Shown here in pieces: positions 1-64,000 of a stretch of 64,000 bases of DNA. Source of the DNA: Lineus longissimus (Eukaryota > Nemertea > Pilidiophora > Heteronemertea > Lineidae); assembly GCF_910592395.1 (NCBI RefSeq), contig NC_088317.1:4092001-4156000 (forward strand). Direction: 5' to 3'. A program made the position numbers and the translations under genes. How positions within the stretch are numbered: position 1 is the first letter of the stretch; every line of letters starts with the position of its first letter. The notes under the pieces were generated by a model. The model was not told the origin of the DNA. It did no database searches and worked only from the letters and a program-made list of their open reading frames with translations.

Positions 1-889
1 TTATTCAAGACTTTAGAATTACCATTCAAGAAGTTAAATATAAGTTCAAGAAGGAAATATATGTTCAAGACTAAAATATGTTCAACCTTGAATAAAATAT
101 GTTCAACCTTGAATAAAATATGTCCAACCTTGAACAAAATATATTCAACCTTGAACAAAATATACTCAAGACTCACGTGACCATATTCAAGACGCACGTG
201 ACCACAAAATTGATGACGTAGTTGCTCATGTTTTGATGCTTTACGGACTTTCCCGAACCCGCGTCCAGACTTTCCCGAACCCATGGTACTTGTGTTGCGT
301 TTCGGAGCTCGAATTGTTCGCACGAAGGTTTTGACACATGGTTGTACACGTACCGAGCCGCCTACACCTGACATGTACTGTAATCCTACACATCATGACA
401 TGGATGCCGAGTGAATGTCAGAGTCGATACATGTTTCACAGACATATCAGGCAAATTATAGGTTCAAAATGCGCAATGCCTCTCACCTTTCATACCACTG
501 TATCGGATTCTCGTTGTCTTTTGACATGTTTGAGTGTTTAGGCTATACAGGCAATCAATCACGTCGTGAAACAGAATGCATCAGAAGTACCACAGATTCT
601 ACGCTCTACGTCATCAATTTTGTGGTCACGTGCGTCTTGAATATGGTCACGTGAGTCTTGAATATGGTCACGTGAGTCTTGAATATATTTTGTTCAAGGT
701 TGAATATATTTTGTTCAAGGTTGGACATATTTTATTCAAGGTTGAACATATTTTATTCAAGGTTGAACATATTTTATTTAAGGTTGAAAACATTTGATTC
801 AAGGTTGAACATATTTTAGTCTTGAACATATATTTCCTTCTTGAACTTATATTTAACTTCTTGAATGGTTATTCTAAAGTCTTGAATAA
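1..889. mobile_element. Foldback-like inverted-repeat element
   Basis: Bases 1-221 and 606-889 are long inverted repeats. The left arm starts ttattcaagac and the right arm ends gtcttgaataa; the inner ends are tgatgacgtag and ctacgtcatca. Each arm is built of tandem units of about 20 bp of the type aaaatatgttcaaccttg, followed by units with CACGTG palindromes (actcacgtgacc). The right arm has more units than the left. The loop 222-605 has no convincing gene. Long terminal inverted repeats made of internal tandem repeats are typical of foldback elements. The outer left end may lie before the window, so target-site duplication cannot be judged. Confidence 0.75.
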
Positions 890-2188
890 ATTCCGCTTTG
901 GCTTGCCATAGAGAACCAAGATACAGTATCTGTGTCTGCAGACCGAACAAACATTTAGACTTGTTACTGACATTGCCTAAAACGTTACCTCAACTGTAGG
1001 GGTAGTGATTGCCTTTACTATATGTTGTGACGAAACATACTTTCAGTGTCTTTTCTGGCTTTTGATAAAACGCGTCGGACCGACTGGCTTTGCTTCACTT
1101 TTTCTCTGGATGGACGATCGGTGTGCTATTGTGTTTGTATATTGTGGTTTGAATTTTGTTTGTAGTTGATTCCCGATATTACATGTCCAACTCTGTGTGT
1201 TATTGTTCTGGTAAAAGATTACTGAAAGATTGGTAATGGTAAGTGCGGTTATTGGATAGGTTTTTCTTAGCAATTTCCTTGTGACAATTCTTGGTCCCTG
1301 TCATATAGAGATTCATCACATACCAAGTTTGTATTTGTAAATTAGAGGTTTGTTTTGCAAGTGGTCTTTGTCGTAAAGGAGAGAACTTTGATGCATGTTT
1401 TGGGGGCGTCTTGGTCATTAAAGAGAAGACCTTGATGCATGGTGGGAATGTTATTTTTTTGGCATTTGGATTGTTATGTATGTTGATGTATTGAGTCCAG
1501 GTGTACCTGCAATTGGGGCAAACGTACACATATGAAACTGGATGATATTGCTATCATGTAACCTATAATATTTTTACAAACTCTGTACACTATGTCATTT
1601 TCGAAAATAAAATTGCATTTAAAGAAATCTCAGCCTCTGGTGTAATCTTTGAACCATCCTGCGTCCACATATACAGCCCTGTTGGTGTCTTCTTTTTATA
1701 AGTACCTACCTCACATGGTTGGCTGGAGATGGGAATCCATGTGTGAACTGCAGATCTCCTTGCAGGTTCTAAATGCTACACTCAATACCAAAGCAGGCTA
1801 CTCCAAGATGCAGGGCTGTTTGAGGGAAAATGTGTTGAAGACCCAATCAAATGTAGAATCTCTTGAAAATTGCCATGAACACATCGCCACACATCATCAT
1901 CAATGGGTGAGTTCACATTTGATGGTGTGTTATGATTGAGGAATCTGTTACCACTTTCAACTCCTGGCCAAAGTGTAAATGATACAAAATAATATAAAAA
2001 AAATGAAAACTTCTTATCATGAATTTAATGTCTTATGTACTTTTGCATCAACTAATTGCACCAGGCATTGAAAAGCGCTAACAGATTCCTCAATCATAAC
2101 ACACCACCAAATGTGAACTCGCCCAATATCTTGGTTCCCTCCAGAGTGTTGAAAAAATCAAAGTGACACTTATTTTAATCTTCAACAA
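890..2188. other. Gene-free stretch with a hairpin repeat
   Basis: No open frame here resembles a known protein and none is flanked by convincing splice sites. The one structure seen is an inverted repeat of about 49 bp per arm at 1903-1951 and 2079-2127, listed separately. Confidence 0.6.
1903..2127. repeat. Inverted repeat, possible MITE
   Basis: Arm 1903-1951 (gggtgagttcacatttg ... gaatctgtta) is nearly the reverse complement of 2079-2127 (taacagattcctcaatc ... gaactcgccc). About 127 bp of AT-rich sequence separates them. It is non-coding, and a small non-autonomous DNA transposon is the simplest reading. Confidence 0.65.
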
Positions 2189-2189
2189 A

Positions 2190-3228
2190 ATGAAATGGCC
2201 AGGGCCATTGTGCTCACCTCATGTGGAGGAAAGATGGATAAAGAGCATGGTATTGTGTCATGTAGTGTTAGGTTTGATGTAGGTCCAAGCAATTACAATT
2301 TCCCCAAAATGGCCAATTTACAGTACATTCGACCTCTGTGACCTTGAAAAGTAGGTCAAATCAAAGAAGACCCGGGTGACACATTGAATGGTTGTTAGAA
2401 TTAGATGTACCTATGATATAAAATTGGTGCCAATCGGGCAAGTCATTACAAGGAATAATGGCATTTTGAAGAATTTAGGATTTGGCCCCCTCCCTGGAGG
2501 CCAAACGGCAAATCAGATCGCACCAAACTTCGGTACCTAAGATCACCTGACCAAGGGGTACATGTGTACTTAATTTGTGATCAATAGTCATTGCAGTTAA
2601 GAAACGTGCCATAGTTACGGCCTGACAGCGAATTTACGCCATTTGACCTCTGTGACCTTGACAAGAAGGTCAAATTAAAAACCTGTGTGACATATACTGT
2701 ATGGTGGTTAGATGTACCCATGATATCAAATTGGTGGCAATCGGGCAAGAAGTTAAGGAATAATCACATTTTTAAGGTTTTTGGATTTTGCCCCCTGGTG
2801 GTCAAGTGGTGAATCATATTGGACCAAACTTCGGTCCCTGAGATCACCTGACTAAGGGGTAAATGTGTACCAAATTTGGTATCAATAGTCATTGCAGTTT
2901 AGAAACGTGCCATCGTTACATCCTAACGGCCAATTTACACCATTTGACCTCTGTGACCTTGAAAAGGAGGTCAAATCAAAAACCCGGAGGATATATGATG
3001 CACCTTTGCTAGAAGTACCTACCATATTTTTTTCAAAATTTCCCGACTACTATTAAGGGAGATATTGCATATTTTCACTTTTAACGTTTGGCCCCCTGGT
3101 GGCCAAACCATGAAACGAATCAGACCGAAACTTGGTCTCCAAGGTGTCATTACATAAGGGTACATGTGTACCAAGTTTCAACTCAATAGCTCTAACAGTT
3201 ACGAAACGTGCCCTGCTAACGGACGACG

Positions 3229-3311
<83 letters not shown>

Positions 3312-3366
3312 ACGACGGACGCCACGGTATGGGATAAGCTCACCTCTGCTAAGAGGTGAGCTAAAA
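2190..3366 (-). mobile_element. 1.2-kb non-autonomous element, copy A
   Basis: This is the same element as 37646-38785, in opposite orientation and closely similar along its whole length. One end is a 26-bp palindrome with 10-bp arms (agctcacctc / gaggtgagct). The other has the palindrome aatggccctggccatt next to a second gctcacctc. Between them lie an (ACG)n tract and three diverged internal units, each holding clustered TGACCT/AGGTCA motifs around tgacctctgtgacctt, plus gggccaaac-type blocks. No protein is encoded. It is probably a non-autonomous DNA transposon; the superfamily was not determined. Confidence 0.75.
3219..3319. repeat. (ACG)n trinucleotide microsatellite
   Basis: An almost pure run of the ACG/GAC triplet, about 100 bp long, flanked by ggacgacgga. 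It lies inside the mobile element that ends at 3366. It produces poly-Arg and other low-complexity open frames that are not genes. Confidence 0.95.
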
Positions 3367-6366
3367 AGAAACGAAAGTAAGAATTACCAGAAGCATTGAT
3401 TTTTAATTTATTTTCCTTGTAAACACAATACAGTTTGAGTGATTGGTTCCGTTGCCTACTGCAAGAAGCAAACTTACAAATACTAGCAATTCAAGGGACT
3501 ATACTTTGAGCTTATTCATCTATTTGGGTCAAAAACGTGCACACAAACTGATCACTTGTCATCGGAAATGTGAAAGGGACCACATATCGCACAAGACCTG
3601 AATAAAACTTCACCAATCACAATCTGAGTGCAATACTAACACAGTCAAATTCATTTGCACCAGGCTGATCTAGAACTGCTGTTTTCGATAGGGTTGTGCA
3701 GAGCTATGTGTATTTCTAGTAGAAGTAGTTGGAGCTGCTGTACAGTTAAGTGCATCTGTATCAGCAGTCAGGCCCTTCCATCAACTGGCTAATCAATGTA
3801 AACTGTGTTTATTTCATTATGGGCCAAATTCTGATATCTAAGTTTACACAGAATCACACTCAGGAACTGTACAATGGCACTGCATAAATCTTTGAATTAG
3901 AATTAGCCTCCATGGAGTCCAATCTAATATTTCTAACCCAGTGAAATCAGGCGATTCAGAGAAACAGACAGGAAAATATGGAACAAGGCTGAATGGAAAC
4001 TACCGTTCTGACAACATTGGATTTTAAACGCCTCATATAGGATTCCCCGCGTCCCTGGCCCCTCGGCACTAATTCCATGATCTCAGACCACAGAATCAAA
4101 TGTATTTACAAAATAGGATCTTGGCCTAGTGGGGAACTTTGTAACATTTAAACAATGACTGACGTCTGACGACCGAGGGCAGATTTCATGGATTAGAATT
4201 AACCGTCTCAATATCGGGAATCAACAATCGTGGATTCCATCCATCTCCTCCCAGCTGTGATATGAAAACTGTCGTACCTGGGCAGGTCCATCGACCGAAG
4301 ATAGGTCACCTTAAGTCGCTTATGGTGCATAAACTTTGAATCAATAAAAGTCGACAACATTTTGTTGCATTGTACTGGGATTGACAATGTGGTTCAGTGA
4401 ACACAACTTCGAGGTCTACAAAACAAATGCTGATGTTCACCTAGATGGTTTAAAACTCAACTGTTCATTTTCATCAAAATCTACCAAGCAAACTATGTAC
4501 AACTATACATTACGCCTACACAAGCATTCATTTGTTGACACTATAAGCCCAAAATGTTCGAGCCTCATAAAAATAAAATTTTCACAATTTTTATGTTGGT
4601 GAAGTTTCTTTTGACCACACGGAACAAGTACTAATCCCATCACTGAATGTTCAGTGTATGTCCCACCTATGGATATTCATGCAGTTTCACTAAGGAATGT
4701 TCGTCTTACCAAAGTCTATCCATGAAATTTGTCCTCGGTCAAATTTACGCAAATATTTAAAACCATTCCGATAAACAAAATAACATCAGCAGCATGCCAA
4801 GAAATGACTCTAAGCGATGCTTCTCATTCAAAATAGACCCTATAATCCACAATTCCACTCTTTACTGGCTTTAACACTGAAGATAGTTCTGGTTCTTTTG
4901 CTAGTGCATGACTCACACGCGACTCAAAAGCATTAACAAAAGTACTGACCACTAGTCTGATAATACAGATTGTGTGGAAGACACATCAGAAAATAAGCCC
5001 TAACCCCATTAAAAAATCCTCACTAGTCTCTTGTCACAACAGCGTACCTGAAGTATTCTTTTCCTTGCTGTCACTCAATATCATACTCCTTGGAGGAATT
5101 TAAGGTTGGCAGAAGTTGAGACAAAATGCCCAGATTTCTGGGTCCAGTTATGCATGCAGATGCATGACATGATGTAAAATCTGGAAATCTTGTTCCAATT
5201 GCTGACTGTGGTGTTGATTCAAAGGTCTCAAAGGAGTATACCGAACAACACTGTCATGCACATCTGTACTGGCTTGAAGGAAACTAAAAACCAACCCGCT
5301 TCCCAAGGGAATTTGATACACTATCCAAGAAATATCTTCAGTGTTCAAAAGAGATTTGAACATGTCCGAGTCCTAAAAGAGTCTAGTCCTCAACTCCCTA
5401 GTGCGGGAGATCACAAGAGCTCCTCCGAGCTAGAAACACTCGACTCGTTCTAAAACACTACATGTACGGCTTCCAAGACTCCAAAACCCACTAACAACAC
5501 CCCATCCTCATTCATGGTCCAAGTGGAAACACTGGAACCATAACCACTACAGTGGTCCACCACAATAGTTGAGAACGAATTCAACAAATAAACCCAACCT
5601 TATTCCAATAATTGAATGAATTAAAAACAACTCTACACAAGTCAGACTCCCTAATTTCCTTCGACTCTTGAAATGTTTTCTTCATCTGACTCCTACAATC
5701 CACAACAGCAATTTTGCTGAATCGTCACTATGGAAATATTCCGCTGAACTGCATAGTCCACAACAACGACAGTGTTGGATCAGACGCACACACGGGATAA
5801 AGGATGTGTTGAAGACAACAGGTCATTCCTCGAAGGCCCAGAGCAGCCGATTCTGTATTTACAATCCTAAAACCACATTGAAGGTTTATCTCTTCTTTTT
5901 GCTCCAATAAAAATGCTTTCTAGCTTAATGTGCACCCAAGTTAAGCCTAGAACTATTTCTAATATTTTCTACCCACACCCCAATGGAAACATCAACGAAA
6001 TCTTCCAAACTTAGGCTATCAACTCCAGTAGTGCCAGTGACAACAGGGGACACTAACATGCCCTGCATTTGAGCTTGGTATGGAATGACCTTTACAATTT
6101 GGTACACTCATCTGTTCCTCCATTCACAAGGATGGCAAACACAGAATCGAACACACTCGGCCTGAGGAACGAAGAAACGTCTAAGAAAATAATCACGTTG
6201 GCTGAGATTCCACGCTAGGTCCATGTTCCACTGCATACAGCGTGCAATTTTACAAAGCGTAATATTTATACTTCTGTACAGATATATATATAGGTATTTA
6301 TATATATTAAACATCCAGCAACGTGAGCGGAAGTTTTCTTTGACGATCAAAAGTTGTAGGGAACAT
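3367..6366. other. Gene-free stretch downstream of CUL3
   Basis: No supported gene. The part next to 6367 should hold the CUL3 3' UTR, which is transcribed leftward. The remainder is unique-looking non-coding DNA, and the short open frames in it have no family resemblance. Confidence 0.5.
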
Positions 6367-13578
<7,212 letters not shown>

Positions 13579-15002
13579 GTTGATGTGTTGGCCAGTTCAG
13601 AAAAACACGACTTTTAAACTGCTCAAATACACTCTTCCCGGAGAATTGAGAGAACGGACCCAAAGGATTAAGAAGATGGACTTCTTATGTTTCTAAATAT
13701 TGCTGAAATATTGTGAATGATTTCATATTCTGCGAGATTTGAACAATTTTCGAGACACAATCTAATATATCGTTCGGCTTCTTGTTTCTGATTTGCCTTT
13801 TCACTCATTCGCCCCTTGTAATTCTCCTCACTTGTATGTAATTAGTGCTCATGAACCAACCCTTCCACTTTTAGAACTAAATCATTAAGAAAACAAGTTT
13901 ACTCAATAGTACAGTTTGATCCCATTTCACCAGCATCAAAAGTTTAACCTTTAAGATCGAGATGAAAAGGTGAAACTCAATTTTTGGCGGAGTGGTACAA
14001 CAAGGAAGCAGCCATCTTGAAAATTTCCGTGACGTAAAATGAGCACTTCTTTTGACACAGGCAAATGAAAATATATTTAATTAATGTAATTTATGTAATC
14101 AATCAGCTGATTGCACCACAAATAACATTATGGTTTAACTGAACTTCATAAGTTGCCCAATACTTTGAATTGCCACTTCAGACTGTTAGTGACAGCTGTT
14201 GTCCGGGCCCAGACGGTAACTTGTAGGGACGGAAGGTATAGAAAGAAATCTGGTAGGCCAATTAAGAGTCGTCCTTCATACCTTGGACGTCCAAACACAG
14301 ATTCCTCATCCTGGGGGTATCATCGCTAGGCTAGGGCCTATTTCACCTTATTGGGGATGGGACAATACGTCTTCTTCATGGAATTTTTGTCTCAGAAGGT
14401 GAAAAATTGACAAACTTACAAATATCCACAAATAATTAATTTATTGTTTTTACCATTGTTACACTGACAAACTGACATCAAGATATTGACAAATAAGCTG
14501 GGGACAATCACACATTCAGGTAATTTCAGGTCAATATAAGTTTGATGTGTAGCATATCAAACAAGTATAACTAACCGCTCTGGATATAAGCTCGTCCTTG
14601 ATTTCTTTGCATATAAAACTGAGTTGATTCATATTCAGATGGTATTCCCTCGTCTAGCTGTTAAAACAACTACACCACAGAAGTGACAAAGATGTCCGCC
14701 ATCAGATGATTATTGAAACGGCATTGAAAAGTTAATTTACTCAGTTATGTACATAAATAAATCGTCTTCTCGCGAGAAAGTCCAATACAACACCTCTGGA
14801 CACCCATTAGAATTCCGTTTCTAAACAGACTCAGCTGATGTAAGCTGTATCCATTGTGGATGGCATACATGTATCCTCTTCATAAGCATGATAAGTTAGC
14901 ACTGAATGGTCCATTTTCTTTAGTGTTCTCCTGAACAAAGAAGTCCCTAAGTGCATTTACAATGATTTCAAAAGGCAGTCCATGATTTCGTTCTTTCAAC
15001 AT
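13579..15002. other. Intergenic: CUL3 promoter side and TAF9 3' side
   Basis: Between two minus-strand genes. It should contain the CUL3 5' UTR and promoter at its left and the TAF9 3' UTR at its right. No further gene was recognised. Confidence 0.5.
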
Positions 15003-16900
15003 TCAAGGCTTGTCATAATCATCATTTTCTTCTCGTTTCCTCTTCATATTTGATAATATGCTGCTTGGACCTGAAAAGAGAAGACAGAAGGGTTTGATGA
15101 TGAGAGAGTTTCACATTTTGACCCGAGGAAGAGAACGAGAGGGCATGACAGATATCACATTACCAATCATTACAAATGCAATGAAATAGTGCATCTTTAT
15201 GTCAGGTATGCCTATATATCATCATACTGTCTCCCATTGATGGAAAAGACTTTAAAGTACGTACCAGCACTTATTTGAAATGAGGGCTTAGGTATCGTGA
15301 CGGTTGTAGCAATTGGAGTAGATGGTTTTGAGACGACTGTGACAGTAGGTCTTGTCACACCCATAGTCACCAAGGATAGCTGACCAGTTGACAGATTTGT
15401 CGTCAAGCGTGGCTTGCCCTGGATTCTGGAACCAGCTGTAAAACAAAACATGAAAGGATTAGAACAGTATTTTCATAGATCATACACTGTGGAACCAGTG
15501 GAGCACATCGTGGGGAGGCGTCTCAGATAGGCAACCATTTAAACGACATTTGGCCTGAAGGACCTTGCCTCATAACCAGCGTAATGGAGAAAAAGAACAG
15601 CACAAGAGAATTATCACCAGATCGGGAGTGACTCTCTAGCATGTCTTGAGAACACTGTAAGAAGAAACAGTTTTGAATCAGCTGAAGACTTGCCACTTAA
15701 AATCGATAGCACTGTATCTACTTACGAGTGAGAGTCTGCACCAACCCTTGAGGTGTCCTTGAGCCACCCCCTAGCGATGTCAAACCACCGGGTGTAATAT
15801 GAAGACGAGGCTTCTTCGACTTCATCCTATAATTGGTTGATGAGAGGCAGTATCTGTCTGGTGGTAGGCGAGGACCTGTGTACTTTTTGATGAGGGGCAG
15901 TGATTGGCTGTTCTTGTGACGAGCAACTTCCATCAGGAGCTGCAATAGAGGGTGGGAATTTTATATAGGGATTTAGCCAGCAGAGGGACACATTCCCCTA
16001 ATTAATTTTCTCAAAAAAGCCAAGTGAAAACTTACATCTCTTGGAGGAGGTGAAGTGAATGAATGGTCCATCTTGCACTGTACAGCCAACCTCACGTCAT
16101 CTCCGTCAATAGTCTTCTTGCCAGAATGTCCCGCATACACTTTCGCATCATCTAAAACATCTGTCACATATCCTGAAGAGCAAGTACAAGATTTTGCTAT
16201 TTTATTTCCGTGTTGGATTCGACTCTATCATGATAAATTCTTAGTTCATGCAGTCTTGCAGACATTCATTCAGTGTCTTTGCTATTTCTTGTCTGTAGTA
16301 GTATAGTAGTAGTACTCAGGGATTGACAGCATGTCCATTAACAGGAGATGCGGTCTTTACTCAGCCTCCGGTGTAGACCTCATATCACAGATTCGACAAG
16401 TGTACGATACACCTCTCGCATTGGGATAACAACCTATCTTTACAATAGAATTTCATATCATTGCCAAAAATGCCAATACCGCCAATCGCAATCACACGCA
16501 ATGCATTGATGGTAGTCCCTGGCCTGGATGATGCCTGCTCTTGCTAAACGAGATGCTTCATTTGGAACATTTTCAATGCTAAATATGACACCAAGGAACA
16601 CTAATCGCCGTGTGCATTTCCCCAAGAAGCCCTTTAGCAATACTGAAAACTGGACTGCATTCATTTTGGGACACCCTGTGTAGATGCTGTAGCGCATCAA
16701 TGTACACAAGAGAAAATTTTGAACGCGTCTACAGGAGGTTGGAATAGGCCGGATTTTCGAAGAAAATGGTTCTTACGATAGGCGAACTCAAGCATTTGGT
16801 TTACAACTCTTGGTTCGTAGTCTGACACCCCGATATCCTTTAGAACAGCTTGCATAACTTGGACATCTTTCGGCGTATTTTTTGCCGGCGGAGCCGCCAT
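15003..16900 (-). CDS. TAF9: TFIID/SAGA subunit TAF9, complete, 5 exons
   Basis: TAF9 is a histone-fold subunit shared by TFIID and SAGA-type complexes; it pairs with TAF6. Exons in gene order: 16777-16900, 16036-16172, 15726-15939, 15265-15435, 15003-15070. They sum to 714 nt, giving 237 residues (human 264), in frame throughout. The start [20 protein letters not shown] and the histone fold (about residues 8-85, including [20 protein letters not shown]) are diagnostic. The conserved region SFTSPPPRD ... [19 protein letters not shown] follows. A Ser/Thr/Pro-rich middle leads to a basic-acidic end [13 protein letters not shown]. The tail is shorter than the vertebrate acidic tail. The arrangement is head-to-head with the PIX gene, about 2 kb away. 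Confidence 0.95.
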
Positions 16901-18944
16901 TTTGTATTTTACTCTTGTTCAGATACTCGGTAGATGTAACAACTCATAAACATCTCGTTTACCTGAAGTATAAGAATTGAATTACTAAGAAAATTGTAAA
17001 TTTGATCAGACATGTTAACTTTACACCGATTTTTTCTTTAAAACATTGATTTCAAAGCCATTTAATAACATATTGGTACTGTTACATTCTTGAAAATAAG
17101 ACGAAGGAGAATTGATCACAGGGAGCTGGAGTTACGCATCAATCATCTTGACACACAAGGCTTTGAGATCGCAGCCAGAGTATTGCAGCCACCTTTACCT
17201 GTACTATACACCAGAATACTGCATTCTTATGGTTGGGATTTTACTTATTTCACCAACCCGTTGAGAGAAACACCAAGCACATTAGAGACTAAAGATGCTT
17301 AGCAGACTCCCGAGGCAATCCATATAGTCATTGGCTGGGGAGGGACGATGCAATGCCGATTTTGCGTGGAGTGTGATTTAGAGGTCGGAACCGTTCTTGG
17401 TCGATTTTACAGCACTCAAGTCCTGCTTTCAGGCTATCACTTGGTCAAGAATATCACTTCGCTTTATCAGAGACTGAAGACTGAAGACAACTAGGCAGTA
17501 GCCAGTATGCGCGCAGAAAACTGTCTAATTTGACAGTATACTGTAACCCATCAAAATTATTTGAGATTTGAGATTTAAAAGAGGCTTCTATCTTCTCCGT
17601 TAGTTGGTTGCAATTATTTTAATTGGCAAGGATCATCAAGATAACCGACTTGGAGCTGCCTGATCAAAATATTTTTTTAGTAATATAAACTATTGGGCTA
17701 CTCATCCAAGTTGATTGATTGAAGAGCCCGTCTGAAACAACACATTTGATGGGTCTCATCTACTGGAGTCTCACTTTTATCACGAAAGGCGCAGAAAAAT
17801 CTGCAACTTTGGTTGGATATGATCCTTGCTAAGCGGTGCCATCCGGCTCATGGTTGTGCCATTGTCCCAATAATAATACATACATAGTTGTCATTGCAAC
17901 TAGATGGTGTTTAATTAGGATTAGAACGCCGTGGAATAACTACATTTTCTTCTGGATGACCTTGCTGAATCAGCGTGAATGTGCGGAACAGATCTGAATT
18001 CGTGACGTTAGTCGGGGACTGCGGAGTGCGCTGTAAAATTGCCCAGGAGCCGTCCCAATATCCTATTTCTCTAATTGTCTTCCGAATGTCGTCTGATCTC
18101 ATTGTTTGAAACTAATGATCGACTAACACCATCATCACCACACTTCTGGGAAGCTTTTCGAAACATGAAACTTTTTTCTTTACAAGAAAAAAGATGTCAC
18201 AATTATCTCTTTTCAGATGATTGACAGGATGCAAGGCGTTGACTCAGCAGATGACTCACCGTAAGGTGCTGCCGTCTGCGAGGAAATCTGAAAACTATTA
18301 AACCTGAAATTGTGTACCTGTTGTAGCAAAATTTGGATAACAATAATGTATAACCAGGATAAAACGAGCAATTTCCATTAAATATACCAATAATATATAG
18401 AAAGAAATAAGATTCATTGCTATTCTTGTGCGATATCGATCAATGATTGTCTCTGAAGAATAAATTTTTCACCAAAACTGTTACACTCTCTCCGAAATTT
18501 CCAAATTTGGAGTTTCATCCATTTTTGAGAAAAGAAAGAGAAAAAGCAAAATACACAGAGCTTTTGTCTGTTTTTCAGGAAATTCGTGGTCAAATTGTTG
18601 TGTATTTTGTGTTAAAAGTTAGCTTGCAACAGCTACGACGTATTTACATCCTAGGTATGTCGATTTGTTTTCGATGATGTGAGTTTGCAGGCGAAATGTT
18701 GAAGTGTTTGTCTGTTTTTTCTTGACTCTCCCTCTTCTCTTGACTCTTGTCTTCCTGTTCCTCCTCCTTGCTCACCAGGATCATTATGTGATGACAGTAA
18801 TGTTGCTCTGCTCATGACGTTATGTTCATGTACCCCCTTTCTCATTTTCTCCGCAATTCTGACTGGGCCTAGTGCCTAGGGCTTGGGGGGGGGGGGGGCA
18901 GGGGGCTGGATGAAGTTTATGCTGATATGTTATCATCTTTTCAG
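16901..18944. other. Intergenic between divergent TAF9 and PIX genes
   Basis: This should hold the TAF9 promoter and at least one non-coding first exon of the PIX gene, because the first PIX coding exon starts at a 3' splice site. The only frame of interest is a 63-codon minus-strand ORF at 17911-18102, listed separately. No calponin-homology exon was found here. Confidence 0.5.
17911..18102 (-). CDS. Possible small protein, unrecognised
   Basis: A 63-codon ATG-to-stop frame (MRSDDIRKTIREIGYWDG ... HPEENVVIPRRSNPN). The composition is hydrophilic and fairly protein-like, with no signal peptide or membrane segment. I recognise no family. It lies alone between two divergent genes and could be a chance frame or a small gene. 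Confidence 0.2.
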   Translation of the reverse strand: MRSDDIRKTIREIGYWDGSWAILQRTPQSPTNVTNSDLFRTFTLIQQGHPEENVVIPRRSNPN

Positions 18945-18974
18945 GTTCTGGGAGGCCAAAATGTGATCACTTTG

Positions 18975-21900
18975 ATGGGAAATAACAAAATGGCGGATAC
19001 AGGAAAACCGAGGCTTGTGAGAGCTTCGTACAACTTCAAAGGCACGAATAATGATGAGGTGAGCTGTTATTTGAAAGTTTGCGCTAATAAATTATGCGGA
19101 TCAGTTTGGACCTCAACGACCACCACGCACATTTTCTGGGTTTAGGCTATTGGTCTTTTACCTCATTCACAATGACAAAAATAGAGCATTTACAATGTAT
19201 GTATTACTGTCGATTTTTCAGTTGAACTTTAACAAAGGTGACATCATCACTGTCACCCAGGTTGTCGAGGGAGGTTGGTGGGAGGGCACGCTCAATGAGA
19301 AAACGGGATGGTTCCCTAGCAACTATGTCAAGGAGTATAAGCCAGGTGAGTCCTTCAAGGTATCTGAAATCATCATGAACTTGGAACTGGGGAGATCATA
19401 AGTGAGAAATGTAGAGTGGGGTGGCCCTGTAGAAACCCTTTACAAAATTACAGATAAAGGTAAGTGGGCTCTTCCATGATAGGGTGGTAAACTGCCAGGG
19501 TAGGGTGGGATGCCCTGACAAATGGCCTCGTAGAGAACACTGAACCCAAGAAAAGTATCTTTTTAAGCATGATACTTAGCCTTTAACATTGGTTTGACTC
19601 AATAGCAAGGCAGTTTAGCTTAATCCTTGATTTCTGAACTGTATTTTTGTTGTTTCAGACCCAAAGAGTGCAACCAAAAGTCCTCTGATGGGCCAACACA
19701 AACCAGCTGATCAACTGATCAACAAGAGAGACAGTATGATTCATTATCACCAAGTGGTAAGATATCACTTTATTGTTCGGTTGCAGCCAATATCTTGACT
19801 CTCACTACAACCTACGGTCATTCCCGGTGCGTATTACTTCATCAGTTCAAGTGCGATTTCCTATCTTCTTTGTGAACTTGAGTCATGAAAAGTTCTGACA
19901 ACCAATTTGGGACCACAACTAGTGTCCTTAATGGAGAGGTGTCCGCTAACAGAGGTTCCACTGTACACTATGTCTTCTTTTCAGGTGCTACAAAATGTGA
20001 TAGAAACGGAGCAGGCATACGCCACGGAGCTCCAGACCCTTCTCCAGTCCTACCTGATTCCGCTGCAAACCACGAATAAGCTGACGCCACCTGACTATAC
20101 TCAACTCTGTGGCAACCTGGAAGATGTTCTCGCGTGCCATCAGGTCATACTCAGTTCGTTAGATGAAATAATAAAGTGAGTATCGAAGTTACATTTTGGA
20201 TCATTAGATGGTTTGAGATTCAGGTAGTGACAGTCGACTACATCACATACCTGGGCTTTTTTCCATCTCCAGGTTTGCTAACAGAGAACTACAACACTTG
20301 AATACCCGGTATACATATTGTGTTGTAAGAGCACTCATTTATGAAGACAAAGGAATTTTTTGCGCCAATTACATAGTTTATGCATGATTTATTCATGTCT
20401 GTATAGAAACTCGTTCTATCAATCTTTGCAGACTTCCACAGCCGCAGCAACGTATTGGTGGCATGTTCCTAAGGATGGCGCCACAAGTTAAAAATCTTTA
20501 CGAGAAATATACTGCCAACCACCCGTGGGCTGTCAGTATACTACAAAAATACAAGTAAGTTACCATCTCAGAATGTCGAGAAAATACTTAGTGTAGCCTT
20601 GTGCCATTTAAAAGCTGTTAAGTCACCCAGCACATCAGAGCAAATTCAGAATAAGAAGGGATGAAAAATTGCAACAAGATTGGTTTTCTTTCCCCTTGCA
20701 GGGAGGAACTCAACAAGTACATGGAGATGAAGGGTTCGAACCAAGGCTTGATGCACCTAACGACTTGCCTGTCGCGGCCGTTTATCCGGTTAGACAATTA
20801 TGGCAGCCTGCTAAAGGAGTTGGAGAGACACATCGAGGTGAGTCGGGCATATTCTTTTGCTTCAAATAGTGCCTTCAACTGCTCAAAGGTGCGGGCTTGT
20901 AATCCTGATCATCGCTAGCCTTTCGTTAACTTTGCACATGGACACCTTTACAAATTGTAATTTTTAGTCTTTAGAGTCTTTACACCTTGTTATTCTAAGC
21001 CTCTAGAGTCTTCAAATTTTGTATGTGTAGACATCTCAATATGTCGACAAAGATTTAGGTTGAACTGACCCACTTGCTTTCTTGTAGGATTGCCATGCGG
21101 ACAGAGGGGACACGCAGCGTGCTTTGGCCATTTATAAAGATATAGGACTGCAGTGTACAGAGCTGAGGAAACAGAAGGAAATAGAATTCGAGGTGCTAAC
21201 GGGAACGATACGGGGATGGGAAGGAGAGGTAAGAAATGTGCTTCTCTTCAGTCAGAGTACAGGGTGTTTGCTGAGCTCTTAAAGGTCATCATCGGGATCC
21301 ATTTTCAGGAATAAGGGGGGCTTGCATTTCTGATTTGGTGCACTTGGATCCGCGCCTGATCCTCTGGTTCATTTCATTTCAGGAAATCTCAAAGCTTGGC
21401 GATTTGGTGATACTCGGGCAAGTGCAGATGTCGCAAGAAAATACTGAGAAAAAGGATAGTGTGTTCGCGTTGTTTCCGAGTGTTTTAGTCATACTGCATA
21501 TCAGTCCACGTATGAGTGGCTATATTTATCAGGTGAGAGGCAGGTGATGTAATTCTTGTCAACGTTGCAGGCAACCTTTGGCAGTCAAAAAGCCCCATTT
21601 AGTGAAACTTTGCCTGCAAAAGCCCATGGAATTATTCAACAACACTCTGCTGCATTCATTTTTACTAAAATGTATATCATTTTCACATGAGAAGCTTGGT
21701 AAGCCCTGATGTTGAAACAGAAACTGCCCAAACTCGCAATCACTGTTGCCAGGCATATCATACTCTGCATGAGAATTACGAATTCCCTGAAATCAAATTC
21801 TCACCCAACTAAATGAATAAATTTCCCACCTTAACCTTCCAGGGCAAGTTACCTTTGAGTGGCATGGTCGTCAAGCAGCTGGAAGATTGCGACTCGTATA

Positions 21901-24900
21901 AGCATGCCTTTGAAATTTCAAGTAGGTTCTTGGCGAATGTCATAAAACATCACATTCTGTCTTGATGTCACAACAAATACAGCAAAGTCTCTTTCAGCAG
22001 TGTATGTGCAAAAAAAGAGGGTTTACCAGGGTTTCCGCCAGGATTAAATTTGAGGGGGAACAAAAAAAATTTTTCTAAAATTTTTTTTTTCTTTAAAAGG
22101 GTATATGACCCCTCCTGAGACGTTTTTTGGCCCTAAAACCGCTACAGTTGGCTCCCAAATGCTCTTATTTTACATATCAAATCATGAAAATTACTCATTT
22201 GACAGTAAAACAAACTTTAGTGCTCAAAATTAAGGGGGGGATATCCCCCCTTGAAATATTTTAGGGGGGGATGAATCCCCCCATCGCCCCTCTGGCGGAA
22301 ACCCTGCTGACAATAGTTGAAGTACATTTCTCTTATGAATTGTGCATTAGATTGCGGTTTGATTTATACACAGAGTGGATTGCCGGGACATTCTTAAACG
22401 ATTCGTTCTCATGATAATAACGCCCTCTTTCCACAGGTTCAATGATCGACCGTAAGCTTGTGATATGTCATTCAACGCACGAACAGAAATGTTGGATCGA
22501 CGCGTTAAAACATCAGAGTAAACAAGCCTCATTGCCCGCCACGCCAAAACCACAGACATTACAGGTTGGTTAAAGTTTGCTTATTATGGTGCTATTCCTA
22601 ATGAAAGGGCCAGCCAGGTTGGGCTAGAACTCTCCCCGTATCTCTAATGACTGGCACCTGATGAGAAGGCAGTATGTACCCCATATTTACCAACTGATGG
22701 CTAACACTAACTGGACGTATCGGGTATGAGCCTGAGTTATACCTGAAACTATTTGGCGACGCTTTGTAAATCTCAGCCGAGGATTAAATGTTTAATGAGA
22801 AGTATTAAAAAGAGTTCAAAGGTTAACGAATTCTCCCCACTTCTGTAGCTTTCTAGCAATCACAACAGCCAGTCCAGTATCACAGTCGTACCTCAAGCCA
22901 AAACTGCCCGAGTCCTTCCAGATCCAGTCATCAAGCCGAAAACATGGACGATGTCGTGTTTACGGCCGAGCACGCCCATAAGACCGTCGGCGGCTTTATC
23001 GAAGGAAAATCCTAATAATAGTCCCAAGATTGGACGGAAGCACTCAATGTCGCGGAGAAAGGGAGGTGAGATATGTTGGTTGAATCAGAAGCTTTCCATA
23101 GTCATTGGTTTAGGCCAATTAGGATTGGACTATTTTGAGAAATAGAAATTTTTAGGAAATGAGCTGGGTTACCCGGGGACGACATTAGTCATAAAAACAA
23201 ATGGTACCATTAGAAAGCGTTGATCGTGATCTTTTCGATGAATGGTCATGTCATTATGTCACTATAAGTTTTTGGTATACTGAATGATATGAATATTGTG
23301 TCACAATATAACAAGTAATGAAGGGGGGGGGCATAATCTCATTATGTTCAAATCCTGGAGGACGCATCTAAGGCTCTAAGCTCGGTTTGAATGTTGAAGG
23401 CGTATAGTGAGGGGAATTGTTTCCATTGTTGATTTACCATGGTGTGATAGATCGTTTTTGGCATATTCTTGCGGGAAGTTTTTCATAAATTTGCAAATTT
23501 CCTTGGCACTGCAGCGGAACGAACACGATCGGAGGACGGTTATTCGATGAAGAAAAGTTAGTATTTCTCGGATGTCTTGGGTTGATTTGTCCCTATGGTA
23601 CACTCCCATTACAGTGTTTGTATTAAGGAATGTCCAAAAGCTTCTTGAGACTTCCTTCCATATTGTCCAATCAGATGTGCTGAATTGTACAGTCATAGAA
23701 AATAAGCCAATCACAAGCTACATGTTTATTTTTTAGGAGAAGTCCAGTCAATTTTGCTTTCAGACGTTGTTAGTTTCACCAATTTTCAAAAGCAGAAGTA
23801 GACCAGCACTGACCTCACAATAGAGCCATCTGATTTGCTCGTTCAAAATGAGCACGTCAGGATGCAAAATTTGTCACTTTGATTGGACGATCCACTAAAA
23901 CGAACCCAATTTTTGACTCTTGGAAATCTCTAAATGCCTGCAAATCACTCTGCCCACAGAGACTTGCAGGAAAGTAAAAACACTGTGATGGGAGTGTATT
24001 TCCTTGCATGCGCAAGTGTGTCAAGTGAATGTGTGTAATGCCATGTTATGCCTTGGAGTACCATGTTGTGGTGCTTTCTCCTAGCACTGTAAACCATGTC
24101 ATGTTTCCGACAGTTATGTGATTTTTCGCAATTTGGGCAAGCACAAACTTATCAGCGCAACTCACTAAATTTCAGCTCTGATGCATTACCATTGAATTTC
24201 TGCAGCAGACATGGAATTTAGTCAACGCGAAACAAAAAAATGAGCTAATTCGCGAACTTTTGATGTCGTGAACACTACCTGGTTTACAGTTTGCTAGACT
24301 TGTGAGTTATTTGCTGTGTTTAAATACCCTGGCATGGGTAGGTATAGTGCATGGAGATCAACCCAAGACCTCTTTGTGTTGAAAGATCCATTTTTGATGA
24401 GAGTTGCATTGTATTGTTATGCTGTTCAGAGCACAGGTTGTTGGCGGTTCAAAGCGGGGTAGTGCCAGTCACCGCCCTGTGTTACTGCCTGTCGGCTATG
24501 AATAGTTCTTGAATTTAGGTGTGGAGGCCCATTCTGTGATGCATCAGAAGAGTCCGAACATTTAACTTATGTTTTTAGTGTACTCCGAAGTGAAGTTTGC
24601 TCCTTTGATATCAGGGAAAATTGCTAGAATACACTAAAGTTTGCTAAAATAAGCTCCAAATCCTTTTAAAATACTATTTTTGGGGTTGGCAGATCTGCAG
24701 TGCTGAATTGCTTGATAGATAGTCTCATTGTTGTGTGTATTTTTGTGCATTTTGCCTGTTTTGTTTCAGGGAAACACTTGCAATCAGGGAAAGGTCTGAA
24801 TCCAACACTTTCTGTTAGATTTCAATTTGGGAATTTGTTTCTTTTATTTTTGTTGGCTTGACGGGTAAAGATTCAGCAAAAGAAGGAACATAGGAACTTC

Positions 24901-27900
24901 TCCTAACAGACACCTCTTTATTAAGGACACCCTCGCAATTAAGGACATAAATTTGGTCCCAAATTGTTTGGTTCCATTCAATTTGACCTCTCTAATCAGG
25001 ACATCTCCTTATTACAGACAGCATTTGTCCAACCACAGTATGTCCTCAATAGAGAGTTCTACTATATGTTTCTTTCAGAAACAGTTAAAATTGGCCTTGG
25101 TTGATTTTAGTGTTAGGGTCTTCCCAACATTCAATATACCTTAAAGCAAGCATGGACGAGAGAATCGATACTTGCCGGAAGTAAAATACTGAATTCGTAC
25201 GTTGAATCTGTTATTCGTCAAGCTCCTGGGCTTCAAGGTGTCACCAAAGTCAGGAAGATGAGGAGTGCTTCAAAACATGTTGGTTGTGACCGGCCCTCGT
25301 GGATCGATGTGCTTGCAGTTGCATGTGTGGTTTTCAGTTCCATGGGTGATATGAATAAAGGCTAGCAAATGCTTTTACTTCAATTTTGTACAGAAAGGCC
25401 AAGTGTAAATGTACATGGAGTATTAGATAAAAGCATTTACTACTCTTTATTCATATCACCCAGCGTCAGTGTTTCTATATTCATTTTGCTTTATTCGGAT
25501 TACGTTGCGTCTATTCGGTACATGTTGCTTTGTGTCATTTTGTTTTATTTTTGAGAGATTTCTCATATGTTTCAATGTAATTTCTGACGTGGTTTATAAC
25601 ACTTTTATGGAACATCACTTTGGTAGTATTTGTGCATGTGCATGGGGTCTGCATCTTGAACCATCACGGTCTAACATTTTCACAATTCTGATGTACGTGC
25701 TCATTAACAAAAGTGAGCAGATGAATTTATGAATGTTAACCCTTGAAGGGTCAAGATGGGAGTCAGTTGCAGGTGTTCTTTACATTCAACACATACTGAT
25801 AGTCGGAAAATTTACTGCACTTGCTTTCAAGGCTGGACCAACACCTCAGACCACCAGAGAAAAAGTTCTATTTGAATTTGAGATAGCTACCGTACATGAA
25901 GTCTTTTGACTGCAGCTTCCCAAGAGTTCCTTTATTTCATATTTTGAGCTAAAAAATAAGAAAAAAATTACCCCTTTCCATTACCAAAAAGTTATCCTTG
26001 CTCTAAAGGCTTCAACGTTAAAACGACACAAACGCCATCTTCAGGGAAAGAAAGGAACTGAAGTAATCTCTTTATAATCGGGTTTAGTGGAGAAATTCTC
26101 TCAGTTCCTCTCTTTCTCTGAAGATGGCGTTTGTGTCGTTTTTACGTTGAAGCTTTTAGAGCAAGGATAACCTGCTGGAAAAGGGTTTTTGGTCCACAAA
26201 TATTGATGTGGGTCCATAGAGATTTATGTGGTCCAGCCCTGAAAGTGTTAAACTTTAAATTTCCTACGTTATTCTTGACCTTGGCAAGTTATGACTTAGA
26301 ATGTATTGAGGAGAGAGATGGCTATCAGCAACAGTGGTTTAAGCTATCAGCATTGGAGAAGAATTTATTAGAACTTCCAGTTCTTGCTGTGGGCCTCTAA
26401 TCAGGAAATCAAATGTTTTCCTGAGTTGGTAAATGTCAAGTTCCAACTACTGGATGTTAAACTGGGAAATCAGTTGGTTCAGCCATGGTACGACAAGTGC
26501 AGAGGATACATGGATTCATTATTTTTTCTCCAAGGACTGTATGTTACCTCTCTCTATAATAATAAGGAGTCTTTTATATTGCGCAATTCCGTGACACTAT
26601 AGTTCTCGCTCAAAGCGCTTTGGGATATCATATTATTACCCCGGTCTCCACAGAAATCAATCAGGGGTTTCAAGGAGCAACCAGAAGGCGCTCACTTGAA
26701 CTTGACCAGTCGGGGAACCAAGCAGTGACTAGTCGAACCCACGACCTCCTGATCATGAGGCCGACTCTCTTCTACTGCGCTACCGCTGCCCCGATATGTC
26801 ATTGATTTACAACGATTTGCTTTGTTTTAGTCGACGATGTGAAAACGTTAGAGGATGACGCTGCCATCTTACGAGTGATCGAGTCATATTGCACAAGCGC
26901 GAGGACACGGCATACAGTCAATTCATGTAAGTACGCCACCTGCGGGTGATAATGTTTTCCAAGTTTTGCGAAGTGAGTCCGACGTCATGAAAATTGAAAA
27001 AGAATACCAAGGTTTTACAGAAAACCAACAGCGTTGCTAACTGTAGCATTATTGCTGACCTTGAATTGATGTATGAATGCAACTAACTACAAAAACTTTT
27101 CAAGATCTCAAAACATATCTGAAACACTTTCGACTCAATGATTATCGTAACGTTTATTTTCATGACTTCAGACTTGCACGCCATCTATTGTCTCATTTAT
27201 GCATGATTGTTGCGGAAAGGTTTATCCAGGCATGCAGATGTTGGGCATGATCGTTTAGCGCCCCCCTGTGTTCTAGTTAGGAACGAAGGCTGCTCACGCA
27301 TGTCACCATGATTCTGCGCTTGAAATGCTCCTAGTCCTAATCAGAAACTACATCTGACCTGATGCATTACTGTTAAGCATTACTGTTTTACTAAGCTCGT
27401 TGTGACAATCTCCATCGCAGATTGACATTTCCCCCTGATTCTGAAAATAGAATACAATGTAAGTTCTCATATTGGATGTGATACTGTACATCTGAACTTT
27501 CGCAAATTGCTTTACAATTATTCCCCAGCCTGATCCAGCAACCTTTCTGGAACCACACTGACACATTGGCCATTCCAGGCCAGTCAGATCTGAGGCTCAA
27601 CCCATGACCTTTCGATCACAAATCGGACACTCTTTCACTAAGCCACCGCGTTTCCTGCCACTGGCTGCCTGGATAAATTTTCACTCACTTGTTTCCACCT
27701 TTTGTTCTTATTATTTTCCTTCTTTGTTGTAAACAGTGTTTTGGCTTGTGGTACCAAGAATCTTTGCAAAACATCATGTGGTTGCTAACTTTACAAACGA
27801 TTCTGAGAATTCATGTTTTGGGGACAAATCGTTCAAAATGATATAATAGCTGAAAATGTCATCTCTTCAGAAGTTGACTGTTTTAAAATTTTCAATGGGG

Positions 27901-30900
27901 GTATGGTAATGCAATATCCTTTCAACAAAATAAGCTGTCTGATTAAAACATCTGCTAGAGATAATCAGATTTTGTTTCCATTTATATCCGCTTATGGTTG
28001 ACATTTCCTGTGATAAAAGCATTTGGTTAGTTAAACAATTTTGCTTGGGAACGTTTGCGGTATTGTAGCCCAATCATAAAAATATTAAGCTCATGAAAAT
28101 AAAGGGATTTACATTCTTATGTTACGTTATCACAGAAGTATGTCTTTTAACCAAACTTCTCTCAAAGAATTCTGTGTTGGACAAATTTCTGCATAAAAAA
28201 CGGCCTTAGTTTATAACTGTCTCAAAAGAATTTTTAAAGGTTATTTGGTACCACAAGCTATTGTTTTGAACTTCTACTCCATAGTGGGATAAATGGTTAT
28301 TGGTGTCTTTAGAGCTTTCGGTATATTTATTTCAGCTTGCCTTATATGGTGTCTAATTTACGTTTTCCCACATGTCGCACCCCTACCTGCCTAGTCGATG
28401 TCGCCCCCTGCTAAAACGTGGCAGTTTGATAGATCCCCAAACTGGATAATGATGTGAAATACAATCCCTGGCGGTGAATCCAAAGATGTGTGGTCGGTGT
28501 GCTTGTCTGAGCTGATGGTTTGAATTGTCATCCTCCCATAGCAGGCTTTTGATTCAATCCTAAAATACGTATCAAAGTACAAGCGTATTTTAGAAAATAC
28601 ACTAAATCAAATTATGAGCGTATTTTGGAAAATACGCTGAATCAAATTACGAGTGTATCTTGAATAAGATTCAAAAGTGCTGTGCAAACAAGTGATTGAA
28701 ATCTCTGCTGCCTGTGTTTATAATCGCTTCCATATGCAACAAAAAGATTTCATGTCTACTGTGTAAAAGTGTTAATCAGTGGGTTTGATATTCTTGTCGC
28801 AGATACCCGCGATGACAACTGCAAACAAGCAATTATTGTCGCCTATGATTTAAATCGGAGGTAGCAGGGGTGTTTGCGTTTGCTGGGCTGGGGGTCCTGC
28901 TATGGGAGGATGTGTATTTGGGTTGAAGATGTGAAAGATAGGAGTTAGTGCTTGGCTCTTGGAGAGATTGGAGTGCATGCATAGATCAGGACGTTGGGAA
29001 GTTTACTGTCAATATCTCACTTAGGCTTCCAAAATGACTTACTGTTTGGAACAGAAGCAAAACGTATTCCTTTTACAAATTTCTTTCAAGTATTTTGCAT
29101 GGGATAGCTATTGTATTGGTGACTTAGTCCCTTTGCGATATCAATTTGTTGTCAAAACTGCTGTACCGGACTGCAAGGCTGGAAAAGAAAGTCGAGTCGT
29201 TGTTGGGTTGGGCCATGAGTGGTGGCGCTGCATGGTGGAATTTCGACGATGAGATGCTGAAGATACTACACCGATGGAGCTGTCTGGACGGTCTGAATGC
29301 TACACAGTTGCTACGCCTCGGTGACGTTGTGGTGAAGTCTTCGGCGCTGTCGGTCCGGCTGTGATGATGGTGATGATGTCTTGTGGTGTTGTAACTCCCT
29401 CGTAACTTTGGTGTTGGCATAGTTGTACGTGCGGGAAATTGACTCCCGGCAGTTGCAGCCGCTTCATTATATATCCCGAACTAATATTTTTCCGCATGTT
29501 TTTGAAATTGAAATTTGCAATGAAGCCTGTATTACTAATACAGTGGAACCATTACTGGGTCGATCTCATACTGAACCTTTGGGTCTATACTCCATCTAAA
29601 CGTAGGGCTCCGGGGTATATCTTTAAAAGCTTGATAAGATCAAGAACCTTGGTGGGTTGACCTTTGCATTAAGGGATCTACTCACCTGAGGATATCAGAA
29701 GCGTTCTTGGTAAAGAGAGCTCAGATCCAGGCTTCCTAAAATGGCATCCTGTTAATACTGAGCTGATTGACTGGCCGATAATCAGATATGAACTAAACCA
29801 AAACAAACTTCAAAACACACACCTGACATGGATTGAAGGATTGCTTTTGAATGAAGATTATTTTTAACTAAGTCAAGTCAACATCATTTTCATGTACAAA
29901 AAGTCTCGGTAGTCGCTATATTAAAAAGCCCTAACCTTCACACATTACATTGCACATTTTATATTAATTTTTCAAAATGTTGTGTTTTTTTAATTTTTGT
30001 AAATCATTGTTATTAGTTGTAATGGTGTTGTCACTGCTTTTGAGTCTGCACATACAGTTCCAGCCTTTACAGACACTGCATGTTAATCACTTTAGAGGGT
30101 TAAAAACCATTCTAACCTACTGAATCTAGGCTTGTAAAAAATGGTAAAGTTAAGAATTTAATCTCGAGTTAAAATAGGCAAGACTATTTTGGGTTTCAGA
30201 GCAGCCAGCTACCGCTTCCTTTTTAAGTCTTTGGTGATGGAATACACATTGGTTCTTCGCGAGGTTTAATGGTACTTTTGAGAACTTTAAGTTTTGAGTA
30301 AAATCGGGTGTGGTGTCTGTTGATTAAGGCTCTATGTTGTTAATTAATTTCTTTGCTAGATTTAACTGTGGTTTGATTTAATAGCTAGCTTTAGTTATGC
30401 ATGTTGTAGACGGGAATTTTGATGTGGTTAAAACTAACTCCCTATCAAGAAAATCAGAAATTAGACACACACTGTTTTGTTGATTTGAAAAAACAAAAAT
30501 TACACACAGGATTATGATTTCATGATGCCTCCCGAATCAAAATGAAATTTCCTTTGTTTAGCATGTTCTAAAAATATAATATAGATTTTGCTGGGGGTTG
30601 AGTCTAATATTTTACAAATCAATTTGACAACGTTTTAGTTAGTTAGGCTGCAGCTTATCTCAATTCAAGCAATTAATAACTGGGGGGGGGTCTTTGGTTG
30701 TCAAAGCAAGACTGCTCGGGTGGATTGAGAATGCTTACCAAAATCTGAGGCACCAGCCAAAGGTTATGGAGATAATTTGAGATCCACCCAAGTGGTCTTG
30801 TTTAAACTTTGTTACTGCTACTATTTGTAACTGGATAGATCACATATGCAACTTAGGAAGGACCAGCCCAGATCCTTAATCCTGTTAATGATCCGTGTAA

Positions 30901-33900
30901 AGTCAAGGACTTCAAGCTGAAGTAAAAGAACAAATCTTCCTGGGGATGTGCTAGAAACTAGCTTATGGTTGTAGTCCTGAAACTTGAAAGAGACCCACAC
31001 ATCATTATTTTTGATCTTATATAACATTTGGGGGGATAGCAAGCATGGAGTTGGTCTTTACAAAGAGAAATCAATAGAAATTACTGGGGATTCAAACTAC
31101 AGACCACTGATGGAGAAATTCTACCCTTGTACTGGTGCTCAAAAATGTTTTTAGTTAAATTCGAAAGGGGTACATTGAGCTCACAGTTAGGCTATTTTTA
31201 GATCTGGGTCTGGTCCTATCGTCACTAACCATCTCACCGTAACCATAGTAACGTGTGTCTCTCACCTAACACTCTGCTTCTATTTAACGCGGCACGTGCA
31301 GTGGACCTCGCCAAGTTACGACGGGACGAGGAGGAGAAATGTAGCCCGCAACATCATCACCATCATCCGGACTGTCAACATAAACAACTTATTTCCTCGC
31401 CGGAGTGTGACGATTATGCTCGCCTACAGCGTGGCGTCATGCGGGGATTCTGCTGTGCTAGTTTTCCCATCACAAAAAGCATCGCACGGACTCTCAAAAG
31501 ACTATGATGGAGTCGGCCAAGGGGCTTTGGTCCAATCATAAAATATCGACTTTTTGTATGCTAGAATTGCCCTGTGGACAAAGACTGCTTTTGTGTCATT
31601 TGTCAACAGATAAACAGCAGAATGATTGCTTTAGTGTCATTTGTCATCAGATAAACAATTGGAGTTCTCTGGGATCCATTCGGATTTCTTATTGTTCAGT
31701 GTCCCTTGCCGTGTGTGAGGGTGCAGCCTTGAAAGTTGGAACTTGTACCGTTTTGTCACCATTGCTAGGATGTGTTACTTCTAGGAATCGTCTTGTGCTG
31801 GTCCAGCTGGAACAGCTTGGTGAGACCTGGTGTAGAAGATAACGGAGATGTGTGATTACAAGGAAGGGTTATGATAAGTAGGTTTAGCAATATCCGTAAC
31901 CACTTCATGATGAGATGTACCCTAGCATTGTGAGGTTCCCGTTGGCTTTCTTGTGCAACTTTTGTGGCTATGACGTAATGCCATCGAGTCAGGACATCAT
32001 GAAACCAGCAAATTCATGCTGTCATAGCATAGAGGATGGCATACCTGTCTAAATTACTGGTCCATTGAATCGAATTAATCGAAATAATTTACAGACATTA
32101 CAACAAATTACATGACATTTTCCTTATGAAGTTGTATAAAAATGTTTATTTATTTAGCTATAGTAATTAAATGGACAGTGGTTGCATTTATCATCAGGAT
32201 TTGAGGAGTAGGGAGTGAGGGGGGGAGGGGTTGATGCATAATTGACTCATTTCTAATAGTTTCTGATATCATGGGCGGTGTCTAATTACTCATTTTTGGG
32301 CAGCCCAGTTTGCAAGATATTGGGGCTTCATATATAGCATTGTCTTCATCTAGTTGTGAATACATCATATCATGAATAGACATTTGAACTTCATAACTGT
32401 GTACATAGATACAAAAGCTCATTGAGGATTTATTAGGGGGGAGGGCCTGAGTCCAGCCTCCCAAGTTTTAAGTGGGCATTCACTTCATTCTGAGGAGTTC
32501 TACCGGTAATTGCTTTAGGATTTCAAATTCTAGCCAAAATGGTAGTTCCTATGGTTAACCCTTAAAGTGTATGCAAACTGTAAAAACAACGAAATGTGGA
32601 AGCTTGTGGTATACCTGTGGAGGTACCGCCAAGTTCTTGGTGGGGTGGGGCTTTGGGCATGCACCAGATGTACTCTAACCTTTGAGATTCCATGATCTAT
32701 CCTGTCATCCAGTGGAATTTTCTGACTGAGCTTCTTATTTTTCAATGCAATAATCTGGGTGCAGATGTACCTATGTTGAGATATCCTTCATTGGTTTATG
32801 TGAATCTGTAAAGTTCTTTGATACGAATCACTTCTGTAGCTTTAGATGACTAATATAATGATGAAAAGAAACACCTTTCAATCTAAGAAACCCTATTGAG
32901 CAGTGCTTGGTTGACCTCAAGGATTGGAATGACCGTTTGCTAGCCTTGAAAAGGCCAAAGTGCAATAAATGTATTTGTAATTCCTTATAAGGATGATAAT
33001 AGATTTGACTGTCTTAAGTCAAGTTGTCTGTGTGTATGTTTAGAACATGTAGGCTTATGTTTATGTGGTCGAGTATGGTTAGGTTAGCAGCTCTTTTTTA
33101 TTCGAAACTGTCCTTTGCAGGAAACTGCAGGAAATTCTGCTCAATTTATTTTTATTTATCTTCTGGGTTTCACCTACAAAGGCATAAGTGCAGGTACCAG
33201 TGATATCAATTGTACACTCACTGTTTAGCTGAGCTGGTATAATACAACTTCAGGTCTGCCGAAATGGTCTCATTGGGTGATATGAATAAAGACTAGGAAA
33301 TGCTTTTACTTAAAACTTCATGTACATTTACACTAGGCATGTCTTTACAAAATAGAAGTAAAAGCATTTACTTGTGTTTATTCATATCACCCATTGTCTG
33401 TTTATGGGACGTTCAGGTCTGCCAGCTTGGCATGAATTTCATCACTGAATGACTTTCGAAATGATAGTAATCATCCTGCACTATATATGTTTATGTCTCG
33501 GTGCATGTGTTTTTTTACATCGATGCCGTATCATGGCTTCGTGTCTCTCGTATGTGTTCATGTTTAACTTACGACGTAGGGAAAATAAAAATGAGATTAA
33601 AGATCTTTTGTTGTTCTTTATGAGGTATGATTGTGAATGGATGATGCAGCATTTGCAGGGTTGTGTGTGCATCCTCCTGGACCCTCCGCCCTGAGGGTAA
33701 CATTCCCAGACTCCAAGAGACTGTGTATGTTACATGAGGCTTGTACCACAGTCACTTTGCCAGCAAAGAAACTCCCTCGATTCAAGTGCCAGACTCTTGG
33801 TGGTTGTTTGTTTGCGGCGGCTGCTCCAAAACTGTGGAACCAGCTGGCGCAAAAGCTTCGTAACACTGATTCCCTCCAGACTTTCAAGTCAATCCTAAAG

Positions 33901-35321
33901 GCCTACCTTTTTGGAGAAGCCTTTGGGAAAAAAGCGCTCTAGAATACCCACTCGCTGAGTAATTGGAGCGCTTTATAAATGCCAACATTGATTGATTGAT
34001 TGATTTAAGATTACACCCCTGGTAATGCTGATATATGTAAACCCCATATTTCCCAAGCAAGGACCTGGTTCTTCAAAGCATTGTAAGTCGATCATCAAGT
34101 CCTCCTCTTTCAGTTGTGGGGCATTTGGCAGGCAAGATATCACCTAGATACTGAACAGATTTTGAACAGCCTAGGCCTGTTGGGAGAAAGAGAGTACTGG
34201 CTTGTTGTCCTATGCCTAAGCCTTTTCCCCTTCAGTCTGGTTTGAATCAAAGGGAGTAAAATTTGCCAGTTATGATTTACAATATCCGTTCTTTCTTTAG
34301 CACTGTTAGATTGTCCACAAGTACTGATTGCGGAAGAAGAGAAGATCATCATTGAAGATATGGACATCATCGAAGAAAAGTAAGTTGTTTAGTTAAGACT
34401 CCGGAGATTTGCTAAAACCTCAGTGGTGTTATAGGGATATGGCCCGTACCGAGAGAGATGAGGTGCATAAAGCATCCATTGCTATCTTTCTTGTTTTCCT
34501 TCTTTGGACAGTCTGTGAAATATAGACCACCAACGAATGCAATTGTCTTGGTGATGCGGACTTGATGTGAAATTCTCCCCTTGTTTCAGAACTCTAGTTG
34601 ATACTGTGTAAATTCTTCCCTTTGTTTCAGAACTGTAGTTGATACTGTCTAAATTCTCCCCTTGTTTCAGAACTCTAGTCGATACTGTCTAAATTCTTCC
34701 CTTTGTTTCAGAACTCTAGTTGATACTGTCTAAATTCCCCCTATGTTTCAGAACTCTGGTTGATACTGTCTAAATTCCCCCTTTGTTTCAGAACTCTAGT
34801 TGATACTGTCTAAATTCTCCCCTTGTTTCAGAACTCTAGTTGATACTGTCTAAATTCTCCCCTTGTTTCAGAACTCTAGTTGATACTGTCTAAATTCTCC
34901 CCTTGTTTCAGAACTCTAGTTGATACTGTCTAAATTCCCTTTTGTTTCAGAACTCTAGTTAATACTGTCTAAATTCCCTTTTGTTTCAGAACTCTAGTTG
35001 ATACTGTCTAAATTCCCTTTTGTTTCAGAACTCTAGTTGATACTGTCTAAATTCCCTTTTGTTTCAGAACTCTAGTTGATACTGTCTAAATTCCCTTTTG
35101 TTACAGAACTCTAGTTGATACTGTCTAAATTCCCCCTTTGTTTCAGAACTCTAGTTGATACTGTCTACACCCTAAAAGATCAAATCAAGGAGCTCACACA
35201 GGAGCAGAAGCGACTCCGTAGAGATCTCGAGTGTGAAACCAGGGCGAGAAAACACCTAGAAATATCACTGCGGAAGTCGGTTCGCCATCTAGTCGAACAA
35301 ACGTGCGATGATATTTCATAG
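18975..35321 (+). CDS. ARHGEF7: Beta-PIX-type Rac/Cdc42 GEF, complete, 15 coding exons
   Basis: PIX proteins activate Rac/Cdc42 and bind PAK (SH3) and GIT. Exons: 18945-19058 (ATG 18975 or 18990), 19222-19345, 19659-19756, 19985-20175, 20432-20554, 20702-20837, 21088-21228, 21383-21532, 21843-21921, 22437-22564, 22849-23065, 23515-23556, 26831-26926, 34301-34379, 35147-35321. The frame closes at about 620 residues. The SH3 ends [20 protein letters not shown]. The DH domain starts [16 protein letters not shown] and includes [20 protein letters not shown]. The PH domain includes [18 protein letters not shown]. Then come the conserved [17 protein letters not shown], the GIT-binding segment [15 protein letters not shown], and the coiled coil [20 protein letters not shown]. 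There is no N-terminal CH domain in this window. The protein ends QTCDDIS, not the vertebrate DETNL PDZ ligand. An alpha/beta-PIX ancestor (ARHGEF6/7) is equally consistent. Confidence 0.93.
19870..19970 (-). repeat. Pogo/Tigger-like MITE fragment
   Basis: On the minus strand it reads cagtggaacctctgttagcg, then ggacacctctccattaagga. It shares sequence with the copies at 24907-25075 and 43888-44060. The cagtggaacctct end is typical of pogo/Tigger-type elements. It lies in a PIX intron. Confidence 0.5.
22027..22306. mobile_element. MITE with CAGGGTTTCCGCCAG inverted ends
   Basis: A 15-bp perfect terminal inverted repeat (cagggtttccgccag / ctggcggaaaccctg) bounds a 280-bp non-coding element with internal G-run/C-run inverted repeats. 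CAGGG ends recall hAT-type elements, but no 8-bp target duplication is evident. It lies in a PIX intron. Confidence 0.8.
24907..25075 (+). repeat. Pogo/Tigger-like MITE copy
   Basis: Contains cacctctttattaaggacac, aattaaggacat, ctctaatcaggaca and a closing tatgtcctcaatagagag. It is a diverged inverted-repeat element of the same family as 43888-44060, inside a PIX intron. Confidence 0.5.
25343..25462. mobile_element. Hairpin MITE, GGGTGATATGAATAAA ends (copy 1)
   Basis: A 120-bp element with inverted ends tgggtgatatgaataaa / tttattcatatcaccca and inner arms aaatgcttttac / taaaagcattta. A second copy of the family lies at 33274-33393. Both sit in PIX introns. Non-coding. Confidence 0.85.
25974..26186. 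repeat. Long hairpin repeat, possible MITE
   Basis: Arm 25974-26062 (agttatccttgctctaaagg ... cgccatcttcagggaaag) is nearly the reverse complement of 26100-26186 (ctgaagatggcgtttgtgtc ... gagcaaggataacctgctgg). A loop of about 40 bp lies between them. Non-coding, in a PIX intron. Confidence 0.8.
26557..26792 (-). mobile_element. tRNA-derived SINE
   Basis: Reading leftward from 26792, a tRNA-like head has an A box in gcagcggtagcgcagtagaa and a B box gggttcgactag. The body follows and ends aaagcgctttgagcgagaac, cggaattgcgcaatataaaa and a short AT-rich tail. The gcgctttgag/atataaa tail recalls the LINE 3' end at about 33970 (agcgctttataaatgcc), which may be the mobilising partner. That link is inference. 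Confidence 0.75.
27590..27662 (-). repeat. tRNA-like SINE head
   Basis: The minus strand reads ggtggcttagtgaaagagtg (A-box region), then gtgatcgaaaggtcatgggt and tgagcctc (diverged B box). It is a degenerate tRNA-derived head in a PIX intron, not a functional tRNA. Confidence 0.55.
28555..28675. repeat. Short palindromic tandem units
   Basis: About 2.5 units of roughly 43 bp of the form gcgtattttggaaaatacgc followed by tgaatcaaattacgag. Each unit holds an internal palindrome. Function unknown; in a PIX intron. Confidence 0.55.
31302..31507 (+). CDS. Candidate alternative 3'-terminal PIX exon
   Basis: Bases 31300-31301 supply an AG acceptor. Splicing from the donor at 26926 (phase 1) enters an open frame [17 protein letters not shown], then five His residues, then a Cys-containing tail, with a stop at 31505. 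Vertebrate PIX genes have alternative C-terminal exons in this interval. The predicted sequence here is not clearly alike, and the pyrimidine tract is weak. It would remove the coiled coil. Confidence 0.3.
33274..33393. mobile_element. Hairpin MITE, GGGTGATATGAATAAA ends (copy 2)
   Basis: Same family and size as 25343-25462, with ends tgggtgatatgaataaa / tttattcatatcaccca and an internal aaatgcttttactt / aagtaaaagcattt pairing. An ATT on each side (cATT|gggtg ... caccc|ATTg) could be a target duplication. Confidence 0.85.
33680..34008 (+). mobile_element. 3' end of a non-LTR retrotransposon (LINE)
   Basis: The frame ending at 33942 carries [20 protein letters not shown] followed by [19 protein letters not shown]. 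This is the conserved extreme C terminus of CR1/Jockey-type LINE reverse transcriptase ORFs. It is followed by ggagcgctttataaatgcc and an (ATTG)n tail at about 33988-34007, as at LINE 3' ends. It is 5'-truncated and dead, in a PIX intron. Confidence 0.8.
34573..35160 (+). repeat. ARHGEF7: 15 tandem copies of a 3' splice site plus exon start
   Basis: A repeat of about 39-41 bp (ttccccttgtttcag + aactctagttgatactgtct + aaa) occurs with 15 AG acceptors. The last AG (35145-35146) starts the real final PIX exon. Each of the 14 upstream copies has the same pyrimidine tract, AG and first 20 exon bases, but reads ACT GTC TAA (GTG TAA in the first), so it would stop at once. Copies vary by a few bases: TCTCCCC, CCCCCT or CCCTTTT in the tract, one ttacag, one AACTGTAG. 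Confidence 0.97.
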
Positions 35322-37578
35322 TACCTATCGTGATAGAGCCAAACCTATGTACCAGGCAGAAGTACTTGTTCTATAACCAGTAGGCAGGGTTCCCCATTTT
35401 GCAATTTGGTACCAAATCAGGTAGTTGACAACCCACTGGATTCTCCCTGATTTGACTGTGACATGGAGACACCACGGTGTTGCCAGATTGGGGAATTTCA
35501 TGGAAATAGCTCACTCTAGCACTGTTTACATGTGGTCAAAGTACAGCCAAATGTGCGATGTGATCTTGCCTATAGTCAAGTGGTGTAAAACCAATTAACA
35601 TATTATTGAAAGCGTTCTTGATAGTGCCAAGGTTTGCTAGTCTGCACTAGTCTGGACTGGAATAAAATAAAGTTCCATAGGTAATGGTTTACAAAATCTA
35701 AGTCATTCAATTAGGACATTCACTATCTTTCTTATTTGATGAGTGTTGATAAGCTGTAGCTGTGCATTGAGAAATTGTTAAAGGCCTCTGCTCATGATAT
35801 AAAAATCAAATTCTTATTGTATAGTAATTGTTGTTTGCATTTTGTCGTCTTGTGAAAGATGCTGTTATAAGGTACATTAAGGAGTGCAGAATGTAATAAA
35901 GATATCAGCCACTCAGCCGAAGACTTGGGTCTATCCAAATATGACCAGTATGTCGCCCACGCCAAGTTGTAAAAAAGCAGGTCAAACGTTGTTCAGAGAG
36001 ACATGTTATGTAGTTTTTGCAGTTTTTGCAGCTTTTGAACTTTTTGTGGGGTTTTGGAATTGCACTATCACAGTGAACCGTAGAGGGTTGTCCAATCATT
36101 ACAGCTCAATATTCTGTGTTTCTTGTGACACTAGCCTACTAAATATGCAGGAATATACAAACAGTAAAGAAATTGGAACATTTCTTATATTGGGGGAATA
36201 ATATGTAAGGTAAGGTCGTACAATTACGGCCCCTAATGTGTAGAAAACAGCTGGCATTACACATAATGCACACAGAGGCTACATTTGTACCGGGGCTTTA
36301 ATTGTATCACTTTACCTTACATGTAGGCCTGGTGTGTTGAAACAGTTTTTTATGAAATGAAATTATACATCATTTCAGTCATTGTTGTGCATGTGGAAGT
36401 TTTTTTTTTGCTGTTGATACTAAATGTGCCTTTTTCAAATAGATTTAACTATGCTATTAAGGACTGTAGCGAGAGTATATGGTGTCAACCATAGCGTACA
36501 TATACTTCAAGGCCTTTTGCATTGTGCGGCCTGCAACATGTGACGTCATCCCTGGTCTAGGTGTCGGAGGAAGGCTCCTGTTGAGAGTGAAAGCTTTGGG
36601 TAGGTTTCTCCAACTAAAAATCCATTTTTGTCTGCTGAATGAACAAGGGCATTTGTAGTAGAATTGAACTTCAGGCTTGGCAAGCTCTCCTTTTGAAGAC
36701 AGCGGTCGGGTTGCATAGAGGGCATCAGATTTTCAGGATGAAATGGAATACACAGACATTTCAGAACAGTGTACTTTTCAGTGTCTCTGTACGCTATTTG
36801 GCCCACAAAATAGGTATGGGGTCAATTTACCATATGTGTTTGATAGCTGGTAGTATTCTCAGACTCCTCATTTGAATATGCCAATGGCTATTGGATCCCT
36901 TTGTCCTGTTGTTACAGTAATTGTAATGTAATCACCAGTATATGATGGTCTAGTATTTATCTCCATATTTCTAGTTATGTCTTAATGTAAATAAATAATC
37001 ATGTTATAAAGATTGCCTTAGTTCTTTCCACTGCTTTGAAGTGGATTTTCTGGCTTCTGTGGCCCATTTGTTACCAGTATATTTTCACATGTAGCTGCTT
37101 CTGTGCTCAAAATCAAAATCATTGAAGCTGCTGAATCCTCCGGGAAGTAAAACCTGGCAGGGAGTTAATTGCCCAGCCTCTGTCTCTAAATGAACAGTTC
37201 ACCCTAAACCGAGGATGGGCATTCTACTTTATCACAAGGACAACCATTGACATTCTGGTGTAACAGGAATCACTGTCCTAGTTTATTGCATTGCTAAGAG
37301 AAATCAGTGACCTAGATTCCACCTGCAATCATTTTGCTGCTTCCAGAGAGGTAGTGTCTCGAGGGGCCAAATTTTCCCCTCAACACTTGCTTTACACAGT
37401 CTTGTCTGCCTTATGAGCTCCCCCTGCCCTTCAAATACAAAAGCTCTTGAGGAACAGACACGTTCAAAGATATCATGCCAGGGGTTGAAGTATATTTAGC
37501 GCCTCCATTTGGAAGTTATTTTTCCTTTTTTTCGATGGCTCATTTAGTCGAAGGCTAAATCTTGACCAGCAGTGAGTT
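35322..37578. other. PIX 3' UTR and gene-free DNA
   Basis: Probable 3' UTR followed by intergenic DNA. No further exon or structured repeat was recognised. Confidence 0.5.
35661..35672 (+). terminator. Possible PIX polyadenylation signal
   Basis: Overlapping aataaaataaa, about 340 bp after the PIX stop codon. Further aataaa motifs near 35893 and 36990 could serve longer 3' UTRs. Confidence 0.4.
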
Positions 37579-37645
37579 ATCCGGGAGTTTCGCAAATCGC
37601 CCGAAACTCCTCGATCCGCGAAACTCTAACGCGAACGCCTGTCTC

Positions 37646-37702
37646 ATTTTTAGCTCACCTCTTAGCAGAGGTGAGCTTATCCCATACCGTGGCGTCCGTC
37701 GT

Positions 37703-37746
<44 letters not shown>

Positions 37747-38785
37747 CGTCGTCCGTTAGCAGGGCACGTTTCGTAACTGTTAGAGCTATTGAGTTGAAAC
37801 TTGGTACACATGTACCCTTATGTAATGACACCTGGGAGACTAAGTTTCGGTCCGATTCGTTTCATGGTTTGGCCACCAGGGGGCCAAACGTTAAAAGTGA
37901 AAATATGCAATATCTCCCTTAATAGAAGTCGGGAAATTTTGAAAAAAATATGGTAGGTACTTCTAGCAAAGGTGCATCATATATCCTCCGGGTTTTTGAT
38001 TTGACCTCCTTTTCAAGGTCACAGAGGTCAAATGGTGTAAATTAGCCGTTAGGATGTAACGATGGCACGTTTCTAAACTGCAATGACTATTGATACCAAA
38101 TTTGGTACACATTTACCCCTTAGTCAGGTGATCTCAGGGACCAAAGTTTGGTCCAATATGATTCACCACTTGACCACCAGGGGGCAAAATCCAAAAACCT
38201 TAAAAATGTGATTATTCCTTAACTTCTTGCCCGATTGCCACCAATTTGATATCATGGGTACATCTAACCACCATACAGTATATGTCACACAGGTTTTTAA
38301 TTTGACCTTCTTGTCAAGGTCACAGAGGTCAAATGGCGTAAATTCGCCGTCAGGCCGTAACTATGGCACGTTTCTTAACTGCAATGACTATTGATCACAA
38401 ATTAAGTACACATGTACCCCTTGGTCAGGTGATCGCAGGTACCGAAGTTTGGTGCGATCTGATTTGCCGTTTGGCCTCCAGGGAGGGGGCCAAATCCTAA
38501 ATTCTTCAAAATGCCATTATTCCTAGTAATGACTTGCCCGATTGGCACCAATTTTATATCATAGGTACATCTAATTCTAACAACCATTCAATGTGTCACC
38601 CGGGTCTTCTTTGATTTGACCTACTTTTCAAGGTCACAGAGGTCGAATGTACTGTAAATTGGCCATTTTGGGGAAATTGTAATTGCTTGGACCTACATCA
38701 AACCTAACACTACATGACACAAGACCATGCTCTTTATCCATCTTTCCTCCACATGAGGTGAGCACAATGGCCCTGGCCATTTCAT
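37646..38785 (+). mobile_element. 1.2-kb non-autonomous element, copy B
   Basis: Inverted relative to copy A at 2190-3366. It starts tttagctcacctcttagcag, passes through a (GTC)n tract at about 37697-37756 and three internal units with ttcaaggtcacagaggtcaa, and ends gtgagcacaatggccctggccatttc. Homology is continuous over its length; most of the size difference is the shorter triplet tract. No coding capacity beyond low-complexity frames. Confidence 0.75.
37695..37757. repeat. (GTC)n microsatellite
   Basis: A trinucleotide run inside copy B, the complement of the (ACG)n run in copy A but shorter. Confidence 0.95.
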
Positions 38786-38866
38786 TCGACATCGTGCTCA
38801 GGGGCTCTAACAGCGGGAATGGCGTTGGCGTTTCGAGGGCTTTTCGACAACTTCCCCGGACTATCT

Positions 38867-39884
38867 CCAGATATCGAAGATCAGGTTACGGCCGAGTCTC
38901 CACAGTGAAGATGCCTCTCAGAATGTCTTTTCCAAGCGCTCACTTCTGTTACACGTAAGTAACCAGGTCAGTAAATTAAAAGATCGATCTCTTAATTGAT
39001 TAAACGCCAACCCAATTGAAAACACTCATCGTTGAGTGTTGTCAGTTGGACTGGCGTTTAACCGATTGATCGGTGATCGATCTATTCATCGATTGACCGT
39101 GTTGACTGATTCTAGATCTTCATGCACCTTTTACCTCTCGCCAAATATTGAATATTTCGTCCTTTGAAAAATTGGCAGTACTGTACGACAATGAGTTATT
39201 CTATTACGTAATTAGTGCCCATGTGGACGACAAGATGAACAGCCCGCCTGCACATCCTCAAAAGATGCGCTCTGTATATGAGGCCCAGCGGAGACGACCT
39301 GGCATGGCCGGAGGATCAAAATGTCGAGAAGGGGAAACTGTGCAGCCACAGAGAAGGATCTGATGACTACAACTCGATTCGTGTCATCAACCGACCTTAG
39401 AATTCGATGCAGACGGAAAGAGCTGAAATACAACTTCTACATAGCGAACACAATTCTATTTTTGAATCCGGACATAATTTGTAATAGGATATTATTAAGA
39501 GCGGGTTGTGAAATAAATCATTCTCTCAAAACAGTTGCGTTAGGTCATACACATTAGCGAGGTTTCGTAGATGTACCTATTCTTGTATATTTCAGTGCTG
39601 TCTTACGGGAACTATGGTTATTCTACGATACATTTCGGTCACCTCCACCTCCTTTATAAACGCGCCCAAGATTATGTTTTCCCATGTCGATTGCGTCCGT
39701 GTTTTCAAATGTCGAACTCGTGTAATGAGGTATACTGAAATTTTACAGAATCTAACAATTTGAAGGAAATGTTACAGTACACCGTTTCTCTACAAGACAC
39801 AAAAACCTAAAACAAAGTAAAATGTATCATATCCTCAATTTGTTCCGTTTCCACAAGGAACCGATTGCGGGATTTCGGTGACTT
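38867..39884. other. Gene-free stretch downstream of the Cys-rich gene
   Basis: Holds the hairpin at 38981-39083 and probably the 3' UTR of the minus-strand Cys-rich gene. No other gene was recognised. Confidence 0.5.
38981..39083. repeat. Near-loopless hairpin with ~50-bp arms
   Basis: Arm agatcgatctcttaattgat, taaacgccaaccc, aaaacactcat is imperfectly reverse-complementary to atgagtgtt, ggactggcgtttaa, gatcggtgatcgatct. Probably a small transposon remnant; a structured RNA is possible but unsupported. Confidence 0.65.
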
Positions 39885-42800
39885 TTACCCCCGCGCAGGC
39901 ATAGGGTTTTTGCAGTATTTGGCGTATTTCCCGCCGCAAATGTGGCCCTTTTTACAACAGTCGTAGTCCGTAAAACAGGCATATCCGTGAGGAGAACAAC
40001 ATTTTCCTCGGTCGCTGTTGCAGAATCCGGTGTATTTGCACTCTCTATGCGTTGAACATTTCGTTAGAAGGTCCTGGAACTGCCATGTGCGAGACCGTCG
40101 GGTTCGAACTCTGAAAAAAGAAATAGTGTCAACAGGGGGGTCTGGCCGACAGTAACCAACCAGAACTCCGTAGAACACAATGACCACTTCTTATACGATG
40201 TCACTTTTGAAATCTCTAGAAATCTATGACTTTTGCTATAATGGCTGTAACTAATAAAACAAACAATGGATCGGGAAATAAACGCTCCCTGGCCGATGCC
40301 TCAAGATTGCATGTGAAAGAAATCAATATGCGTAAGTATGGAGATTTTTACAGATTAATTCATGTGGCCTATCTCGGCCCTCTCGGTATTATCGGACCCT
40401 TCCTCCTACAATACTCACATGATTGCCTCTTCCGAGCCTGAGGAATCAACTGGAACTATACAAAACAGAATGGCAATTAGATGAAGATGAAATTAAAAGT
40501 GTCCAACAAGAGAATTATCGAATTATCGAATACGCGATCGATGTTAGCCTAACCAAGTATAGATCTTACTCCATACTTGACCTGACTGGAATCATTGAAT
40601 AAAGGATACCGGGAAGCTACGCTGTTGTCGTGAAAATCAGGTTTAACCTAGTCGGGGGCCTTTATCAATTTTGCAATGATTTGAGAAATGTCCGCTTGAA
40701 AACGAGCATATCAGACATTAGTAGTTCACAAAGGAAGACCTTTTGAAGATATCAGCCTTAACCTAATTCATGGTATTTACTCTCCTTTCACTTTAATAAG
40801 GTCATTAGGTTATTTTGCCCCTTGCCGAGCAGCCCCATTATACGGTCTATATATTGTCTTAAAAACAAAGCCCGCTCGCACCAGGCCTAAATCCCCACTG
40901 TTCTACGGCCGAATGAAAGGATTATCAGGCCGAATCTTGATAACATCGACCCCCACGAAACCGCTTTCAATCCAACCTCAATGACGCCACCCATGACACA
41001 TCCCATGACACATCTAAAACTTAGCAATCTGATTGGCTCGTTCAAACGACAACACTCCGACATTTTTTTATGTGACGAAATTAAAGACAACTTCGATGCG
41101 CCAATCAAAACAGCCTGAGCAAGTCAACATTGAGAGCAAAAAGCAAAAGGGAAAACACGTAACCAAACATCTTGGCGATGTCATAAAGAATATTGAGTCA
41201 ATTAGAACGTGGAAATAATTTCCCTAGCCGTCAAATGATGATGTGAGCAGACGGAGCCTTTTCGCAAGCAAGATATATAGACCCACTTGAAAAAAAACCT
41301 CTTGGGAAGTCTTTTCGGATCGCAGCGTAATCCTTAGCGAAATTTCCGTTCGTGGATGGAAATGATGCCATGAAAGCGGGAAATGGTGGATGGCATTTTA
41401 AATTTTTACGAAGGGTTCATCAGCTGTATTTAAGCTAAAGCTATCTGTGTCAATGGTTTGGTTGATTAGTCGTTGACATTTGCTTGAAAGAAGACGGGTA
41501 ACATCTCGAAGTTGGGTTCCTAAGGTTGAATGCGGATATCAAAGACTTGGTTAATTGTTTCTTGAAGTTTCCTGATGCAGACATGATTGGCATGTTTTTA
41601 GTAGCATGTGGCTGTGAGGACCGTTTTCTCGTACTCAGAGCACCAATACTTTTGTTTGCATTCTGCTGTATTTGTTATCGTTATATGATAGATCCCAAAG
41701 TCATTAGGGGGAGGGGGGTCAGACCGACTAACGATTGTAAGTTGTTCAGCAGAACACAATAGAATCGGGCTATGCTCATTCCCATGATAGGGGTGAGGTG
41801 ATAGCCTGAAGCCCCTATTACCAAAGTAAACCTGGCCCAATTCTATTGTGCTCCGCGAAAGCAGAACGAAAAATTGGGCTTCCCGCTTCAGCCAAACAGT
41901 TTTACCCAATAATCATCATGATTATGTGACGATATCTCTTTAACAAGCTATAGCTAGTAATCAATATCCACAATTAAAAATAATTGGAAATTGGTACAAA
42001 ACTCTTCAATTGAATTGCGTTTCGTTCTTTAAATGCCAAATGCAGTACGCATCAGGGAGACATGCCAAGATAATCCGTTAAAAGATTGGTAACTTAACGA
42101 CGAACTCTCGACACAATAGATAATGCAGGGAGGTGTTTTTCATAACATCTCTCTGAACAGACCGACTAAAAACTGCTTTAAGAAATTACGAGATGAGCGT
42201 TTTTTCCAGGGTTTACTAAACAATGAGAGGGAGGGGTTAATGGCGTCTGTTTTACTGGTTCTCCATTTTAGCCCCAGTCTGTTTTATATTACAGGATATC
42301 CACATAAATTTTGTGGAGAGCGAAATCTGAAATGAAAATGGAGTTTTCCCGGTATCAAAAGCTTTTCGCAGCGCACTTTTAAACTCTAAGCTCTAGGTAA
42401 GTAATTGTATACAAATGTACTTCGAATCGGAGTTCCCGTGCAAATGGAAAAATCTGATTTTAGAAGCTTTTACCAAATGGTCAATTAAATATTTATATAT
42501 ATGTACAAATATACAACCACGTACTCAGGGTAGCAATCTCGATTTCGTGCCAGCGGTTACTATGTTATTTCCTTTTCTAAATTGAATATTAAAGATGAAC
42601 ACGATTTCGCCTAAAAGTATAGAATATTGTAAAATCACAGATATTGGACACTCTTACATTGAATAGCGTCGACATGGCTCTTGGAGGCGCAATAGGTAAA
42701 ATGAGCCAGGTGTTAATGTCGCAAAAAAGAATTAATCTTCTATCCCCTTAAAGACATTTTAAAGGGGATCAGAGACAGTTTATTCTGCGATTTTCTTTCT

Positions 42801-45800
42801 AGTGAGATGAACGAGACACAAGTGAAAAATTGGATGGTGCGTAATAGCCGACCAAGGATTGATGGATGGAAAACCTTAATGCATCAATGGATACTTAGAG
42901 ACGTTTAAAAACGCGACATTAAATAGAATGGATTGATGGATTATGGTACTTAGATTTCCAGAAGCGTGAGCGAGGGAGTGGCTATGGACTTGACACAAAT
43001 AAAAAGTAGGCCTATTCCGTTAGGCGGGAGAATATCACGCACTCGACTCAAAAAATCTTTAAGAGCTTTTTTGCGTGCACAAATCGGCAACTCCTGAAGG
43101 TGAAATGAAGACCTTCTAAAAGTTTTTGAACCTCTGAAAGCCTGTAAGATTTTGCATTTCACTAAAAAAACCATTTTGTGCTTGCCGTAAAAAACCTTAA
43201 TTTTTGAGAGCGTTTTAACCTTGACATCTATCGCGTCAAGAGTGAGAACCTAGCTTGTACATGTACTTTTATTTTGTCTTGACCAGTTGTAAATTGCGTT
43301 AGTTCACCACAGGGACCTTAGTCTGTGGTTCTCCCTGACGCTTATACAGTATCACTGGACATCTCGAACTACCGCGTCCATTCCACATATGTGTATAAAA
43401 AGAACACAAAGGGATGAGAACATTACACGCGTAGCCACGGGTATGACATTTACCTGTAATGGATTATCTTTGTTAGTCAAAAACTCAGTACCAGAAGGAA
43501 CGCGTTGGCCATTGGCAGTGACTACAACCATTCATGAACCCCAAGCATCCATTTTTTACATAGAACAGCGCTGCTGGTACGTTCGCAAGGGAAATAGAAT
43601 CATACAGCAGAGTCAATGGTTTTTATTTGATATGCATTGACAAGAAATGACAGATCACACGGCTGACATGCCATAAGCAAACTTTCATTCTGATTAGTAA
43701 AAAAAATCACGATGTCATATTGACTGAATTAATTACCAGATGTTCTCTGGGGTAAAATCAACGTTTAGAGAGGTTGCGCTGTACTTCCGACTTCAACTAA
43801 GTCTTTGATTTATAGTTGCTTAGTGGCACCGTCGATTCAAAACAGAGGCCCAAATATGGACCATGACGCCAATATGTGATGGTAATCTACAGTGGAACCT
43901 CTCTATTAAGAACGCCCTTGTAACTGAATTGACTAACGCTTTCAAACTAATCAGCAGTTTGGAAAATCAAATCGAAAAAACCTTCATGCCACCAACTGGA
44001 AATACACAATGTAAACATTGGGGGGAGTCTTGGACAACGACATCGTAGTCTATGCATAGGTCCGATTCGAAACGTGTATTAGGAATTATTCTATCACCAA
44101 GTTAAGCAAGATCTCAGTCACTTGCATACAACTTGATGATGCGTCAATGCTTTGAGTGAGACCCGATGGGGATTGTGTTGCTAGTAGGAAGTTCGCTTTA
44201 AGATCACGAATTCGAGCCATACCCTTTCCCTTTTAATATGAACTAATGGGGGAAGCTATAGACATTTTTGTTAGCGATAACGAACAATAGAGAACACTTA
44301 TAGCGCCTCTCACAACTGATTGAGAATGAAATCAACCATGCAATGTTTGCGATATTTTAGTGTCAAGGGAAATATGATGTTAATCTGCATGATTGAACAA
44401 ATGTCAATAATTCCATCTAGGAAGACATGAGATGGAAGTTGCCTCAGTATTTAAATTCACGGTCGATTTTAAATCTGCCACGCCCTTGCTTAATCATGAT
44501 CAGCCCCGCATCAGATTCTGAATCGGCTCGAGAATTACAACGCGCCGTGCGAGGAAGCGCGAAAGCTGAGTGGAGGAGCGAACGACTTGTGATCAGAAGG
44601 TCGTGGGTTCGAGGATCTGCCATTTGTTACTATATCGACTGTTGAAGTGTTATGTGTGCTACAGAAAGGTCCTACAGAAAGGTTACAGAGTTGGCAACTG
44701 AACTGGCTGGGCATTGAATGTTATCTATATTTATCGAGAAGAAGAGATCAAATTAACGTCTCCTGAACGAACCAGTCTTTATCTGATATAGCAATTTTAT
44801 GTCCTCGCTATGGTTCTATAGAGACCCAAGACCTTCAATACCTCAGAGATTATAGACGCATAATAGATCAGACAGCTAAAGGGAAACAGGGCGAATAGCA
44901 ACACACCAGCACATGACTTAGGTGATGCTGTCTATCCGTCAATCGCATAGTATCGGTGGTCCAGAAACTTGTTGACAACAAAGACTTCAAAGTCTTCTGT
45001 CGAACTCTCGGATCCCTTTCATATACTTCGAGATTGATATCCTCCCTTGAAAGCCCACCTTCCCCTTCATACTTGAGTACTCTTTCTATACAAGCGGATT
45101 ACTTCAGATTACATAGATATCTACCCTCTTGTTTCCTTTTCCGTCAGTTCGTCCATTCATACGAGATATCACAGAATCTCGTGAAAGGGAGAGTGGGCGA
45201 AATTCAAAAGATCAAAGCAAGATGGCGGACAATAAATTGTTTTCATATCTGTAGCTGATCTTTCATTGGCGATGGTGTTGTTAGTAATGCAATATGACTT
45301 AACCCTTTGCCGCAATAAATGGTCAAATGTCAAGGTCATGTTAAGTTTGATGCCAGCATGAAATATCTCGATCGCTCGAGATAAATAACTTGATCGCCTG
45401 AGAAAATATGGCGATCGCTCGAGATAAATAACTCGATCGCTCGAGATATTATCTCGAGCGATGGCAAATCGGGTGAGGCAGGGACTAGAAATTCGAGTTG
45501 TTTATTTTAGCGACTGGTATGGCATGTTAGTCCAGGATGTCCCCTTTCACCTCACACCAACCACGTCCCCCTTGGATCTCGTTTTTTCCCGCCATTGTCA
45601 TTTTAAAACGAACAAAGATTGAAAACGGGGTGGATTTCGGGTGTGGCTGGAACTAAAAATTCAAGTTGTTTATTGGATTCGACGTCATGTGAGGGGGGAA
45701 TTCGCCGACTGAAGTGCTAGTTCCCCAATTGGATCCGCCCTTGCCCCAAGCACGGGCTGGCCGCCCTAACCAGTAGGCTTAACTTTACTCTCTAATTTAG

Positions 45801-46080
45801 GGTGGCTGGGAAAGGACATCACATGATCTTTTTTCAACATGAACATTTTCTTTTCATGTGATGTTCTTTTCCAGTCGCAGTACTTAGACCTTCATAGTAG
45901 CACGAGTTTCAATTACATGCTACTGCTATACTTCAAAATTTGATTGCTTTTTTACCTAAAATTTAATAAGAAAAGAACACAACGACATTTTTTCCTGCTT
46001 TCCTTACCTGCACTGAGGCACAACACCATAACTAATCCATAAAGCAACACCACGACTATCCCCAACTTTGTACGGTCCAT
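39885..46080 (-). CDS. Small secreted cysteine-rich peptide, 2 exons
   Basis: Exon 1 (46008-46080) encodes a signal peptide, MDRTKLGIVVVLLYGLVMVL then CLSA, and ends at a GTAAGG donor in phase 1. Exon 2 (39885-40108, AG at 40109-40110) continues VRTRRSRTWQFQDLLTK and holds ten cysteines spaced C-x6-C-x5-C-x7-CC-x6-C-x5-CC-x5-C-x7-C, then a stop. Together they give 98 residues. The compact disulfide-rich domain after a signal peptide indicates an extracellular peptide. The spacing recalls small knotted or colipase-like domains, but I do not recognise a family and assign no function. The 5.9-kb intron is large, and further exons inside it cannot be excluded. The acceptor reads cagag, so the exon may start 2 nt earlier, but only this choice keeps the frame. 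Confidence 0.6.
43888..44060 (+). repeat. Pogo/Tigger-like MITE
   Basis: Starts tacagtggaacctctctatt with aagaacgcccttgtaactg following, the classic end of pogo/Tigger-type elements. The right end is unclear. Confidence 0.5.
44566..44640 (+). repeat. tRNA-like SINE head
   Basis: Reads gctgagtggaggagcgaacg (A-box region), then acttgtgatcagaaggtcgt and gggttcgagga (B box), spaced as in a tRNA-derived SINE. Not a complete cloverleaf. Confidence 0.45.
45362..45465. repeat. Cluster of CGATCG/CTCGAG palindromic units
   Basis: Repeated gatcgctcgagataaataac units, ending with ctcgagatattatctcgag, itself a palindrome. Several overlapping 6-bp palindromes (CGATCG, CTCGAG) fall within about 100 bp. 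Confidence 0.7.
45526..45672 (+). repeat. Dispersed repeat, copy 1
   Basis: About 147 bp (gttagtccaggatgtcccct ... attcaagttgttta) closely matching 58362-58506 in the same orientation. The family was not identified. Confidence 0.85.
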
Positions 46081-46952
46081 GACTGCCGTTGTGGTCTCTC
46101 CCGTTGTCTCTTTGTGAATGAGCCTGGTACGAAGACACCAAGACTCCGGCGGCTGCGCGCTAGCGTCGGCTCGCAGTGAACGACACTTCTCCCGGAAACT
46201 TCTCGCAGGTGGTGCGTGGTGTTCCTGGGAAAAAACTCGACGACAGATAAGGGCTGTATTAACATTTTCGAGTTCGTGTTCGAGATGTCGATGCAGATAC
46301 CGATGATATAATAATGGATTCACGCTGTTGTCAGGTTTAAATATTTTTACTTCCGGATGTGGTAGAATGCGTCAAATACGTCATTCCTGATACTAAATTT
46401 AGCATATTTACAGTACCCGGAGCACAGAAACCTCTAAACGGCTGTCGTGTTAATTACCTAATTCGTCATTATCGCAATAGAAATTAATCAAGTAAGTGAT
46501 CATTTAATGGTAACCAATCATGATATTTCCCACTTGATAATCAATGACAATGGTCAGGTATATATGGCAAGAAAACCTTCAACTATCAAGTTGACTGCCC
46601 GCCTTATGATGGCGGTCCTAAAGGGAGGGGCGTTATAGCGAGGAGCTAGGAAATCAAAACACATTAAATATAATACAAGTGCGATGTTCTGTGAGAGAGG
46701 GGAGACCCCTATCGGCGACTTCGTGTGACTTAATCTCACCTATACCTCCGGCTCATGTCTGTGGTTTCCCCAAAAAGGAAAGCTTGCACATATGTGTATG
46801 TTATTCATTTATTTCATGAAGGTTTTTTATTGATTAATTGATTGATAACTGATAACATATATATACACTTGCTTGCATATTCAGCATGAATTCTTTTGCC
46901 TGCATCAGTAACAATGCAACAGCCTTCGACCTAAAAACGATGATGATGACGA

Positions 46953-46997
<45 letters not shown>

Positions 46998-48286
46998 TGA
47001 GCAAGCGTTCTGAGGATTTCGTGCGGCTTCGTCACTGCTTACGTCGTAGTTCATGTAGATGAGTAGTTAGTCCGTCGAATGCACATGAGCTCGTTTCATA
47101 GGCACTTTATTAGCGAAGGCCATTTTTTTTATAATACGTTTTTATCACTTAATTACGACAGCGTGTGGTCAACGGTATCAAATTATAGATTATCATTCGA
47201 TTATCGGGAGGGCAAGAAGCACAATTAACACAAGCCGTGTTGCTCTCCTCGGGTTGCACGTCCATTAGACTAATGGACAATAGAACATCTTCCTGCCACT
47301 TTCCAGAAAATTGAAAATCTAGAACTTGCTCGTTGACGTAATTTTGAATGGAGAGACGATGGGCATCCGTCGACCAAGCTCTCCAATGCAGTTACAATAT
47401 CATACCGCCGGGCGAGAGGCGTCCTTTCAGAAAGCAACGTCACAATCTCTTAAAGAGAATGCTATGCTGGATAATGTTTATCATCACCCATGTCTCCTTT
47501 TCAGGTGTCGTGAACTGTAGAACGAATATGAGGATTTTCAAAAATACAAGGGTGGCATGGTCAATTTTCAAAATGATTTTCAGCCAGGGGCGGAATTTCA
47601 CGGTCAATTTTCAACGATTTTTCAACAACGACGGCATCATTTGCACCTCATCCCCCCCCCCCCCCCCCGCCGCCGCCCAGCCAGAATAGTTTTATTGATA
47701 AGTGTTTTGGATCGCTTATTATTGTTGTACACTGACACTCATCGAGATTCGAACTTTCCTAAAATGCCTTTCCAATATGTCACAATAGCACTTCGAAAAA
47801 AATTAACACCCAGGGTTGCGATTCCGTTCATTGATCATGATGTGTGTGGGTCTGTCTCTGAAAGGACGGCTCTTACGAAGCCCTGACCTGGCCGATCGCA
47901 TACGGTTCAGAGGTCAGGATATCACCCGGTGTCATTCTTTTGTTTAGTTTGTAAAGAGTAGACCGGCTTGGCCCGTTCACATAGATCATAGCGGCAAAAT
48001 ATTCTGTCAGTTTTCGTGGTTTTTTTTACTTCGGTATTTAATACTACCATAGACACTCCATAGAAAGAGCCGATTAATCACAGCAGAATCCATCACTCGA
48101 TGGGGATGGTTTCTTTTTTTGTTCTCGTTATGCCTTTTGCGATGTTAATTTCCACCCGTCCGTATCCACGTGTCTTGTTCGTTTCCTGAACGTGACTAAC
48201 TTTATACTCTCAGCTATCCACGTCGAGCATTCACGATAAATAACAAGGTGGTACAGGTACGGTCCAATTGTTAGTGCCTTGTCTCT
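46081..48286. other. Gene-free stretch with microsatellites
   Basis: Left end: promoter and 5' UTR of the Cys-rich gene. It also holds an (ACG)n-like run at about 46938-46998 and a C-run at about 47651-47667. No gene was supported. Confidence 0.5.
46938..46998. repeat. (GATGAC)/(GAC)n microsatellite
   Basis: A pure triplet run of ACG with ATG interruptions at both ends. It is not inside a recognisable copy of the 1.2-kb element. Confidence 0.9.
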
Positions 48287-50246
48287 TTAGCATTCTTCAT
48301 CAAACACTTTCACACTGTTGCCAATGGATGCAACAATATTGGTGCCACTAACCGACAGGTTGACCATGGCACAGTTTGACCCCTTGAGGGTAATCCCCTC
48401 TTTTTTTTTTTCAAAATCGACAAACGTACCCTCAGCGGATTTAAGCGAGGTACGCTCAAATGCAAGACGGGGTGGACCGAAGCTGCTTGATGTCGAATAT
48501 AAGCAGGCAGTCGTGATCCCATTGGCCCAAAACCCTGAAATGTCGCCGGTGTGGGGGGGGTTCTTGCCATCTCCGATTGCATTGAGTGATGTATTGCATA
48601 AAACCCTTTTTATGCCTATACGCGGCTACTCTGGTCAGACTCATGATGTAGTAAAAGCTTCCAACAGCAGCGATGCGCCGAGGACCATCCAGGTGGTCGA
48701 TGTCATGCGAAAGGACGACCGTGCCATCATCCCTGACAACTGTCACCATATACCGGTCTTCCTTGCTAAGAATGACGTACTGACCACGCATATTGACGTC
48801 AAATGCAACATGTCCCCTGATCTTGATGTCAGAACTCGATCTCACGTAGCCTGCTTCGGTATCAAAGATGCGGATGCTGCAGGAATCATCGGGAGATGAG
48901 CCATCGGATAAGATGGCTACTTTTCCGTCGGGGGTTGCAGTCATACCGTACAAGGGAGAAACGTGTTCTGTAATGGTTCGTTCGTAGGTTCCTGGGATTG
49001 CATAGACATCAAAGGCGGTCGATGGTCTGTCTGCACTCGTTGGGTGAGCCACAGCATATTTCGAGCCAACAATGGCCACGCAAGGGATAACATCAGCGGG
49101 GTCATCTACTTTACAATCATGCTCGTGCACTAAACGACACGCATTAATGCTATATGCTTTTCTCGCTGAGATATTGCCAATGCTAAATTTGTCAGTATCG
49201 GGAACGAAGTCAAGGCTCTGGCGAAGGAATTCGTACTTGTCCCAAAGGCTCTCGTCGTCAATCTGATCTGCAAAGTTTCCATACGTCATCATGCTCTCTC
49301 GCAATGTCGTAATCTTTTCCAATTCAGCAACACCTATGGCTGGTTCTGCCAACAACTTGTCGGCGTCGGCAACAGTTGCTTCTATTCTCTCTACGAGGTC
49401 GGGTATTGTGTACATGTACATCATCGCCTCATCAACGCATTTAAATTCGTTCCTCACTTGTTTCTCCAAAGCTTCTTTCTGTCGTAATATTTGCCCCATT
49501 CGATGTTCAGCCTCCTCCTCAATTTTTCTCAAAATGGAGTCCATGTGCTCCGTGGCCGATATCTTCAAGACCTTCAGCTCTTCGCCAACGTGTCGCAATC
49601 TGCTCAGCCTTATTCTCTGTTCTTCAGTAATGGTTTTCACCTCCTCCGTTACTTCAAGGAAAACTTCGTCAAGTTTTCGGACCTTGTGGTTCCCATGTGC
49701 CAATTGGACGCATAGAGTGCAGACCTGTTTCGAGCAGGAAAAGCAGAAGTCCTTAGCTAACAGCCCATGTGCCTCGCAGCGAATCTCTTCTGTCCTGCTC
49801 GACCAGTCCAAAGGGAAAATAACATGGTCTTTGGTGACTTTATTCTCGCGGTGAACTTGGGTACAGGCATCACACAGTATCATATCGCCGCAGGCAATGC
49901 AAACATTCTTGGCTTGTACCGAGTCTTCCGTTCTGTAGAAGCAGCTTAAACACTTCGAAGATTTCTCTTGTAGACTCGCCCCCTCAGCCGCCACAGGTTT
50001 TACCATTGTCTGGCCATCTTCAGAGCAGTCGACAAAGCCACTTACTCCGCTTGCTGGTACTGGGTACTCCGACTTACATGTGGGGCAAAGGAAGGTCTTG
50101 CTGTCTTCACCAATACCTTTCAGATGCTTCGAAAGGCAGGTTGTACAGAAGGCATGCTGACATGTCCCAACTATCTTCGTCACGTGAGAGGTCAAACATA
50201 TTGTGCACACCTGGCGCACGGTGTCATCCTTCGCTTCTGAAGACAT
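48287..50246 (-). CDS. TRIM-family RING/B-box protein, C-terminal frameshift
   Basis: Probable E3 ubiquitin ligase. From ATG 50246 (MSSEAKDDTVRQVCTICLTS): a RING with C-x2-C ... CQHAFCTTC ... CPTC (about residues 13-58), a B-box1-like segment (KCLSCFYRTEDSV ... CGDMILCDAC), B-box2 (CEAHGLLAKDFCFSCSKQVC), and a coiled coil (VTEEVKTITEEQRIRLSRLR onward, about 190-270). A C-terminal region with beta-propeller-like repeats follows. A long exon starts at an acceptor by 50260, giving a short 5' UTR before the ATG. The open frame ends at 48456. A +1 shift at or before the G8 run 48553-48560 opens about 90 more codons ending VASIGNSVKVFDEEC at 48287, which look like a last propeller blade. This may be an assembly homopolymer error, an allele or a real break. 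Confidence 0.85.
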
Positions 50247-50936
50247 CTCGTCAAAAGCACCTGAAATTATAGGATTTTGATGCAAACTTGAAGTCTCATA
50301 CTTTTACAGGCAGGTAACTGGTACTTCTTTTACCTTTATAGGCCCTAAGATAAGTTCATATACTGTGTAAACGCTATTTTGATGCGTCTGTTTTTTTGCA
50401 TACGCCTATGGCACGTAAGATATAGGCAATATAGGCGTCATTCAACCGGTAAAAGAGCGTTGACACAGTAGTAATTAGTTGAACGCGCTCATTAGTGTTG
50501 AAGACTACACAGTATGCATATATAGGGCCTACAGTCTCAAAATGATGATTTAAGTCACTGAGGTCATTCCCACTGTAAGGATTCACACAATCAACAATCT
50601 TGGAGCGACACGAGCGGGGTTCACGCTCATTGGGATACACACACCATCTTGGTTAACTCATTTCCTTTGGAGTACCCAGTAGGCCACCAAAGCACGTTCA
50701 GGCAACGTGGAGAACAATCGCTCTGCACGTTTGACCCGCGGTATAGCCAATAAGTTTACCTAAAGCGTCGAAGCTCGTTTTCTCTACCCCGAGGGCAGTG
50801 CAGTGATCGTTACTAAGCCCGGTAAGGGTGATTAGGGCGTCGGACATCACCATCCGTTGTCCATACGCGCTCAACCATTAGTGCTGCTACCCTAAACCAG
50901 AATGATCGGGAGTCAGCAGATATGGCAAACACTTAC

Positions 50937-51130
50937 CTTGGTAACCGTGATGACTCCACTCCCGGACTTTACTGCGCCTTAGCAGACCTGAGAGTAACCC
51001 AGACACAGACTGTACGTAGAACAGTCTTTCAACAGTAAGTGCAGTCAGACAATCGATGCACAAACGAAACGTTTCGCCGAATCTATGCGTCGTTATGAAC
51101 GACGGTAAACAAATCGTGCACTTTGTAATG
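50937..51130 (-). promoter_or_regulatory. Probable TRIM 5' non-coding exon and promoter
   Basis: A strong donor, ccaag|gtaagtgt, has its exon end at 50937. It would pair with the acceptor before 50260. About 210 bp further upstream the minus strand has gctatatatcattg, a TATA-like box near 51150. Both are consistent with a first non-coding exon; the transcription start is not determined. Confidence 0.4.
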
Positions 51131-52740
51131 TTATGTAAATATGCAATGATATATAGCACATTCCAGGTAACGATCTGCTCACATGCGCTTTACATCATTG
51201 ACCCATATGCCCAGGTGAAAAGCACAGTCTTCAGTTGTCTCCTAAAAATGGGACGAGATTTCAGCGCCCCTATAGTGTCCAGATTGAACAAAGATGGGAA
51301 AGTGCATCCCTATATTTTAAGATGTCGACTCAGATAATCAAATAGAACTCAATATTAAAATGTAAATCTCCTAAAAAACATTGAAACACGTCGTTTATTC
51401 ATCAGACCCTTCCTCCTCCTTCAGGAATTAAGCCCAAAAGGAAGGAATTTCTCGGGACCGTATCATGCAGAACACAGGTCTCAGAATATACTTGTGATAG
51501 ATGCAACTTACAAATTGCGTGGTTTTTATATTCATCATAGTGATTTCTACTTGAATCGCAGATCCGTCAGAGACAAACGCGGAAGGACGTATACGTACGT
51601 CGATATAATGATCGAAGGCACGCGAATAGAGGTCGCTCATTACCTGATTAAGTCCTTTGATAAAAATAGAATACAGATTCATAAAGATGCTAAACAGATT
51701 GATAAAGATACTATACAGATTGATTAAAATACTAAACAATTTTAAAATTGCCATACAGATAGATAAAGATGCTAAACAAGGTACAGAAATACAGTGTCTT
51801 TGAATAACCAGTTGAAATATACTAAAATTGTGTGTCATAGATTTCTGAATCATAAAATCATAGTAGGCCTATCAGATAGAAAATGAATTAGAGCATGTAT
51901 GGCATGACACGCCCAATGGTTTTATTCAAATGATATTCTACTGTATAATGTATGGTTTCTTTTCGACCATATGTGAAGCATAGGCCTAGGTATATATAGA
52001 CTTATAGAAGACATGTTTACTTTGAGAAAATCGGGATGTACGGTCGGGCCTATGATATTTTGTTTGTGCAGGCCGAGGATATAGGCCTACTCGATATGTG
52101 GTGAAATAATGTCTAAAGTTCGCACAAAAGGAGTATTTCGTATCTCTTTTTCGTAAGCCTTTAATACACAGGGTAGATTTCTTGACTGCTGGGAGATAAG
52201 ATGTGATCTTCTGAAGGACAATTCATCTTCTATTTCTGCGGATAGTGAATTCAATAATTCAATAATTCGTTTGCATACCTGAACACAGACTTGGTGAGGT
52301 AAACAAATAAAGGTCAACTTTGGTGACGAAGAGATTAGAAATGGCGTTTTCAGTGGAATGTCACAACTGTCACCGACAATGAGTGGATGGCTATGGACTT
52401 GAAACCTCTCCAGTCCGTTCCTACTGCACTGACAAATATTATATATATCAGGAGATGTTTAATGGTACAGATACATTCGTATGATTGAGAACCAGTAGAA
52501 CTAGCCCAGCATCTGTGGGCCTATAGATAAAACGTAACCAAAGTGAAGAAATTGAAAGAAGGAATTAAAGTACCCTGCACCGATTTCGGCCACAATTCGG
52601 CGGAAAGGACAATGTGGTGGCGATTTCTAAAGAGGAACTCCAATTAAAAACACTGGTGAACTGAGAGAGGTGTCGGGGAAAAGTTACAGTGATTCTTTAA
52701 ACTTCTCGTTCAACGCCAGGGACATCAACCATCTACCATC
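51131..52740. other. Gene-free stretch between divergent TRIM and SLC22 genes
   Basis: Contains degenerate tandem units of about 30 bp (acagattgataaagatacta type) at 51650-51785. No gene was recognised. It should hold the SLC22 promoter near its right end. Confidence 0.5.
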
Positions 52741-55700
52741 ATGCATTTCTTACTGCAACTCGAGATGCAAAGTCTGATGGAGAAACTCAGCCACCCTGCA
52801 ACATATCATATTCTCATCTATATTGCTTTCGGTTTTAACCTGATGCCCGTGGCGTTCCATCACCTATTCATGCTCATTGCGGCGCGGGAGACGCAGTACT
52901 GGTGTCTGGTAGGTGTTAGAGAGGTTGCGCACCCTTCGGACTCCCACTCCGACTTGGTTCCGATCTCCGACGTTGAATTATAGATATCTAGCGATATATT
53001 CTGTTTGGTCGATTTACTCAATTTGCAGATTACGACATCCACATTCAGACTTAGACTGAATAGAATAATGCAGTCATTGATTTGCATACATTATAAAGGT
53101 CTTCTGTCATATCCAAAAAGAATATTCCAGTATTTTCACAGCCTTGCTGCACTATTCTCCAGCGCAGTCAGACCGATAAAATCGGCGTTTCCCGGCCTCT
53201 TCTCCTCCATCATGATGTAACTTGGTTAGTCGGGTACCGGCTCCTTGGTATTAACGTAAGATTTTTCCACAATTTTACATAACTGCTCGATAAGACGCCA
53301 GCAACTTACGCCAGAGAAAACGCAATGCGATTGATGAAGGAGGAAAATTTATTTTTCAACCATAATCTCTTCTTGAAATTGTGACTATTAGTGTCAAAGC
53401 GAGAAGGAATGTAGAAGAATCAAAGGTATATGGGGACCTAAATCTTCATCAAAATAACGTAATATCAAGCAAGTCATGCTGTAATATTCTTCTGAATTAG
53501 CGTGTGGTTTGTTTTTTCTTGCTTGGACTAAAAACTAAAAACTTCCGTGGTTGAGGTATATTGAGAAAATTTTTCATTCTTGGAATTATTTCCTACATGC
53601 ATAGCCACGTAATGAGGATCGCCTTGGGCGAGATTTGGACTATTATAAGTAGGTCGAATATTCTTCTTTATGAAAAAGTAGGAAAATATCGAGGATATAC
53701 GCAATGAAAAGGCTTATGTCTTATGAACGAGCCGCGAAGAACTTATCTCGTCCTCGACAACGTCATTCATGCTTTGTCGCACATAAAAGGGGATGACCCC
53801 GTTAAACGAGAATTGAAATATCAAGTGTCGTCGGCGTTCACTGAACCATTAAGCTGGTATTGATAAACTACTCTATTTCATTCCATGTATTTGTGTAATA
53901 AATGCACTATTAGGGAGTATTCGTAAAGCCCCCGAAACGTAACGTGAACGTTTATCTCATTGTTCGACCTCGTGTGGACGATGTCGAACAATGGGATAGG
54001 CGTTCACGTGGACGTTTCGGGGATTTGCGAAAACTCCCTATTTACTAAAGCGCCCCGCAAACTAGCGATCATGATCGCAGGCGACAAAGAATCTCTCGTT
54101 TGTTGTGGTCATCGCAGGTGCACTTTACATGACTCGGTGATCAATCAAAGTCACGCCAGTGAAATCCGGTATTACTCGCAGATGAGCCATCTGTTTATCG
54201 CCTGTCTCAGCGACTATTATCGCAGCGACAAGAATCGCCCGTTTGCGGGGCGCTGAAGGTGTCAATAGGAAACGCTAGCAATTGCTTGGGAATAACATAA
54301 GTTGAGAATTGACTATGTCGGCATTTTTCTTTTGGGAACTTCCTTGTAAACAAGGTGCGCGGCCATGGGCGTGCCATTTTTGTCTGGCAGGCCGTGTATC
54401 GGGGCGGCTGCAATAAAAATTGTACCGCCGTCTAACAAGGTTGCTCTTCTCTTCACAATATAATCCGTGCATGTACATGTAGATTCGTTCCCCTTACTTC
54501 CAGGCACCTAATGGGACCGTGGCAGCCTGGCAAAACGAATCCATCGTCAACGCGACTGCACAAGACAGGGAGTGCTATTTTTACGACGAGGCTACTTTGA
54601 AATCTCGAGGTGAATGCTCGAAATGGATGTACTCTCTCGAAAGGAAAAATGTCATTTCAGAGGTGAATAGAATTCTGGTAATTCTTTCATTGAGATTATA
54701 CTGTTGGTCACCGTTGTCTTTTCTAAAAACAAGATTTTTTAAAGGGAACTTATATTTCATTCGCGGATTTCGCGATTAACCTATACAGTCACAAAAATAA
54801 AATAAAACCTTGATCGAAATGTAACTGCTTTTTCTCAAATTTGGCAAATCTTGTTGATTTTCCAGTTCAACCTGGTGTGCAAGGAATCCTGGCTGCCCGA
54901 ACTCGCCACCAGCATCTATTTCCTCGGAGCAGCAGCTGGGGGCCTGGTTGGCCTCCTAGCAGACGACTTCGGCCGGAAGTTGCTAATGTTGATTTGCGTC
55001 CTTGCCAGCATCTTCCTGGGTGTCGGCGTCTACTTTTCACACATTTACATCCTCTTTGTGTTGTTCAGGACGATACAAGGTTTCCTGGCTTCGGTAAGAA
55101 TCATAACAAGCATTTCGGCGACAGGGTTCACAAGTTTCTGTGAAGGTGTGGGCATGGAACAATCAGACGTACGGTAACAAAAGGATGTTGTTGTACAAAT
55201 ATAGAATTAACCTTTCGACTTGTTGCGGGGGGGGGGGGGTCAGTAACGCTGTAGCGTAGAGAATGAGGAGAACCCCACTGCACTTTAACCGGAATAAGTA
55301 CACTGTCCTATGCAAAGGTGTCCATCAGTATCGAATAAAATAGGCATATAATGATTGAAATCAGAGACTAAAACACCACAACGACTTTAGATACAGAATA
55401 CTGATAACTTTTTATCTTTACAGGGTGCTCAAGTGTGCCTTATGGTGCTTATGCTTGAGAGTATACCAACGCGCATGCGCAACAATTGCGCAAGCTTTAT
55501 CGGAATATTTTGGGTGGCGGGATTTCTGGTGATGCTGCTACTCGACTTCCTCATACAAAACTGGAAGTTTCTGGAGCTGGCTGTGGCGCTACCTAGCGTC
55601 TTTGCTCTGGCTGGAGTGTGGTAGGTTGACAATGTATATTTATCCCTGGTGTCTGTCTTTGCTATGCCTGGGGAGTGGTATAAGAAACTACATGTATAAT

Positions 55701-58700
55701 GTATCTGGAACTGAAAAATGCACTGTTGCAAGAACAAACTGATAAGATGTCTTCGGGAAGAGTTCTACTAACCGTAAGCAGAAGTGCATTAACTCTAAGA
55801 ACGTTTGTCCCCTTCCAGGTGCCTCCCTGAGTCCGTCTCGTGGATGGTCAGCAAGTTCAAACTCAAACAAGCCGACCAAGAGCTCATGAAAATTGCCAAA
55901 TTCAACAAATTGATTTGTGATGACAACCCGTTGTCGACAATGGTCACCCCTGACAACCCTAACGACCCGATGACCTTTTCGATAGAGGACCTAAGGGGAG
56001 GGACAAAACTACAGACACCAAGGTTGAGGAGGCATAAGATAGTTATGGTATTCGTATGGTAAGCATTGCACTATGAATTCGGTTGCTTTGTGTGGGGAGC
56101 TTTCAACAGCCATTTTGTTACCAACCCATTGATTGGATGATTCATATCTTTCAACATGCTGCAACTTTGGACTTCCGATCAGGCATTGGCCAATCAGAAG
56201 AGATATATCGTACTTGTTTGGCGCCGAAAGCATGGCCATGATTGATTACAGGCATTCTGGTTCGTCATGCAGTCATCAATGTTCGGTACCCAATCAGAAG
56301 TCCAAACTGCTTGAGAAAAGTGGCGAATGGATGTGCTGTCCAGATTACGAGTTGTTATCGCCGGCCAACTATGAGTTGGTGGGAAATATACAGGACGGCT
56401 TTTCAGACGGAAAAATTACAGAAAGGCATTTTAGATTACACATCATCATCGTCATCAGCTCTGTGCACGCCATTTGTGGTGCTGGATCAAACCGCGCAAA
56501 CATTTCTGTAGTCCGAAATTAGCCAATGAACATCTTATGCGTATCCCCTGATTGGCTCAATCCCCGGCCCTTTACCTATGAATTGCCAATCAATACGTAA
56601 TATCCATTGAGGACTCCACTCACGAATCATATCGCTGTAGCCAATAATTAGGCATGTCCCTCTGGTTTCCCTGGATGCTCTGTCCAACGGAAGGGGAGAG
56701 GTATCGAAGCGGAGTAAAAAGCGACAACAACAACAACGGTTTTGTAGTTCACATAACCTGCAGGCAATCTTAAGTGGCAGGCAGTCTGGCGAGGCATGCA
56801 GCCCGTATCGTGAGTGGCTACAGGTCAAATTAACCAGAGGGAAGAGCATGCAAATGACCTTGATTTGACCTTTGCTTTTGTTTCAGGTTCTGCGTCTGGT
56901 TCACCTATTTCGGTTTAACATTCAATCCAGTCCCTGTGACCAACAATAAGTACTATGACCTCATCATCGACCTGGGCATGGACTTACCCTTTCTTTGCAT
57001 CGCGCCATTTGCCGTCATAACGTAAGTATCAACGTTTGAATATGGCTGACGTAGGTTGAACTGAAGCTTTCGATATGAAAAGATTCTGGTTGAGCTGATC
57101 GATTTTTTTAAAGATCTGTTTATCTTGAAAAAAGAGCGCCTTGGTCTTGGCTGACACAGTCCGGTCACGCAATGATTTAAGAACGCAATTTCCCAGGGCG
57201 GATCAGGCATTGGGTGCTTTGTAACACAACAATCTGAGTTATTTTACCGCTGGTTATAATTTGATTTCTGTTTTCCCTAACCGTTTATGACATTCAAGAT
57301 TCGTCCCATCAGAAAAAAACACCCCAACTTAGACTTCAGATTATTGACTTGCTAACCTTGTTCCTGGTCGTTCTTTGCATAAGCTCACATGGTACAAACC
57401 GCAGCAATGACTTCGTACCATCAGGTACAAGTACTAGGTGTCACAAAAAAGACAGTTTTGATATTGAATAAGTAGTTCAAATCATGTAAAATTTGATTTT
57501 TACTAAATTTCTCTCCGATGTCGCTGAGACCAATTCCAGTTTGTTTCATCTCATCTCATAAAACTTGCTCTGCGCGGCAGATGCGCGGAAAAAATGTAAG
57601 TTTATTGCGCGCTATAGCTATAAATGCTGGTAATGAAATCAAACTAATTGGAAACCAAATGTAGCTACTTGTGACAGAAATTTGATAAAACAGAAATTTA
57701 TGTTTAGGAACGAAGAAGCGAGATTTTGGGTACAGTTTTTTTTCCGAGGATTTGTCAGCCGCATCTGTCGCGTGTATCGCTTGAAAATTTCTCACGGAAG
57801 ATTTCCCCGGGTGCAGTTACAATCAAGTTACACGATAATTCAATGAATCTAACAAATGACTTGTCAAATAATGAATCAACCAATATTGAGTAGAGAGCTC
57901 AGCGTCAAATAATACAATGTATACGAAAGCCAGTATCTTATTATATCACCTCGAGTTTTACTTTGAGGGGATAAGCTCGCTTTTTATCTTGCTTTGCCCT
58001 CAAAATACCAGCTTATCTACGTATATCTTATCAAAATCCATCGAATCCAAATGCAAATGCCCCGTCCCCAAGACGTCACCATGAAAAAATGTGTTTTTGA
58101 CCGTGATTTTGGCCGAAGAATTTCAAAAGGGTCATTCCCCCACCAAAGCTCGGTACGCCCCTGCCAAACAAACCTGCGTTTTGGTATGTTATATTTCTAT
58201 CTCCCTTTCCACGGGCCATTCGTTACTCCGGGCCGTTTCCCAGTAGGTCTCTTTACATTTTCTTTCAGGTTCGGTAGTCGGAACACGACGTTTGTTTGCA
58301 TGATCGTAGCGGCAGCCTTCAATATCACAGCGGCTCTCATTCCGGACATCTCACGTAAGTTGTTAGTCCAGGATGCCCCCTATCACCTCACAACAACCAC
58401 GTCCCCCTTAGATCTCGTTTATTTCCGCCATTATCATTTTAAAACGAACAAAGATGGAAAATGGGGTGGATTTCGGGTGAGGCTAAAACTAAAATTCTAG
58501 TTGTTAATCGTTTTTTAGATAAGGCAACTTTCGCGAAAAGAGCACTCTGCGCGGGAAGGGGGGGGGGGATGCGCACCCCTGCACTCCCCTGTACCCCCTG
58601 GATCCGCCCCTGCCCAGTATGTTCGTTTTACCACCCCAAGTGCCATGCTCATGTTGTATATGTACATTGGATATATAAGGAGGTTGTTCTGATGCTAAAA

Positions 58701-61700
58701 CCTCTCAATTTACATTCGTTGCAGCGGTCAACCAGGAGACGATTGGTTGGATTCGCTACACTTTCGTACTCATTGGGAAGATGGTCACAGCGAGTGTGAT
58801 GTTCATGTTGTATAGATATTCGGCCGAGTTGTTTCACACGCAACAGAGGTAGGTCGTCCTGGTAGCCCCCCAAACCATCCCCTTGCCTTGGTGTATCATC
58901 AGCAGCATATGACTGGGACTTGACGGGCGTAGTATTTTCCTGAGTGGGGGGATAATAACCCCAATGACCACCATACACCGCCACTTGTAGCACCAAAACA
59001 CGGTGATCCATGAAGTGTTTTCGAGGTCGTCTTGCCTTTTGGACACTGCTTGTGTTTTTTCAGAAATTTACAGTACAGTATAGTACAGTACAGGACAGTG
59101 TCTTGTTGATTTCAGTGTCATGTTCTCCGATCACGGCCGTACTGGAACCCTCTTTCGACTGAAAAACAACAACATTGCATTAGCCCTTTAAGTTTTAGGT
59201 ATTCCTCTCATCTTCAAAACTGTCGATGAAAAAAATACCGAGCAGATTAAGATATAGATTATATCATCTTATTCTGTTATCAATGCAGTCTATAATTCAC
59301 CATTCGGATGTCGTTTAGCTTTCGCTCAAGGGAATGATTAAAATTATCAACTCGATGTTACTGATAAAATATCGTATGTGCGAGGTTTCAGTTCGTTTGA
59401 AGTCGATTAAAAATGCCTTGCCTGCGGTTAACAAATTTAGTTGTTGGCATTCGCAAATACTCTCAGGCACAGGACAAGATATTAAGAGACTAAAGATGAG
59501 TTACAGTATCCAGAAAACCGGCGACTCTTGGCCGACTTCACAGTAAACCAACATTTCCAGATAATATCTGTCGACCAAGTAACTGTATGGAGGTACACGT
59601 AATTTGCTAAACAAATATTCACTCTGCCAATAGGCCTATTTTTAATTAGTACGCCCCATTTATTGCTTTTACGCCCGTCTAATTATGTTGCTGGGTCGCA
59701 ACAGTGGGGAATCTGAGCTGAAATGCGCATCATTGAACATCAAACGCGAAAACGTTTACAATTACGCAAATCCAGCATCTTCATTCATCAGATACAACTG
59801 TACCAAACGAACACAATACTATCGTAATTAGTCGCCCACGCTCCAGCGTATCGTCTATTAGGCAGTAATTATGAGACCCAGTGCCTCATAGTGTTGTCTT
59901 CTCAAAGGGTGGAGGAGCAGATGAAATAACTAATTAAGCATAGAGCCTGTTGTGTCATTCAGAGTACAGAGTTATAGTTAATGATACGGAAGGGACGTGG
60001 CGCTGTTGGGTTTCGTTTCTTTTCGCAACGTCTCTAATGCACGACGTTTAAATATGTTGTATCTCTAATGGGGCACTTTTTTGAAAGGCTAGGTCACTCG
60101 TTCAAAACTAAAAGATTATAAAGAAAACTCCATTGACATTGAGTTGTATGTGAGACGATGTCACCCTGCCGAAGACCAAAATCGCGACGACAGACGGGAC
60201 AGAACATGTTCCCCAGCGGTCTCCTTGGGCATTTGGTCCAAGTAGGTTCCTCAGTTAACGCTGGAAGCTTGTTCTTTGCGCTCTCTGTGACTAGCTGATG
60301 ATATAATCACGAATCGTATGGAGCTATTCAGTCCAGTGACTGTTTATAGACTAGGACAAGAGGATGGAACAAGACGCGTCCTTGCTGAGAACAGCTGGTC
60401 TGGGTGTGACGCCTCTGGACATATATACTACTAATGAACTTCCACTCGTAGTAATCCGTTTGATCTATTAATAAATTGGTTGCGTGACTATCTTGATTGT
60501 ATACATGCACATCTGACTCAGCTTCGAGGACACTTCGATAATGAATGACACTGGAGAGTCTAACGTCTTGTGGCGCCATCTCTGAATTTGACTCAGAACT
60601 AAAACGTATTTGTCGCGTTGTCGGTGTAAGCGTTTTAAGTGTCCTGGGATAAAACGTCCGAGAAGCATTTCTCATTAAATGTGTGCTATCCGCAGCCCGG
60701 GATCTGAAGTAAATTGGTTAAGTTCAAAGTTAGGGACTACCTGAAACTAGTGTGAAAGTAGCTTTAGTCCCATATTGTTCAATTATTGATCTGGGATCTG
60801 TAACTAAAGAGACATGCGTTTCATGGAATATCAGCCCTTGACTACTACGACTATTGGGTCTTGCATTCACTTCGGGCACTTCCAGGCAACTGGGTTTCGA
60901 TGCTTCCGAAGTCAGGTGGAGTGACTTTCTGCGACTGAAGTGCGACCAAGACGCAGGTACTCTGCATCCTTCGGAGCGAATCCCTTCGTGTGGAGAATAC
61001 CCAATAGCCTATAAAAGAATTCTAGATAAACTCATTGTCGGGGTTTTTCTTTGCCAGGGCATCTAGTATTGGAGGTTTCACTAGTGGCGGGGCGGTAGGA
61101 GCGGCCGCGGCCATCCTGATCCACAAGCTAGTAGTGTCGGTAAGTTGGTCTTCGCCTACAGGTTTTTTGTTGCTCCCGATATAACATCAAGAGTGATTTT
61201 TATAGCAGTGTGAACATCATTTCGAGAAATCATTGTAATCACGAAAGATGCCTGTTTGATAAAACAACCACCTCTAGTTCCTTATCAATTTCTTAAACTT
61301 CCGAAATCTCTGTAAATTTGAGGTCTTTTTTCAGTCCACGACTGTCCAGTTCCAGTTGGTCTACCTGATATACGCAGGTCTTCTCCTCGTTGCATCTCTT
61401 CTTTGTCGCTGCCTCCTCCCGGACACGAACGCACGGAACAACCTACCCGAGACTATCCAGGACGCAGAATTCGTCGGGGCAAAACCGCGCCAGATCCGTC
61501 AGGCGAAATTCAAGGGGGACACAAGCACGATTGAAGACAACGACACGGCATATCTCCAGGAGGACGATGGGGTCCTAAGCAATGATAACTTCTCTTTCGG
61601 GAAGCGCGCTCTGGGTAGCGATGTTGGGAGTGATATTGTCGGCTTGTATTCGATACGGGAATTGGGACACCAAGCTGAAGTAGGACATGAAATAGCTGGG

Positions 61701-62156
61701 CCGAGTAGTCGTCGCCTGGAGAACATTCTCAATTACGGTACTCCGACTCCTGGTTTTGAAAACCCCGAATACGGGAAAATAAATTACGTTAACCCGGCGT
61801 ATGCTACTGATGAACGATTGGTTACTGGTGGGGCCAACTACACCCGGATTGATGACATTATCTTGGCGGACACTAGTGCCTTGCAGGGAAATGTTAACCC
61901 AAATGAGGGACGGAACACTGAGGGTGACTCTAAGGCAAGCAAGGACACCGTCCAGTTGAACCAGAGTGCAGATTCTGGGTTTCCCAGCAGCCGCGGACAC
62001 AATGGCACACTCCCGAGTATAAGGGTTAATTTTGACGAGAAGGGCGAGCAGGACCGCGACCGCAGCTCCATCTTCGTCGCCACTTCTGAACAGGGAGTGG
62101 GGACTGAATACAGCTCTATATTCGTGGATGCAACTAACGAGGCGGAATCAGTGTGA
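52741..62156 (+). CDS. SLC22-type organic ion transporter, complete, 10 exons
   Basis: Plasma-membrane transporter of the major facilitator superfamily, organic ion/carnitine group; substrate unknown. Exons: 52741-52908, 54504-54662, 54866-55093, 55424-55620, 55819-56058, 56887-57021, 58269-58354, 58725-58848, 61058-61139, 61335-62156. They sum to 2241 nt, giving 746 residues in frame. Transmembrane segment 1 (ATYHILIYIAFGFNLMPVAF) is followed by a large extracellular loop with cysteines and N-glycosylation sites (NGT, NES, NAT). FNLVCKESWLPELATSIYFL and GLLADDFGRK form the signature, then VWCLPESVSWM, YRYSAELFHTQQR and the final LLPDTNARNNLPETIQDAE. All are SLC22 hallmarks. The cytosolic tail of about 220 residues is much longer than usual and carries NPEY (about 616-619) and NPAY (about 626-629). 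The start is the first ATG of the exon and could be 24 nt or 36 nt later. Confidence 0.92.
53913..54038. mobile_element. TIR MITE with TA flanks
   Basis: A 126-bp inverted repeat: gggagtattcgtaaagcccc ... attgttcgacc / tcgaacaatgggataggcg ... gatttgcgaaaactccc. It is flanked by TA on both sides, as for Tc1/mariner-type insertions. It lies in SLC22 intron 1; a related copy appears split at 37579/38866. Confidence 0.8.
58362..58506 (+). repeat. Dispersed repeat, copy 2
   Basis: Matches 45526-45672 in the same orientation. It begins 8 bp after an SLC22 exon donor at 58354, so the insertion abuts the splice site. The downstream text ctggatccgcccctgc resembles the sequence near 45730 as well. Confidence 0.85.
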
Positions 62157-62889
62157 ATAGCTCAATGTTCCGTAAAGGACCAGTCCATACTCCGGCGCAG
62201 ATTGTATGAGTGTGGTGAGGCGGTCCTATAATATGCCTCAATATATCTGTTTTGGAGATTGGGACCAGTGGTGAATCCGTCTGTCTTTCGGCTGTTGTGT
62301 ACTATATAGTGTACTGTCTTCATTAAGTTTTCGAAATGCTTATTCTTTCTGGTAGAGATTGTTCACTCTGGTTGTGATGACACATACTGTGATATCAAGG
62401 AAATCCCCTAGACTCACCGTGATTTATATAATCACAAATCATATTCTGGGGCCTCTGAACATAAAATGAACACCCATGACTCGATTGTGAGCATCTATGT
62501 CCAAGCACCATGGTTCAGGTAGGTCGATCGTGGGAAGACTCTCGAGGCAGCCCATTTGTCATCGTAGCTGAACAATAGGGAGGTTTCGCAAGCCTTACGA
62601 ATCGCTACGAACGACGAAGTACGAAGAATGAAAATGCATTTCGATTTTTCGGCAAATATTTCCACGATTCCAACTCCAACTGATTTAGGGGTGTCGCCTA
62701 AATGAATAAGCACAGGACTTGATGAGACCACAGACCTTCGAACTTCGTCGTTGTTCGCAGGTGTTGCGAAACCAGTCATAATCTGCCAGTGGCTAAGAAA
62801 TCATGTACGTTTTAATATGCGAGTGGTAATATCACTAGACAGTAGCAGGGAGTAGCATGATAATGTGTATTACTTGGTAGAAATTGACA

Positions 62890-62895
62890 ATAAAG
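62890..62895 (+). terminator. Probable SLC22 polyadenylation signal
   Basis: aataaa in gacaataaagtg, about 735 bp after the stop codon, followed by a T/G-rich stretch. Confidence 0.5.
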
Positions 62896-63039
62896 TGTAT
62901 TTATATGTTTTGTATGAATATCGTTTTCTCATTCATTTTGACTCTTCCAAATGTTACCCCGTCTTGGTGGTCTACTGATCTGATCTGAACTGTCTGAATG
63001 TGCGGTGCTTAAAGAGCGGAATCAGCTGCTACCTCTTCG

Positions 63040-63071
<32 letters not shown>

Positions 63072-63205
63072 AATACTATATGTAAATGAATGAATATAAA
63101 AAGTAAATGACGAGAATAAGAAAGTTGTGGATACACAGGGAGACGAACCCGTCACCACCAGACCGAAAGTCCAGAACTCTAACCGTTGAACCACAGAGGT
63201 CGTCA
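63040..63205 (-). mobile_element. tRNA-derived SINE with (ATT)n tail
   Basis: Reading leftward from 63205: gacctctgtggttcaacggt (A box), tagagttctggactttcgg, then gacgggttcgtctccc (B box). An unrelated body follows, and an (ATT)n tail lies at 63041-63068. The head is close to a tRNA but lacks a convincing acceptor stem pairing. Confidence 0.75.
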
Positions 63206-63384
63206 TGCTGATTGGAGATGTAAAAGCCAAGCTATGGCTAAGATCATTATAAGCTCTTATTTTCCAATGCTGACAATCGAGCGCCCGGTTACCTGACTTA
63301 CCGCTCGAGTTCTTATTTTAGCGCTACCCATCAATTAGCATCGGACATGGTTTGGGTTGTTTCTTCTCGGAAATCCGACTTTCT

Positions 63385-63402
63385 ATGCTAATGGCCTCAT
63401 AA
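63385..63402 (+). promoter_or_regulatory. FBXO45: Upstream ORF in the FBXO45 leader
   Basis: ATG CTA ATG GCC TCA TAA ends 11 bases before the FBXO45 start codon. Immediately after it, a second ATG at 63403 opens an out-of-frame ORF that overlaps the coding start. These could limit translation of the main frame. Confidence 0.4.
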
Positions 63403-63413
63403 ATGAAAGCGAA

Positions 63414-63986
63414 ATGGCGGCAGCTAGGCTTCCTCCGTCTATTTTGGAGGTTTTATTCAGTTTTCTCGACATTGATGATCTCAGAAACTGTGCTCTAGTG
63501 TGCAAGTATTGGTATAGATTCCTCAATGACGAAAATAATGACGTTTGGCGCTTCCACTGCATCAGGAAACTCGCAGAGGTGGCCCTAAAATCTAACATCC
63601 TGAGCAATGTTCCAACTTACAAGGCAAAACTGAGGGCATTTTTTCATGCTTGGAACCCACTTGACTGTTCTAGAAACATGTATATCAAAGATAATGGATT
63701 CACGATACATCGAAATCCCGTTGCTCAAAGCACGGACGGATCTCGGGGAAAAATAGGATTTAAAAACGGCCGGCATTGCTGGGAAATATGGTGGGAGGGG
63801 CCACTCGGAACTGTAGCGGTTATCGGAATAGCGACAAAAAAAGCGCCGATGCAGTGTCATGGATACGTGGCATTGTTGGGGAGCGACGATCAAAGCTGGG
63901 GATGGAATTTAGTCGACAACCATTTATTACATAATGGTGACAGTCAAGGAAACTACCCACTGTTGAATAATGCACCGAAATATCAG
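63414..63986 (+). CDS. FBXO45: FBXO45 first coding exon (continues past window)
   Basis: F-box/SPRY ubiquitin-ligase specificity factor, which in vertebrates works with PAM/MYCBP2 and SKP1 in synapse and axon development. 191 codons: [20 protein letters not shown] starts the F-box (to about residue 50, [16 protein letters not shown]). The SPRY domain begins near residue 95 with [20 protein letters not shown] and includes [20 protein letters not shown] and [19 protein letters not shown], almost unchanged from vertebrates. The exon ends NNAPKYQ at cag|gtttgt, the same place where the family sequence continues with the rest of SPRY. The gene therefore runs off the right edge. Confidence 0.96.
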
Positions 63987-64000
63987 GTTTGTATATACAC

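Follow-up and report, generated by a model that had tools for sequence, protein, structure and literature searches.

The window analysed here, namely 64,000 nucleotides of Lineus longissimus DNA (contig NC_088317.1, positions 4,092,001 to 4,156,000), carries on its plus strand a gene that is, judging by its predicted protein, a PIX gene of the ARHGEF6/7 type. This assignment was made because Pfam recognises in the protein an SH3 domain, a RhoGEF (DH) domain, a PH-like domain, RhoGEF67_u2, and the betaPIX coiled coil, with PF00018, PF00621, PF16523, PF16614, and PF22697 above their own cut-offs and PF00169 under its cut-off. The last coding exon matches PF16523 with 54.6 bits, as well as the coiled coil of ARHGEF7 in PDB entries 3l4f (E 3.5e-12) and 2w6b (E 4.7e-11). 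No CH domain was found by Pfam in PIX as read here with 14 exons. The C-terminal PDZ-binding motif of PIX proteins is of the DETNL type; no motif of this type is present at the predicted C terminus, which reads CDDIS. All genome-wide searches were run on the 391-Mb assembly of 30 contigs, in which PF16523 gave nine matches, PIX alone lying above the cut-off and the eight others below it. A second PIX gene covering for the present one was therefore dismissed. The features of the locus, together with the other array-bearing exons discussed below, are collected in Table 1.

Table 1. Features of the PIX locus (window positions) and exons elsewhere in the assembly that lie behind tandem acceptors
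Feature	Position	Strand	Description
PIX (ARHGEF6/7-type) coding region, predicted	18990..35321	+	14 exons, 601 aa; one open frame, GT-AG borders
Exon 13	34301..34379	+	ends DIIEE-AA; donor GTAAGT at 34380-34385
Intron 13, up to last acceptor	34380..35146	+	767 nt; 210 nt as far as first array acceptor
Extra acceptor-like AG upstream of array	34510..34511	+	7.4 bits; would read EENL-stop
Minisatellite, 15 copies, 39-41 bp	34570..35167	+	unit = last 19-21 nt of intron + first 21 nt of exon
Acceptor 1, closest to donor	34588..34589	+	original upstream intron flank kept; TTGAT 24 nt upstream
Acceptors 2-14	34629..35106	+	tract + CAG each; yUnAy candidate in all except copy 4; AGs end at 34630, 34670, 34711, 34751, 34791, 34831, 34871, 34911, 34950, 34989, 35028, 35067, 35106
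In-frame TAA stops, 14, one per acceptor 1-14	34609..35128	+	first 34609-34611, last 35126-35128
Acceptor 15	35145..35146	+	sole predicted route into coiled-coil exon; unit identical to unit 6
Exon 14, coding part, coiled coil	35147..35321	+	PF16523 match; PDB 3l4f, 2w6b
AATAAA, probable poly(A) signal of last exon	35661..35666	+	
L031			JAK exon, FERM domain end; 53 bp, 5 acceptors; PDB JAK2 E 6.6e-5
L032			sphingosine-1-phosphate lyase last exon; 57 bp, 4 acceptors; PDB E 1.6e-6
L046			receptor PTP exon; 32 bp, 9 acceptors; Pfam E 4e-11, PDB E 8.7e-15
L047			Piezo exon; 42-45 bp, 3 acceptors, first weak; Pfam E 1.3e-14, PDB E 2.3e-12
L050			NSUN2 exon; 32 bp, 3 acceptors; Pfam E 2e-10, PDB NSUN2 E 2.2e-10
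L035			exon starting MASYQLLLAAAFLVTLQLTHA, then GTAAGT; ~20 acceptors of 52 bp; putative signal-peptide exon

The border between intron 13 and exon 14 is occupied by a minisatellite, which TRF resolves into 15.0 copies with a period of 40 (95% matches, score 1003) and in which successive AGs lie 39, 40, or 41 nt apart. This bears out a preliminary description of the window, which had reported 15 tandem acceptor units of 39-41 bp, and the head-to-tail arrangement of 15 units of 40 bp fits the unit range of minisatellites and VNTRs (10-100 bp). The intron part of each unit consists of AAATTC, then a pyrimidine tract, and then CAG. A tract with CAG had been claimed for every copy, with one TTACAG among them, and indeed CAG occurs in 15/15 copies, copy 14 being the one that reads TTACAG; the tract of copy 5 carries an A (CTATG). 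Identical units form two runs, namely 7-9 and 11-13. A DNA search of the assembly with the array as query matched a single place, which led us to discard a dispersed origin of the unit.

Each copy also contains much of what a 3' splice site would need. A yUnAy branch-point candidate is located 24-29 nt before the AG, within the AG-free stretch, in 14/15 copies; for copy 4, a change in copy 3 has abolished it, leaving CTAA. The AG-free stretch (AG included) spans 31-33 nt in 13 copies, 40 nt in copy 6, and 64 nt in copy 1. On paper, nearly every copy would thus be a complete 3' splice site. In a weight matrix built from the 12 other PIX acceptors (just 12 sites), the 15 array acceptors score 7.8-11.6 bits, and the real PIX acceptors, scored by leave-one-out, reach 3.0-10.7 bits with a mean of 7.5. 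Among 925 other AGs between 19059 and 35146, in introns and exons alike, nine reach the score of the weakest array copy and three the array median, the best being the AG at 34235 with 12.2 bits. A single strong decoy acceptor is therefore nothing rare, whereas 15 consecutive ones are far beyond chance.

Several ways in which such a series might be silenced or accounted for were considered and set aside. RNA structure does not appear to conceal the acceptors, since the opposite was found: the array-bearing intron folds less stably than all 20 of its shuffles (z +6.5). Recursive splicing is not indicated in PIX, where the AG is followed by AA in 15/15 copies and never by GT; the JAK array, unlike that of PIX, carries AG followed by GTG. 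Nor does the array look like an intron gained from tandem repeats, as the unit is without a GTAAG or GTGAG donor word (0 occurrences of each; one GTAAA, in copy 1 only). The NAGNAG class does not apply to acceptors 39-41 nt apart.

The reading frames across the array would give two kinds of product. Joined to the donor at 34380, each of acceptors 1-14 is predicted to add 19 nt of exon followed by TAA (14/14), the stop being alike after every upstream acceptor because it arises where the exon start of one unit meets the intron end of the next. The predicted tails are EEKTLVDTV in 12/14 cases, EEKTVVDTV for copy 2, and EEKTLVNTV for copy 10, whereas acceptor 15 joined to exon 13 reads on into the coiled coil. 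The preliminary description was thus right, as far as the letters go, that the last acceptor alone enters the coiled-coil exon, that the other 14 lead to a stop, and that their use would cost PIX its coiled coil. Its statement that all acceptors are in the same phase holds in the sense that one donor serves them all, but not for their spacings, which are partly not multiples of three. Since these predicted stops would fall within the last exon, ordinary nonsense-mediated decay should spare the transcripts. The LVDTV end may resemble a class III PDZ ligand (D-X-V).

The invariance of the AGs, which had been singled out as notable, is not significant. With 7 (private) to 13 changes distributed uniformly over 40 positions, the AG would be spared with a probability of 0.51-0.70, and chance thus suffices where selection might have been read. 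Similarity between adjacent copies is higher than when their order is shuffled (P 0.008). Together with the identity of units 15 and 6, this is the trace expected of slippage or unequal exchange, the working acceptor included. Local duplication and exchange account for the uniformity of the array without selection. Minisatellites are common in this genome: 190 kb of unselected sequence contained four minisatellite arrays (period 20-100, at least 5 copies, at least 94% match), three of them within one 10-kb locus.

To place the array in its genomic context, tandem acceptor-like motifs were counted against their reversed patterns. Triplets of TTTCAG with 25-55 nt between them number 1324 in the genome versus 1387 for the reversed pattern; the tract-restricted tandem form gives 43 versus 122, and the TTGCAG tandem form 25 versus 33. 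With no excess in any of the three counts, the idea that tandem acceptors are a preferred motif genome-wide was abandoned. From these searches we sampled 24 places, namely (i) all 15 places with overlapping TTTCAG matches (L030-L042, L052, and L053) among the matches listed, which cover C1 and C2 up to 17.0 Mb, single matches being left out; (ii) five of the six non-PIX array places of the tract-restricted form (L043-L047), the omitted one sharing the L044 unit; and (iii) four of the six TTGCAG places (L048-L051), the omitted two sharing the L051 unit. TRF confirmed 23 of the 24 as arrays, L053 not being a tandem repeat. At six of the 24 places the array runs up to an exon, as it does in PIX. 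At the other 18, reading covered the motif strand downstream (3') of the final motif and revealed no array-linked exon, which is weak evidence that none exists.

Five of the six exons belong by homology to known families. The identity of the S1P lyase, receptor PTP, Piezo, and NSUN2 genes was assigned from single exons, and that of JAK from three joined pieces; the single JAK exon matches Pfam Jak1 below the cut-off, and the joined query returned no JAK family from Pfam. The S1P lyase exon had no Pfam match, and the exon at L035 matched no family. The exon start common to the last two copies extends over 43 nt in JAK, 7 in S1P lyase, 4 in NSUN2, 3 in PTP, and 1 in Piezo. In the PTP and NSUN2 arrays the unit overlaps the exon by just 3 and 4 nt, respectively, so that these arrays repeat the intron end almost by itself and are not genuine copies of an exon edge. 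The copies of the Piezo array have diverged. In the frame of the true exon, the upstream acceptors lead to an early stop in 4/4 cases for JAK, 3/3 for S1P lyase, 8/8 for PTP, and 2/2 for NSUN2; in Piezo one of two does so, and the other adds 15 residues in frame. Because of these early stops, the full-length products of PIX, JAK, S1P lyase, PTP, and NSUN2 would each need the last of 3-15 acceptors, and that of Piezo would need one of the last two. The 15 copies in PIX exceed the 3-9 at the other homology-confirmed exons.

A rough expectation for the frequency of such exons can be obtained from the TTTCAG motif, which occurs ~452,000 times in the genome (extrapolated from 253 kb) and constitutes 4/12 PIX acceptors. 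If the genome is assumed to hold 150,000-250,000 introns, some 11-18% of TTTCAG sites would be true acceptors. In the unselected part of the sample, 3/14 TTTCAG arrays (two by homology) end at an exon, among the matches listed. The nearness of this share to the expectation suggests that an acceptor is as likely as any other place to seed an array and that such arrays escape strong purging, within the limits of small counts and an assumed intron number.

What the splicing machinery does with such a series can be approached through published rules. Passages of PMC9225289 state that the choice between acceptors separated by more than 12-20 nt is typically made at initial recognition and involves different tracts and branch points; that the upstream acceptor is favoured, especially under intron definition and in short introns (Reed and Maniatis, as described there); and that exon definition weakens this preference, sites nearer across the exon gaining. 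In a scanning model, outlined in part of PMC1431707, the first AG past the branch point is taken, so that the branch point decides. Applied to PIX, the proximity rule predicts acceptor 1, with an intron of 210 nt, and hence truncation of nearly all PIX; it would likewise damage JAK, NSUN2, and other array-bearing genes. Since the exons behind the arrays are intact, the last acceptor is presumably reached often enough.

We consider it probable that the array is a tolerated, ordinary exon-edge minisatellite whose last acceptor is used substantially while the others leak, and that it is not selected. A tandem duplication of ~40 bp across the border between intron 13 and exon 14 would have expanded to 15 copies. 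By chance, its unit is on paper a self-contained 3' splice site, comprising a pyrimidine tract, CAG, and a branch-point candidate that sits either in the exon part of the unit (TTGAT) or at the junction (CTAA), so that each duplication would have created both a working-looking acceptor and a junction TAA. The machinery would then face a choice among 15 near-equal acceptors. That acceptor 15 is used often enough we infer from two observations, namely that the rest of PIX is intact and that no other betaPIX_CC locus passes the cut-off; acceptors 1-14 probably leak, yielding a PIX with SH3, GEF, and PH domains that ends in EEKTLVDTV and is without the coiled coil. The array would accordingly be a tolerated by-product, belonging to a wider class of arrays at exon edges that this genome contains. 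Against this reading weigh the proximity rule, the copy number in PIX, which is above that at the other homology-confirmed exons, and the intron-end character of the PTP and NSUN2 arrays. The preliminary description had hesitated between a splicing sink and a neutral minisatellite that arose at the edge of an exon; that the array belongs to a class was not part of it. Neutral birth is the better supported, because five unrelated homology-confirmed exons also have tandem acceptors, TTTCAG tandems are not enriched, and the invariance of the AGs amounts to chance; the selected sink found no support.

The same observations weigh on the rival readings. Should the proximity rule simply hold, acceptors 1 and 2 (introns of 210 and 251 nt) would dominate in the species or the individual, PIX would be mainly without its coiled coil, and the coiled-coil exon would be minor or dying. 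Such an outcome would agree with the preference for upstream 3' sites in competition, above all in short introns (passages of PMC9225289), with the original upstream flank and its branch-point candidate retained by copy 1, and with the weak folding of the intron (z +6.5), which should leave the sites exposed. It is nevertheless unlikely, given a coiled-coil exon that is intact and near that of ARHGEF7 (3l4f E 3.5e-12; PF16523 54.6 bits), and given that most of the JAK, NSUN2, S1P lyase, PTP, and (in part) Piezo genes would be disabled as well. Selection for a sink or rheostat, in which the balance between trimeric and coiled-coil-less PIX depends on array length, would account for the near-identical, clean truncation by the upstream copies (14/14 TAA), and a role for such a form has a mammalian counterpart in betaPix-d, which lacks the leucine zipper and PDZ motif and has a role of its own (parts of PMC7135283). 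However, conservation of AG and stop is within chance, the encoded tail is altered in two copies, tandem acceptors are not enriched genome-wide, and such arrays occur in unrelated genes too, which together make this reading quite improbable. Least credible of all is a copy number created by the assembly: identical units do run through copies 7-9 and 11-13 of a single assembly, but the copies are told apart by private changes of their own and by four types of tract, mostly grouped in runs, and comparable arrays with different units are found elsewhere in the genome.

A further proposition, which we advance only tentatively and regard as rather doubtful, concerns the arrays that precede exons of important genes (PIX, JAK, Piezo, NSUN2, S1P lyase, and receptor PTP) as a class: contrary to the proximity rule, splicing would dependably settle on the last acceptor even among as many as 15 equal ones, and where it did not, the length of the array would serve as a rheostat. 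In PIX, this would give a mix of the trimeric protein and the coiled-coil-less LVDTV form. Exon-edge minisatellites may be silent, or they may give rise to truncated isoforms that can escape gene annotation. Acceptor competition has usually been studied pairwise, and here 3 to 15 near-equal acceptors, perhaps 20, stand in series; the exons concerned belong to well-known genes, whose full product would hinge on the last acceptor. The genome thereby offers a natural test of the choice among equal splice sites with respect to rank, distance, and the length of the intron.

Minisatellites that carry splice sites are already known. In the open-access literature on splice-site-carrying repeats and acceptor competition, we found no comparable series of complete acceptors and no description of an acceptor series this long, which does not prove its absence. 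Tandem arrays have reportedly given rise to introns (Zhuo et al. 2007), and the PIX array resembles these in that its splice sites come from tandem duplication; unlike them, it shows no evident new intron and has one donor facing 15 acceptors. A minisatellite reportedly supplies multiple splice donors in a human interferon-induced gene, IFI6/G1P3 (Turri et al. 1995). That case and PIX share a minisatellite as the source of several splice sites, but it concerns donors, whereas PIX has complete acceptors together with the exon start; the title of the 1995 report is cited in sections of PMC3618361 and PMC2915984. According to portions of PMC2812944, human genes in segmental duplications contain units of ~30 bp, in ~4 copies, at exon-intron borders, where they alter splicing. 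The PIX array is likewise a minisatellite at an exon-intron border. The human repeats are described there as forming new introns in young paralogs, whereas the PIX unit is without a donor word and PIX is the only betaPIX_CC locus above the cut-off. A prawn lectin family (parts of PMC7536079) was rejected as a parallel, its alternative acceptors and its repeats being in different exons. Similar in its product is betaPix-d, a mammalian neuronal splice variant without the leucine zipper and PDZ-binding motif; the parts of PMC7135283 that describe it mention no acceptor array, and the PIX gene here has one. Finally, as in NAGNAG tandem acceptors, neighbouring sites in PIX compete for one donor; unlike them, they lie 39-41 nt apart and have separate branch-point candidates, and because this spacing exceeds 12-20 nt (passages of PMC9225289), the choice among them should fall at the first splicing step.

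Tandem acceptor-like motifs also lie at other places in the same assembly. In the array before the JAK exon, AG|GTG is present at every acceptor (5/5), and a stop is reached from each of the upstream acceptors (4/4); in the sphingosine-1-phosphate lyase array, all three upstream acceptors (3/3) lead to AAPCI and then a stop. In the array at L033, the consensus unit combines an acceptor-like TTTTCAG with a donor-like GTGAGT, an arrangement reminiscent of tandem micro-exons.

Tandem arrays elsewhere in the Lineus longissimus assembly
Exon that follows	Locus	Position	Strand	Copies	Unit
JAK, FERM end	L031	G000:C2:9198600-9200600	minus	5 acceptors	53 bp
Sphingosine-1-phosphate lyase, last	L032	G000:C1:17324600-17326400	minus	4 acceptors	57 bp
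Receptor PTP	L046	G000:C15:9630100-9631800		9 acceptors	32 bp
Piezo	L047	G000:C11:18150500-18151900		3 acceptors	42-45 bp
NSUN2	L050	G000:C11:11248200-11249300		3 acceptors	32 bp
Putative signal-peptide exon	L035	G000:C1:9084500-9086100	minus	~20 acceptor-like units	52 bp
	L033	G000:C1:7551800-7553500		17	53 bp

The window itself contains other repeats. Positions 2301-3400 and 37600-38700 hold two copies in opposite orientation (98.8% identity over 982 bp), which are composed of 301-bp tandem units, are adjoined by a GAC/CGT trinucleotide array, and probably represent one mobile or satellite-like element. Within positions 1-889, an inverted pair (1-163 vs 727-889; 94.5% identity) is composed of 21-bp repeats and resembles a MITE-like or foldback element. 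From translations judged by eye, positions 54483-62153 appear to hold SLC22-type transporter exons and 63339-63998 an F-box/SPRY (FBXO45-like) reading frame.

The predicted C-terminus of PIX (window 35301-35321) ends in CDDIS and contains no DETNL-type PDZ motif; such a motif is found in mammalian beta1-PIX.
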